A DNA stretch of 64,000 nt from Labyrinthula sp. Ha (lineage: Eukaryota; Sar; Bigyra; Labyrinthulida; Labyrinthulaceae), in NCBI GenBank assembly GCA_015227615.1, contig JAALGZ010000010.1, positions 62,001-126,000 on the forward strand, given 5' to 3'. Below are positions 1-64,000 of the stretch, piece by piece (the first letter of the stretch is position 1; each line of letters opens with the position of its first letter). The position numbers and the translations under genes were made by a program. The notes under the pieces are model-generated. The model made no database searches and had not been told where the DNA came from. It saw nothing but the letters and a program-made list of their open reading frames with translations.

Positions 1-3000
1 GTAATATAATCTATATTGTGAAATGGAAACAGAAGAAGAACTTAAACACCATATAGAGAGATATTTACGCAGTTTCTTTATAAATCAAATACTTGAACTG
101 TGATTAATACCTTAGATAAAATCAAAACCATAGTTTCCCTTTGGAATATTACTCTTATTATTATAGTAAAACAAATATATATTCTATCCTCACTTAAGAA
201 TCTCATTCTTTAAAAAGGAATTTATACAAGCATTTTGAAAAGAAAAAATATCCAATTAACTCAATACCATAATTTTTTTTCATTTATCATAAATTCTGTA
301 ATAAAGCTTCACGTTGTTTAATTGGAGATTTTACATTTTCTTTCTGATATTAGAATATCTGGTTTGATGGCTTAATTTAACTGGAAGAACGAACAATCTG
401 AAAATTGATTTGAAAATTTGTAAACTGTTCTCCTTGGCTGCAGCTAGTTTTAGAGAATTTGCTAGATCTGGTTATTACATCGATTAAAGGCTAACCTATG
501 AAAAAAAAAGCTAGATTGCAATATATTAGAGAGCAGCTCCATCATCTCTTCCAGAATCATCAAAATCTAGTTAATATCATTTTTTTTTATTTTCCGAAAA
601 TGCCCATTAATTTAAGGCTAACAAAAAACTTTTTCTTCTTATGCAACATTGTTGTCTCACTGTAGCTGGTTCTTAAATTCACTATCGTACATAATTGGAA
701 TTTTCTCTTTTATATTGTTTATAATCGATTGGGTGCCTTGATAACCCAAATCTTAGGAAATTACCAAAGTTGATTACTTTGGAAAGATGATCAAGGTTCA
801 ATTTTATCCAATACTTTGCCAGGTAGGCTTGAAGTCATTGGGCATGGTTAAATGAAGTAGTGAAAGAAACGAAGGATGCAATAAATTAATTTAATCTACA
901 TAATCCAAAATGGGCCAAGAAAACAGGGAAATTATTAAATAGTAATAATTAAATATATTTAGATGTTATGAAAAGAGAAAAAAATAGGAAATGGCCAAGT
1001 ATTAAACTGAGCATGCGATTACTTTTGTTTCTGTAATATATAGCTACTAAGGCAAAAAATATCTGTGAATCACCATATAGTGCTTACACTAAATATAAGA
1101 GGTTTTTAGACCTCAAAGATATTGTTACTACAAAGTTTATTGTCTTAAAATATCCTCGGCTAACTAAATCGATTTCATGCTTCAGTTTGTGTTATTCAAT
1201 ATATTTTTAGAGAAATAATACATCCACTTAGCGTCTTCCATAGCTAGGTCTTGATGCAGATTCTTGCTCTTAAATTTCAATCTCATGAGTTTAAAAATAT
1301 TGGTGGTTTTCAAATCAACAAGAAAGCTCAACATAAATATTTTTTTTTATTTCTAGCGTGTTCTGTATTTTTCTGTGACGTTCATCATCTATAAACATTA
1401 CAGACTATTATTCCATTCATCACCTTCTATTTCACGAAATTCGACATTTTCTTTGCATTAATTTTGATATCTGGATTTAAATTTGATAAGACCTATATTT
1501 TCATATATATTAAGTTTCTGTTTTCATGAGAAAATTCACATTTCTTACTTATTCTAATTCGAGTCATCAATATGTATAAGTATTAGGTTATCTTCACTCT
1601 TACTGTGAGTTGAGCCACATTGCAAGATTTTTTTTATTTTTATTTCATACAAGATTGTAATACATAAATTTTCTGTAAGGAAAGTTTATTACTGAATATA
1701 GTTTCTTTCAATTTGGTTAATAGTTGTCTGCAGTTACTAATTGTATTGTTCATTACAATCACATCAGCCATAGTTTATTTCGAACTATTTGGAGAGAACA
1801 GGATATTAAGTAATAAAATTTTTACCTAGAGCAAGGTTGTGAGACTATCATTAGCATTTGCCTTTCTCTTTTGCACCCCCTTAAAGTGTAGTTCGAAATA
1901 AGCTTTTACTGACTAAATATTATAGTCTATTGCTTAAAGAAATTATTGAAGAGATTCTCTCAGAGATTATGAAGTATATAAGCAGAAACGTTTGTTATAG
2001 TTTTCTCTTTTTATATTCGGATGCTCTCAGGTCAAATAAAAAAATACAGATTCAAAACTAATAACTCTGAAAAATTTGAGTTTCGTAACTTTAATTTCCT
2101 TGCTAATAAGGTTGACACAGATACACATTTTCTGGCTTTCCTGACACCATAGTGAGTCTAAATCTGCCTTTAAAACCTTTTATTATATTCCCTAAACTTA
2201 AATACTGCTTTTATCGCTGCAAAGTTAGCACCTCAATATTAGTTTTGCATTCAGCGGCAATCAACATAGTAGTTTTACAAAATGATATGTTAACATTTGG
2301 CTGTATGTGAGCATAAAGTCTATTAATCTCCTTAACATCTGATTATGATTCATATATTACTACTTAATAAGTCTTAAACGGATCTTCAGTGGTAACATTA
2401 TTCGCATCCATCAATTAAGAGTAAAGTTATACAGAACCGATGCACTGGTAGTAGGTATCTGGTTTGAAAGATATATTAATGATTATTTTATATTTGTGTT
2501 CATTCGATTATAAATACGTGAACTCTGATTTTGATTTCTTATGACTAATTATAGTTATTTGCTAATTACAAAATAAATATCAGCATAGGATTGATGAAGA
2601 AAAATTCTACCAAATTGTCCAAATATTCTAGTAGAAAATAAAAAACAGATTGAGATCTATATGTTCCAATAATATCAAGGTAATAGGATTTATCCAACCA
2701 CACTTCGCATTTTAAAGTTTTCATATGATAGAAAAGTTTATTTCATTGGCTATATAAGAAAGAGTTCAGTGATCCAGCGTTGTATTGAAAATAGATTATA
2801 TATGAATAGGACTTAAGAAACATCAAAATCAAATATAAAAATACTGGTATAGTTTTTTTTAAACATTATTAATAGACTATATCCGAATCCTATTTACTAA
2901 CAAAATGGCTTGAAAATGTCACAAAGATAAAGATTAATTGCATCTTAAAGATTCCTAAATACTTACTTTATGCCGGAAACAAATAAGGTCTGCCTATGAC

Positions 3001-4031
3001 ATCGATATTAGGAGTTAGATCCCTCAAAACAGTTAAATATGATCTGAATATGATCCAAAGATTCAATACTTTTTAGATCAATTTGTTGATGCCTCTGGAG
3101 AAAACTGTACTCAGTTTCATTCAAACCTCTTTGATGAAATTCTATGTTTCACTCACAGTATTAAATTTAGGGAAACCTTGTCCATAGCAGCATCAATTAG
3201 GGTGCAAACAGATAAAAGCAAACTTCCAGATCCATCTATCTTGTTGAAATAGGACCTAAAGATATACATGTTAATTCCAGAGTTCTTCACATGAACTTTG
3301 AATTCCATAATGAAATTTATGAAAAATAATATATTGAGGAATATAACAGTCACTGGCAATCACTTAACAGTATTGGTATTTGAAAGGTACTTTGGTATAG
3401 TCTAAGAGGAATGATAACATATTCTTAATCTAATTAGCGAGCAGCCATCTCTCTAATATATATTTTCTCCTTAAAGGTCTAAATCTTGAAGTAAAAAGTC
3501 ATCTAAACCTGAAAAGAATATTAGATAGAGAAAATTTTGACTGATAAAGATATTATTTTTTTTTATAAATTCTGAATATCATTATTGTCACATCTTTGTT
3601 ATAGTCGAAGATAACGAACAAATGTAATGAACGGATGGATTCACTGCTTGGATCCATAATCATGTTCGTAATGAAACTTTAGTTACCTGTTGCCTCAAGT
3701 AGTGAATAGGAAGAAGAGTACAACACATTAATAATCCGGTAGAGATAAAGGAATATAGGATATCCCTAGGAGAGTTTAAAAGCATTTAAGTGATATTTTG
3801 AGAACAATTCATAGCTGAATAAGTAAAGTCATACAAAAATAGAAAGATATATCAGTTCATGCTGAATGAACTTATGGAGGCTCATGGTACCAGAAAAGTG
3901 AAAATTCACAAAATACAAACTTGGACGACATGTTCTATTAACTTCTGGGCCCTTTTATTTGGCATAATGGGAGAAAGTTAAGAGTATAATGGCAACATAT
4001 AATATGCTCCGAAAAATAGTGAAACAACTGA
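1..4031. other. AT-rich stretch without recognised gene
   Basis: About 4 kb of AT-rich DNA with many homopolymer runs. I see no RNA gene, long open frame or element ends. A 68-codon minus-strand frame at 3153-3359 is identical in unit 2 but altered mainly at amino-acid-changing positions in unit 3, so I do not call it. Undetected short exons of the neighbouring minus-strand gene are possible, but an AATAAA-type polyadenylation signal on the minus strand near 3950 suggests that gene ends at 4032. Confidence 0.5.
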
Positions 4032-5236
4032 TTATAAAGACACATCTACATGAGGGTAAATATAATGAGGCATCTTAGAAATATACACTGTTTTCATAAT
4101 CACCAAAACAGCTGCAATTACTGATAAAAACTTTATCAAGATCAATATCTCGCTCACCCGAGACTCTATAAAAACTTCAGTAGAACGCCTAGAATAAATC
4201 CGAGGAAAATAATTTTCTGCATATATAACTGGAACTATACTTTCAGCCAACGCCACCTATTTCTTCTTCTTCAACATCTGTAATGGTCTTGGATTGAGAG
4301 GCTAGATATAAGTTATAGTCTAAATAAAGAAATGCATTGGCAGGTAACATAAGAAGCTTAACCATCATATTAATCCCACAAATGCTAACAGGATATAGAA
4401 CACACTGAGCCCCCTGAAATTCACCTATACAATATACTCCTATGCTTTTATCAGAAAATAATACAATCCATGTTTGAATGAGAGATCGACTCAATGATAC
4501 ATCAATAAAAAATATGAAAGATAAGTTAAGAAAAATATAAATAGGTTTGCAGATCACTTAATTGAATGCAGTAACTAAAATGTCTTCATAAACCAGAACA
4601 ACATGGTCTCATAAACAATAGTTTATGTTTCAAAGTAAAGAAGTCTCAACTAGTTGGCATCTTATCAGAAAAGTACCTTAAAAAATCTCAAAAGCGACAT
4701 TATTTTAACTGCAGCTACAATTTGAGTACCAGTTGGAAGAGTGGAACTTTCCCAGTATAATTCATTATCTTAATCTCTTTCTTAGCATTGGTTTTCAAAA
4801 TTGACTATTACACTAATTTTAGTATCATCTTTCTTATTTTGTTCTGACCTAAATTTAATTAATTGGTATATTAGAAGCTCTTTGTAGAACAAGACCAAAG
4901 GAAAAATGTGATGTATCGCAACATTGACACCTGCATAAAAATTATTTTAAAATTTAATTTTGACTCTATCAACTGGTTTTTTATTTTTTAATATTTCCAA
5001 ATTTGTTAATCTTATGTCCAAAATGATCACTGTACAAGTTACTAAAAACATATTGGTATGTATCCAATTTAGACTTACTATTGACGTCGAAAGTACATTC
5101 CAGAAAATATCGATAAAAAATTGCTATGTAACAATTTTTTCACCTTTTATACAAACTTAGTCTTGTCAAAATAGGAGGTCAGCCCTTTCTTCATTTCAAG
5201 CGCGTAGCTACAACAGTTTTCACATGCCGCAGCGCT
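4032..5236 (-). pseudogene. Putative multi-pass membrane protein, 3' part, unit 1 (split by element 1)
   Basis: Minus-strand gene of unknown family; this copy's upstream exons lie at 12280-12460 on the far side of element 1. Visible coding blocks, 5' to 3' on the minus strand, are a 36-base exon (residues KGLTSYFDKTKF), a micro-intron of 29 bases running GTATAA..CATAG, an exon of about 55 codons with a long hydrophobic stretch (begins QFFIDIFWNVLS), an exon after a TATGCAG acceptor at about 4932 (begins VNVAIHHIFPLVLFYKELL), and 3' blocks containing the residues WIVLFSDK and, near the end, a helix-like run ILILIKFLSVIAAVLVI, finishing at TAA 4032. The joins of the middle exons are not resolved. 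The protein looks like an integral membrane protein, possibly receptor- or channel-like, but I recognise no family. Insertion of element 1 within an exon should have inactivated this copy. Confidence 0.45.
5233..5236. repeat. Target-site duplication of element 1, left (CGCT)
   Basis: CGCT before the 5' LTR is repeated at 12276-12279 after the 3' LTR. Units 2 and 3 carry the empty site once (GCAGCGCTTCCTCGGC), which proves a 4-base duplication. Confidence 0.85.
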
Positions 5237-5464
5237 TGTAATGGTTTGAAACCTTTTTTATGAATATCTCTTATTTATATTTCGTTATTTACATTTACAC
5301 CGCGCCACGTCATTGGTTTACATAGTATTTAGAGATACCCACTTTTAAGTTATTAAGGGTAACACAAAGAAGAACAAGCTTTTACTTTTCGTATTTACCT
5401 CTACACGACTGCTACTCACCGCGTCTAGAGAAGAGTATATTTACTTGACGGAAAACTCTCAATA
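5237..5464 (+). repeat. 5' LTR of element 1
   Basis: 228 bases, beginning TGTAATGGTTTG and ending CTCAATA. It pairs with 12047-12275 at roughly 95% identity by eye. A 14-base palindrome, AATATTGCAATATT (5461-5474), straddles the LTR end and the start of the internal region. Confidence 0.9.
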
Positions 5465-8400
5465 TTGCAATATTTATTTTTTTAGAAACGAAGTTGTGCG
5501 AGGTATTTGTCTTCTGTCAAAGAACTGATCTTGGTATTCACTAGCTATGGCTTCCTTGTTTGGATCTCCTAGTAATAGGGGAGATAATAATGAGGGGAGG
5601 AACTTAAATAATTCCCAGACAACCCGCTTAACAAAAGAGGTGTTTGAACAGCAGGCTAATCAAATGGCGGATATATTGGAGACACTAGTTACGTCTTTTA
5701 AAGATTTAGTTTGGTAAAACTGGATGAGTTAAATAGTTTGAATGTTGGAGATATAGAAGATTTTCTATTTCAATATGAAAGGCTTACTGAAGAACAGAAG
5801 AGCCTTATTTCTGTAGCTCAGAAGTTATCTAGAAAAGTATTTCAACACTTGAAATTTCTAGGAAAGACCGATACAGATCAAGACATCATTAAGTATTTAA
5901 AAGAAAAAGTTCAACGAGAGAAGACAAAAGATTTAAAATCTGCTGAAGATTTAATTAAAAAATATATTTATTTTAACGAAGATATTCTTGAAGAAGAAGT
6001 AATCGTTATTATGTTTAAACAAGTGGATGAGTTATTGAACATCATGCCACCAGGGGCTGAAATGAAGCCCAGAATTATTGCTGAAGCTATCTTCGAGAAA
6101 CTCCCTGACTATGTGTGGGTCAGAAAAGAGGACCTGAGGCTTAAACCAGAGTTGAAGCAGAAGAATAAAGATGCTTTAATGGATTATGTTCTCGATAGCC
6201 TACCACATCTCCATGTAAGATCTAGGTTTAAATCATCGAATAAGACGAAAACTAAGAAGCTGAAACTTAAGGTTAAAGTTGAAGCTGTATATAATATGGG
6301 CCAAGATATGCCAGCTGAGTTATTAACTACCAGTTTATGCACACATTGTTATGAATATGGCCATAAGGAACCTAAACGCTTTGCGAAAAGAAATGGGAAC
6401 CCGAAATCTGCTATCCCAGCGGAGCCAGAGTTAAGGTAAAAGTGGGAAAAATATAAGGAGAGAATAAGGAAAAGAAGAGCGGCGAAAAAACTAGCTGTCC
6501 ATGTTGGGGTCAATCGGATGGTAACATCTCCAAACCTAAAAGCCAACAAGATATTAATGGCAAAGAAAATATCGCTGAATCTGTGCCTTCTGGGCAGCTG
6601 TTGGAACCAGCGGCAGATATCGAGTTTTTACTGGTCAAAAGGCTGTTCGGAGAACTCTTTTTAACCCTAAAAACTGAAGATGATAAAAATTACAACAGTA
6701 CTTAAACCTAACCTGATCCCTGCTGGTCACGTTTATGATTATAGCGAATTGGGTGAGGATGCAGAAGTTGAAGTGTATATTGAAGAAGGTGGAGAAAAAT
6801 ACACAGCACTCTTAGACAGTGTAGCTTTTAAAAGTGCTATGGATTTGCGTCTCAGAAAATATTGTTCAAAGACGATCACTCTTGATAACCCATTTGCTAT
6901 AAAAGTTGCTGGAGGGAGGATTTATTGGGTATTTGAACTTGGTATTTTGGCCAAGGTTATTGTTTGTTTAGATGGTGGCTTCTACACTCTCACGAACGTT
7001 GAATGCATGCTCATGGATGTACCCCAATGGGATAATTTGATCATAGGTAATGATCAACTAAGAGCTCATGGGTTGGATCCCTTAACGTCTCTGAGGCAGA
7101 AACTGAATAAGAAGAAAAAGTTTAACGAAGTTCAGAGTGGAAACGTCCTTGAATATTGAGCTAGCTGGCTTGAAGAAACTCTGAAGTTAGAAGAGAAAAC
7201 TATTCAAGTTGATGATGCTTCAATAGAACCGAGGGGTGTATTTTATATTGATCAGGATGATGTTTTCTATGATGCTCTGTCTGACGATTTTTATTATGAA
7301 AAAGATATTTTCTATGACTCTTTAAATGAAAAAGAAACTCAATTTACATCTATCAATGAACTTATTTTGCCGAAAGAATTGATGAAGAAAGATCCAGTGA
7401 TTTTTTCTGAGCAAGATGATGAGGTTAATTTTGAAATAATAGATGAAGGGGCAAACTTAGATATAAGTTCAGAAGAAGATATAAAACGTTTAACTAATAT
7501 TTTAGAAGATAAAGTTGGGAGCTTAAATTTAAAGTATTTTGACAATGATTTAAGTAGGAAAGACGACCTTCTAGATCTATTGAAAAAAACAATGTGAGAG
7601 CATTTGGTGATTCAGAGTCACCTACTTCTCTCTCCAATTTAAATTCTATTGAGTGTGAACTCAAAGAAGGGAGAAGTGTTGGAGTTTTGAACCAACACCC
7701 CTTAGGATATGAACAGGAGAGCTTTTTATTAAAGAGAATCCAACAAATGTTGGATGTTGGAATTATTGAGGTTAATCCAAATCCTACAACGGCCATGAGT
7801 ACTTTAGTAGTACCAAAAAAAGGCCCTAAAAATTTTAGGATGGTTGTTGATTATAGGCCTCTTAACGATGCTACAAAAAAGTTACTAATACTTTACCTAA
7901 ATTAGAACTACAATTACACAGAGCCCAAGACATGAATTATTTTTCATCTCTTGATTTACTTTCTGGTTTTGACTATTTACGTTGTGACAAAACTGCTGGG
8001 AGGCTGTTTACCTTTGTAACTCCATGAGGAGTTGCCTACAGCCTTAAGGGTGCACCACAAGGTTCGTGCAACACCCAGGCTCTTTTTAGTATGAGGCAAA
8101 TTCATCAGGTACTAACTCCTGCTGGATTGTCGCCTAAAAATAGTATGCAGTGGATATATGACACTGTTCTTATATCTCCAACGTTTAAAGGTTTATTAAA
8201 AATATTGGGAAAAAATTAAAGCAGATACAGGCTCGTAACTTGAGGATTAGCATCCAAAAATGTAGTTTTATTGATAATAAGGCGACTTTTTGTGGAAGAG
8301 TTTTGAATGTCAAAGGATATAATTATGATATTACTTATGCTACAAAACTCTTAGAAAGAGTTAAGCCTCAATATATATACGAGCTTGCGCAGTTTGTGTA

Positions 8401-11400
8401 TACTGTTAATTTTTTATGTGGGATTATACCTGAGTTTTCTAGGATAAGAAAATTAGTACTTGGTGATTTCAAATTAGTTGGTAAATTAAAAAACCTTGAA
8501 AGAAAACGCTTATTAATAGAGTGGACTTCAGAAATGGAAGTGGATTTTATTGAACTTAAAGAAGCTTTGAAGAAAGCTCTAGTCAGCTCTTTGTGTTATT
8601 ATAACCAGAATGAAAACATCTATATTTTTGCTGATGCAAGCGACAAATATTGGAGTTTATATTTATGTCAAACTCCTGACGATGTTGAAATAGAGATCCC
8701 TCTTAAAGCCAGATATAGAGTTATTGCTCTTTATAGCGGAAGCTTTGGAGGCAGCCACTTGAATTGACATATTTATTCTAAGGAGCTTTACCCGATGGTA
8801 ATGGCTCTAAAAAAGCACCCTTATTATTTATTATTTAACTCTCATGAAAAAGTCTTATTCACTGACCACCGTAACTTGGCTGGAATCATTGAACCTAAAG
8901 AAGTTAAAACAAAACCTTATGCTAGTCGTTTGGAGAGATGGAGTGTAGACTTCATGAGCATAGGATTAAAAGTTTTCCATTTAGATGAGGATAGAAACAT
9001 TCCAGCCGACTGTTTGTCGTGCTGGATGAACCCTTATTATATTGAAGAGAGTGAAGAAGAAAAATGTGTTTCTAGAATAAGTAAAATACTTAGTATAAAC
9101 TCCTCTTGGGACGAAGCTGAATAATGGAAAACGTTGATTCTTATCACATTAGTATGAGACATCCAGTGCATGATGCTAAACCTCCTGCTAGTAATTGGCA
9201 AGTTATGGATGATTTATTTGTATTTAAATATCAGAAAAAAGATTTTCCTTCACCTACTGAAGTTCTAGAAGAAAATAAAAAAAATAGTTTTAACTAGAAG
9301 TTTAATTCCAGTAGTTGTTTGTCATGCTCATTTAGTTTTTAATCATGGGGTAGGAAAATTTGAATGGAATTATATAGTGAAGAATTATGTAATTAAAGCC
9401 GAAGATAAAGAGCTTTAAATAAAGCCATTACTAGATTTAGAAAGCAGTGTATGTCACTGCCAGAAAAATCTCTAATAGTAAGAAGACCCCTAAATATAAC
9501 CGAGTTTGGGGATAAAGCTCGCAGAGTTTTATATGCGGACTTTTTACATATCAATACCCATGGTTGGGTATTGACTTTGATTGATAGTTTGACAAGGTTG
9601 ACGTTATTAACTTATGCCAAAACTGCTTACACTGAAGTTGTAGTGGATGCTCTTTGGAAATGGCATTCACATTTTATTTTGGCTGATGAGTTTTTTCTAG
9701 TAACGGATCAAGGCAGTCATTTTGTAAATACAGTTTTAACTAAGTTTCTGAAAGAAAGTAATGGGTTACATAAAATGACTGCAGCTTAAATTAGTCAAAC
9801 AGCAGGAACAGTTGAAGTCCAAAATAAGTCTGTTTTGAAAAACTTAAGATCATTAGTGTCTGAGTTTGGATTAAAAGAGGATCAATGGCCTCGTATTCTA
9901 ACTTTAGTCCAAAGGTTTTTAAACTCTAATCCACTGACTTGTCGTGGATACCCTAACAAGTCTCCGTTTGAACTTATTTATGGCGAAGAGATGAAGTATG
10001 CATCAATAGGGTCTGGTAATTTGAAGTTGGGAGAAAAAGATTTTGATATTTTGAAGCAGAGAAGCGCAGAGTTACCTTAGAAAATAGCAGACTACCAAGA
10101 AACAGCATATAAAAAGGGACTCGAATATAGGTATGTTGTGAACAAAAGAAGAGGAAAGAGACTTACTCCCATTCAATTCAACTTAGGTGAATACGTTTGG
10201 TTATCGGAGAAAGGTTTAGGTAATATGCAAAAAGACAAAAGTCGTCCTAGATGGTCTGGACCTTATCAGTTAACGATGCAGATTTCAGAACACCTATTTG
10301 AAGTTAAAGATTTGATGGGAAATACGAAGATTAGACATACATCTTTATTAATGCCATTTGCCCCAAGCTCATTCTTACCATCTCCAGACACTACTGTAGT
10401 TTTTATCTTAGATAAAGGCAAACTAGAAATTGATTCTATTGTAGATTTAAAGAAACCGGAAGAAAACGAATTTTTAGTTAGTGTCAAGTGGAGAGGATTT
10501 GACAATGATAGAAATACTTGGGAAGCAGCAGTTATAATGTATGAAGATGTGCCATTGATACTTTTAAAATATTTAGAAGAAAATAAAAATAATATTCTTG
10601 TTAAAGAATTGGTGCAGTTTTTGAAGTTATTATACCATGAAGCTAAATATAGATCTGAATTGAACCGTGTATTTAGAATGGGACAAGCCCGTGAAAATTT
10701 TGAGGATTTAGTGCATAAGTTATTGAGTCAGAGAATAGTAGTTACTGCTGAAGGTTTGATGATTTAATATTCTTGGTCTTTGTTTGAAGCTTATACTTTA
10801 AAGGTTTTAGTTGCTAAATTTGGCATGGAAAACTTTGTTGAGTTTAAAAAATGGTTACCTGGGAAATCTAAGCAACAAATTTACAATCGCCTTCAAAGGT
10901 ATTTAAGAAGACAAAGCCTAGAACATTTGCATGGTCTCAAAGTTAATTTAGATGTGGTGAGAAAAAATAATTTAAAGGCTGGAAAATATTATTTAAAAAA
11001 TAAGAAGTCTCCGGATGATAGAATTAAATGCATGAAGAGATTCTTTAATGTGTGGAGATATGCTAAACAGCATATGAAAAATAATGGTAAGAACTTTAAA
11101 GTAAAGCTTGTAGTGTATGATGTATTTTCAATCGAAGGTTTGAAGCAGTTATATTCTGAAGTTTCCCAAGTTATTGCTGATGAAGGTACTTGGGATAAAT
11201 ACCCTGAGTACAAAGGAGATTTAACTGAGTTTAGACAACAGATTAAGTGGTGTATTAAAGGATATTCAAAACGTTTGCATGATGTTTCAGAAGGTTTTGA
11301 AGAACTCAAAGTTATTGTTAAAAATGAGTTTGGGGGAGTTGAAATCTTCATTAGAGGATACCAGTTAAAATGGTCCAAAACAATCAACATGGTTCATGCA

Positions 11401-12046
11401 GTTAATCAAGAACTTAATGTAGAGTTTTATATTTGGAAAAGACCACGTGGTTCGAGATTTATCAATAAGGACGTTCAAGATTTTGTTCTTAATCAGGAAG
11501 AGAGGCCAGATGTTTTAATTGTGGACCTTCCTTTTAAGATGTTTTCTTCTGATCCTGTAAGAGGACCTAAAGTTGAATACAATGTTTTGGATGATGCTAC
11601 TATTTTAAACTTGGATGTTAATGGATTAGCACCAAATAATATGTGGTTTGTATGGACTGTATTTAAGAAAAGAGAGTTAGTGCTTAAGTGGATGGCAAAA
11701 AATGGGATAAAATTTTAAGCAGACTCATTTGGGTTAAAGTTAATGAAGACGGAAGAATTTTATCTACACTTGGAAATGTTGCTGGAGATTGTACTGAAGA
11801 AGAGTTAATTGGTTTAAGAGGACAATTTCCTGATACTTTAGAAAGAAGATTTATAGGTAAATAAGTATTCTATGGAGTAAGAAGAGGAAATTCAGAAAAA
11901 ACAGTCGAACTTTACCAGATAATCGAGAACGTTTTCAATAATAATGCTGTTAAATGGGAGTTATTTGGAAGAAATAACAACCTAAGAAGAGACTGGTTGA
12001 CTGTTGGGAACCAAGTGAGTTTCTAACTTCAGAGATATTGGGGCAA

Positions 12047-12275
12047 TGTTACGGTTTGGTACCTTTTTTATGAATATCTCTTATTTATATTTCGTTATTT
12101 ACATTTACACCGCGCCACGTCATTGGTTTACATAGTAGTTAGAGATACACACTTTTAAGTTATTAAGGATAACACAAAGAAGAACAAACTTTTACTTTTC
12201 GTATTTACCTCTACACGACTGCTACTTGGCCGCGTCTAGAGAAGAGTATATTTACTGGACGGAAAACTCTCAATA
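12047..12275 (+). repeat. 3' LTR of element 1
   Basis: 229 bases, beginning TGTTACGGTTTG and ending CTCAATA, preceded by a purine-rich stretch (AGAGATATTGGGGCAA) that serves as the polypurine tract. It is followed by the CGCT target duplication. Confidence 0.9.
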
Positions 12276-12279
12276 CGCT

Positions 12280-12460
12280 TCCTCAGCTATTACAATAAAG
12301 TTTGTCAATAAATTCCTTTCTACACTTACTGTAGTCACTATGGAAACATTTATATCCACGAAAGTAACATCATTTTGTTCCTTTTTATGCTTTATTTTCT
12401 CTTATCTTATTCTTTTTTCTTGTCTTTAAATTCATATTCATCATATTGTTAAATTCTTTT
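12280..12460 (-). pseudogene. Putative membrane protein, 5' exon region, unit 1 (separated from the rest by element 1)
   Basis: Minus-strand continuation of the gene at 4032-5236. Reading leftward, a frame encodes residues such as DVTFVDINVSIVTTVSVERN and AEEA up to the insertion point. The same exon in units 2 and 3 ends at a GT donor (CAG|GTGAAAAC or CAG|GTAAAAAC). No start codon is visible in this frame, so a further upstream micro-exon is likely. Confidence 0.4.
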
Positions 12461-12740
12461 AATATGAAATTACAATTCTGTTAATGGCTGATTCAGACAA
12501 AGTATTAGAAATGATAATTTTGGGAAATTACTTTGACCAATCATATTGCAAGATTATTTGACTTAAGAGAATGAATGTTAGATAGGAATGTTTAACGAGA
12601 AAGTCCTAACGAGATCACCTCGAGAAAAGCTTTCTCGTTATCTTTCAAAGCAAATATTTAGGTAAAATCATTCTCGAGAAGCTTTCTCGTTATCTCGATA
12701 AACAAGTTTAATATAAGGTTAAAGAAACAAACGTAAAAAA
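12461..12740. promoter_or_regulatory. Divergent promoter region between the membrane-protein gene and the Roco gene, unit 1
   Basis: Lies between two diverging genes. It contains inverted arms AACGAGAAAG (12594-12603) and CTTTCTCGTT (12630-12639) that could form a stem, an inner TAACGAG/CTCGAG pair, and a perfect palindrome TTCTCGAGAA (12671-12680) followed by another CTTTCTCGTTATCTCG run. The same motifs, slightly altered, precede the Roco start in units 2 and 3. They sit 60-150 bases upstream of the ATG, a sensible place for regulatory sites; no protein or TATA assignment is made. Confidence 0.5.
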
Positions 12741-15315
12741 ATGTCATTTAAAATCCCATCAATCAAACAACAATTTCATAACAGAAATCAAAGCTATGTG
12801 TTCACAATTCAATGGTTTATTTTTTTCCCCTTCTAATTCATAGGTCGCATGATGAGAATTACAACCCAACTGAAAGAGAAAGGTTTAGAAAAGAAGCAGA
12901 AGAGTTTGTTAAAGAAGTGAATGTGCACGAAGAGATTATGATATTGAGGTATTCAAATATCATATTTTATTCTCTAGATTTAATTTCTGTCCTTTAGATT
13001 TTATTGGAAAAAACCTTTCTGTTTGGTTTGAAAAGTTTCCAAAGGTTAAAGTACTGGAGTATTTTCTTGTTTTGTTTTTATTTTAGGTTTTTATATTGTC
13101 ATTTAAACACCTTAAATTTTATTGGAATGAAAAAAATAAAACAAAGATTAAATATTCAGGCACTCGAGTATATTTGTTGTTGTTCTTATGTTTTAGTTTT
13201 ATTGGGTGCAATATTCCAAAAGATAATTCTCTTTCTAAGTTTTTGAAAGGACAAAAAATAAACTCAATAAAGTAAACTTTTTATTTATGCTAAATATTAG
13301 ATTTCAAGAAAATAATATGAAAGAAGAAATACTTGTTAAAATGTTGAAGGAAGTTTCAAGAATGAATAGTTTGATAGATATTTTGTATTCACTTTTCTTT
13401 TCTTTATTTCTAGTATTCAAGAAGATAACTTGAGGATTGATAACCCAGAAATTACCTCTTTAACAAAACTTTGTTTGGAAAATTTACCTTCTTTATTAAA
13501 GTTTATGTTTATTTTTGTTTTGTTTTGACTTTTAGTTTGCGAGTTGGTGAAATAAATATTGAAGAAAACAAAGATGAAGTTCAAAATTCACTTAATAATC
13601 ATTCTTCTCTTTTATTATTTGAACTTGGGAAAAATATTTTCAATACTAAAAAGTTAGAAGAAAGACTTAAACATTATGTTTCAATAAATCTAAATGATCA
13701 ATACAATTATCTTACTCTTTTAAATGAATGTCAAGTACTTTTTATGGGTGATGGAAGAGTTGGAAAAACTTCTACCATAAGAAGTTTATTTGACAAAAGT
13801 TTTTTACTTAATAATAATTCAACTTTAGTTTTGAATGATATTGATATATTTTCAATAAACCCAGATAATTATAATTGGAATTCAATATCTAAATATGAAC
13901 TAAGTGTTCAAAGAGTTAGAAATAGTCTTCCTTATGTTGTTTATGCTGATTTTGATCCTAATCAAGAAGTTGAAACAAAATATAAACTTGATTTTGAAAA
14001 AGAACTTCTTTCAAGAACAGTTTCTGATGAAAAGTTTATTGAGGGTATGAAAACAACTAGTTATGGTTTTTCTACAAGTGATGTTTATTTTCGTGTTTAT
14101 GATTTTGGTGGACAAGAAATATTTTCTTCTGTTCATCATATTTTTATGAATTCAAATTCCCTTTATTTTTTGGTTTTTAATATGACAAAAATATCTCAAA
14201 ATGATTTATTTAGGTTAAAATTTTGGTGTGAAAGTATTTTAAGAAATGCAGAAAAAGCACCAGTTATTTTTATTGGTACTTATTTAAAAAGATATAACAG
14301 AAAAAATATTAAAGATACAAATTTAGAAAAAATACAAAATAAACTTCAAGAGTTTGTCAAAAATCTTTCTTCTGAGTTAAATATATTGAAAAATGATATG
14401 AATATATTTTTTCCTATTGAGAATTCAAAATTAGATTCTCAAGAGAAAAACGATGTAAAAGATAAAATAAAAAGTCTTGTTTCTGGAGCAGCTGGAATAA
14501 ATAAAGAAAATTTTCTTAACTTTAGAATAGGAACTCCTTGGCTTCTTTTCCTTGATAATTGTCGAGAACAAACAAATATTATGACTTTGAAAGAATTTGA
14601 AGATAAATCTTATCCTTGTGGTTTTGAAGATTGGGAAGTTGAAAGAATGCTTGAAATATATTCAAAAGCTGGTTTAATTTGTTATTTTCCTTATTTAGAT
14701 TTGGAAGCAGATGAAAACTTTATATTTTTTGCACCTTCTTATCTTGCTCAAGCTTTAGGTAAGTTTATCAGAGATCCAAATTTTCATGAACTTGCATTTA
14801 GAATTCCAAGTAATAAATTTTCTTTATATAGAATTTATGTTGATAAAGGAAAACTAAATAAAGAACTTTTTAATATTTTACTAAAAGAATATTCTGATAA
14901 AGAAAAGAAATATATTTTAAGTTTAGCTTTGAATAGTTTAGTTTTGATACCTGTAGAAAAAGAAAATGATGTTTTTATTCTTCCTGAATTACTTCCTGAA
15001 CTAAAGAGAGCAAAAATAAAACCTTCTTTCAGAACTGATATTAAAATAGTTTTCAAAAGTCTTGTTCGTTTGGCTGTTTTTGTAAAAGTTGTCTTTTTAT
15101 TTCTAAAGGATGAAGATATTCATGAATCACTTTTATTCAAAGGATTTGCAAGAATTATTTTCAAGAATAAAAGAATAGTTGATATTTTTTTAAACACTGA
15201 AACTGAAATTAGTTTTACTCTTGTTCAAGGAAATAATTTAGAATGGTTAAAAGAAAATGTTGATCTGATTTCAGAAGAACTACAAGAAATTAAAGAAAAT
15301 GATGTAGTTTTGTAA
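12741..15315 (+). CDS. LRR-Roc-COR (Roco-family) GTPase, unit 1
   Basis: Eight-exon gene predicted to encode 788 residues. Exons: 12741-12814, 12844-12948, 12978-13058, 13087-13167, 13197-13271, 13301-13384, 13414-13500 and 13536-15315. All seven introns run GT..AG, are 28-35 bases long and sit in phase 2, and the joined frame stays open to TAA. Exons 2-7 encode RI-like leucine-rich repeats, about one per exon of 25-29 residues (for example LDFIGCNIPKDNSLSKFL). The last exon holds the Roc GTPase with P-loop GDGRVGKTS (about residues 267-275) and switch II DFGGQE (385-390), then a COR domain (about 519-710) and a tail of about 90 residues. No kinase follows, unlike LRRK1/2, so it resembles the kinase-less Roco proteins. 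It probably acts as a dimerising GTPase switch that reads a ligand or partner through the LRRs. The start is the first ATG after an in-frame-free AT-rich leader. Confidence 0.87.
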
Positions 15316-17841
15316 CTTGTCGCTTTGGCTCAAATTTGTTTCAAGCAACATTTTATCCTTTATTGAGAATTTTTTTCATTGAGGCTTAAAGTGGTAATTA
15401 TTGTTCTCTATTTATCAGCGATTAAACTCTAAATTGTGTATTTCACTGCCATCCCTACAATTTTAATTGAAAATGTACAGAAGAAGAAGTTTAACTTAAA
15501 AACTCCAGAACTATATATTATAAATACATATCTGACACTGTATTCAGCTGTCATTTTGGACACGGTATAAAATACTGTAATATTCTTGTTTTTTTGCTGC
15601 TCAAAATTTAACCGAGAGCCATTAGTACAAAATGTGTTTAAAGTTTCACAGAGATTCAACTTTTAGAACAAGGAATATGTTAATGGACAAAAAATAATCT
15701 ATCAAAATATTAATGACTTCGCTCTAGTTTATTAAATTCTAGTCAAAACTCAATTAATACCAAAAAAATACGTTCCTTATTTTTAGGAATATAACTTATA
15801 TACTATGAGTAGTGTGAATTATACACATAATTATTCAACTTTCCACTGGTTTTTATGTAGTGTTTAATCTATATATTTTGAACGACTAATTATTCATCCT
15901 TGTAAAAAAAATAAAGATTTTAATTACCAACAGAAAAAGTGCAAGAAGCTTGAGTACAAAATGAACTTAGTTAGCGACAATATATATAGAAAAACAACAC
16001 TTGATAGAAATTCATACATCTTTGAGGTCACTTCCGTATTAAATCCCCATAAAAGGTAGAAAGTGAATGCGTAGGAGGTTATTTAACTCAATGGATTTAT
16101 AAGCTTTTTCTGTTCCAAACGTTTTCTCAACTTACCTATACGACACAATATTTACTTTAACTCTTATTTGACTGCCTTAATTCCATTCTTTCTATTCTCC
16201 AAAATACATAAATGTCGCAAAATTATATTTTCCTATAATGCATAATATTTATTTAAAAACAGTGAAAATAAAATAATTAAGGTTTTATAAATACCTTATG
16301 GTTTGCTTTACTTCTATATTAACTTGAACTCAGTGAATTAGGCTCATTCATGCTCAAGAACGTCAAAATTATACATATTCTACGAAGATTACAAATAATT
16401 TTTTGGTGCAGTTCATCTTTCCTGCTGCAGTAGGTATATAGTTTTAAAATAACTTCAAAGATTTACAATAAATTTCCTACAACTATTTGGACTGCCTTAT
16501 TAAACTTTTCAGTATTTCTGCACGTTTTTCCATCACAAAGGAAGAATCTGAATCAACATCATAATCAATACTTGAATACCAAAAAGAATAGATTATAACT
16601 CTCTGCAAGAAGCATCCTCAATGGAATATCAATATTCACAGTATCTCGTCAGATTCGTTTTAACAAGTTAGAAATTAGGTTGCATGGAGACATTTACAAG
16701 TGATTGAGAGCTGACAACAGTAACTGCGTGATCACAAGGGTTTTATAATTAGGTTTTGTCTTTATTTAGTCGAATGAATTAGTTAGTTAAATTCATATTG
16801 ATCAAAAATCAGATATATAAGAAGGGAGTAAGTTCAGAATCAACCTATTTGGTTTTACTATGTAAGAATCATTTCAAATCATACTTTCCGAATGCAGCTA
16901 GAAATTCTTTTGGTAATATTTATTTATTAAATTCTTCCTTTCCTAGTATATGGAAATAATACAACCTTGAAATCTTTTATAATGTGTTGAAATATATTTT
17001 CAGTAATTCAGTGAATTGTTTTTCTATTGAAATTTTTTCGTCCTCAAAAAATAATATTTTTTCCTTTGCTTGATCTCTGCAAATAAGTCTCTTAATAGCG
17101 ATTTCACTTTTAGCAAAGATTTCTTTTTCTTTTTAATTCCAAAACAATGAAGAAAAACCAACATATTCTTCAATTCTTGTGAACCAAATATACCATTTTA
17201 ATAATATTGAAAAAAAAGGAAACACAAGGGTTCTCAAAACGTTCTTAATAATTATTGTAGTTTTTTTGCTCTTTTATTGTTATTAACCTGGAAAATGATA
17301 ACACGGACTGATGAAAATCCTTATATATTCTGTAGAATGCAAATATTTACAAAATCGGGATGAATAGAAGAACAATAAAAGGAAATGATAAAAATATTTA
17401 ACTGTTGCTGGGGTATAAATAAGGGATAATAGCTTTAATAAAGAGTACAAAATAAATTTACCAAGTTTTTTTATTTTGGAAATAAGTGGGCATTTAATTT
17501 TTAAGACCAGATTTAACTAAAATGCTATTTTCAGAGGAATTTTAGTCGATCCTTTAACATAATAGTACGTAATGTCTGAGAAATTTACTAGGTAGCTGAA
17601 CTATTCTTATTATATTTTATGTTTTGCTAATTATCCTTTTATATATGTTATGACACATGTTCTTTAAAGAAGTTCTCCATTAGCTTAATTAGAAACTGAT
17701 GATGAATATATAAAAAACAAAGTATTGAAACTAAAAATAAACAAATTGTTATTTTTTATAATGAATAGAAAATAAACATGATTAAAATAGAATAAACAAG
17801 ATATTTCAAATAGACAAAGCTTTAATTGCTCAATTATATCT
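15316..17841. other. Spacer between Roco gene and next unit
   Basis: About 2.5 kb of AT-rich DNA, almost identical in unit 2 (44900-47424). A 76-codon minus-strand frame at 15429-15659 is preserved in both, but the copies are too similar for that to be evidence of coding. No RNA gene or element ends seen. Confidence 0.5.
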
Positions 17842-17956
17842 GTAATATAATCTATATTGTAAAATGAAACCAGAAGAAGAAATTAAAACACCATATAGAG
17901 AGATATTAACGCAGTTTCTTTATAAATCAAATACTTGAATTGTGATTAATGCCTTA

Positions 17957-17960
17957 GATA
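17957..17960. repeat. Target-site duplication of element 2, left (GATA)
   Basis: GATA at 17957-17960 and again at 25825-25828. Unit 1 has the empty site CCTTAGATAAAATC at about 110. The copies could also be read as AGATA (5 bases) because the LTR ends in A; 4 bases agrees with the other elements. Confidence 0.8.
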
Positions 17961-18646
17961 TGTAACGTCTGCTAACATTCCTATAAAATATTCAGCTTCT
18001 TTATATGATATTACGTGGAGTTTTTGTTATATTTTGGTCTTGGATCAAGTGTTGGTATATAAGGTGTGTGTTTGATTGTGAAATGTTGTTGTACAGAGGA
18101 AACTAGGTGTTCGGGCGGTGTTTAATAGGTCCCTATAGGAGCTGTGAACCATTTGTGGGTGATTTTGATGTGTTTCTGGAGAGATATGATCGATTTGAGT
18201 GAATTGGGAACCTTATTTTCTGTCTTTTAGCATTCGTATTTCATGATAGTTCTCGCCCGTGATGAGACCCTGGGGTGGTTTGTTCACTGATGTTTTTATG
18301 CTATGAATTTACATTTTGTGACATTCGCTGATATAAATTTGAGATGAGATATCGTTAGTCACGATTGAGGTGCAATAACATTGAGCAGGGGTTTTAGTAT
18401 ATGTATTATATATGGCGTGGTATTGGAATTAGTTTGAAATATGATGTATTATACATATATGCTTGAAGTAGTTAGTGTAATATAACCGTTAAGAAGAAGT
18501 AATAAGAAAAGTTTGTTAAGAAAGAAAAAGAAAGAATATATTGTTGATTGTTTTATAAGAAGAGTTTGAGCTTACATTTATATTAAAACTATTGAACTTC
18601 CTGGGACGTGTAGCGTACATAAGTTATTCGCACGATAAACGCAATA
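17961..18646 (+). repeat. 5' LTR of element 2
   Basis: 686 bases, TGTAACGTCTGC to ACGCAATA. An 18-base perfect palindrome, CAATATTTCGAAATATTG (18642-18659), spans the LTR/internal border where a primer-binding site is expected. No TGG start typical of a tRNA primer site is present. Confidence 0.92.
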
Positions 18647-18742
18647 TTTCGAAATATTGAAAGTTTAATTCAGAAGTTTTAATTTGTTTGAAGATTTTAA
18701 GAAGTTTGAACAACGGAGGAGTTTTTAGGAAGATATATCGCT

Positions 18743-21700
18743 ATGGGCGAAAGACAAACTAATATGAACCAAATGTTTAAGGCGTTTGAGGGTATTTTAG
18801 TAAGATTAGATGAGAGGAACGCCAAGAGACAAGAGGATCTTTTAATAAGAATGGAGGAAAGAAACTCCAGAAGAAGTGAAGAGGTAACGAACAGGAAAAG
18901 GGAGATTATTCAGACGCTGACGGAAGAAAACAGAGTGAGTATGAATATGTTAACGAGTCGAATGGAAGGCTGTCATGCTAGGATCACAACGCTGGAAGAT
19001 CTTGATATGAAGAGCATGGAGAAGTTCATTTATGAAGTGGAGCGCCTCAACCCCTGTACTAGGAAGTTTATCTATTTGAAGGAAATGTTAGGAGAAGAAG
19101 TTTTTAAGAGGTTAAGCAATGCTGGCACTGTTGATTCAAACGAAAGTATTATTGGAGCGATCAAGGAAAGGATCAGAAGTGAAAGAAGTAGGACTGCGAC
19201 GAATGCAGTAGCTCTTATTGAAAAGTATGTGAAGTTCAACACTGAAATGATTGAAGAAGATGCGATAGAGGCAGTATTTCAAGATGTTGAGGAAGTTTTA
19301 ACCTATCTTCCACCTGAAGCAGAGAAAAAACCTAAAGACATCGCGAAAGCAATCTTGAAGTTGATGCCGGACTTTATGTGGGTCCGAGAGGATGATTTAA
19401 CTTTGAGACCGGAACTTAAAGCAGCGGATAGAACTGCGTTAAAGGCTTATGTTATGGGCTGTATCCCACCGCCTTACGCGAGGAAGTCCAGGGTTATGAA
19501 GAAGGAGAAAGGTCCGACAATAAAAACGCCAATGAATAAGACGAGGTTTGTGGTCAAGTCGCAGAAGCCTGTAGTTAGGAAGCAAAACCCGCCGCAGAAT
19601 ATTAAGCGTACACCTCTTTTGTGTACACACGAGTGGGAATACGGGCACACAGAGCCCTATTGTTATAAGAAGAAAGCAGGAGAACCTGCTAAACCCCATC
19701 CAGGTGAAGAAGTTTTGAAGAAGCGGATGGATGAATATGTGAGAAGAAAGGAAGCTGAATTAATATCAGCAAAAAGAGTCCAAGAAGCCGAAGTGCTTGC
19801 CACGAAAGCAGAAAAACTTTTTGGAGCAAAAACTTACAGGTGTTGTCAGAACATGCCACCTGTAAATTGTGATAAGATGAATAAGTTTGTTGAGAAAACA
19901 GAAGTAGGAAATGTAAAAGGTTATGGAGAAACTAGAAAAGAAGCACAGAATAAGGGGAAGTGTTTGAAAGTGAAGGAGAAGAAGGAAGTGTCAAACAGGG
20001 CTATTATTGAGGTTGATATAAATGGATCTAAATATAAAGCTTTGCTGGATTCTGGAGCCTTCAAAAGCACTATTCATCGGAACCTAAAGAAACATTGCAG
20101 TAAAATAAAGAAGTTAGAGAAACCTTTCAGGGTGCAAGCCGCCGGAGGTGCAATATATCCGGTTTGGGAAGTGGGACAGTTTCCGGAGATCACTGTAGTA
20201 GATCAAGATGGGCATCGCGGTTTTGTCTTTTACGAGGTTGAAGCCCTTATATTAGACGTCCAAGAGTGGGACGATCTAATCCTAGGAAATGAAATACTGT
20301 CAAAATATAACTTAGGCCCTTTTAGTGCCCTGAAGAGGAGAATGGAAGAAGGGAAGAATATGGAGGACAAACCCACGTTCGCGAAATGGTTTCTGGATTA
20401 TGTAGGAGAGGAGGAAAGTGAGATGATCAATGTTAAATCCTTCTACTCTGGAATGGATGACTCTGCTCCGAAGAATGTGTTAAAGGTACCGCCTTATATA
20501 TTTGGGGCAGACTTACCTGAGCAAGAGGAGTTTATGGATTTGGAGAATATTGATGTAGGTTTAGGTGCTGCAAAAAGTGGACAGAGTGATGATAATAGGA
20601 TGCGCAAAAAGATTAGAGACAAAGTGGAGGCAATAGATGTAGTTCATTTTTCTTCCTCACCTGCGTGGAAAACGAAGTTTGTGGAGTTATTTGAAAGCAA
20701 CTTTAAAGCTTTCGGTGATGCAGAGAGCTCAACTCAACTTTCTATTATTACCCCAATAAGATGTGATTTACTACCAGGAGAAAGAGTGGGGATTCAAAAA
20801 CAGTTGCCATTAGGACAAGAGCAGGAGGACTTTTTGCATAAACGTATTGCTCATATGGAGAAGGCGGGTATTATTTACCCGAATAAAAATCCAACTACTG
20901 CTATGTCAGTGTTGGTGGTTCCAAAGAAGGGACCGAAGAAGTTCAGATTGGTCGTTGATTTTAGACCGCTGAACAAAATAACTCAGAGGGTTAATAATAC
21001 ACTCCCGAGGATAGAGTTACAGTTGAACCGCGTTAGAGGGAACAAGTTTTTTGCAGGTTTTGACCTTTTGAGCGGTTTTGACTATCTTGCTTGTGAAGAG
21101 CAAGCCGGTCAATATTTTACTTTTACGACCCCCTGGGGAATGGCCTACTCTTTTTTAGGAGCACCCCAGGGTTGGTGTAATACACCAAGTCTTTTTTCTA
21201 TGAGACAAATAGGTGAAGTATTAACACCTATTGGTCTCTGGCCTCATAAAGCTCTACAGTGGATCGATGACTCCATCATCATGGGGGAGTCGATTAACGA
21301 GCTTTATTCAAATGTTGAAAGTTTTTTACGTCAAATACAGAGCAAGAAGCTAAGGTTGAACATAGACAAGTGTGAACTTGTTGCGAACAGCCTGGTATTT
21401 TGCGGCAGAAGTTTTGATAAGGATGGGTGGAAATATGATATACAGTACGCTCAAGGATTATTGAATAGGGTTAAACCTGTGTATTTGCACGAGTTAGCCC
21501 AGCTGATTTATACAGTAAACTTTATTTCCCCTACTATTCCGGGGTTTAGTAGGATGAGAAAAACAGTTCTAGGTTCACATAAAATAGGAGGAAAGATGAG
21601 AAACTTGGAGAAGAGGAAACTTAAAATTATTTGGGATGAAGAAATGGAGATGGCCTACACTGAGATGATTGAAGCTATCAAGCAAAGCATGGAATGTTCA

Positions 21701-24259
21701 ATAGGATATTATGACCCTGGGCAGAATATATATTTATTCACAGATGCTAGCGAGTTTTTCTATTCTCTTTTTATCACTCAAAGTGCAGAAGCTGTGGATG
21801 TTTATGATCCCTTCAAATCTAACTTTAGAGTTATTGCAATAAACTCGGGCGGGTTTGCTGGGTCTCAAATTAATTGGCATATTTCATGCAAAGAGTTATT
21901 TCCAGTCCTTATGGCTATCAAAAAATATCCCTTTTATTTACGTTTTAACGCGAAGGAAAAGATCTTATTTACAGATCATAAAAACTTAGTCAACATTATT
22001 AATCCTAGAGAGGTTAAATTAAAATCTCATGGATCTAGACTAAGTCGTTGGGCTCTTGACTTTATGGAAATAAACCTGCAGGCTTATCACTTAGAAGGGT
22101 ATAAAAACATACCAGCGGACTGTTTGTCTCGCTGGTTGAACCCTAAATATCATGATGAAGTTGAAGAGGTTATTATTCAAAGAGCTATTTTTAATTCAGA
22201 AGATCAGGATGATGAAATAGAATTCTGGAGAGTTATTGATGAGATGAATGTTTCTCCCAGACATCCTGGTAGTTTGGACTTAGCTGGAAAAGGATGGGAA
22301 ATAATTGATGACAAACTTATTTTAATGTTCCAAAGAAGAGATATACCTGAATTAGAAGAAGTGAAGAAGATGGATGGGAAAATGTATGTGACAAAAAGTA
22401 TATTTCCTTTAGTGATCATGCACACTCATTTTATATTTAATCACTCTTCAATCAAGAAAAAAATTAATTTTATTAAGGAGAACTATTATTTTGAGAAAGA
22501 TATTTTTAGTTTATTTAAGAATGCAATTGTTGTATTTCATCGACAATGCATGCATTGTCAAAAACCTAGTCTTGTGATTAGGCGTCCGCTAAATGTAACA
22601 GCGTGGGGCAGTAAGGCTGGCGAGGTCTTACTGTCAGATTTTTTATATATTAATAAAAAAGGATGGATTTTAACCTTAGTAGATTCGCTTACTAGAACTA
22701 CTATTTTAAAATATTGCGATAAAGCTACTAGTGATAAAGTAGTTAGCATTTTATGGGACTGGCATGCCCATTTTCAGTTATTGCCTGCTTTCACTTTAGT
22801 TACAGACAGGGGTTCTCATTTTACCTCGAAAGTTTTGGAACAGTTTCTAAAGAAATCTGGTTGTGCACACCAGTTTAGTGCTACTTATGTTAGCCACACC
22901 GCAGGTGCGGTAGAAGTGCAGAATAAAACTATTTTAAGAAACCTTAGATCCATAGTAAGTGAGTGGGGCTTGGGGGATGAAGAGTGGCCAGATGTTTTAC
23001 CAATGGTCCAAGCTTTTATTAATCAAAGCCCACTCACTTGTAGAGGTATGGAGATGAGCCCGTTGCAACTCATGATTGGTGTAGGAAAGAATGGATCACC
23101 GCTTGGGGCAGTGTACAAAGAGATGGAGAAGCAAGATTATAATAAATTAAAAGAAGCTTCTTTGGACTTAAGACAGAAAATTATTGAGTTGCAGATGAAG
23201 GCTGATAAGTGTGGATTAGAGCACAGGATGAAGGTGAATAAGAGAAGGAATATGAGGGGAAAGTTGAAACCTATTTACTTTGGAGTGGGAGAGTTTGTTT
23301 GGCTTTCTGAAAAAGAAGCTGGAGAAGGTAGACGAGACAAGTTGAAGCCTCGCTGGTGTGGACCGTATCAGGTTATTGAATGTATTAGCGAGCACATTTA
23401 TGTTATTCAAGATGTGGATGGTAAAAAGAAAACTCGTCACTCTATGTTATTAGCACCTTACGCTCCAATAGGTTTTTTACCTAGCCCTGTTACGTCTTTG
23501 GTTTACAGAATGGACAAAGGTAAGTTAGAGTTGGACAAGTTGATTAAGCTTGTGAAAGATGATGAAGGGCAGTTGAAGTTGTTATGTAGGTGGAGAGGTT
23601 TTTCTGAGAATGATGATACTTTTGAACCAGCTCTTACTATTTTTGAAGATTTACCTTTTCTTGTTGTTGAGTTTTGCAGAGATAATAAGTCTTTAGAGAC
23701 GGTACAGTTGATGGACTTTTTGATGACAGTATACCCTGACTCAGAATACTTAGGACAGATTGAGATGCAGAAGAAGGTCTTTGCAATGAGTGAGAATGAG
23801 GTTAGTAGTTTTGAAGAGAAGCTTATTTTTGGTAAAATAATTATTGATGAAAAGGGTAACTGGAATAGGCTGAATTGGTCGACATTTGAATTACAATCAT
23901 TAAGAGTTGGATTATTGAGCAGAGGTTTTGGAAACTTTGAAGAACTGAAGCTTTTTATCCCTGGAAAAAGTAAACAACAAATATATACTAAAATACAAAG
24001 AACTGTGGGTAGACAAAGTCTAAACATCTACCATGGATTGTATTTAGATCTATTTGCCTTGAGACAAGATAACTCAAGATGGAGAAGTGAAGATTATTTT
24101 GTGCAGAAGAAACCTTTATCTGAAGGAATGAAGCTATTGAGGAAGTATTTATTTAAATGGAAGTATGTTAAAAAGAGTGTTGAGAATCAGAAACAATATG
24201 GGTCTCTTTTTATAGAAGTTTATAATTTGACTTACAGTGGGGGGGTGTTAAGATTATGA
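18743..24259 (+). CDS. Gag-Pol polyprotein with C-terminal chromodomain and SANT-like domain (element 2)
   Basis: 1,838 residues in one frame. Order: coiled-coil-like N terminus and gag (18.75-19.6 kb), a zinc-knuckle-like CTH..GH..C region (about 19.62 kb), aspartic protease with LLDSGAF (about 20.04 kb), reverse transcriptase with VVDFRPLN (about 20.95 kb), GAPQGW and the WIDDS catalytic core (about 21.26 kb), RNase H with FTDAS and NIPADCLSRW (21.72-22.13 kb), an integrase HHCC region (about 22.42-22.56 kb) and DDE core in SDFLYI, VTDRGSHF and AVEVQNK (22.63-22.92 kb), a chromodomain (RWRGFSENDDTFEP, about 23.52-23.66 kb) and a Myb/SANT-like segment (PGKSKQQIYTKIQR, about 23.87-24.07 kb). 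The chromodomain probably guides integration toward methylated-histone chromatin, as known for chromoviruses. The SANT-like part may bind DNA or histone tails; that is inference. Confidence 0.92.
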   Translation: MGERQTNMNQMFKAFEGILVRLDERNAKRQEDLLIRMEERNSRRSEEVTNRKREIIQTLTEENRVSMNMLTSRMEGCHARITTLEDLDMKSMEKFIYEVERLNPCTRKFIYLKEMLGEEVFKRLSNAGTVDSNESIIGAIKERIRSERSRTATNAVALIEKYVKFNTEMIEEDAIEAVFQDVEEVLTYLPPEAEKKPKDIAKAILKLMPDFMWVREDDLTLRPELKAADRTALKAYVMGCIPPPYARKSRVMKKEKGPTIKTPMNKTRFVVKSQKPVVRKQNPPQNIKRTPLLCTHEWEYGHTEPYCYKKKAGEPAKPHPGEEVLKKRMDEYVRRKEAELISAKRVQEAEVLATKAEKLFGAKTYRCCQNMPPVNCDKMNKFVEKTEVGNVKGYGETRKEAQNKGKCLKVKEKKEVSNRAIIEVDINGSKYKALLDSGAFKSTIHRNLKKHCSKIKKLEKPFRVQAAGGAIYPVWEVGQFPEITVVDQDGHRGFVFYEVEALILDVQEWDDLILGNEILSKYNLGPFSALKRRMEEGKNMEDKPTFAKWFLDYVGEEESEMINVKSFYSGMDDSAPKNVLKVPPYIFGADLPEQEEFMDLENIDVGLGAAKSGQSDDNRMRKKIRDKVEAIDVVHFSSSPAWKTKFVELFESNFKAFGDAESSTQLSIITPIRCDLLPGERVGIQKQLPLGQEQEDFLHKRIAHMEKAGIIYPNKNPTTAMSVLVVPKKGPKKFRLVVDFRPLNKITQRVNNTLPRIELQLNRVRGNKFFAGFDLLSGFDYLACEEQAGQYFTFTTPWGMAYSFLGAPQGWCNTPSLFSMRQIGEVLTPIGLWPHKALQWIDDSIIMGESINELYSNVESFLRQIQSKKLRLNIDKCELVANSLVFCGRSFDKDGWKYDIQYAQGLLNRVKPVYLHELAQLIYTVNFISPTIPGFSRMRKTVLGSHKIGGKMRNLEKRKLKIIWDEEMEMAYTEMIEAIKQSMECSIGYYDPGQNIYLFTDASEFFYSLFITQSAEAVDVYDPFKSNFRVIAINSGGFAGSQINWHISCKELFPVLMAIKKYPFYLRFNAKEKILFTDHKNLVNIINPREVKLKSHGSRLSRWALDFMEINLQAYHLEGYKNIPADCLSRWLNPKYHDEVEEVIIQRAIFNSEDQDDEIEFWRVIDEMNVSPRHPGSLDLAGKGWEIIDDKLILMFQRRDIPELEEVKKMDGKMYVTKSIFPLVIMHTHFIFNHSSIKKKINFIKENYYFEKDIFSLFKNAIVVFHRQCMHCQKPSLVIRRPLNVTAWGSKAGEVLLSDFLYINKKGWILTLVDSLTRTTILKYCDKATSDKVVSILWDWHAHFQLLPAFTLVTDRGSHFTSKVLEQFLKKSGCAHQFSATYVSHTAGAVEVQNKTILRNLRSIVSEWGLGDEEWPDVLPMVQAFINQSPLTCRGMEMSPLQLMIGVGKNGSPLGAVYKEMEKQDYNKLKEASLDLRQKIIELQMKADKCGLEHRMKVNKRRNMRGKLKPIYFGVGEFVWLSEKEAGEGRRDKLKPRWCGPYQVIECISEHIYVIQDVDGKKKTRHSMLLAPYAPIGFLPSPVTSLVYRMDKGKLELDKLIKLVKDDEGQLKLLCRWRGFSENDDTFEPALTIFEDLPFLVVEFCRDNKSLETVQLMDFLMTVYPDSEYLGQIEMQKKVFAMSENEVSSFEEKLIFGKIIIDEKGNWNRLNWSTFELQSLRVGLLSRGFGNFEELKLFIPGKSKQQIYTKIQRTVGRQSLNIYHGLYLDLFALRQDNSRWRSEDYFVQKKPLSEGMKLLRKYLFKWKYVKKSVENQKQYGSLFIEVYNLTYSGGVLRL

Positions 24260-25119
24260 TGGATGAAATGATTGCTAATGAAAACAAGAATTTGAGAAGT
24301 TTTCCAAGAATAACAGGAACACGAGAAGAAGCTTTACTATCCCTAAAAAATCTATGGTCAAAACTTAAAAAGCGTGAAAAAGAAGTTGAAAAAGAAATAT
24401 CCAAAGCAGAAGATTTAATTTCACAAAATATTTTAATGCCAACTAAGAAAGCTGATTTATTATTTTCTGAAGGTGAAACAAATAATTTAGTAAAAGTGGA
24501 AAGTGAAAAGTGGAATTTTATTGTTTATCTTTGGAAAATACCTGAAGGGTCATGTTTTTATGCTGGTAAAGTTGAGGAGTTTTTGGTTAGCCACAATAAG
24601 AAATATGATGTAATAGTGGTTGATCCACCTTGGTATACTTTTTCAGCTGACCCAGTTAGAGGTCCAGCTGTCAATTACAATGTAATGAAGGATTTTGACA
24701 TAGTAAACTTGAATCTCAAGAGAGTGATGAGTAACACAATGATTTTTGTCTGGGTGATTAGAGGAAAAGAATATGTAGTTGAACAACTTTTTGAAGCTAA
24801 TGGAATTAAGAAGTTAGGTCGTTTAGTTTGGATAAAAACAAATGGCAAAGACAAAATCGTTTCTACTTTGGGAAACGTCACAATGAAGTGCACTGAAGAG
24901 TGTATCATTGGAGTTTATAATTCGTTTCCAAAAACTTTAATTCAACGCAATTTTGGTAAAGAAGTATTTTATGGTAAGCGTTCTGGCAACGCTCAGAAGC
25001 CAATTGAATTTTATGAGCTCATTGAGGGTAATTTTGAGTCAGATGTGACCAAGTTAGAATTATTTGGACGTAAAAATAATTTGAGAAATGGATGGTTAGT
25101 GGCTGGAGATGAGCTTTAA
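24256..25119 (+). CDS. MT-A70-family adenine N6-methyltransferase (element 2)
   Basis: 287 residues. The catalytic motif DPPW lies at 24622-24633, followed by MIFVWV, LVWIKTNGK, EECIIGVY, KPIEFYELIE and the closing KLELFGRKNNLRNGW, the order and spacing of the MT-A70 superfamily (METTL3/METTL14/METTL4 relatives), which use S-adenosylmethionine to methylate adenine N6 in RNA or DNA. About 90 charged residues precede the domain. The frame starts at the ATGA that also ends the gag-pol frame. Elements 3 and 4 carry the same domain after the same SANT-like segment, so it is a fixed cargo of the lineage. Substrate (element RNA, cDNA or genomic DNA) cannot be told from sequence. Confidence 0.9.
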   Translation: MMDEMIANENKNLRSFPRITGTREEALLSLKNLWSKLKKREKEVEKEISKAEDLISQNILMPTKKADLLFSEGETNNLVKVESEKWNFIVYLWKIPEGSCFYAGKVEEFLVSHNKKYDVIVVDPPWYTFSADPVRGPAVNYNVMKDFDIVNLNLKRVMSNTMIFVWVIRGKEYVVEQLFEANGIKKLGRLVWIKTNGKDKIVSTLGNVTMKCTEECIIGVYNSFPKTLIQRNFGKEVFYGKRSGNAQKPIEFYELIEGNFESDVTKLELFGRKNNLRNGWLVAGDEL

Positions 25120-25138
25120 TTGGAAGCTGAAGGGGCAG

Positions 25139-25824
25139 TGTAACGTCTGCTAACATTCCTATAAAATATTCAGCTTCTTTATATGATATTACGTGGAGTT
25201 TTTGTTATATTTTGGTCTTGGATCAAGTGTTGGTATATAAGGTGTGTGTTTGATTGTGAAATGTTGTTGTACAAAGGAAACTAGGTGTTCGGGCGGTGTT
25301 TAATAGGTCCCTATAGGAGCTGTGAACCATTTGTGGGTGATTTTGATGTGTTTCTGGAGAGATATGATCGATTTGAGTGAATTGGGAACCTTATTTTCTG
25401 TCTTTTAGCATTCGTATTTCATGATAGTTCTCGCCCGTGATGAGACCCTGGGGTGGTTTGTTCACTGATGTTTTTATGCTATGAATTTACATTTTGTGAC
25501 ATTTGCTGATATAAATTTGAGATGAGATATCGTTAGTCACGATTGAGGTGCAATAGCATTAAGTAGTGGTTTTAGTATATGTATTATATATGATGCGGTA
25601 TTGGAATTAGGTTGAAATATGACGTATTATACATATATGCTTGGAATAGTTAGTGTAATATAACCGTTAAGAAGAAGTAATAAGGAAAGTTTTTTAAGAA
25701 AGAGAAAGAAAGAATATATTGTTGATTGTTTTATAAGAAGAGTTTAAGCTTACATTTATATTAAAACTACTGAATTTCCTGGGACGTGCAGCGTACATAA
25801 GTTAATCGCACGATAAACGCAATA
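25139..25824 (+). repeat. 3' LTR of element 2
   Basis: 686 bases, same ends as the 5' LTR (TGTAACG, CGCAATA), directly after the polypurine stretch and followed by the GATA target duplication. Confidence 0.92.
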
Positions 25825-25828
25825 GATA

Positions 25829-28800
25829 AAACCAAAACCATAGTTTCCCTTTGGAATATTACTCTTATTATTATAGTAAAACAAATATATATTCTATCCT
25901 CACTTAAGAATCTCATTCTTTAAAAAGGAATTTATACAAGCATTTTGAAAAGAAAAAATATCTAATTAACTCAATACCATAATTTTTTTTTCATTTATCA
26001 TAAATTCTGTAATAAAGCTTCACGTTGTTTCATTGGAGATTTTACATTTTCTTTCTGATATTAGAATATCTGGTTTGATGGCTTAATTTAACTGGAAGAA
26101 CGAACAATCTGAAAATTGATTTGAAAATTTGTAAACTGTTCTCCTTGGCTGCAGCTAGTTTTAGAGAATTTGCTAGATCTGGTTATTACATCGATTAAAG
26201 GCTAACCTATGAAAAAAAAAGCTAGATTGCAATATATTAGAGAGCAGCTCCATCATCTCTTCCAGAATCATCAAAATCTAGTTAATATCATTTTTTTTTA
26301 TTTTCCGAAAATGCCCATTAATTTAAGGCTAACAAAAAACTTTTTCTTCTTATGCAACATTGTTGTCTCACTGTAGCTGGTTCTTAAATTCACTATCGTA
26401 CATAATTGGAATTTTCTCTTTTATATTGTTTATAATCGATTGGGTGCCTTGATAACCCAAATCTTAGGAAATTACCAAAGTTGATTACTTTGGAAAGCAT
26501 GATCAAGGTTCAATTTTATCCAATACTTTGCCAGGTAGGCTTGAAGTCATTGGGCATGGTTAAATGAAGTAGTGAAAGAAACGAAGGATGCAAAAAATTA
26601 ATTTAATCTACATAACCCAAAATGGGCCAAGAAAACAGGGAAATTATTAAATAGTAATAATTAAATATATTTAGATGTTATGAAAAGAGAAAAAAATAGG
26701 AAATGGCCAAGTATTAAACTGAGCATGCGATTACTTTTGTTTCTGTAATATATAGCTACTAAGGCAAAAAATATCTGTGAATCACCATATAGTGCTTACA
26801 CTAAATATAAGAGGTTTTTAGACCTCAAAGATATTGTTACTACAAAGTTTATTGTCTTAAAATATCCTCGGCTAACTAAATCGATTTCATGCTTCAGTTT
26901 GTGTTATTCAATATATTTTTAGAGAAATAATACACCCACTTAGCGTCTTCCATAGCTAGGTCTTGATGCAGATTCTTGCTCTTAAATTTCAATCTCATGA
27001 GTTTAAAAATATTGGTGGTTTTCAAATCAACAAGAAAGCTCAACATAAATATTTTTTTTTATTTCTAGCGTGTTCTGTATTTTTCTGTGACGTTCATCAT
27101 CTATAAACATTACAGACTATTATTCCATTCATCACCTTCTATTTCACGAAATTCGACATTTTCTTTGCATTAATTTTGATATCTGGATTTAAATTTGATA
27201 AGACCTATATTTTCATATATATTAAGTTTCTGTTTTCATAAGAAAATTCACATTTCTTACTTATTCTAATTCGAGTCATCAATATGTATAAATATTAGGT
27301 TATCTTCACTTTTACTGTGAGTTGAGCCACATTGCAAGATTTTTTTTATTTTTATTTCATACAAAATTATAATCCATAAATTTTCTGTAGCGAAAGTTTA
27401 TTACTGAATATAGTTTCTTTCAATTTGGTTAATAGTTGTCTGCAGTTATTAACTGTATTGTTCATTACAAACACATCAGCCATAGTTTATTTGGAACTAT
27501 TTGGAGAGAGCAGGATATTAAATAATAAAATTTTTTTCTAGAGCAATATCGTGAAAGTATTATTAGCATTTGCCTTTCTCTTTTTTACCTCCTTAAAGTG
27601 TAGTTTGAAACAAACTTTTGCTGACTAAATATTATACTCTATTGTTTAAAGGAATTATTGAAGAGAATCTCTCAGAGATTATAAAGTATATAAGCAGAAA
27701 CGTTTGTTATAGTTTTCTCTTTTTATATTCGGATGCTCTCAGGTCAAATAACAAAATACAGATTCAAAACTAATAACTATGAAAAAGTTAAGTTTCGTAA
27801 CTTTAATTTCCTTGCCAATAAGGTTGAAAAAGATACACGTTTTCTTGCTTTGCTGACACCATAGTGAGTATAAATCTGTCTTTAAAACCTTTTATTATAT
27901 CCCCTAAACTTAAGTAATGTTTCTATTGCTGTAAAAACAAGGACGTAGATATTAGTTTTGCATTCAGGGGCAATCAATATAGTAGTTTTACAAAATACTA
28001 TGTTAACATTTGTCTGTATGTGAGCATAAAGTCTATTAATCTCCTTAACATCTGATTATGATTCATTTGTTACTACTTAATAAGTATCAAACGGCTCTTC
28101 AATGGTAACATTATTCATATCGAGGAATCAAAAGTAAAGTTTTACAGAACCGATGCACTGGTAATAGGTATCTGGTTTGATAATGTATATAAATGATTTT
28201 CTGTTATTTGTATTCATTCGATTATTAATACATGAATTCTGATTTTTATTTCTTTTGACTGATTATAATTTTATGCTAATTACAAAATAAATATCAGCAT
28301 AGGATTGATTAAGCAAAATTCTACCAAATGGTCCAAATATTCTAGTAGAAAATAAAAAACAGATCGAGATCTATATGTTCCAATAATATCAAGGTAATAG
28401 GATTTATCCAACCAAACTTCACATTCTAAAGTTTTCATATTATACAAAACTTCATTTCATTGGCTATATAAAAAAGAGTTCAGTGATCCAGCGTTGTATT
28501 GAAAATAGATTATAGATCAATAGGACTTAGCAAATATCAAAATCAAAAAAAAAATACTGGTATAGTTTTTTTAAACATTATTAATAGACTATATCCGAAT
28601 CCTATTTACTAACAAAATGGCTTGAAAATGTCACAAAGATAAAGATTAATTGCATCTTAAAGATTCCTAAATACTTACTTTATGCCGGAAACAAATAAGG
28701 TCTGCCTATGACATCGATATTAGGAGTTAGATCCCTCAAAACAGTTAAATATGATCTGAATATGATCCAAAGATTCAATACTTTTTAGATCAATTTGTTG

Positions 28801-29744
28801 ATGCCTCTGGAGAAAACTGTACTCAGTTTCATTCAAACCTCTTTGATGAAATTCTATGTTTCACTCACAGTATTAAATTTAGGGAAACCTTGTCCATAGC
28901 AGCATCAATTAGGGTGCAAACAGATAAAAGCAAACTTCCAGATCCATCTATCTTGTTGAAATAGGACCTAAAGATATACATGTTAATTCCAGAGTTCTTC
29001 ACATGAACTTTGAATTCCATAATGAAATTTATGAAAAATAATATATTGAGGAATATAACAGTCACTGGCAATCACTTAACAGTATTGGTATTTGAAAGGT
29101 ACTTTGGTATAGTCTAAGAGGAATGATAACATATTCTTAATCTAATTAGCGAGCAGCCATCTCTCTAATATATATTTTCTCCTTAAAGGTCTAAATCTTG
29201 AAGTAAAAAGTCATCTAAACCTGAAAAGAATATTAGATAGAGAAAATTTTGACTGATAAAGATATTATTTTTTTTTATAAATTCTGAATATCATTATTGT
29301 CACATCTTTGTTATAGTCGAAGATAACGAACAAATGTAATGAACGGATGGATTCACTGCTTGGATCCATAATCATGTTCGTAATGAAACTTTAGTTACCT
29401 GTTGCCTCAAGTAGTGAATAGGAAGAAGAGTACAACACATTAATAATCCGGTAGAGATAAAGGAATATAGGATATCCCTAGGAGAGTTTAAAAGCATTTA
29501 AGTGATATTTTGAGAACAATTCATAGCTGAATAAGTAAAGTCATACAAAAATAGAAAGATATATCAGTTCATGCTGAATGAACTTATGGAGGCTCATGGG
29601 TACCAGAAAAGTGAAAATTCACAAAATACAAACTTGGACGACATGTTCTATTAACTTCTGGGCCCTTTTATTTGGCATAATGGGAGAAAGTTAAGAGTAT
29701 AATGGCAACATATAATATGCTCCGAAAAATAGTGAAACAACTGA
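25829..29744. other. AT-rich stretch without recognised gene, unit 2
   Basis: Unit 2 counterpart of 115-4031. It is nearly identical to unit 1 over about 28556-29935 but closer to unit 3 over about 27400-28300. No gene, RNA or element ends recognised. Confidence 0.5.
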
Positions 29745-31130
29745 TTATAAAGACACATCTACATGAGGGTAAATATAATGAGGCATCTTAGAAATATACA
29801 CTGTTTTCATAATCACCAAAACAGCTGCAATTACTGATAAAAACTTTATCAAGATCAATATCTCGCTCACCCGAGACTCTATAAAAACTTCAGTAGAACG
29901 CCTAGAATAAATCCGAGGAAAATAATTTTCTGCATACATAACTGGAACTATATCTTTAACCAGCGTCACCTATTTCTCCTTCTTCAACATCTGTATCGGT
30001 CTTGGATTGAGAGGTTAGATATAAGTTATAGTCTAAATAAACGAATGCATTGGCAGGTAATATAAGAAGCTTAACCATCATATTAATCCCGCAAACGTTA
30101 AGAAGATATAGAACATACTGAGCCCCCCCCTGAAATTCGCCTATACAATACACTCCTGTGTTTTTATCAGAAAACAATACAATCCATTTTTCTGTGAGAG
30201 ATTGACTCAATGGTAACTCAATAATAAAATTATGAGAGATAAGCTAAGAAAAACAAAAATAGGTCTGCAGATCCCCTAGTTGAGTACAGTAACTAAAATG
30301 CCTTGGCAAACCAGAGCAAGATGGTCTTATAAACAATAGTTCCTGTTGCAAATCGAAGAAGTCTCAACTAGTCGGCATCTTATCAGAAAAGTACCTTAGA
30401 AAATTTTAAAAGCGACATTATTTCAACTGCAGCTGCAATTTGAGTACCGGTTGGAAGAGTGGAACTTTCCCAGTATAATTCATAATCTCAATCCTTTTTT
30501 TAGTATTAGTTTTCAAAATTGACTATTACACTAATTTTAGTATCTTCATTTTTAATTTGTTCTGGCCTAAATTTAATTAATTGGTATATTAGAAGCTCTT
30601 TGTAGAACAAGACCAAAGGAAAAATATGATGTATCGCAACATTGACACCTACAATAAAAAATTATTTTAAAATTTAACTTTGACTCTATCAAATAGTTTT
30701 TACTTGATAATATTTTCAAATGAGTTAATCTTATGTACAAAATGATCACTGCTCAAGTCAGTAAAAATATAGTGACATGCATCCAATTTAAACTTACTAT
30801 TGACGTCGAAAGTACATTCCAGAAAATATCGATAAAAAATTGCTATGTAACAATTTTTTCACCTTTTATACAAACTTAGTCTTGTCAAAATAGGAGGTCA
30901 GCCCTTTCTTCATTTCAAGCGCATAGCTACAATAGTTTTCACCTGCTGCAGCGCTTCCTCGGCTATTGCAATAAAATTTGTCAATAAATTCCTTTCTACA
31001 CTTACTGTAGTCACTATGGAAAAATTTATATCCACGAAAGTAACGTCAGTTTGTTCCCTTTTATGTTTTATTTTTTCTTGTCTTATTCTTTTTTCTTGTC
31101 TTTAAATTCATATTCATCATATTATTATTT
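29745..31130 (-). CDS. Putative multi-pass membrane protein gene, unit 2
   Basis: Minus-strand gene with micro-introns, uninterrupted by transposons in this copy. The 5'-most visible exon (about 30945-31100) encodes residues including DVTFVDINFSIVTTVSVERN and IAEEALQQ and ends at CAG|GTGAAAAC. Next come a 36-base exon (KGLTSYFDKTKF), a 29-base intron, and an exon beginning QFFIDIFWNVLS whose frame has a TGA in this copy unless splicing avoids it. Then follow an exon after TTGTAG (begins VNVAIHHIFPLVLFYKELL) and 3' blocks with WIVLFSDKN and IKFLSVIAAVLVI, ending at TAA 29745. Most differences between copies in the VNVAIHHIF exon are silent, which supports coding. Exact joins in the middle, the start codon and the family remain unknown. 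It may be functional or decaying. Confidence 0.45.
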
Positions 31131-31254
31131 TTTTTTATTGTGAAATTATAATTCTGTTAATGGCTGATTCAGAAGTATTACAAATATAAATTTTGGGAAA
31201 TTACTTTGACCAATCATATTGCAAGATTATTTGACTTGAGTGAAAGAATATTAG

Positions 31255-31258
31255 ATAG
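31255..31258. repeat. Target-site duplication of element 3, left (ATAG)
   Basis: ATAG here and at 42167-42170. Unit 1 has the empty site once (GTTAGATAGGAATG, about 12583). Confidence 0.85.
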
Positions 31259-31514
31259 TGTTATTTAGAGTTTGAAATACGAACTGAAACAAATCTTTAT
31301 TACTAGCTGTTCAAAAACTTTGAAATATGAGTCCCTTGAAATAAGCGGTTAAGCAAATTAAGAGTTTAAGAGAATATAAAAAGAAAATTTATTAATTTAT
31401 ATTTTATTCTATTTTTAAACAGTAAACTACTTTGAGAACAAGCCGATACAGTCGTCCTTTTGAAAGTCCGTAGAATTTGTAGAAAGAAGTTTATTCTTGG
31501 ACTATAAACGAATA
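31259..31514 (+). repeat. 5' LTR of element 3
   Basis: 256 bases, TGTTATTTAGAG to CGAATA. The 18-base palindrome GAATATTGATCAATATTC (31510-31527) spans its right border. Confidence 0.88.
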
Positions 31515-34500
31515 TTGATCAATATTCCCTGTGGCTTGATATTTTAAAAGATTTAGAGAATGTCTGGAGTAGATCAAAACGAGCCTACGCGTCTTTTAAA
31601 TCAGAAGCAGATGCTGGCTTTTTATTAAAGTATGCAGAAGACCTTGGATTCAAAAAGAAGGGTTATAGAAGCTTTGCAGTTAAGTTCTAATGAAAAGCAA
31701 TTGAGTAACATTACACAGAATGGTGCGATGATTTGTCAGGATTTCAAGGTCGATGATTTAAAAGTTCTCGAAAGAAAGAATGTAGAGAAGTTTATCTATC
31801 AATATGAGAGGCTGTCTTTACAACAGAAGAGAGATATTAACTGACACAAATCTTAGATTTGGATCTTTTTATTCACTTACGACAACTAGATGTTACTAGA
31901 ACTAATGAAGATCTCGTGGATTATTTAAAGATCCTATTGTTAGAAATGAAAGAGCAAGCTTTGGAGGAAGCCGAAATGATGATTGCCAAACATGTGAAAT
32001 ACAACTTCAAACTAAGGGAAGAAGATGCGATAAAAATCCTTTTTAGTGAAGTGCAGGAGATCATTATGTTGCAACCTTCCACTGCAAAACTTAATAAGAA
32101 GAAGATCACGTTAGCGATCTTCGCTAAATTGCCTAAATAAATCTGGGTAGAGGGTAGCAGGCTCAGCTTGAATCCTGTTTTAACCGATGTTGACCATGTA
32201 CGATTACAACAATATGCGCTGGAGTGTTTGCCTCCGCTGTTTGTAAGAAATGAGATGAAAAAACGAGTCAACTTTAAGAAGATCCAGTTAGGAAAGTTCA
32301 AAGAAAGTGCCCCTATCGAGGTGAATGAGGTGAATACTAAGGGAGAGAGGAAATCTCACTCTCATTTCAAAAAGCAATCTTCCAATGATGAACCAGATTT
32401 GTGTAACCATTATTGGTTTTATGGACATAGAAGATTTAAGTGTTGGATGCGGTTAAAACTTATTAGGAATGGAAATAACAATCCATCCTCGCAACCTAAG
32501 CAAGATGGAGAGGTTTTAAGGAAGAGATTGCTAAAGCGGAAAGAGAATAAGAAGAAGGGCCGGAAGAGTAATTTTAAGAAACCTTTCGAAAAATCTATGT
32601 TTGCATCCGATGAAGTGACGCCGGCTAATGAAGGCGCAGTTGAGGATGTAGAGACTGACATTATTGAAGTTGTTCCTGCAGGGTCAGTCGATGAGATATT
32701 TTTAAGTGAATGTACCGATGTAGCAAATGCAGAAGTGTGGGATGTAGCGGAGAATGAGATTAATCATGTTGAAGCTGAACTTGTTTTAGAAACCAGAAAG
32801 GGTCCGGTGGTGGTGGACAGTATTTTAGATTCTGGAGCTAGAAAAACCTCGGGGCAAGGAATTTATTTGAAAAGTTCTGCTGGAAGATAGAGGATATCAA
32901 GAGGAAGACATTTGTGAGAGTGGCCTCTGGGAACTTGTATCCCGTTTTTAAAATTGGTCATTTATTACCCTCGGTAAGGATTCCAGGGTTCGGAGATTAT
33001 TTACTGGGACCCGTGGCAGTGTTGCTAGTTGAACAAATGAATAACTGGACAAAACTTCTAATAGGAAAAGAGGTTCTAAAACTCCATGGTCTTGATCCTA
33101 CACAGATTCTAGCCCGACGATTAAGGAACGCGGAAAATGGAAGATCTTATAAGCTAACTGAAAAAGTTGAGGAATCAGTGAAACCTTTCAAAGAAACATG
33201 CGAAGTGAATGAGTGTATTACAGTAGAAGGAGCTTATTTAGCGAACTGGTTTAAAAGCAAAGTGTTCGGAGATATTGAATTTGATGTCGTCAGTACAATG
33301 GCGGTTAATCCGCGTGTATTTAGCGAACCTGGTATTGAGAATCCATTGGAATTGCAAAAAGGAATGGCAGAAGCATTTGCAGTGGAAGAAAATAAAATAA
33401 ATTTTGAAGGAGGTGCGTGGCCAGAGCCAGTGGTATTCAATGCTAGACATGATGCAGAGCTAGAGGAGTTGACTGGTGTCGGAGAAAATTTAGAGGTTAC
33501 CAGAGAAGCAGATTTAATGAGATTGAAAGATTTGCTGAAAGGAAAATTAAAGGAAATACCTGCTCAAATATTTGGTGAAGATAAGAAGTTAAAAATGGAA
33601 TTTGATGACTTGATTTTACACCATGTAGCCGCTTTTGGCGATGATTTATCCCCAACTCAATTATCTCTTATAAAACATATATAATGTTCTTTAATGGAGG
33701 GGACGTCAGTGGGGGTTTTTAATGCGATCGCCCTTGGTATCGAGAAAGAAGAGTTCATGAAGAAAAAAGTGGACCAAATGATAAAAAACAAGATTGTTGA
33801 GGTTAATGATGACCCAACAACATGTATGAGAGCTTTTGTTGTTCCAAAAAAAGGATCTAAAAAATACAGAATGATAGTTGACTTCAGGCCATTAAATGCA
33901 GTTACGCAAAAGGTTGTTAATAACCTACCGAATATTGATCTACAGGTCGATAAGATAAAAGGAAACACTATTTTTGGATCATTCGACCTGTTAAGTGGGT
34001 TTGGTTATTTACCAACACATCTTAACTCGCAACATTTATTTACCTTTATAACATCTTGGGGTGTGTCTTACTCGTTTAGAGGACCCCCCCCCCAAGGTTG
34101 ATGTAATACCCCGTCTTTATTTTCTCAAAGGGTAATTACACATGTTTTGAAACCTGCATCTCTTTGGCCTAGTCATGCTTTACAATGGATTGATGATACA
34201 GTTTTATTTGCGTTGGATGTAAGAGCATACATGGCTTTATTCAGAAGTTTTTAAAGGCTATTATAGATAAGAGATTGAGGTTAAATATAGGGAAATGTGA
34301 GCTGATTGCTCAGAGTGCAGTATTTTGTGGGCACAAGTTGACAAAGGATGGTTATCGTTTAGATGACACTTACTTAAAAAAGTTAATGGAAAGACCAAAA
34401 CCTACCTAGGTGCATGAATTAGCACAACTGATTTATTTAGGGAACTGGGTCTCAAACATGTTACCGGATTTTTCGGAGTTAAGAAAAAGAATGACCGGGG

Positions 34501-35438
34501 AGTTTAATGTTTACGGAAGACTCAAGAAGTTAGAAAGAACAAAGGTACTCTTGGAATGGAGCGAGGAAATGAATCATGCTTACGAAAAATTAATGAAGGA
34601 GGTTAAATTGGCTTTCTCTAATACATTAGGCTACTATGATCAGAAATTAGATCTGGTTTTATTTGTGGATGCTTCGGAATTTTACTGGAGTTATTTTATT
34701 TGTCAAACATCTGATGCAGTTAAATTAGAATTTCCAATGGATGCTAGCTATGATGTGATTTCTATGGCCTCAGGTACGTTCATAGATAGTTCCTTGAACT
34801 GGCATATTTCTTCAAAGGAATTATTTCCAGTGGTGATTGCATCACAGAAGCATTCTTATTTTTTGAAATCAAATGAGAAGAAGAAGATTCTCTTCACGAA
34901 CCACAAGAACTTATATTATATTTTGAATCTAATAAAAGCGTCTAGAAAGTCTTATTCTGAAAGGCTGACGCATTGGAGCTTGATTTTTCAAGATATTTGT
35001 TTGGAAGTACATCATATTCCTGGAAAGCATAATGTAGCTGCCGATATTCTATCTCGTTGGCTTAACCCTGAATTTGATAAGGTGGAAGCTGATGAAGTGT
35101 TAGTTGCAGTTGCAACTGTAGAACACTTTAACGTGCAGCATTTCTGGGAAAAAGTGGATGAACTTCATGCTGGTTTGCGTAACATAGATTTTACATTGAA
35201 ATATGGAGACGCCTGGCCCGAAATGAATGAATCTTTTTGTTTAAGTTTACAATGGAAAGATCTAAAGTTCAAAAAAAAATAGTTTGAGAAGATATAAAAA
35301 TAAGTTGGTGGTAACAAAAAGTTTGATTTTGCCAATGATTGTTCATACACATCTGCGCTTCAACCATGAGGCAGCAGATTAGGAAAAAATGGATTTCAGC
35401 TAATTATGTTATGCACTCTAAAGAAGTAAAAAATATTT

Positions 35439-38045
35439 ATGGAAGCTACGAAGAAATTAAGAAGTCAGTGTTTGCATTGTCAGCGTCCATCGAAAGTTAT
35501 AAGGAGACCTTTAGCGATTAATGAATTGCCAAGTGAATGTAGAGCAGTTTTAATGTCGGATTATTTGTATATTTCGCCAGAGGAAGGTTATGCGTTGACT
35601 TTAATAGATGCGCTGTCAAGAGTTACTTTATTGAAGCAGTGTAAGAATGCCAATGTAACAAATGTTGTGAATATTTTATGGGAATGGCACTCCCACTACG
35701 ATTTAGATGACGATTTTATTTTGTTATCTGACAAGGGTTCACATTATGTAAATTCAGTTGTAGATGCTTTTGTTAAGCAAAGTAGTGCAAGTCAGAAGTT
35801 CACGGTGGCTTATGCTCCTTACACTAATGGAGCCACAGAAATAGAAAATAAGCAGATTTTGAAGAATTTGAGAACCCTACTTTCAGAATATAATTTGAAG
35901 TCTGAAGATTGGCCTGAGGTATTAGTACAGGTACAATACTATCTTAATTCGAAGCCTTTGAGAAGTAGAAATAATCTTACACCGTTCCAGATTTTGTTGG
36001 GTAAGAAACCTAGAAGGGATCCGGTAGGAAGAAATCCAAATTTGAAATTGACATCAATTCAAATGAGTGAACTTAAAGAAGTTTCGCTGGAGTTAGAAGG
36101 AAGGATAAGAGAGTACCAAGAAATGGCTTTTTCATTCGCTGAACGATCAAGACAATATGCTAATGCTTTGTACAATAAGAAATACAAACTAACTCCGATG
36201 CATTTCCATGTGGGAGAGTTTGTATTAGTCAGTAAACCAAAACGTGGTTCGAAGGTTAAACCTCAATGGACAGGACCATTTCAAATTATTCAAACATTAG
36301 GGTCGTATTTATATTTACTGAAGAATTTATGCGGGGATGAAGAAGAAGTACATGCATCTAGAATGATGTTTTATGCTCCATCACACTTTTTACCTTCTGC
36401 AAAAACAAAGATTTGTTATTTAAATGATTCAGAAAAGCTTGAGATTAAGAAGTTGATTAAGATCAAGAAAAAGGATGATGAATATTTTCTGTTAGTTCAT
36501 TGGAGAGGGTTTCCACTAGAAGAGTCAACATGGCAACCAATACAACAGTTATTTGAGGATTTGCCAAGCTTAGTGGTTGATTTTCTATTAAAGAATAAAT
36601 TCAGTGGAATGAAAGAATGTCTAACTTGTTTACGATTGGCAAATCCAGAAGCAGAAATATGGAGTGCAGATGAATATAATGTAGATCTCTGTGATTTACA
36701 TCTCACTGATAAAGAGTTCGATGATTTTCTAAGTTTCGAACCAGTTAGCCAGTTTATGATTTCTATGTTTAATCCACTTTTACATTGGAACAAAATCGAA
36801 GTTTACATCTTGAAACAATGTATTTTGAAGTTTGGATTTTCTAAATATGGGAAGTACGCTGAGTTTCTCAAGAATAGGCCAAAAAGACAGATCTACAGTC
36901 AATTGCAGCGCCTGGTAGGTAAACATGCTATTTCTGTTTACTCGAATTTACGGCTTGATGTGGATGCATCACGAAAAGACAATAATAAATCTCATGGGGC
37001 TAAGTATTTTATTGAGAAGGAGTTTAATGGAGAAACCCATTTATTTAAGTTACGAATCTTTACTGCCATGCGTTATGCAAAAATGCATAGATTGAATACA
37101 GAACGAGCTGAAAAAGTTGATGTAATGAAGTATTTTTATAGCAGTTCGGCTGATGGTATTGCACAGTTTATAAAGTTTATGGAAGAAAAAGGTGAAACAG
37201 CATCCTTTCCTCTTGTAAATTGCCTTAATGTTGATAGAGAAGTTCAATGTTGGAAAAGGAAATTCAGAGAAATTAGCAGATTCGAAGCGGCAATGGCGAA
37301 GAAGAAAATAGAAGTTGTTAGGGCTGTTGATGCAATAAGAGATGATTTGCAATGTGATAAATTGATGCCTGATTCTAAACATGGTTTTGATGTAAAAAGA
37401 ACTAAATTGACAAATTTGTATGAGTTTAGAAAGGAGAATTTTATGATGCAGCATTGGATCATACATCCTAAGGTGAAGTTCTTCCATGGCGATGTAAATG
37501 ATTTCATTAAAAAGTTTGATGGTGGTGCTTTTGAAGTTGTGCATTTGGATCCGCCGTATCGATTTATGGCAAAGAATCCAATTAGAGGGGCAGCTAATTT
37601 TTACGATACCATGTCAGACCATGATTTAAGGAAGTTGGACTTTACGAAACTAATGAAAAATACTATTGTTTTCCTCTGGACCTTTCCGAGTAAGAAGTCC
37701 TTAGCCATGGATATTTTCAAGAAAAATAATATTGAATACATGGATCACTTGTTGTGGATTAAACTTTCTGCTAAATGGAAATTGCGATCCACGTTTGGTA
37801 AGCTTACTCAGAAGTGTAGTGAAGAACTGCTAATTGGTGTCCATGGGAAGTTGCCAGATGCTTTGAAAAATAGGAACTTTGGTAAAGAATGTGTCTTCGC
37901 AGAAGTGGTAGGCAATAGCTGTAAACCAGAGAACTTCTATGAAATTATTGAAGCGCGGTTTGAAAAGCAAGCTAAAAAGTTGGACCTCTTTAGCAGAAAA
38001 AATAATCTCCGTTTAGGATGGTTAGCTGTAGGGAATAAGCTCTAG
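35439..38045 (+). other. Integrase, chromodomain, SANT-like and MT-A70 methyltransferase part of element 3
   Basis: Long open part of the broken element 3. Domains in order: integrase core with SDYLYI, LLSDKGSHY and TNGATEIENK; chromodomain with VHWRGFPLEESTWQP; a Myb/SANT-like segment with NRPKRQIYSQLQRLVGK; a charged linker of about 150 residues; then the methyltransferase with DPPY (37548-37559), IVFLWTF, LLWIKLS, EELLIGVHG, KPENFYEIIE and KLDLFSRKNNLRLGW. DPPY is an accepted variant of the amino-methyltransferase motif IV. The linker between SANT and catalytic domain is longer than in element 2. Preservation of this half compared with the front half is notable but may be chance. Confidence 0.85.
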
Positions 38046-38063
38046 TAATAAGGATGGGGCAGT

Positions 38064-38264
38064 GTTAGTTCAAGTTTGAAATATGAACTAGAATAACTTC
38101 TTATTACTAGCTGTTCAAGTACTTTTTGAAATATGAGTCCCTTGAAATAAGCGGTTAAGCGAATTAAGAATTTAAGAGAATATAAAAAGAAAATTTATTA
38201 CTTTATATTTTATTCTATTTTTAAACAGTAAACTAATTTGAGAACAAACCAATACAATTGTCCT
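38064..38264 (+). repeat. 3' LTR of element 3, left part (before LINE)
   Basis: Begins TGTTAGTTCAAG after a purine-rich AAGGATGGGGCAG. It is interrupted by the LINE; the remaining 58 bases lie at 42109-42166. Confidence 0.88.
38254..38264. repeat. Target-site duplication of the nested LINE, left
   Basis: ACAATTGTCCT here and ACAGTTGTCCT at 42098-42108, an 11-base duplication with one mismatch. The uninterrupted LTR of element 4 has the string once (ACAGTTGTCC). Confidence 0.75.
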
Positions 38265-38306
38265 AAGTTTTTGGGAAACGGAAAATTTGGAAACAAAGAA
38301 ACCGTT

Positions 38307-39674
38307 ATGAGTACCGGCAAAACTCAGGCAGTCGAAAGACAGTCACCAGTCAATGAAGCGCAAGATTCCAGAACAATTTCAATTGTCTCTGTGAATGTTG
38401 ACCGTCTCACCTCCTACAAGCTCAGGTCTATCGAGGAATATGCCCTAACTGCCGATACAAACGTCCTTGCAATACAGGAAGTTGGTAGCAAAGGAGCGGA
38501 ATACCTCGAAAGAGCGAGCTTCTCTAGACTAAACTGGTTTACAACAAATATCTCTAAGAATAAAGACACAGAAAAAAACAAAATCAATATTTTAGCAACA
38601 TACTTCAACAGGAACATGGACAAAGAAACAGAAAAAGTATTTGATGAAGATAGAATTTTAGGTGTTAAAACTAAACTTAACTCTAGAAGCTATTACATCA
38701 TCAATATCTATGCACCACACGCAGGAAAAACAGTAAAAGAATACAGCCAGTTTCTAACAAGACTCCAGAAAGCGATCTCACTGAAAAGGAAAAAAGACTT
38801 CATGGTAATCCTAGGCGACTGGAACGCTCAAATAAGGCACAACGAAGTGACAAGCAATGGAAACTACGGATACGCGACAAGAACGAACAGGAACGGCAAA
38901 ATACTTCGGGAATTTTTGAACAAGTACAATCTGGCCATCGTCAACTCATACTTCGCTACTGGTACAAAGAATACAAATCGTCATGTAACATACTATTCAA
39001 AGCATAAGAATAATCAGAAACGCTCAGAAATAGATTTCATCATAGCGTGTAAAGGCAGCACCCCACTATTCCGAAAAATTCGGATAAAAAGAAAACTAGG
39101 AGAGAAAATCCACAATAGAACAAAGTTTGATCATCAACCAGTTGAAGCACTAGTCTCACAAAAGTTCAGGAAATACTCCAACCAAAACCAAAAAATGCAT
39201 CGAAACTACAAAGAGTTCTTCAAAATTGACGCAAACCGCTGGAAACTAAACGAAGAAATACGACAAGGCTTCGAAGAAGAAATAGCCAAACTCCCACCAT
39301 CCAACAACTCTGGAAAACAATCAAGACTAAACTTCCAAACATTCAAGTCAACAGTAAAACAAGCCATTGAAAACTGTATCCCACTGGTGGCACACGAGCG
39401 GCTCTACAGAACATCTTCAGATAGAACAGAGACTTTATTTGAAATAAGAAGAAGGCTATGGAAATCTCTAACTGAAAATGAATCTAAAATACTAAAAAAG
39501 ATGATAAGAAAAAGTACCTTGAACGACTACAAAACCTGGTTGGACCTTCAAGTAAGAAGAATAGATACAGCTATGGCAAAGAATGATATCCATGAAGCTT
39601 TCAAACAAGCAGAAAGGATAGTAGGGAAAAAGCGGAAACCTCAACGCACCATTACCATGGAAAATGGGAAGTAA
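38307..39674 (+). pseudogene. LINE endonuclease domain (APE type), N-terminal part of the LINE polyprotein
   Basis: Frame from ATG 38307 (residues MSTGKTQAVER). APE/exonuclease III-like motifs: SVNVDRL (Asn motif), IQEV (catalytic Glu), IINIYAPHAG, VILGDWNAQI (Asp/Asn), RSEIDFIIA and a terminal FDHQPVEA. In life it nicks the target DNA to prime reverse transcription. The frame closes at a TAA (39672) just before the RT region, which lies in another frame, so a stop and a frameshift separate the two halves. Earlier in-frame ATG at 38238 falls in the LTR and is ignored. Confidence 0.85.
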
Positions 39675-39721
39675 CTAAACGATAAAAAACGAGTAAAATA
39701 TTCCAAGAATACCTTGAACTC

Positions 39722-41539
39722 ACTCAAAGGAACAGAGAAGGAAACATCATGGAGAACGAACTGGATATTCTTGAAGCGAAAGCTGAAGATACAAATATAT
39801 CTCCTACTTTAGAAGAACTTGAAGAGACGGCGAAAATGCTAAAGAACTATAAAGTACCCGGACCTGATGGAATCAAAAACAAAATCCTAAAGAATAACAA
39901 AATAGTATTGAAATACTTGCAGCAAATTGCAGAAGAACTATTTCTGGATCCAAGTGGCTTAAACAAAAGTGAGTTTATATCTCTCTCTACTGGGAACATC
40001 ATCTTCCTATACAAAAAAGGAAACCATCAACTTCCTTCCAACTATAGGCCGATACCTTTGCTTAACACTTCTTACAAACTAATCACTAAAATAATAAACA
40101 ATAGACTAAAGAATACCCTGGAAAGAACAGTAGGAAACTACCAGTCTGGATTTAGAGAGAATACGGGAACTAGACAAAAAATTCAACTTCTCTTGAACCG
40201 CTGTAAACTCAGCCAAATGGAGAACTCGAAGATACTATGTCTCTTTATAGATTTCAAAAAAGCTTTTGACTCTTGCAAACATCTTTTCCTCGAGCTTAGC
40301 TTAAAAGAGATAAAAGTTCCCGCTAACTTTATCAATATAAGCCTTTACCTATATAAATATGCTGCAGTCCAAGTAAAGATAGGAAAACATATAAGTGACA
40401 GAGTAGAAATAAACAAAGGCGTACTACAAGGTGACTCACTAAGTCCCACGCTATTTGTACTTGCTCTGGACTCTCTGTTTCGAATGATAATACAGAAAAT
40501 AAACTTGAACTTTCCAGAAGCAGAATTCTCTTTTCAAAACATTTTTGGATTTATTGACGACCTCTGTATCCTGAGTAGAGATAGAAACATCTTGAAGCAC
40601 TTTGTTCAATATGCAGAAGAACTCTCACAATTGTCTAGCCTAAAAATAAATACACAGAAAACTCAACTCATGGGAATAGTCAGGAGAAGGAACCTCAAAG
40701 ATAAGCTTTCGGACACTGCAATTCAACAACTAGTCAATAAATACACCTGCACCTCTTGTTCCAGAAACTTCTCATCAAAAGATGCCCTTGTAGGACATAG
40801 AGTATAGTATCTTTGACCGGGAACCGCGATAGTTCGAAGTAGAAAGGACACTACAGCAGTCGCTGCAGCTGAACTAAACTTCCTCTACAGCAACATCCCA
40901 ATAGAAGAAAACCTGGAAACCAACCTTGGAACCATCAAAGGAGTAAAAACCTTTAGATACCTCGGAGTGGATATAACAGCAACAGCTGAAACTCACGTTA
41001 ACCCATCCGCTAGAATTCGCTCTGCACAAGAAACTCTTCGGAAACTGCAACCGATACTGAGAAGCAATATGCTGACTGCCAGAAGGAAAAAGAACATAGT
41101 GAAAGCGCTCGTGGTCTCAAAAATCCAATATGGCAGCGAGTTCTGGAACCTGGAAAACAAAGATACATCCAAAGCCTTGAACAAACTCTCTAGAGATACA
41201 AAACGCACCCTCCTCCAACCTAATCCAACAAAACCACTTGAACACATGAAGAAGGCCAACATCCCCAAAGCTGGAGATGTAAACATCCTAAAAACATTAA
41301 AGGAAAAACAAAAAAGCTGGCTGGAAACATGCACAACGACAGAAATGGACATGGAACTGGCAGAATCCTCAAGGAAACTTGAAGCATATCTTTTTCCACA
41401 AACTGCTACTCCAACTGAAGACTTGAACGTACCACTGGAGCATACTAGAGAAGAACCAGAACACCATGAACCACGCCCTCCCCTTTACCCGCCACCACCC
41501 GGGGAGAACATGCTAACCCCACCACAAACGACACCTTAG
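39722..41539 (+). pseudogene. LINE reverse transcriptase domain and C-terminal region
   Basis: RT motifs: NYKVPGPDGI, LPSNYRPIPLLN, CLFIDFKKAFDS, GVLQGDSLSPTLF and the catalytic FIDDL (about 40.55 kb), then a zinc-finger-like CTSCSRNFSS..GH segment. Two stops (TAG 40805, TGA 40814) follow, after which the same frame remains open through FRYLGVDI, a basic helix-rich region and a proline-rich end to TAG 41537. Without the stops this would be one C-terminal arm. The copy cannot make a full protein, but decay is slight. Confidence 0.85.
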
Positions 41540-42097
41540 CTTATCACCCGAAAAAACTCCCATGTGCATTTAAGATAACTTCGACCCTCGGTTGCTTCTT
41601 GGATGGATAACTGGAGCATGCTTATCTGGATCTCTTCACAAACCACGATTATCTTCTAAAATAGAATGATGAGCGACAGTAGAAGTAAAAAACTGGTGCA
41701 GGACATCTCGATATGATCAATAAAGGAACTTGAAACAATTTATTTGATATCAGGAACACTGGATATGACGCACGACAATATCTCAATCTCTTTCATGATT
41801 TCTTGCGTGATTTATGAATTTCGATTTGGATTGTTCACAAATTTTGGGAAATCGCGATTTTGGGAAATCACTATCCTGGGAGATCAAATGCGATAAGTGA
41901 ATACAACGGGAAAACTATTGTGATCATACCAATAGTGTCCCAAAGTCCCGAAAACCAGTTTAGTTTAGTGACAGTAGGAGCACGAGACGGGAAGCTTCCC
42001 TAATGAGCGGTGAACCGGTCTCGGACACTAAGATAAACCCTTAGGCGGATTTGCAGATGTAGTACCTTACTCCCACCTTAACTATTAACTATTAACT
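41540..42097 (+). other. LINE 3' untranslated region and tandem-repeat tail
   Basis: No coding. It ends CTTAACTATTAACTATTAACT, a sevenfold-unit repeat of the kind used by poly(A)-less LINEs as 3' tail, immediately followed by the right target duplication (42098-42108). Confidence 0.75.
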
Positions 42098-42108
42098 ACA
42101 GTTGTCCT

Positions 42109-42166
42109 TTTTTAAAGTCCGTTGAATTTGTAAAAAGAAGTTTATTTTTTGGACTATAAACGAATA
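42109..42166 (+). repeat. 3' LTR of element 3, right part (after LINE)
   Basis: Last 58 bases of the LTR, ending AAACGAATA, followed by target duplication ATAG (42167-42170). The same string ends the intact 3' LTR of element 4 at 60040. Confidence 0.88.
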
Positions 42167-42170
42167 ATAG

Positions 42171-42325
42171 GCGTGTTTAACGAGAGAGTCTTAACGAGAT
42201 TTTCTCGAGAAGAATTTTCTCGTTATCTTGCAATAGTAAATATTTAGGTAAAATCATTCTCGAGAAGCTTTTGTTATCTCGATAAACACGATTAATATAA
42301 GGTTAAAAAAACAAACGTAAAAAAA
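42171..42325. promoter_or_regulatory. Roco promoter region with palindromes, unit 2
   Basis: Between element 3 and the Roco ATG. It carries TTAACGAGA, TTTCTCGAGAA, TTTTCTCGTTATC and a second TTCTCGAGAAGC before TATCTCGATAAAC, the counterparts of the motifs at 12594-12705. Element 3 separates it from the divergent membrane-protein gene. Confidence 0.45.
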
Positions 42326-44899
42326 ATGTCAATTAAAGCCCCATCAATTAAACAACAATTTAATAACAGAAATCAAAGCAGAAAGTTCATCATTCAATGG
42401 TTTATTTATTTCCCCTTATAATTCATGGGTCTTATGATGAGAATTACAACCCAATTGAAGGTGAAAGGTTTAGAAAAGAAACAGAAGAGTTTGTTCAAGA
42501 AGTGAATGTGCACAAAGAGATTGTGATATTGAAGTATTCATATATCTTGTTTTATTCTGTAGATTTTATTTCTGTCCTTTAGATTTTATTGGAAAAAACC
42601 TTTCTGTTTGGTTTGAAAAGTTTCCAAATGTTAAACAACTTGAGTATTTTCTTGTTTTGTTTTTATTTTAGGTTTTTACATTGTCATTTAAACGCCTTTA
42701 ATTTTATTGGAATGGAAAAAATAAAACAAAAGCTAAATATTCAGTCAATAACTTATATTTTTTGTTGTTTTTATGTTTTAGTTTTAAATTTTGCAATATT
42801 CCAAAAGATAATTCTCTTTCTAAGTTTTTGAAAGGACAAAAAATAAAGTCAATAAAGTATCTTTTTTATTTATGTTAATAATAGTCTCAAGAGAAATAAT
42901 ATGAAAGAAAAAGCACTTGTTAAAATATTAAAAGAAGTTTTGAAAATGGAAACTTTAAGAAGTGTTTTGTATTCTCTTTTCTTTTCTTTATATTTAGTAT
43001 TCAAGAAGATAACTTGAGGATTGATAACCCGGAAATTACCGCTTTAGCAAGACATTGTTTGGAAAATTTACCTTCTTTGTTGAAGTTTATGTTTATTTTT
43101 GTTTTCTTTTGAGTTTTAGTTTGCGAGTTGGTGAAATAAATATTGAAGAAAACAAAGATGAAGTTCAAGATTCACTTGATAATCATTCTTCCCTGTTTTT
43201 GTTTGAATTTGGAAAGAATATTTTCAATACTAAAAAGTTAGAAGAAAGACTTAAACATTATGTTTCATTAAAGCTAAAGGATCGATACAATAGAACAACT
43301 CTTTTAAATGAATGTCAAGTTCTTTTTATGGGTGATGGAAGAGTTGGAAAAACTTCTACCATAAGAAGTTTATTTGACAAAAGTTTTTTACTTGATAATA
43401 GTTCAACTTTAGTTTTGAATGATATTGATATATTTTCAATAAACCCAGATAATTATATTTGGAATTCAATATCTAAATATGAACTAAGTGTTCAGAGAGT
43501 TAAAAATAGTCTTCCTGCTGTTGTTTATCTTGATTTTGATCCAAACCAAGAAGTTGAAACAAAATATAAACTTGATTTTGAAAAAGAACTTCTTTCAAGA
43601 ACAGTTTCTGATGAAAAGTTTATTGAAGATATGAAAACAGATAGTTATGGTTTTGCTAAAAATGATATTTATTTTCGTGTTTATGATTTTGGTGGACAAG
43701 AAATATTTTCTTCTGTTCATCATATTTTTATGAACACAAATTCTCTTTATTTTCTAGTTTTTAATATGACAAAAATATCTCCAAATGAATTATTTAGATT
43801 AAAATTTTGGTGTGCAAGTATTTTAAAAAATACAGAAAAAGCACCAGTTATTTTTATTGGTACATATTTAAGAAGATATAAAAGAAAACATATTAAAGAT
43901 ACTAATCTAGAAAAAATACAAAATAAACTTCAAAACTTTGTTGAAAATCTTTCTTCTGAGTTAAATATATTGAAAAATGATATGAATATTTTCTTTCCTA
44001 TTGAGAATTCAAAATTAGATTCTCAAGAGAAAAAACATATAAAAGATAAAATAAAAAGTCTTGTTTCTGGAGCAGCTGGAATAAATAAAGAAAATTTTCT
44101 TAACTTTAGAATAGGAACTCCTTGGCTTCTTTTCCTGGATAATTGTCGAGAACAAACAAATATTATAACTTTGAAAGAATTTGAAGATAAATCTTATTCT
44201 TGTGGTTTTCAATATTGGGAAGTTGAACAGATGCTTGAAATATATTCAAAAGCTGGTTTAATTTGTTATTTTCTTAATTTAGATTTGGAAGCAGATGAAA
44301 ACTTTATATTTTTTGCACCTTCTTATCTTGCTCAAGCTTTAGGTAAGTTTATCAGAGATCCAAATTTTCATGAACTTGCATTTAGAATTCCAAGTAATAA
44401 ATTTTCTTTATATAGAATTTATGTTGATAAAGGAAAACTAAATAAAGAACTTTTTAATATTTTACTAAAAGAATATTCTGATAAAGAAAAGAAATATATT
44501 TTAAGTTTGGCTTTGAATAGTTTGGTTTTGATACCTGTAGAAAAAGAAAATGATGTTTTTATTCTTCCTGAATTACTTCCTGAACTTAAGAGAGCAAAAA
44601 TAAAACCCTCTCTCAGAACTGATATTAAAATAGTTTTCAAAAGTCTTGTTCGTTTGGCTGTTTTTGTAAAAGTTGTCTTTTTATTTCTAAAGGATGAAGA
44701 TGTTCATGAATCACTTTTATTCAAAGGATTTGCAAGAATTATTTTCAAGAATAAAAGAATAGTTGATATTTTTTTAAACACTGAAACTGAAATTAGTTTT
44801 ACTCTTGTTCAAGGAAATAATTTAGAATGGTTAAAACAAAATGTTGATCTGATTTCAGAAGAACTACAAGAAATTAAAGAAAATGATGTAGTTTTGTAA
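42326..44899 (+). CDS. LRR-Roc-COR (Roco-family) GTPase, unit 2
   Basis: Same eight-exon layout as the unit 1 gene. Exons by homology: 42326-42399, 42429-42533, 42563-42643, 42672-42743 or 42752, 42782-42856, 42885-42968, 42998-43084 and 43120-44899. Two splice sites differ from unit 1: the first intron's acceptor AG reads GG, and the fourth intron's donor GT reads TT, where a GT nine bases upstream would keep the frame and drop three codons. Translation may instead start at ATG 42397, which opens into the exon 2 frame. Roc P-loop GDGRVGKTS, DFGGQE, COR and tail are intact and nearly identical to unit 1 from the middle of the last exon on. Exon 6 is a distinct variant (KALVKILKEVLKMETLRSV). 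Function as for unit 1; expression is less certain. Confidence 0.75.
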
Positions 44900-47424
44900 C
44901 TTGTCGCTTTGGCTCAAATTTGTTTCAAGCAACATTTTATCCTTTATTGAGAATTTTTTTCATTGAGGCTTAAAGTGGTAATTATTGTTCTCTATTTATC
45001 AGCGATTAAACTCTAAATTGTGTATTTCACTGCCATCCCTACAATTTTAATTGAAAATGTACAGAAGAAGAAGTTTAACTTAAAAACTCCAGAACTATAT
45101 ATTATAAATACATATCTGACACTGTATTCGGCTGTCATTTTGGACACGGTATAAAATACTGTAATATTCTTGTTTTTTTGCTGCTCAAAATTTAACCGAG
45201 AGCCATTAGTACAAAATGTGTTTAAAGTTTCACAGAGATTCAACTTTTAGAACAAGGAATATGTTAATGGACAAAAAATAATCTATCAAAATATTAATGA
45301 CTTCGCTTTAGTTTATTAAATTCTAGTCAAGACTCAATTAATACCAAAAAATACGTTCCTTATTTTTAGGAATATAACTTATATACTATGAGTAGTGTGA
45401 ATTATACACATTATTATTTAACTTTCCACTGGTTTTTTATGTAGTGTTTAATCCATATATTTTGAACGACTAATTATTCATCCTTGTAAAAAAAATAAAG
45501 ATTTTGATTACCAATAGAAAAAGAGCAAGAAGCTTGAGTACAAAACGAACTTAGTTAGCGACAATATATATAGAAGAACTATACTTGATAGAAATTCATA
45601 CATCTTTGAGGTCACTTCCGTATTAAATCCCCATAAAAGGTAGAAAATGAATGTGTAGGAGGTCACTTAGCTCAATGGATTTATAGGCTTTTGGGGTTCC
45701 AAACGTTTTGTCAACTTACCTATGCGAAACAATATTTACTTTAACTCTTATTTGACTGCCTTTATTCAATTCTTTCTATTCTCTCAAATACATAAATGTC
45801 ACATAATTATATTTTCCTATGATGCATAATATTTATTTAAAACCAGTGAGAATAAAATTATTAAGGTTTTATAAATACCTAATGGTTTGCTTTACTTCTA
45901 TATTAACTTGAACTCAGTGAATTAGGCTCATTCATGCTCAAGAACGTCAAAATTATACATATTCTACGAAAATTACAAATAATCTTTTCGTGCAGTTTGT
46001 CTTTTCTGCTCCAGTAAGTATATAGTTTTCAAATAACTTCAAAGATTTCCAATATATTTCCTAAAACTATTTGGACTGCCTTATTAAACTTTTCAGTATT
46101 TCTGCACGTTTTTCCATCACAAAGGAAGAATCTGAATCAACATCATTATCAATACTTGAACACCAAAAAGAATAGATTATAACTCTCTGCAAGAAGCAGC
46201 CTCAATCGAGTATTTATATTCACATTATATCGTCAGATTCACTTTAACAAGTTAGAAATTAGGGTGCATGGAGACATTTACAAGTGATTGAGAGCTGACA
46301 ACAGTAACCGCGTGATCACAATGGTTATATAATTAGGTTATGTCTTTATTTAGTCGAATCAATTACTTAGGATATTTCATATTGATCAAAAATCAGAAAT
46401 ATTAGAAAGGAGTAAGTTCAGAATCAACCAATTTGGTTTTACTATGTAAGAATCGTTTCAAATCATACTTTCCGAATGCAGCTAGAAATTCTTTTGATAA
46501 TATTTATTTATTAAACTCTTCCTTTTCTGGTATGTGGAAGTAATATAACCTTGAAATCTTTTATAATGTGTTGAAATATATTTTCAGTAATGCAGTGAAT
46601 TGTTTTTTTATTGAATTTTTTCGTCATCAAAAAATAATATTTTTTCCTTTACTTGATGTCTGCAAATAAGTCTCTTAATAGCGATTTCACTTTTAATAAA
46701 GATTTCTTTTTCTTTTTAATTCCAAAACAATGAAGAAAAACCAACATATTCTTCAATTCTTGTGAACCAAATATACCATTTTAATAATATTGAAACAAAA
46801 GGAAACACAAGGGTTCTCAAAACGTTCTTAATAATTATTGTAGTTTTTTTGCTCTTTTATTGCTATTAACCTGAAAAATAATAACTTGGACTGATGAAAA
46901 TCCTTATATATTCTGTAGAATGCAAATATTTACAAAATCGGGATGAATAGAAGAACAATAAAAGGAATTGATAAAAATATTTAACTGTTGCTGGGGTATA
47001 AATAAGGGATAATATCTTTAATAAAGAGTACAAAATAAATTTACCAAGTTTTTTTATTTTGGAAATAAGTGGGCATTTAATTTTTAAGACCAGATTTAAC
47101 TAAAATGCTATTTTCAGAGGAATTTTAGTCGATCCTTTAATATAATAGTACGTAATGTCTGAGAAATTTACTAGGTAGATGAACTATTCTTATTATATTT
47201 TATGTTTTGCTAATTATCCTTTTATATATGTTATGACACATGTTCTTTAAAGAAGTTCTCCATTAGCTTAATTAGAAACTGATGATGAATATATAAAAAG
47301 CAAAGTATTGAAACTATAAATAAACAAATTGTTATTTTTTATAATGAATAGAAAATAAACATGATTAAAATAGAATAAACAAGATATTTCAAATAGACAA
47401 AGCTTTAATTGCTCAATTATATCT
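44900..47424. other. Spacer after Roco gene, unit 2
   Basis: Counterpart of 15316-17841, 2,525 bases, about 97% identical by eye. No gene or element ends recognised. Confidence 0.5.
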
Positions 47425-50400
47425 GTAATATAATCTATATTGTGAAATGGAAACAGAAGAAGAACTTAAACACCATATAGAGAGATATTTACGCAGTTTC
47501 TTTATAAATCAAATACTTGAACTGTGATTAATACCTTAGATAAAATCAAAACCATAGTTTCCTTTTGGAATATTACTCTTATTATTATAGTAAAACAAAT
47601 ATATATTCTATCCTCACTTAAGAATCTCATTCTTTAAAAAGGAATTTATACAAGCATTTTGAAAAGAAAAAATATCCAATTAACTCAATACCATAATTTT
47701 TTTTCATTTATCATAAATTCTGTAATAAAGCTTCACGTTGTTTAATTGGAGATTTTACATTTTCTTTCTGATATTAGAATATCTGGTTTGATGGCTTAAT
47801 TTAACTGGAAGAACGAACAATCTGAAAATTGATTTGAAAATTTGTAAACTGTTCTCCTTGGCTGCAGCTAGTTTTAGAGAATTTGCTAGATCTGGTTATT
47901 ACATCGATTAAAGGCTAACCTATGAAAAAAAAAGCTAGATTGCAATATATTAGAGAGCAGCTCCATCATCTCTTCCAGAATCATCAAAATCTAGTTAATA
48001 TCATTTTTTTTATTTTCCGAAAATGCCCATTAATTTAAGGCTAACAAAAAACTTTTTCTTCTTATGCAACATTGTTGTCTCACTGTAGCTGGTTCTTAAA
48101 TTCACTATCGTACATAATTGGAATTTTCTCTTTTATATTGTTTATAATCGATTGGGTGCCTTGATAACCCAAATCTTAGGAAATTACCAAAGTTGATTAC
48201 TTTGGAAAGATGATCAAGGTTCAATTTTATCCAATACTTTGCCAGGTAGGCTTGAAGTCATTGGGCATGGTTAAATGAAGTAGTGAAAGAAACGAAGGAT
48301 GCAAAAAATTAATTTAATCTACATAATCCAAAATGGGCCAAGAAAACAGGGAAATTATTAAATAGTAATAATTAAATATATTTAGATGTTATGAAAAGAG
48401 AAAAAAATAGGAAATGGCCAAGTATTAAACTGAGCATGTGATTAATTTTGTTTCTGTAATATATAGCTACTAAGGCAAAAAATATCTGTGAATCACCATA
48501 TAGTGCTTACACTAAATATAAGAGGTTTTTAGACCTCAAAGATATTGTTACTACAAAGTTTATTGTCTTAAAATATCCTCGGCTAACTAAATCGATTTCA
48601 TGCTTCAGTTTGTGTTATTCAATATATTTTTAGAGAAATAATACATCCACTTAGCGTCTTCCATAGCTAGGTCTTGATGCAGATTCTTGCTCTTAAATTT
48701 CAATCTCATGAGTTTAAAAATATTGGTGGTTTTCAAATCAACAAGAAAGCTCAACATAAATATTTTTTTTTATTTCTAGCGTGTTCTGTACTTTTCTGTG
48801 ACGTTCATCATCTATAAACATTACAAACTATTATTCCATTCATCACCTTCTATTTCACGAAATTCGACATTTTCTTTGCATTAATTTTGATATCTGGATT
48901 TAAATTTGATAAGGCCTATATTTCCATATATATATTAAGTTTCTGTTTTCATAAGAAAATTCATATTTCTTACTTATTCTAATTCAAGTCATCAACATGT
49001 ATAAATATTAGGTTATCTTCACTTTTACTGTGAGTTGAGCCTCATCGCAAGGTTTTTTGATTTTTATTTCATACAAAATTGTAATTCATAAATTTTCTGT
49101 AGCGAAAGTTTATTACTGAATATAGTTTCTTTCAATTTGGTTAATAGTTGTCTGCAGTTATTAACTGTATTGTTCATTACAAACACATCAGCCATAGTTT
49201 ATTTGGAACTATTTGGAGAGAGCAGGATATTAAATAATAAAATTTTTTCCTAGAGCAATATCGTGAAACTATTATTAGCATTTGCCTTTCTCTTTTTTAC
49301 CTCCTTAACGTGTAGTTTGAAACAAAATTTTGCTGACTAAATATTATACTCTATTGCTTAAAGGAATTATTGAAGAGAATCTCTCAGAGATTATGAAGTA
49401 TATAAGCAGAAACGTTTGTTATAGTTTTCTCTTTTTATATTCGGATGCTCTCAGGTCAAATAAAAAAATACAGATTCAAAACTAATAACTATGGAAAATT
49501 TAAGTTTCGTAACTTTAATTTCCTTGCTAATAAGGCTGACACAGATACACATTTTCTTGCTTTCCTGACACCATAGTGAGTCTAAATCTGCCTTTAAAAC
49601 CTTTTATTATATCCCCTAAACTTAAGTACTGTTTCTATCGCTGTAAAAATAAGCACGTCAATATTAGTTTTGCATTCAGGGGCAATCAATTTAGTAGTTT
49701 TGAAAAATATTATGTTAACATTTGTGTGTTTGTGCTCACAAAGTCTATTAATCTCCTTAACATCTAATTATGATTCATATATTACTACTTAATAAGTATC
49801 AAACGGTTCTTCAGTGGTAACATTATTCACATCCATCAATTAAGAGTAAAGTTTTACAGAACCGATGCACTGGTAATAGGTATCTGGCTTGATAATGTAT
49901 ATAAATGATTTTCTGTTATTTGTATTCATTCGATTATTAATACATGAATTCTGATTTTTATTTCTTTTGACTGATTATAATTTTATGCTAATTACAAAAT
50001 AAATATCAGCATAGGATTGATTAAGCAAAATTCCGCCAAATGGTCCAAATATTCTAGTAGAAAATAAAAAGCAGAATGAGATCTATATGTTCCAAGAATA
50101 TCGAGGAAATAGGATTTATCCAACCAAACTTCACATTCTAAAGTTTTCATATTATACAAAACTTCATTTCATTGGCTACATAAAAAAGAGTTCAGTGATC
50201 CAGCGTTGTATTGAAAATAGATTATATATCAATAGGACTTAACAAATATCAAAATCAAAAAAAAATACTGGAAGAGTATCTTTGATATATTATCAAGACT
50301 ATATCTGAATCCTATTTACTAACAAAATGGCTTGAAAATATCACAAAGATAAAGGTTAATTGTATTTTAAAAATTCCTAAATACTTCCCTTATGCCGGAA

Positions 50401-51442
50401 ACAAATAAGATCTGCCTATGACATCGACGTTAGGAGTTAGAACCCCCAAAATTGTTAAATACCATCTGAATATGATCCAAAGATTGAATATTTTGTAGAT
50501 CAATTTGTCAGGGTCTCTTGAGATAACTATACTCAGTTTCATTCAAGCCTCTTTGCTGAAGTTCTATGTTTCACTCACAGTATTAAATTTAGGGAAAACT
50601 TGTCCATAACGCCATCAATTAGGGTGCAAACAGATAAAAGAAAACTTCCAGATCCATATATCTTATTGAAATAGGACCTAAAGAGACATATGTTAGTTCC
50701 AGAGTTCTTCCCATGAACCTTGAACTCCATCATGAAATTTATGAAAAATAATATACTGAGGAATATTTCTGTCACTGGCAATCACTTAACAGTGTTATTA
50801 TTTGTAAAGTACTTTTGTATAGTCTACTAGGAATGGTAACAGATTCTTAATCTCATTAACGAGCAGCTATCTGTCTAATATATATATGCTCTCTTTAAAG
50901 GTCTAAATCTTGAAGTAAGAAGTAATCTAAACCTGCAAAGATTATTACAAAGAGAAAATTTTGACTGATAAAAATATTAAATTTTTTTTATAAATTCTGA
51001 ATATCAGTATTGACACATCTTTCTTATAGTCAAAGATAACGAGCAAATGTACTGAACGGATGGATTCAGTGCTTGTATGCGTAATCATGCTCGTAATGAC
51101 AATTTAGTTACTTGTTGCCTAAAGTAGTGAATAGTAAGAAGAGTACAACACATTAATAATCAGATAGAAATAAAGGAATATAGGATTTCCTTAGGAGAGC
51201 TTAAAAGCATTTAAGTGATGTTTTAATAACAAATCATAGCTGAATAAGCGACTTGATACAAATATAGAACTATATATCAGTTCATGCTGAATGAACTTAT
51301 GGAGGCTCATGGGTACCAGAAAACTGAAAATTCAAAAAAAAACAAATCTGAATGATATACTTTATTAACTTCTGGACCCTTTCATTTGGTTTAATGGGAG
51401 AAAGATAAGAGTATAATGGTAACATATAATATGCTCCGAGAA
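47425..51442. other. AT-rich stretch without recognised gene, unit 3
   Basis: Counterpart of 1-4031. The first 1.5 kb is almost identical to both other units; 50260-51640 is clearly more diverged than units 1 and 2 are from each other. Nothing recognised. Confidence 0.5.
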
Positions 51443-52813
51443 ATAGTCAATCAACTGATTATAAAGACATATCTACATGAGGGTAAATATAAGGAGGTAT
51501 CTTAGAAATATACACTATTTTCATAATTACCAAAACAGCTACAATTACTGAAAAAACTTTAACAAGATCAATAGCTCGCTCACCCGAGACTCTATAAAAA
51601 CTTCAGTAGAACGCCTACAATAAATCCGAGGAAAATAATTTTCTGCATACATAACTGGAACTATATCTTTAACCAACGCCAACTATTTCTCCTTTTTTAG
51701 CACCTGTAACGGCCTTAGATTGAGAGGCTAGATATAAGTTATAGTCTAAATAAACGAATGCATTGGCAGGTAACATAAGAAGCTTAACCATCATATTAAT
51801 CCCGCAAACGTTAAGAAGATATAGAACATACTGAGCCCCCTGAAATTCGCCTATACAATACACTCCTGTGTTTTTATCAGAAAACAATACAATCCATGTT
51901 TCTATGAGAGATTGACTCAATGGTACATCAATAATAAAAAATATGAGAGATAAGTTAAGAAAAACAAAAATACATCTGCAGATCCCCTAATTGAATGCAG
52001 TAACTAAAATGCCTTGGCAAACCAGAGCAAGATGGTCTCATAAACAATAGTTCGTGTTTCAAAGCAAAGAAGTCTCAACTAGTTGGCATCTTATCAGAAA
52101 AGTACCTTAGAAAACTTTAAAAGCGACATTATTTCAACTGCAGCTGCAATTTGAGTACCAGTTGGAAGAGTGAAACTTTCCCAGTATAATTCATAATCTC
52201 AATCCCTTTTTTAGTATTGGTTTTCAAAATTGACTATTACACTATTCTTAGTATCTTCTTTCTTAATTTATTCTGACCTAAATTTAATTAATTGATATAT
52301 TAGAAGCTCTTTGTAGAACAAGACCAAAGGAAAAATGTGATGTATCGCAACATTGACACCTGCAATAAAAAATTATTTTAAAATTTCGTTTTGACTCTAT
52401 CAACTGGTTTTTTACTTGTTAATATTTCCAAATGGGTTAATCTTATGTTTAAAATGATCACTGCACAAGTCAGTAAAAATATAGTGACATGCATCCAGTT
52501 TAGACTTACTATTGACGTCGAAAGTACATTCCAGAAAATATCGATAAAAAATTGCTATGTAACAATTTTTTCACCTTTTATACAAACTTAGTCTTGTCAA
52601 AATAGGAGGTCAGCCCTTTCTTCATTTCAAGCGCGTAGCTACAACAGTTTTTACCTGCTGCAGCGCTTCCTCGGCTATTTCAATAAAATTTTTCAATAAA
52701 TTCCTTTCTACACTAACTTTAACCACTATGGAAAAATTTATATCCACGAAAGTAACGTCAGTTTGTTCCCTTTTATGTTTTATTTTTTCTTGTCTTATTC
52801 TTTTTTCTTGTCT
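51443..52813 (-). pseudogene. Putative multi-pass membrane protein gene, unit 3 (damaged)
   Basis: Best copy for the 5' exons on the minus strand: exon up to 52655 (KREQTDVTFVDINFSIVVKV and IAEEALQQ), intron 52620-52654, exon 52584-52619 (KGLTSYFDKTKF), intron 52555-52583 of 29 bases, then an exon from 52554 (QFFIDIFWNVLS, then LNWMHVTIFLLTCAVIILN, a membrane helix), and an exon 52359-52241 after TTGCAG (VNVAIHHIFPLVLFYKELL). The last has a TAA within the frame (about 52276), and a one-base loss near 51550 shifts the 3' terminal helix exon, so this copy looks dead. The reading frame has no ATG before a stop at 52814, so an upstream exon is missing from my model. Confidence 0.42.
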
Positions 52814-52966
52814 TTAAATTCATATTCATCATATTATTATTTTTTTTTATTGTGAAATTATAATTCTGTTAATGGCTGATTCAGAAGTATTACAAATATA
52901 AATTTTGGGAAATTACTTTGACCAATCATATTGCAAGATTATTTGACTTGAGTGAAAGAATATTAG

Positions 52967-52970
52967 ATAG
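52967..52970. repeat. Target-site duplication of element 4, left (ATAG)
   Basis: ATAG here and at 60041-60044, the same site as element 3. Confidence 0.85.
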
Positions 52971-53227
52971 TGTTATTTAGAGTTTGAAATACGAACTGAA
53001 ACAAATCTTTATTACTAGCTGTTCAAAAACTTTGAAATATGAGTCCCTTGAAATAAGCGGTTAAGCAAATTAAGAGTTTAAGAGAATATAAAAAGAAAAT
53101 TTATTACTTTATATTTTATTCTACTTTTACACAGCAAACTAATCTGAGAACAGGCCGATACAGTCGTCCTTTTTAAAGTCCGTAGAATTTGTAAAAGAAG
53201 TTTCTTTTCTTGGACTATAAACGAATA
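52971..53227 (+). repeat. 5' LTR of element 4
   Basis: 257 bases, TGTTATTTAGAG to CGAATA. Palindrome GAATATTGATCAATATTC at 53223-53240 spans the border. Confidence 0.88.
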
Positions 53228-56200
53228 TTGATCAATATTCCCTGTGGCTTGATATTTTCAAAGATTTAGAGAATGTCTGGAGTAGATCAAAACGAGCCTA
53301 TGCGTCCTTTGGATCAGAAGCAGATGCTGGCTCTTTATGAAAGTATGCAGAAGATCTTAGATTCAACAAGAAGGGTTATAGAAGCTTTGCAGTTAAGTTC
53401 TAATGAAAGGCAATTGAGTAACATTACGCAGAATGGTGCGATGATTAGTCAGGATTTCAAGGTCGATGATTTAAAAGTTCTCGAAAGAAAGAATATAGAG
53501 AAGTTTATCTATCAATATGAGAGGCTGTCTTTACAACAGAAGAGAGATATTAACTTGACGCAATTCGTAGATTTGGATCTTTTTATTCACTTGCGACGAC
53601 TAGATGTTACTAGGACTAATGAAGGTCTCGTGGATTATTTAAAGATCCTATTGTTAGAAATGAAAGAGCAAGCTTTGGAGGAAGCCGAAATTATGATTGC
53701 CAAACATGTGAAATATAACTTCAAACTACGGGAAGAAGATGCGATAAAAATCCTTCTTAGTGAAGTGCAGGAGATCATTAAGTTGCAACCTTCCACTGCA
53801 AAACTCAATAAGAAGAAGATCACGTTAGCGATCTTCGCTAAATTGCCTAAATAAATCTGGGTAGAGGGTAGCAGGCTCAGCTTGAATCCTGTTTTAACCG
53901 ATGTTGACCATGTACGATTACAACAATATGCGCTGGAGTGTTTGCCTCCGCTGTTTGTAAGAAATGAGATGAAAAAACGAGTCAACTTTAAGAAGATCCA
54001 GTTAGGAAAGTTCAAAGAAAGTGCCCCTATCGAGGTGAATGAGGTGAATACTAAGGGAGATAGGAAATCTCACTCTCACTTCAAAAAGCAATCTTCCAAT
54101 GATGAACCAGACTTGTGTAACCATTGTTGGTTTTATGGACATAGAAGATTTAAGTGTTGGATGCGGTTAAAACTTATTAGGAATGGAAATAACAATCCAT
54201 CCTCGCAACCTAAGCCAGATGGAGAGGTTTTAAGGAAGAGATTGCTAAAGCGGAAAGAGAATAAGAAGAAGGGCCGGAAGAGTAATTTTAAGAAACCTGT
54301 CGAGAAATCTACGTTTGCATCCAATGAAGTGACGCCGGCTAATGAAGGCGCAGTTGAGGATGTAGAGACTGACATTATTGAATTTGTTCCTGCAGGGTCA
54401 GTCGATGAGATATTTTTAAGTGAATGTACCGATGTAGCAAATGCAGAAGTGTGGGATGTAGCGGAGAATGAGATTAATCATGTTGAAGCTGAACTTGTTT
54501 TAGAAACCAGAAAGGGTCTGGTGGTGGTGGACAGTATTTTAGATTCTGCAGCTAGGAAAACCTCGGGGGAAAGGAATTTATTTGAAAAGTTCTGCTGGAA
54601 GATAGAGGATATCAAGAGGAAGACATTTGTGAGAGTGGCCTCTGGGAACTTGTATCCCGTTTTTAAAATTGGTCATTTATTACCCTCGGTAAGGATTCCA
54701 GGGTTCGGAGATTATTCGCTGGGACCCGTGGCAGTGTTGCTAGTTAAACAAATGAATAACTGGACAAAGCTTCTAATAGGAAAAGAGGTTCTAAAACTCC
54801 ATGGTCTTGATCCTACACAGATTCTAGCCCGACGATTAAGGAACGCGGAAAATGGAAGATCTTATAAGCTAACTGAAAAAGTTTAGGAATCAGTGGAACC
54901 TTTCAAAGAAACATGCGAAGTGAATGAGTGTATTACAGTAGAAGGAGTTTATTTAGCGAACTGGTTTAAAAGCAAAGTGTTCGGAGATATTGAATTTGAT
55001 GTCGTCAGTACAATGGCGGTTAATCCGCGTGTATTTAGCGAACCTGGTATTGAGAATCCATTGGAATTGCAAAAAGGAATGGCAGAAGCATTTGCAGTGG
55101 AAGAAAATAAAATAAATTTTGAAGGAGGTGCGTGGCCAGAGCCAGTGGTATTTAATGCTAGACATGATGCAGAGCTAGAGGAGTTGACTGGTGTCGGAGA
55201 AAATTTAGAGGTTACCAGAGAAGCAGATTTAATGAGATTGAAAGATTTGCTGAAAGGAAAATTAAAGGAAATACCTGCTCAAATATTTGGTGAAGATAAG
55301 AAGTTAAAAATGGAATTTGATGACTTGATTTTACACCATGTAGCCGCTTTTGGCGATGATTTATCCCCAACTCAATTATCTCTTCTAAAACCTATAAGAC
55401 GTTCTTTAATGGAGGGAAAATCAGTGGGAGTTTTTAATGCGATCGCCCTTGGTATCGAAAAAGAGGAGTTCATGAAGAAAAAAGTGGACCAAATGATAAA
55501 AAACAAGATTGTTGAGGTTAATGATGACCCAACATCATGTATGAGAGCTTTTGTTGTTCCAAAAAAGGACCTAAAAAATACAGAATGATAGTTGATTTCA
55601 GGCCATTAAATGCCGTTACGCAAAAGGTTGTTAATAACCTACCGAATATTGATCTACAGGTCGCTAAGATAAAAGGAAACACTATTTTTGGATCATTCGA
55701 CCTGTTAAGCGGGTTTGATTATTTACCAACACATCTTAACTCGCAACATTTATTTACCTTTATAACATCTTGGGGTGTGTCTTACTCGTTTAGAGGACCC
55801 CCCCCCCCCCAAGGTTGATGTAATACCCCGTCTTTATTTTCTCAAAGGGTAATTACACATGTTTTGAAACCTGCATCTCTTTGGCCTAGTCATGCTTTAC
55901 AATGGATTGATGATACAGTTTTATTTGCGTTGGATGTAAGAGCATACATGGCTTTATTCAGAAGTTTTTAAAGGCTATTATAGATAAGAGATTGAGGTTA
56001 AATATAGGGAAATGTGAGCTGATTGCTCAGAGTGCAGTATTTTGTGGGCACAAGTTGACAAAGGATGGTTATCGTTTAGATGACACTTACTTAAAAAAGT
56101 TAATGGAAAGACCAAAACCTACCTAGGTGCATGAATTAGCACAACTGATTTATTTAGGGAACTGGGTCTCGAAGATGTTACCGGGTTTTTCGGAGTTAAG

Positions 56201-59200
56201 AAAAACAATGACCGGGGAGTTTATTATTTACGGAAGACTCAAGAAGTTAGAAATAACAAAGGTACTCTTGGAATGGAGCGAGGAAATAAATCATGCTTAC
56301 GAAAAGTTAATGAAGGAGGTTAAATTGGCTTTCTCTAATACATTAGGCTACTATGATCAGAAATTAGATCTGGTTTTATTTGTGGATGCTTCGGAATTTT
56401 ACTGGAGTTATTTTATTTGTCAAACATCTGATGCAGTTAAATTAGAATTTCCAATGGATGCTAACTATGATGTGATTGCTATGGCCTCAGGTACGTTCAT
56501 AGATAGTTCCTTGAACTGGCATATTTCTTCAAAGGAATTATTTCCAGTGGTGATTGCATCACAGAAGCATTCTTATTTTTTGAAATCAAATGAGAAGAAG
56601 AAGATTCTCTTCACGAACCACAAGAACTTATATTATATTTTGAATGTAATAAAAGCGTCTAGAAAGTCTTATTCTGAAAGGCTGACGCATTGGAGCTTGA
56701 TTTTTCAAGATATTTGTTTGGAAGTACATCATATTCCTGGAAAGCAGAATGTAGCTGCCGATATTCTACCTCGTTGGCTTAACCCTGAATTTGATAAGGT
56801 GGAAGCTGATGAAGTGTTAGTTGCAGTTGCAACTGTAGAACACTTTAACGTGCAGCATTTCTGGGAAAAAGTGGATGAACTTCATGCTGGTTTGCGTAAC
56901 ATAGATTTTACATTGAAATATGGAGACACCTGGCCCGAAATGGATGAATCTTTTTGTTTAAGTTTACAATGGAAAGATCTAAAGTTCAAAAAAAATAGTT
57001 TGAGAAGATATAAAAATAAGTTGGTGGTAACAAAAAGTTTGATTTTGCCAGTGATTGTTCATACACATCTGCGCTTCAACCATGGGGCAGCAGATCAGGA
57101 AAAAATGGATTTCAGCTAATTATGTTATGCACTCTAAAGAAGTAAAAAATATTTATGGAAGCTACGAAGAAATTAAGAAGTCAGTGTTTGCATTGTCAGC
57201 GTCCATCGAAAGTTATAAGGAGACCTTTAGCGATTAATGAATTGCCAAGTGAATGTAGAGTAGTTTTAATGTCGGATTATTTGTATATTTCGCCAGAGGA
57301 AGGTTATGCGTTGACTTTAATAGATGCGCTGTCAAGAGTTACTTTATTGAAGCAGTGTAAGAATGCCAATGTAACAAATGTTGTGAATATTTTATGGGAA
57401 TGGCACTCCCACTACGATTTAGATGACGATTTTATTTTGTTATCTGACAAGGGTTCGCATTATGTAAATGCAGTTGTAGATGCTTTTGTTAGGCAAAGTG
57501 CAGTAAGTCAGAAGTTCACGGTGGCTTATGCTCCTTACACCAATGGAGCCGCAGAAATACAAAAAAAGCAGATTTTGAAGAATTTGAGAACCCTACTTTC
57601 AGAATATAATTTAAAGTCTGAGGATTGGCCTGAGGTATTAGTACAGGTACAATACTATCTTAATTCGAAGCCTTTGAGGAGTAGAAATAATCTTACACCG
57701 TTACAGATTTTGTTGGGTAAGAAACCTAGAAGGGATCCGGTGGGAAGAAAGCCGAATTTAAAATTGACATCGATTCAATTGAGTAAACTTAAGGAAGTTT
57801 TGTTGGAGCTAGAAGGAAGGATAAGAGAGTACCAAGAAACGGCTTTTTCATTCGCTGAACGATCAAGACAATACGCTAATGCTTTATATAATAAGAAATA
57901 CAAACTAACTCCGATGCATTTTCATGTTGGAGAGTTTGTATTAGTTAGTAAACCAAAACAAGGTTCGAAGGTTAAACCTCAATGAACAGGACCATTTCAA
58001 ATTATTCAAACATTAGGGTCGTATTTATATTTACTGAAGAATTTATTTGGGGATGAAGAAGAGGTACATGCATCTAGAATGATGTTTTATGCTCCATCAC
58101 ATTTCTTACCTTCTGCAAAAACAAAGACTTATTATTTAAATGATTCAGAGAAACTTGAGATTAAGAAGTTGATTAAGATCAAGAAAAAGGATGATGAATA
58201 TTTTCTGTTAGTTCATTGGAGAGGGTTTCCACTAGAAGAGTCAACATGGGAACCAGTACAACAGTTATTTGAGGATCTGCCGAGCTTAGTGGTTGATTTT
58301 CTATTAAAGAATAAATTCAGTGGAATGAAAGAATGTCTAACTCGTTTACGATTGGCAAATCCAGAAGCAGAAATATGGAGTGCAGATGAATATAATGTAG
58401 ATCTTTGTGATTTGCATCTCACTGACAAAGAGTTAGATGATTTTTTAAATTTCGAACCAGTCAGCCAGTTTATGATTTCTATGTTTAATCCAATTTTACG
58501 TTGGAACAAAATCAAAGTTTACATCTTGAAACAATGTATTTTGAAGTTTGGATTTTCTAAATATGAGAAATACGCTGAGTTTCTCAAGAATAGACCAAAA
58601 AGACAGATCTACAGTCAATTGCAGCGCCTGGTAGGTAAACAGGCTATTTCTGTTTACTCGAATTTACGACTCGATATGGATGAAATACGAAAAGACAATA
58701 TTAAATCTCATGGGGCTAATTATTTTATTGAGAAGGAGTTTAATGGAGAAACCCATTTATTCAAGTTACGAATCTTTACTGCCATGCGTTATGCAAAAAT
58801 GCATAGATTGAATACAGAACGAGCTGAAAAAGTTGATATAATGAAGTATTTTAATTGCAGTTCGGCTGATGGTATTGCACAGTTTATAAAATTTATGGAA
58901 GAAAAAGGTGAAACAGCATCCTTTCCTCTTGTAAATTGGCTTAATGTTGATAGAGAAGTCCAATGTTGGAAAAGGAAATTCAGAGAAATTAGCAGATTCG
59001 AAGCGGCAATGGCGAAGAAGAAAATAGAAGTTGTTAGGGCTGTTGATGCAATAAGAGATGATTTGCAATGTGATAAACTGGTGCCCGATTCTAAACATGG
59101 TGTTGATACAAAAAGAACTAAATTGACGAATTTGTATGAGTTTAGAAAGGAGAATTTTATGATGCAGCATTGGATCATACATACTAAGGTGAAGTTCTTC

Positions 59201-59778
59201 CATGGCGATGTAAATGATTTTATTAAAAATTTTGATGGTGGTGTTTTTGAAGTTGCACATTTGGATCCTCCGTATCGATTTATGGCAAAGAATCCAATTA
59301 GAGGGGCAGCTAATTTTTATGATACTATGCCAGACCATGATTTAAGGAAGTTGGACTTTACGAGACTAATGAAAAATACTATTGTTTTTTTCTGGAACTT
59401 TCCGAGTAAGAAGTCTTTAGCTATGGATATTTTTAAGAAAAATAATATTAAATACATGGATCACTTGTTGTGAATTAAACTTTCCGCTAAATGGAAATTG
59501 CGATCCACGTTTGGAAAGCTTACTCAGAAGTGTAGTGAAGAACTACTAATCGGTGTCCATGGGAAGTTGCCAGATGCTTTGAAAAATAGGAACTTTGGTA
59601 AAGAATGTGTCTTCGCAGAAGTGGTAGGCAATAGCTGTAAACCAGAGAAGTTCTATGAAATTATTGAAGCGCGGTTTGAAAAGCAAGCTAAAAAGTTGGA
59701 CCTCTTTAGCAGAAAAAATAATCTCCGTTTAGGATGGTTAGCTATAGGGAATGAGCTCTAGTAATAAGGATGGGGCAG

Positions 59779-60040
59779 TGTTAGTTCAAGTTTGAAATAT
59801 GAACTAAAATAAATCCTTATTACTAGCTGTTCAAATACTTTAAAAATATGAGTCCCTTGAAATAAGCGGTTAAGCGAATTAAGAATTCTAAGAGAATAAA
59901 AAAAAGAAAACTTATTACTTTATATTTTATTCTACTTTTTAAACAGTAAACTAATTTGAGAATAAGTCAATACAGTTGTCCTTTTTTAAAGTCCGTTGAA
60001 TTTGTAAAAAGAAGTTTATTTTTTGGACTATAAACGAATA
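59779..60040 (+). repeat. 3' LTR of element 4
   Basis: 262 bases, TGTTAGTTCAAG to AAACGAATA, after the purine-rich AAGGATGGGGCAG. It is the uninterrupted version of element 3's 3' LTR. Confidence 0.88.
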
Positions 60041-60044
60041 ATAG

Positions 60045-60199
60045 GCGTGTTTAACGAGAGAGTCTTAACGAGATTTTCTCGAGAAGAATTTTCTCGTTAT
60101 CTTGCAATAGTAAATATTTAGGTAAAATCATTCTCGAGAAGCTTTTGTTATCTCGATAAACACGATTAATATAAGGTTAAAAAAACAAACGTAAAAAAA
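60045..60199. promoter_or_regulatory. Roco promoter region with palindromes, unit 3
   Basis: Identical to 42171-42325, with the TTTCTCGAGAA, TTTTCTCGTTATC and TTCTCGAGAAGC motifs upstream of the Roco ATG. Confidence 0.45.
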
Positions 60200-62854
60200 A
60201 TGTCAATTAAAGCCCCATCAATTAAACAACAATTTAATAACAGAAATCAAAGCAGAAAGTTCATCATTCAATGGTTTATTTATTTCCCCTTATAATTCAT
60301 GGGTCTTATGATGAGAATTACAACCCAATTGAAGGTGAAAGGTTTAGAAAAGAAACAGAAGAGTTTGTTCAAGAAGTGAATGTGCACAAAGAGATTGTGA
60401 TATTGAAGTATTCATATATCTTGTTTTATTCTGTAGATTTTATTTCTGTCCTTTAGATTTTATTGGAAAAAACCTTTCTGTTTGGTTTGAAAAGTTTCCA
60501 AATGTTAAACAACTTGAGTATTTTCTTGTTTTGTTTTTATTTTAGGTTTTTACATTGTCATTTAAACGCCTTTAATTTTATTGGAATGGAAAAAATAAAA
60601 CAAAAGCTAAATATTCAGTCAATAACTTATATTTTTTGTTGTTTTTATGTTTTAGTTTTAAATTTTGCAATATTCCAAAAGATAATTCTCTTTCTAAGTT
60701 TTTGAAAGGACAAAAAATAAAGTCAATAAAGTATCTTTTTTATTTATGTTAATAATAGTTTTAATGAAAATAATATGAAAGAAGAAATACTTGTTAAAAT
60801 GTTGAAGGAAGTTTCAAGAATGAATAGTTTGATAGATATTTTGTATTTTCTTTTCTTTTCTTTATTTCTAGTATTCAAGAAGATAACTTGAGGATTGATA
60901 ACCCGGAAATTACCGCTTTAGCAAGACATTGTTTGGAAAATTTACCTTCTTTGTTGAAGTTTATGTTTATTTTTGTTTTCTTTTGAGTTTTAGTTTGCGA
61001 GTTGGTGAAATAAATATTGAAGAAAACAAAGATGAAGTTCAAGATTCACTTGATAATCATTCTTCCCTGTTTTTGTTTGAATTTGGAAAGAATATTTTCA
61101 ATACTGAAAAGTTAGGAGAAAGACTTAAACATTATGTTTCATTAAAGCTAAAGGATCGATACAATAGAACAACTCTTTTAAATGAATGTCAAGTTCTTTT
61201 TATGGGTGATGGAAGAGTTGGAAAAACTTCTACCATAAGAAGTTTATTTGACAAAAGTTTTTTACTTGATAATAGTTCAACTTTAGTTTTGAATGATATT
61301 GACATATTTTCAATAAACCCAGATAATTATAACTGGAACTCAATATCTAAATATAAACTAAGTATTCAGAGAGTTAAAAATAGTCTTCCCCGTGTTGTTT
61401 ATTATGATTTTGATCCTAATCAAGAAATTGAAACAAAATATAAACTTGATTTTGAAAAAGAACTTCTTTCAAGAACAGTTTCTGATGAAAAGTTTATTGA
61501 ACATATGAAAACAAATAATTTTGTTTTTGCTAAAAATGATATTTATTTTCGTGTTTATGATTTTGGTGGACAAGAAATATTTTCTTCTGTTCATCATATT
61601 TTTATGAACTCAAATTCTCTTTATTTTCTAGTTTTTAATATGACAAAAATATCTCAAAATGATTTATTTAGATTAAAATTTTGGTGTGAAAGTATTTTAA
61701 AAAATACAGAAAAAGCACCAGTTATTTTTATTGGTACATATTTAAGAAGATATAAAAGAAAGAATCTTAAAGATACTAATCTAGAAGGAATACAAAATAA
61801 ACTTCAAAACTTTGTTAACAGTCTTTCTTCTGAGTTAAATATATTGAAAAATGATTTGAATATTTTCTTTCCTGTTGAGAATTCAAATCTAGTTTCTCAA
61901 GAAAAAAAAGATATAAAAGATAAAGTTAGAAGTCTTGTTTCTGGAGCAGCTGGAATTAATAAAGAAAACTTTCTTAACTTTAGAACAGGAACTGCACAAA
62001 TTCTTTTCCTGGATAATTGTCGAGAAGAAACAAATATTATGACTTTGAAAGAATTTGAAGATAAATCTTATTCTTGTGGTTTTGACGATTGGGAAGTTGA
62101 GAAAATGCTTCAAATATATTCAAAAGCTGGTTTAATTTGTTATTTTCCTTATTTAGCTTTGGAAGCAGATGAAAACTATATATTTTTTGCACCTTCTTAT
62201 CTTGCTCAAGCTTTAGGTAAGTTTATAAGAGATCCAAATTTTCATGAACTTGCTTTTAGAATTCCAAGTAATAAATTTTCTTTATATAGAATTTATGTTG
62301 ATAAAGGAAAACTAAATAAAGAACTTTTTAATATTTTATTAAAAGAATATTCTGATAAAGAAAAGAAATATATTTTAAGTTTGGCTTTGAATAGTTTGGT
62401 TTTGATACCTGTAGAAAAAGAAAATGATGTTTTTATTCTTCCTGAATTACTTCCTGAACTAAAGAGAGGAAAAATAAAACCTTCTTTCAGAACTGATATT
62501 CAATTTATTTTCGGAAGGTTTCTTCTTTTATCTACTTTTGTTATTCTTGTAAACTTGTTTAAATCACAAGAAGAAATTACTCAAAGTTTTGTGTATAAAG
62601 GTTTTGCACGTATGATTTTTGGAACTGAATATGTTATTGATATTTTTATATCAAGTGAAAAATCTATAGCTTTCACTTTCGTTCAAAGTAATCATAAAGA
62701 ATATTTGAATAACTTACTTGAAATTATAATACCAAAGTTTAGAAATAGAATCATTGAGGATTTCGAAGTTCTTGATGCAAACAGAGAAGTTATTCCTAAA
62801 CCTACTAAAAAGAGAAATAACTTCTTTAAAAGTTTATTTAATAAGTTTCATTAG
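60200..62854 (+). CDS. LRR-Roc-COR (Roco-family) GTPase, unit 3, chimeric C terminus
   Basis: Exons by homology: 60200-60273, 60303-60407, 60437-60517, 60546-60617 (with the upstream donor), 60656-60730, 60759-60842, 60872-60958 and 60994-62854; about 812 residues if spliced so. It shares with unit 2 the altered first acceptor and fourth donor, so the start may be ATG 60271. Exons 1-5 match unit 2, but exon 6 matches unit 1 (EEILVKMLKEVSRMNSL). Roc P-loop GDGRVGKTS, DFGGQE and COR are intact. After about 62500 the DNA departs from the other copies, yet the protein stays homologous (KGFARMIF versus KGFARIIF) and gains a basic end (KPTKKRNNFFKSLFNKF). This looks like recombination with a different Roco paralogue. 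AATAAA signals follow at about 62906 and 62950. Confidence 0.78.
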
Positions 62855-64000
62855 TTCTTATTGCAAGAAAAATCTTTTGAGAGACTATCTAGTTTTGTAT
62901 TGGAATAAATGTTGTTTATTTATTTTAACTTATGTTTTCTATCTTTTTAAATAAAGAAAACTTTGAAATTATATAACTTTATTCTGGAAAGTTTATTTTA
63001 TTCAGAGCATAAAAAATAATAGTTCAACTATATCTATTGTAAAACAAATATTTTTTTGGTTTAACTCACAGTTTCAATGAAAGTAAGAAAACCATTCAAG
63101 TTTTTCAAAGCAAAAAAACTTTCTTAAATAACCTGTTGGTATGTTTACACAAAAAACATATATTTCCTGAAGATAATGTGATTTAAAAGCTTGATAGAAA
63201 GTCTGATTCAATGAACAAAAACTAAGTATTCATGTTCAAATTTATTCAATATTTAAGTGTTTGCTTATGACAAGGCAAAGTATTACTTTATGTTAAAGAA
63301 GCAATTCCAAACAAAATATATTGTATGATCTACTATCTTTTTTAACTTTATCTTTATTAAACATATAGTTTAAAAAAATCTGTCTTGGATTATTCTGATC
63401 CATTTGTCACCATATAAATCTGAAATAAACCCAATAGACCTTTATAAATACAAAAGTTGCTGTAAACTTCAAAATAAACACTTAGTGTTTTTTCTATTTA
63501 GGAGGCTCAGAAAAAACACATTACGCGTTTCTATTGACCATATTTTATTCCTTACAGCTCCATCTTCCGAATATATCTCAACTCTCTCATTCTCGTTGAT
63601 ATTGTTTTAGCATCTTTAAATACATTTTACGATTATTATTGCGGTTCTTTAAATACAAAATAAAATATTCCTTAACAGATTTTTCTTTTGAAAAAAGTGG
63701 TTTATAATCCATAATGACTGTGTATAAATTATTATCTACTGTATACAAATTACTGCGAAGAGTTGGATATCCGTTTTTCTTATATCAAACTAATAGAAAT
63801 ACAAAACCCTTTTTGTTAATTTGTAAAAAGAACCTTTTCTAATTATTTGATAAAGAATTTATATACCTTGTTTTGTTCTTCTGAATCCATTTATTTTTGC
63901 TTGGAATTACTAATATATTTCTTAAGAGTTGGTTTCTAAATTTTTAGAATATCTTTGTTGATAAGTTAATTAAACTTCTGCAAAAGCTTAATTGGAGTTA
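62855..64000. other. Non-repeated flank right of the array
   Basis: AT-rich DNA unlike the spacer that follows the Roco genes of units 1 and 2. It starts with likely polyadenylation signals of the unit 3 Roco gene. A 68-codon plus-strand frame at 63404-63610 has no supporting feature and is not called. Confidence 0.5.

Follow-up and report, generated by a model that had tools for sequence, protein, structure and literature searches.

The retrotransposon-borne methyltransferases that we found described either write 5mC or are Dam-like (PMC5890265). KnitGypsy-Dnmt3 of Klebsormidium nitens (de Mendoza 2018, PMC5890265) resembles the elements reported here in being an LTR Gypsy with a DNA methyltransferase within Pol, in occurring in several copies and in being under purifying selection (Ka/Ks < 0.2 in that account), but its enzyme is of the cytosine type (Dnmt3), whereas the one described here is adenine-type, near AMT1, and accompanied by a p1 subunit. 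The SymbioLINE-Dnmt and SymbioDIRS-Dnmt3 elements of Symbiodinium, which number in the hundreds, likewise bear DNA methyltransferases, and SymbioDIRS is reported to have congruent RT and DNMT topologies, but these are cytosine enzymes on elements of the LINE and DIRS classes (PMC5890265). An adenine methyltransferase on a retrotransposon has a precedent in the DIRS elements with Dam-like N6A methylases (cited in PMC5890265), which pair a tyrosine recombinase with a bacterial Dam-like enzyme, whereas the present gypsy-like elements pair an rve integrase with a eukaryotic MT-A70 domain. The Ectocarpus Sola1 DNA transposon (PMC12477816) also combines a DNA-binding domain (ParB) with a base methyltransferase (4mC/6mA), but on a DNA transposon, with a prokaryotic-type protein encoded by a separate gene on the other strand. 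The same two subunits as here, an AMT1-type domain and the Myb/homeobox-like p1, belong to the Tetrahymena MTA1/AMT1 complex (MTA1, MTA9, p1, p2; PMC9852454), described as a heterotetramer of separate proteins, whereas here Pol unites them with a chromodomain and an integrase.

Against this background, the elements of Labyrinthula sp. Ha carry a eukaryotic, 6mA-type enzyme paired with its DNA-binding subunit, the linked p1-MT pair occurring at least 94 times in the genome, and the available text of the open-licence PMC literature (subscription papers being outside the scope) yielded no account of a retrotransposon that bears MT-A70 or p1. A preliminary description of this DNA had noted that retrotransposons with cytosine methyltransferases were known, as the Gypsy with Dnmt3 bears out, and that no adenine-methylating LTR element of this kind was; the latter stands in that none was found, with the Dam-like adenine enzymes of DIRS as a qualification.

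Anatomy of the elements in the window

Within the window, a 64,000-nucleotide stretch of contig JAALGZ010000010.1, element 2 (17961-25824, plus strand, as are all features below) is a complete LTR retrotransposon. Its 5' LTR (17961-18646, TGTAACG...CAATA, from self-BLAST and terminal letters) and 3' LTR (25139-25824, from self-BLAST) are 96.9% identical over 686 bp, the element is flanked by a 4-bp target duplication, GATA, and an empty counterpart of the site lies near 47537-47542, at a boundary of the duplicated host repeat units in the same window. The Gag-Pol open reading frame (18710-24259, 1849 codons) contains, by Pfam, an aspartic protease in its usual place before RT (20006-20293, residues 433-528; PF13650, E 7e-7), reverse transcriptase (20918-21406; PF00078, E 1.9e-18), RNase H (21713-22066; PF17917, E 4.7e-12), the integrase core (22613-22888; PF00665, E 4.3e-10) and a chromodomain (23534-23653; PF00385, E 6.5e-4) whose 20 bits fall below the Pfam cut-off of 25.1, as well as an SH3 domain. 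The Ty3/gypsy-like assignment is by this domain order (PR-RT-RNaseH-integrase with flanking LTRs, seen in element 2 and other loci) and by the chromodomain after the integrase, which exceeds the cut-off in elements 1, 3, 4 and L049 and falls below it in element 2, L031 and L045.

Beyond the chromodomain, the end of Pol continues with a p1-like Myb/homeobox-like domain (23870-24079) and then an AMT1-like enzyme, whose stop-to-stop frame (24226-25119, first ATG 24256, MT-A70 domain 24604-25113) sits between the Pol frame with its chromodomain and the 3' LTR, inside the target duplications, just where the preliminary description had placed it. Around a G-run (24239-24245) the Pol frame overlaps that of the methyltransferase in a different phase, which prompted us to consider a frameshift or termination-reinitiation; this is not favoured, because the gene models of P0001 and P0006, the two annotated relatives that span the junction (element-like protein matches from EukProt), read through it, these being models rather than DNA and that of P0006 having two exons by label.

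Related modules occupy the same place in the other elements, in differing states of preservation. Element 1 (5237-12275; 229-bp LTRs, 94.8%, TSD CGCT) has a chromodomain at about 10426-10548, a p1-like domain from 10774 and a broken MT-A70 domain at about 11506-12017, decayed such that DLPF stands in place of DPPW and the domain is split across two frames. Element 3 (31257-38264, as far as the LINE that has inserted into its 3' LTR) has a frame (35430-38045) with integrase, chromodomain (36441-36581), p1-like domain and an MT-A70 domain with the motif DPPY (37530-38036) that is open, as is that of element 2. Element 4 (52969-60040) is a segmental copy of element 3 with one stop in its MT-A70 domain (59246-59755); the two share a site within duplicated host DNA (12.4 kb, 95.7%) and are therefore one insertion event, not two. 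Pfam scans of the window frames revealed rve integrase and MT-A70 with no Dam or phage-integrase family and no C5 methylase (PF00145), nor did the elements in the window show a second MT-A70 domain.

Affinities of the p1-like domain and the methyltransferase

Structure-database matches identify the Myb-like domain just upstream of the methyltransferase specifically as p1, the DNA-binding subunit of the DNA-6mA complex. For element 2, p1 was the only PDB molecule matched (E 2.7e-5), and it was the best for all three single copies tested (E 2.7e-5, 7e-17 and 1.5e-12), the copy at 7e-17 also matching one unrelated PDB chain at E 0.27; in the two stronger copies the match extends beyond the Myb fold to p1 residue 157-158. 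An 8-copy profile of the domain, which gave E 3e-22 for element 2, scored 81 bits to p1 and 47 bits to the next Myb protein. In the published accounts p1 is indispensable for activity and contributes to DNA binding (PMC12695648; PMC9852454).

The enzyme of element 2 matches PF05063 (MT-A70) over the full 172-position profile (E 5.4e-26, 92 bits against a cut-off of 23.9), with DPPW, QKPIEFYELIE and KLELFGRKNN in MT-A70 order, and is by sequence closest to AMT1/MTA1, the catalytic subunit of the eukaryotic DNA-6mA complex, rather than to METTL3. By phmmer it scored 105 bits to Tetrahymena MTA1, 54 to METTL3 and 44 to METTL14, and Foldseek searches with its predicted structure (pLDDT 78, pTM 0.70) returned MTA1 chains of the MTA1 complex as the seven best matches by E-value (TM by target 0.67-0.72, rmsd 3.3-6.3 Å), with METTL3 chains fitting tighter over a shorter length (TM by target at most 0.79, rmsd 2.4-3.4 Å). 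L031 was also closer to AMT1 by phmmer, as were elements 2 and 3 and families D and E by blastp, whereas in families B and C the methyltransferase domain alone is about equally close to METTL3 and AMT1 (112 and 111 bits for L045) and in family A one METTL3-like protein scores 9 bits above host AMT1. A further count, 29 of 38 copies nearer by bits to host AMT1 than to the METTL3-like protein, comes from copies hand-picked from lists of 101 and 122 scored matches and was not used as evidence.

Family A has DPAW instead of DPPW in 9/9 fetched copies; the same motif occurs in the bacterial-type MT-A70 proteins P0014 and P0016 and therefore need not mean lost activity, and the motif aspartate is kept in nine of ten aligned sequences (the exception being the annotated copy P0001). 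Families A-C have a protease-like stretch between p1 and the methyltransferase; L045 has its sole protease match, below cut-off, after p1 and none before RT, and its p1-protease-MT structure model was poor (pLDDT 47) and set aside. The preliminary description had left RNA and DNA side by side as targets; the p1 domain and the AMT1-likeness, both missed at that stage, make DNA the likelier substrate, and we consider this quite probable.

Copy number, co-descent and capture

The 50.8-Mb genome holds at least 150 MT-A70 matches, all 150 that were scored (of 354 candidates) exceeding the Pfam cut-off, a result well outside what chance would give. A p1-like domain lies 0.36-1.0 kb upstream of at least 94 of them, compared with 1/150 in a downstream control; only 150 matches per list were scored (of 354 MT, 328 p1 and 549 integrase candidates), and 94/150 is therefore a lower bound. 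Among the best 150 of 549 integrase matches, 36 were followed by a p1 on the scored list and 36 by an MT (sets counted separately), so elements without the module probably exist, and the 41 of 150 MT matches with neither neighbour in the scored lists include host AMT1 and elements 3 and 4. The genome search proposed earlier for elements with RT, chromodomain and MT-A70 found them: RT, integrase, SH3/chromodomain and MT are present in 19/20 loci fetched, all from the best 30 of the 150 scored MT matches, and 18 of the 20 have a clear LTR pair (93.5-100%).

The methyltransferase is maintained cargo of this lineage, as the preliminary description had proposed, and it descends with pol under purifying selection. 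Separate MT, RT and IN trees contain the same three retro clades, so independent host read-ins fail within clades, and MT distances track those of RT/RNaseH/IN/chromodomain (r 0.91-0.92, permutation p 0.0006-0.001); the first MT tree omitted elements 1 and 4, whose domains are broken, L047, which has a stop, and the near-copies L011, L042 and L015. MT dN/dS was 0.06-0.35 in 13 within-family pairs, computed only from copies without stops in MT and therefore favouring constrained copies, and is higher than the 0.06-0.09 of RT in six pairs. In all, 21 pairs were run, those between families being mostly saturated; the 13 share members (L034 in five), and L034/L011 went uncounted as a repeat of L034/L039, L011 and L039 being the same place.

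Capture before the families split, as first claimed, holds for each of the three clades taken singly, but in the MT tree they do not form a group of their own from which AMT1 is absent. AMT1, METTL3 and the three retro clades are not separated at its base, and on a tree with fewer rows (P0003 and four bacterial rows left out) a single MT clade of all retro copies was weakly disfavoured (p-AU 0.047, in a test devised after seeing a tree), as was a grouping of retro copies with METTL3 without AMT1 (p-AU 0.047), whereas retro copies with AMT1 without METTL3 were not rejected (p-AU 0.126). The unseparated base and the disfavoured single clade would fit a history in which different gypsy lineages of one host each acquired an AMT1/METTL3-like gene independently, which we consider doubtful: all three clades share the arrangement chromodomain, p1, MT ahead of the LTR, their p1 domains being homologous, and this argues for one capture, the same pair being taken repeatedly into the same place is unlikely, and MT and RT histories agree.

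Possible roles of the p1-methyltransferase module

The anatomy, homology and maintenance of the module are practically certain. Its most likely role would be to write ApT 6mA on the element's own DNA and so keep the element transcribable. The module would be made together with Pol, with the methyltransferase of families A-C perhaps released by the protease-like stretch, and would enter the nucleus either alongside the integration machinery or as a product of Pol translation; alone or helped by host partners (AMT6/7, p2) it would methylate ApT adenines on cDNA or a new insertion, and at the place to which the chromodomain had brought the element this 6mA would maintain the activity of the 5' LTR and the transcribed body. 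AMT1-made 6mA is described as marking permissive chromatin (PMC12695648), and since in AMT1-bearing eukaryotes it marks permissive, H3K4me3-associated DNA, the mark would favour activity of that LTR and body; retention of the module while the elements split into several families suggests that they write their own 'active' chromatin mark. Against a lone module, the Tetrahymena enzyme requires MTA9 and p2 to be active, and against self-marking, TEs are not 6mA-enriched in the species surveyed and AMT1 knock-outs had limited transcription effects (PMC12695648). We give self-marking as permissive chromatin about an even chance, and find the overall explanation, a diversified Ty3/gypsy-like chromodomain lineage whose Pol ends in a captured p1 and an AMT1/MTA1-like putative 6mA writer, role included, moderately likely.

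Other roles must be weighed against this. The module may be a tether rather than a writer, p1 and MT-A70 docking on host AMT6/7, p2 or AMT1-marked promoters to steer integration or import with catalysis secondary; the heterotetrameric MTA1 complex, in which p1 joins in DNA binding (PMC9852454), the altered DPAW of family A and the weaker purifying selection in MT than in RT point that way, but the retained aspartate and the DPAW of bacterial-type proteins speak against it, and we think it unlikely. An RNA writer, placing m6A on the element's genomic RNA for stability, packaging or escape from RNA sensing, draws on the membership of METTL3/METTL14 in MT-A70, on the like scores of families B and C and on the presence of element RNA wherever Pol is made. 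It is rendered improbable by the AMT1 affinity of elements 2 and 3 and families D and E, by the p-AU values given above, by the linked subunit of a DNA complex and by the host, where an exon-by-exon search that scored 101 of 342 candidates turned up no gene of METTL3 grade, so that the m6A pathway may be missing. Least probable to us, and distinctly so, is that cDNA or new insertions bearing 6mA pass for host 'self' and so escape nucleases or silencing aimed at unmarked DNA: silencing machinery is plausible given host AMT1 (at C91, 250 bits to MTA1), two p1-like host genes apart from the elements, two PF00145 (C5-methylase) matches in the whole genome and one Piwi/Argonaute match, but we know of no 6mA-sensitive defence in eukaryotes.

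Returning to the permissive mark, the coupling of two 6mA-complex subunits to a chromatin reader and an integrase may amount to a self-guided writer, each new copy laying ApT 6mA at its own insertion and resisting silencing, a reading that we hold tentatively, at slightly under even chances. MT-A70 families are described as relatively static after early eukaryote diversification (PMC12695648), a view with which the p1-MT elements contrast. One genome contains both open and broken modules, some of them within duplicated host DNA that also has empty sites, and the elements thus offer a natural system for asking whether 6mA causes permissive chromatin or merely follows transcription. If the tentative reading is true, 6mA, an ancient mark of active genes thought to be evolutionarily static, would be a weapon in an arms race.

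MT-A70 methyltransferases in the elements of the window and across the genome

Element 2, an LTR retrotransposon at 17961-25824, carries a frame at 24226-25119 that encodes an MT-A70 protein (Pfam PF05063, E 5.4e-26), located behind the Gag-Pol frame (18710-24259; protease, RT, RNase H, integrase, SH3, and chromodomain) and ahead of the 3' LTR (25139-25824). The ends of the element are a 686-bp LTR pair (96.9%) flanked by a 4-bp target duplication, GATA, such that the preliminary description, which placed the domain between integrase/chromodomain and 3' LTR and inside target duplications, was borne out. Its claim of related domains in element 1 and elements 3/4 also held, with the methyltransferase open in elements 2 and 3, interrupted by one stop in element 4, and decayed in element 1.

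A host unit of ~11 kb makes up the window in approximately three copies that are 92-96% alike, and every insertion therefore has an empty counterpart within the window. Target duplications were CGCT for element 1 and ATAG for elements 3 and 4, and these last two represent one insertion event because both occupy the same site in duplicated DNA. Sites of LTR elements differ across the host-unit copies, which makes full and empty sites comparable. The long frame of the host unit (13444-15315, 43028-44899, and 60902-62854) was Roc/Ras by Pfam in the first copy, the one scanned, and the 3' LTR of element 3 is interrupted by a non-LTR retrotransposon with endonuclease and RT frames (38264-42097), flanked by a target duplication about 12 bp long.

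Searching the assembly (50.8 Mb, 153 contigs, with the window on contig C2) for PF05063 revealed 354 first-look candidates, and all 150 of the best 150 that were scored exceeded the cut-off. Many of these 150 belong to open frames some 1800-2660 codons long, and control searches of the same kind returned 2 matches for C5-methylase and 1 for Piwi. Outside the best 150 lie C73:460522-461229 and several other matches, one of them reaching farther upstream; these may belong to additional elements or to host genes (AMT2/5, AMT6/7, or METTL14-like). Twenty loci were fetched, picked from the best 30 matches, and 19 possessed RT, integrase, SH3/chromodomain, and methyltransferase, and are retroelements of the kind that the preliminary description suggested looking for; the exception, L037, was without RT. 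Clear LTR pairs were seen in 18 of the 20 at identities of 93.5-100%, which places the cargo in young and older copies alike, with L037 having none and L047 a longer direct repeat instead. This latter locus (C132:834180-844170) is a tandem arrangement of elements, its two near-identical methyltransferase-bearing ends being separated by 7.2 kb.

A p1-like partner and the affinity of the methyltransferase

A Myb/SANT-like domain was read between chromodomain and methyltransferase in elements 1-3 as well as in copies from element families A-E. A profile of eight copies matched p1, the DNA-binding subunit of the AMT1/MTA1 DNA-6mA complex, at 81 bits (E 3e-22), with Myb proteins next at 47. Single copies matched it as well (L045 of family B, E 7e-17; L031 of family A, E 1.5e-12; element 2, E 2.7e-5), with p1 being the sole molecule matched by the element 2 domain and the L045 and L031 matches reaching p1 residue 157-158, past the Myb fold. 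Judged from sequence, the domain upstream of the methyltransferase is p1. Among the 150 methyltransferase matches listed, 94 were preceded on the same strand by a p1-like match at a distance of 358-998 bp (1/150 in the downstream control), and 36 had integrase among the matches listed upstream (control, 0).

Element 3 and open copies of families A-C have this module in frame with the upstream Pol domains; in element 2 the Pol and methyltransferase frames overlap out of phase. Families A-C additionally carry an aspartic-protease signature, VLLDSGA, between p1 and methyltransferase (read in L031, L045, and L046), which is invariant in alignment A3, with Pfam matches below cut-off for the stretch in L031 and L045. 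A Pfam scan of L045 found no protease before RT (the L031 scan left out the stretch just before RT), and L045 appears to have a rearranged Pol order.

Comparison with known subfamilies gave the element 2 frame 105 bits to Tetrahymena MTA1/AMT1, 54 to METTL3, and 44 to METTL14, while MTA1 and METTL3 scored 136 and 112 bits for L031 and 112 and 111 for L045. By blastp, the score margin of Tetrahymena AMT1 over human METTL3 was 29-49 bits for families D and E along with elements 2 and 3, 19-26 in family A, and 1-2 in families B and C. The METTL3-like protein P0004, in turn, scored higher than host AMT1 by 9 bits in family A and 8 in family C. These margins indicate that families D and E, like elements 2 and 3, are AMT1-like and that family A leans that way, with families B and C undecided on the methyltransferase domain alone. 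When an AlphaFold model of the element 2 frame (pLDDT 78, pTM 0.70) was searched with Foldseek, the top seven matches by E-value were MTA1 chains, with alignments spanning 202-270 columns. METTL3 aligned over about 190-198 columns and superposed more tightly across that shorter span, reaching a TM by target of 0.79 versus 0.72 for MTA1. The longer MTA1 alignments may include a helix at residues 33-66 of the model, which would be comparable with the N-terminal MTA1 helix that binds p1 and p2 (PMC9852454). All nine fetched family A copies (L031-L036, L038-L040) have DPAW replacing DPPW, as do the bacterial-type MT-A70 proteins P0014 and P0016.

The host possesses its own AMT1 on contig C91 (L037; 250 bits to MTA1), with no RT or integrase matches within 10 kb, and two p1-like genes (C1:1284467 and C100:135979) that score 112 and 103 bits to Tetrahymena p1 versus ≤73 for element copies (150 of 309 candidates scored), with neither integrase upstream nor methyltransferase downstream among the matches listed. 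These host genes are separate from the elements, and the two p1-like genes are possibly a duplicated partner. The METTL3-like query P0008 found host AMT1 as its best match (132 bits) and no METTL3-grade gene among the genome matches listed; its near relative P0004 has 424 bits to human METTL3.

Descent with pol, selection, and capture

Separate trees for methyltransferase (leaving out the broken elements 1 and 4), RT, and integrase, the first two proposed in the preliminary description, shared the clades (A,B,C), (D,E), and (elements 1-4), with the (D,E) join weak in the RT tree (59/40). Inner order agreed except for L033, which grouped with A1 in the RT tree (81/89) and with A2 in the methyltransferase tree. 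Across eight family representatives, methyltransferase distances correlated with those of RT, RNase H, integrase, and chromodomain (r 0.91-0.92, permutation p 0.0006-0.001). Within-family dN/dS was 0.06-0.35 for the methyltransferase (13 pairs, members shared) and 0.06-0.09 for RT (six pairs), which indicates purifying selection on the enzyme, somewhat looser than on RT. Together, common clades, correlated distances, and low dN/dS uphold the methyltransferase as standing cargo.

The proposal that capture preceded the split of the families fared less evenly. Architecture common to the families speaks for a single capture of the module; the methyltransferase tree does not demonstrate one, nor does it reject one with confidence. 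Forcing all retroelement copies together cost 10 log units (p-AU 0.047). Joining them with AMT1 without METTL3 was not rejected (p-AU 0.126), while the converse, METTL3 without AMT1, gave 0.047, and the best tree placed AMT1 beside families D/E (43/67) with its root lacking resolution.

Relatives were sought with the 589-residue p1-to-methyltransferase part of L045, which had only three matches among 5.8 billion proteins. All three are EukProt entries in which integrase accompanies MT-A70, and two of them have RT as well. Further searches added two EukProt proteins with chromodomain and MT-A70 and, from outside EukProt, proteins of METTL3-like and bacterial type. P0003, an AMT1-like protein of 449 aa from a JGI metagenome contig of 1596 bases, shares the DPVRGPA stretch of element 2 and, at the end of a long branch, falls with elements 2 and 3 in the methyltransferase tree (97/93), making it a candidate for relatives that may exist outside Labyrinthula sp. 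Ha.

Precedents and proposed function

Retrotransposons carrying cytosine methyltransferases are known among LINE, DIRS, and Gypsy elements, and the same source describes DIRS elements with Dam-like adenine enzymes (PMC5890265), such that adenine methyltransferases were already known in a retrotransposon. A Sola DNA transposon combines ParB with a 4mC/6mA enzyme (PMC12477816). In the portions of the literature searched we found no retrotransposon reported to carry MT-A70 or p1; the suggestion that no adenine-methylating LTR element of this kind had been described needs qualifying by the DIRS precedent.

The module might serve as a tether, as an RNA writer, or as protection from attack. Gypsy-element chromodomains can direct integration into specific chromatin. 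In AMT1-bearing eukaryotes ApT is methylated and 6mA, together with H3K4me3, marks where transcribed genes begin, TEs not being enriched (PMC12695648), while MTA1-complex activity requires p1 and p2, with p1 contributing to DNA binding (PMC9852454). Rather than tethering, RNA writing, or protection, we infer that the module probably places 6mA in the element's own copy, which would keep that copy transcribable.
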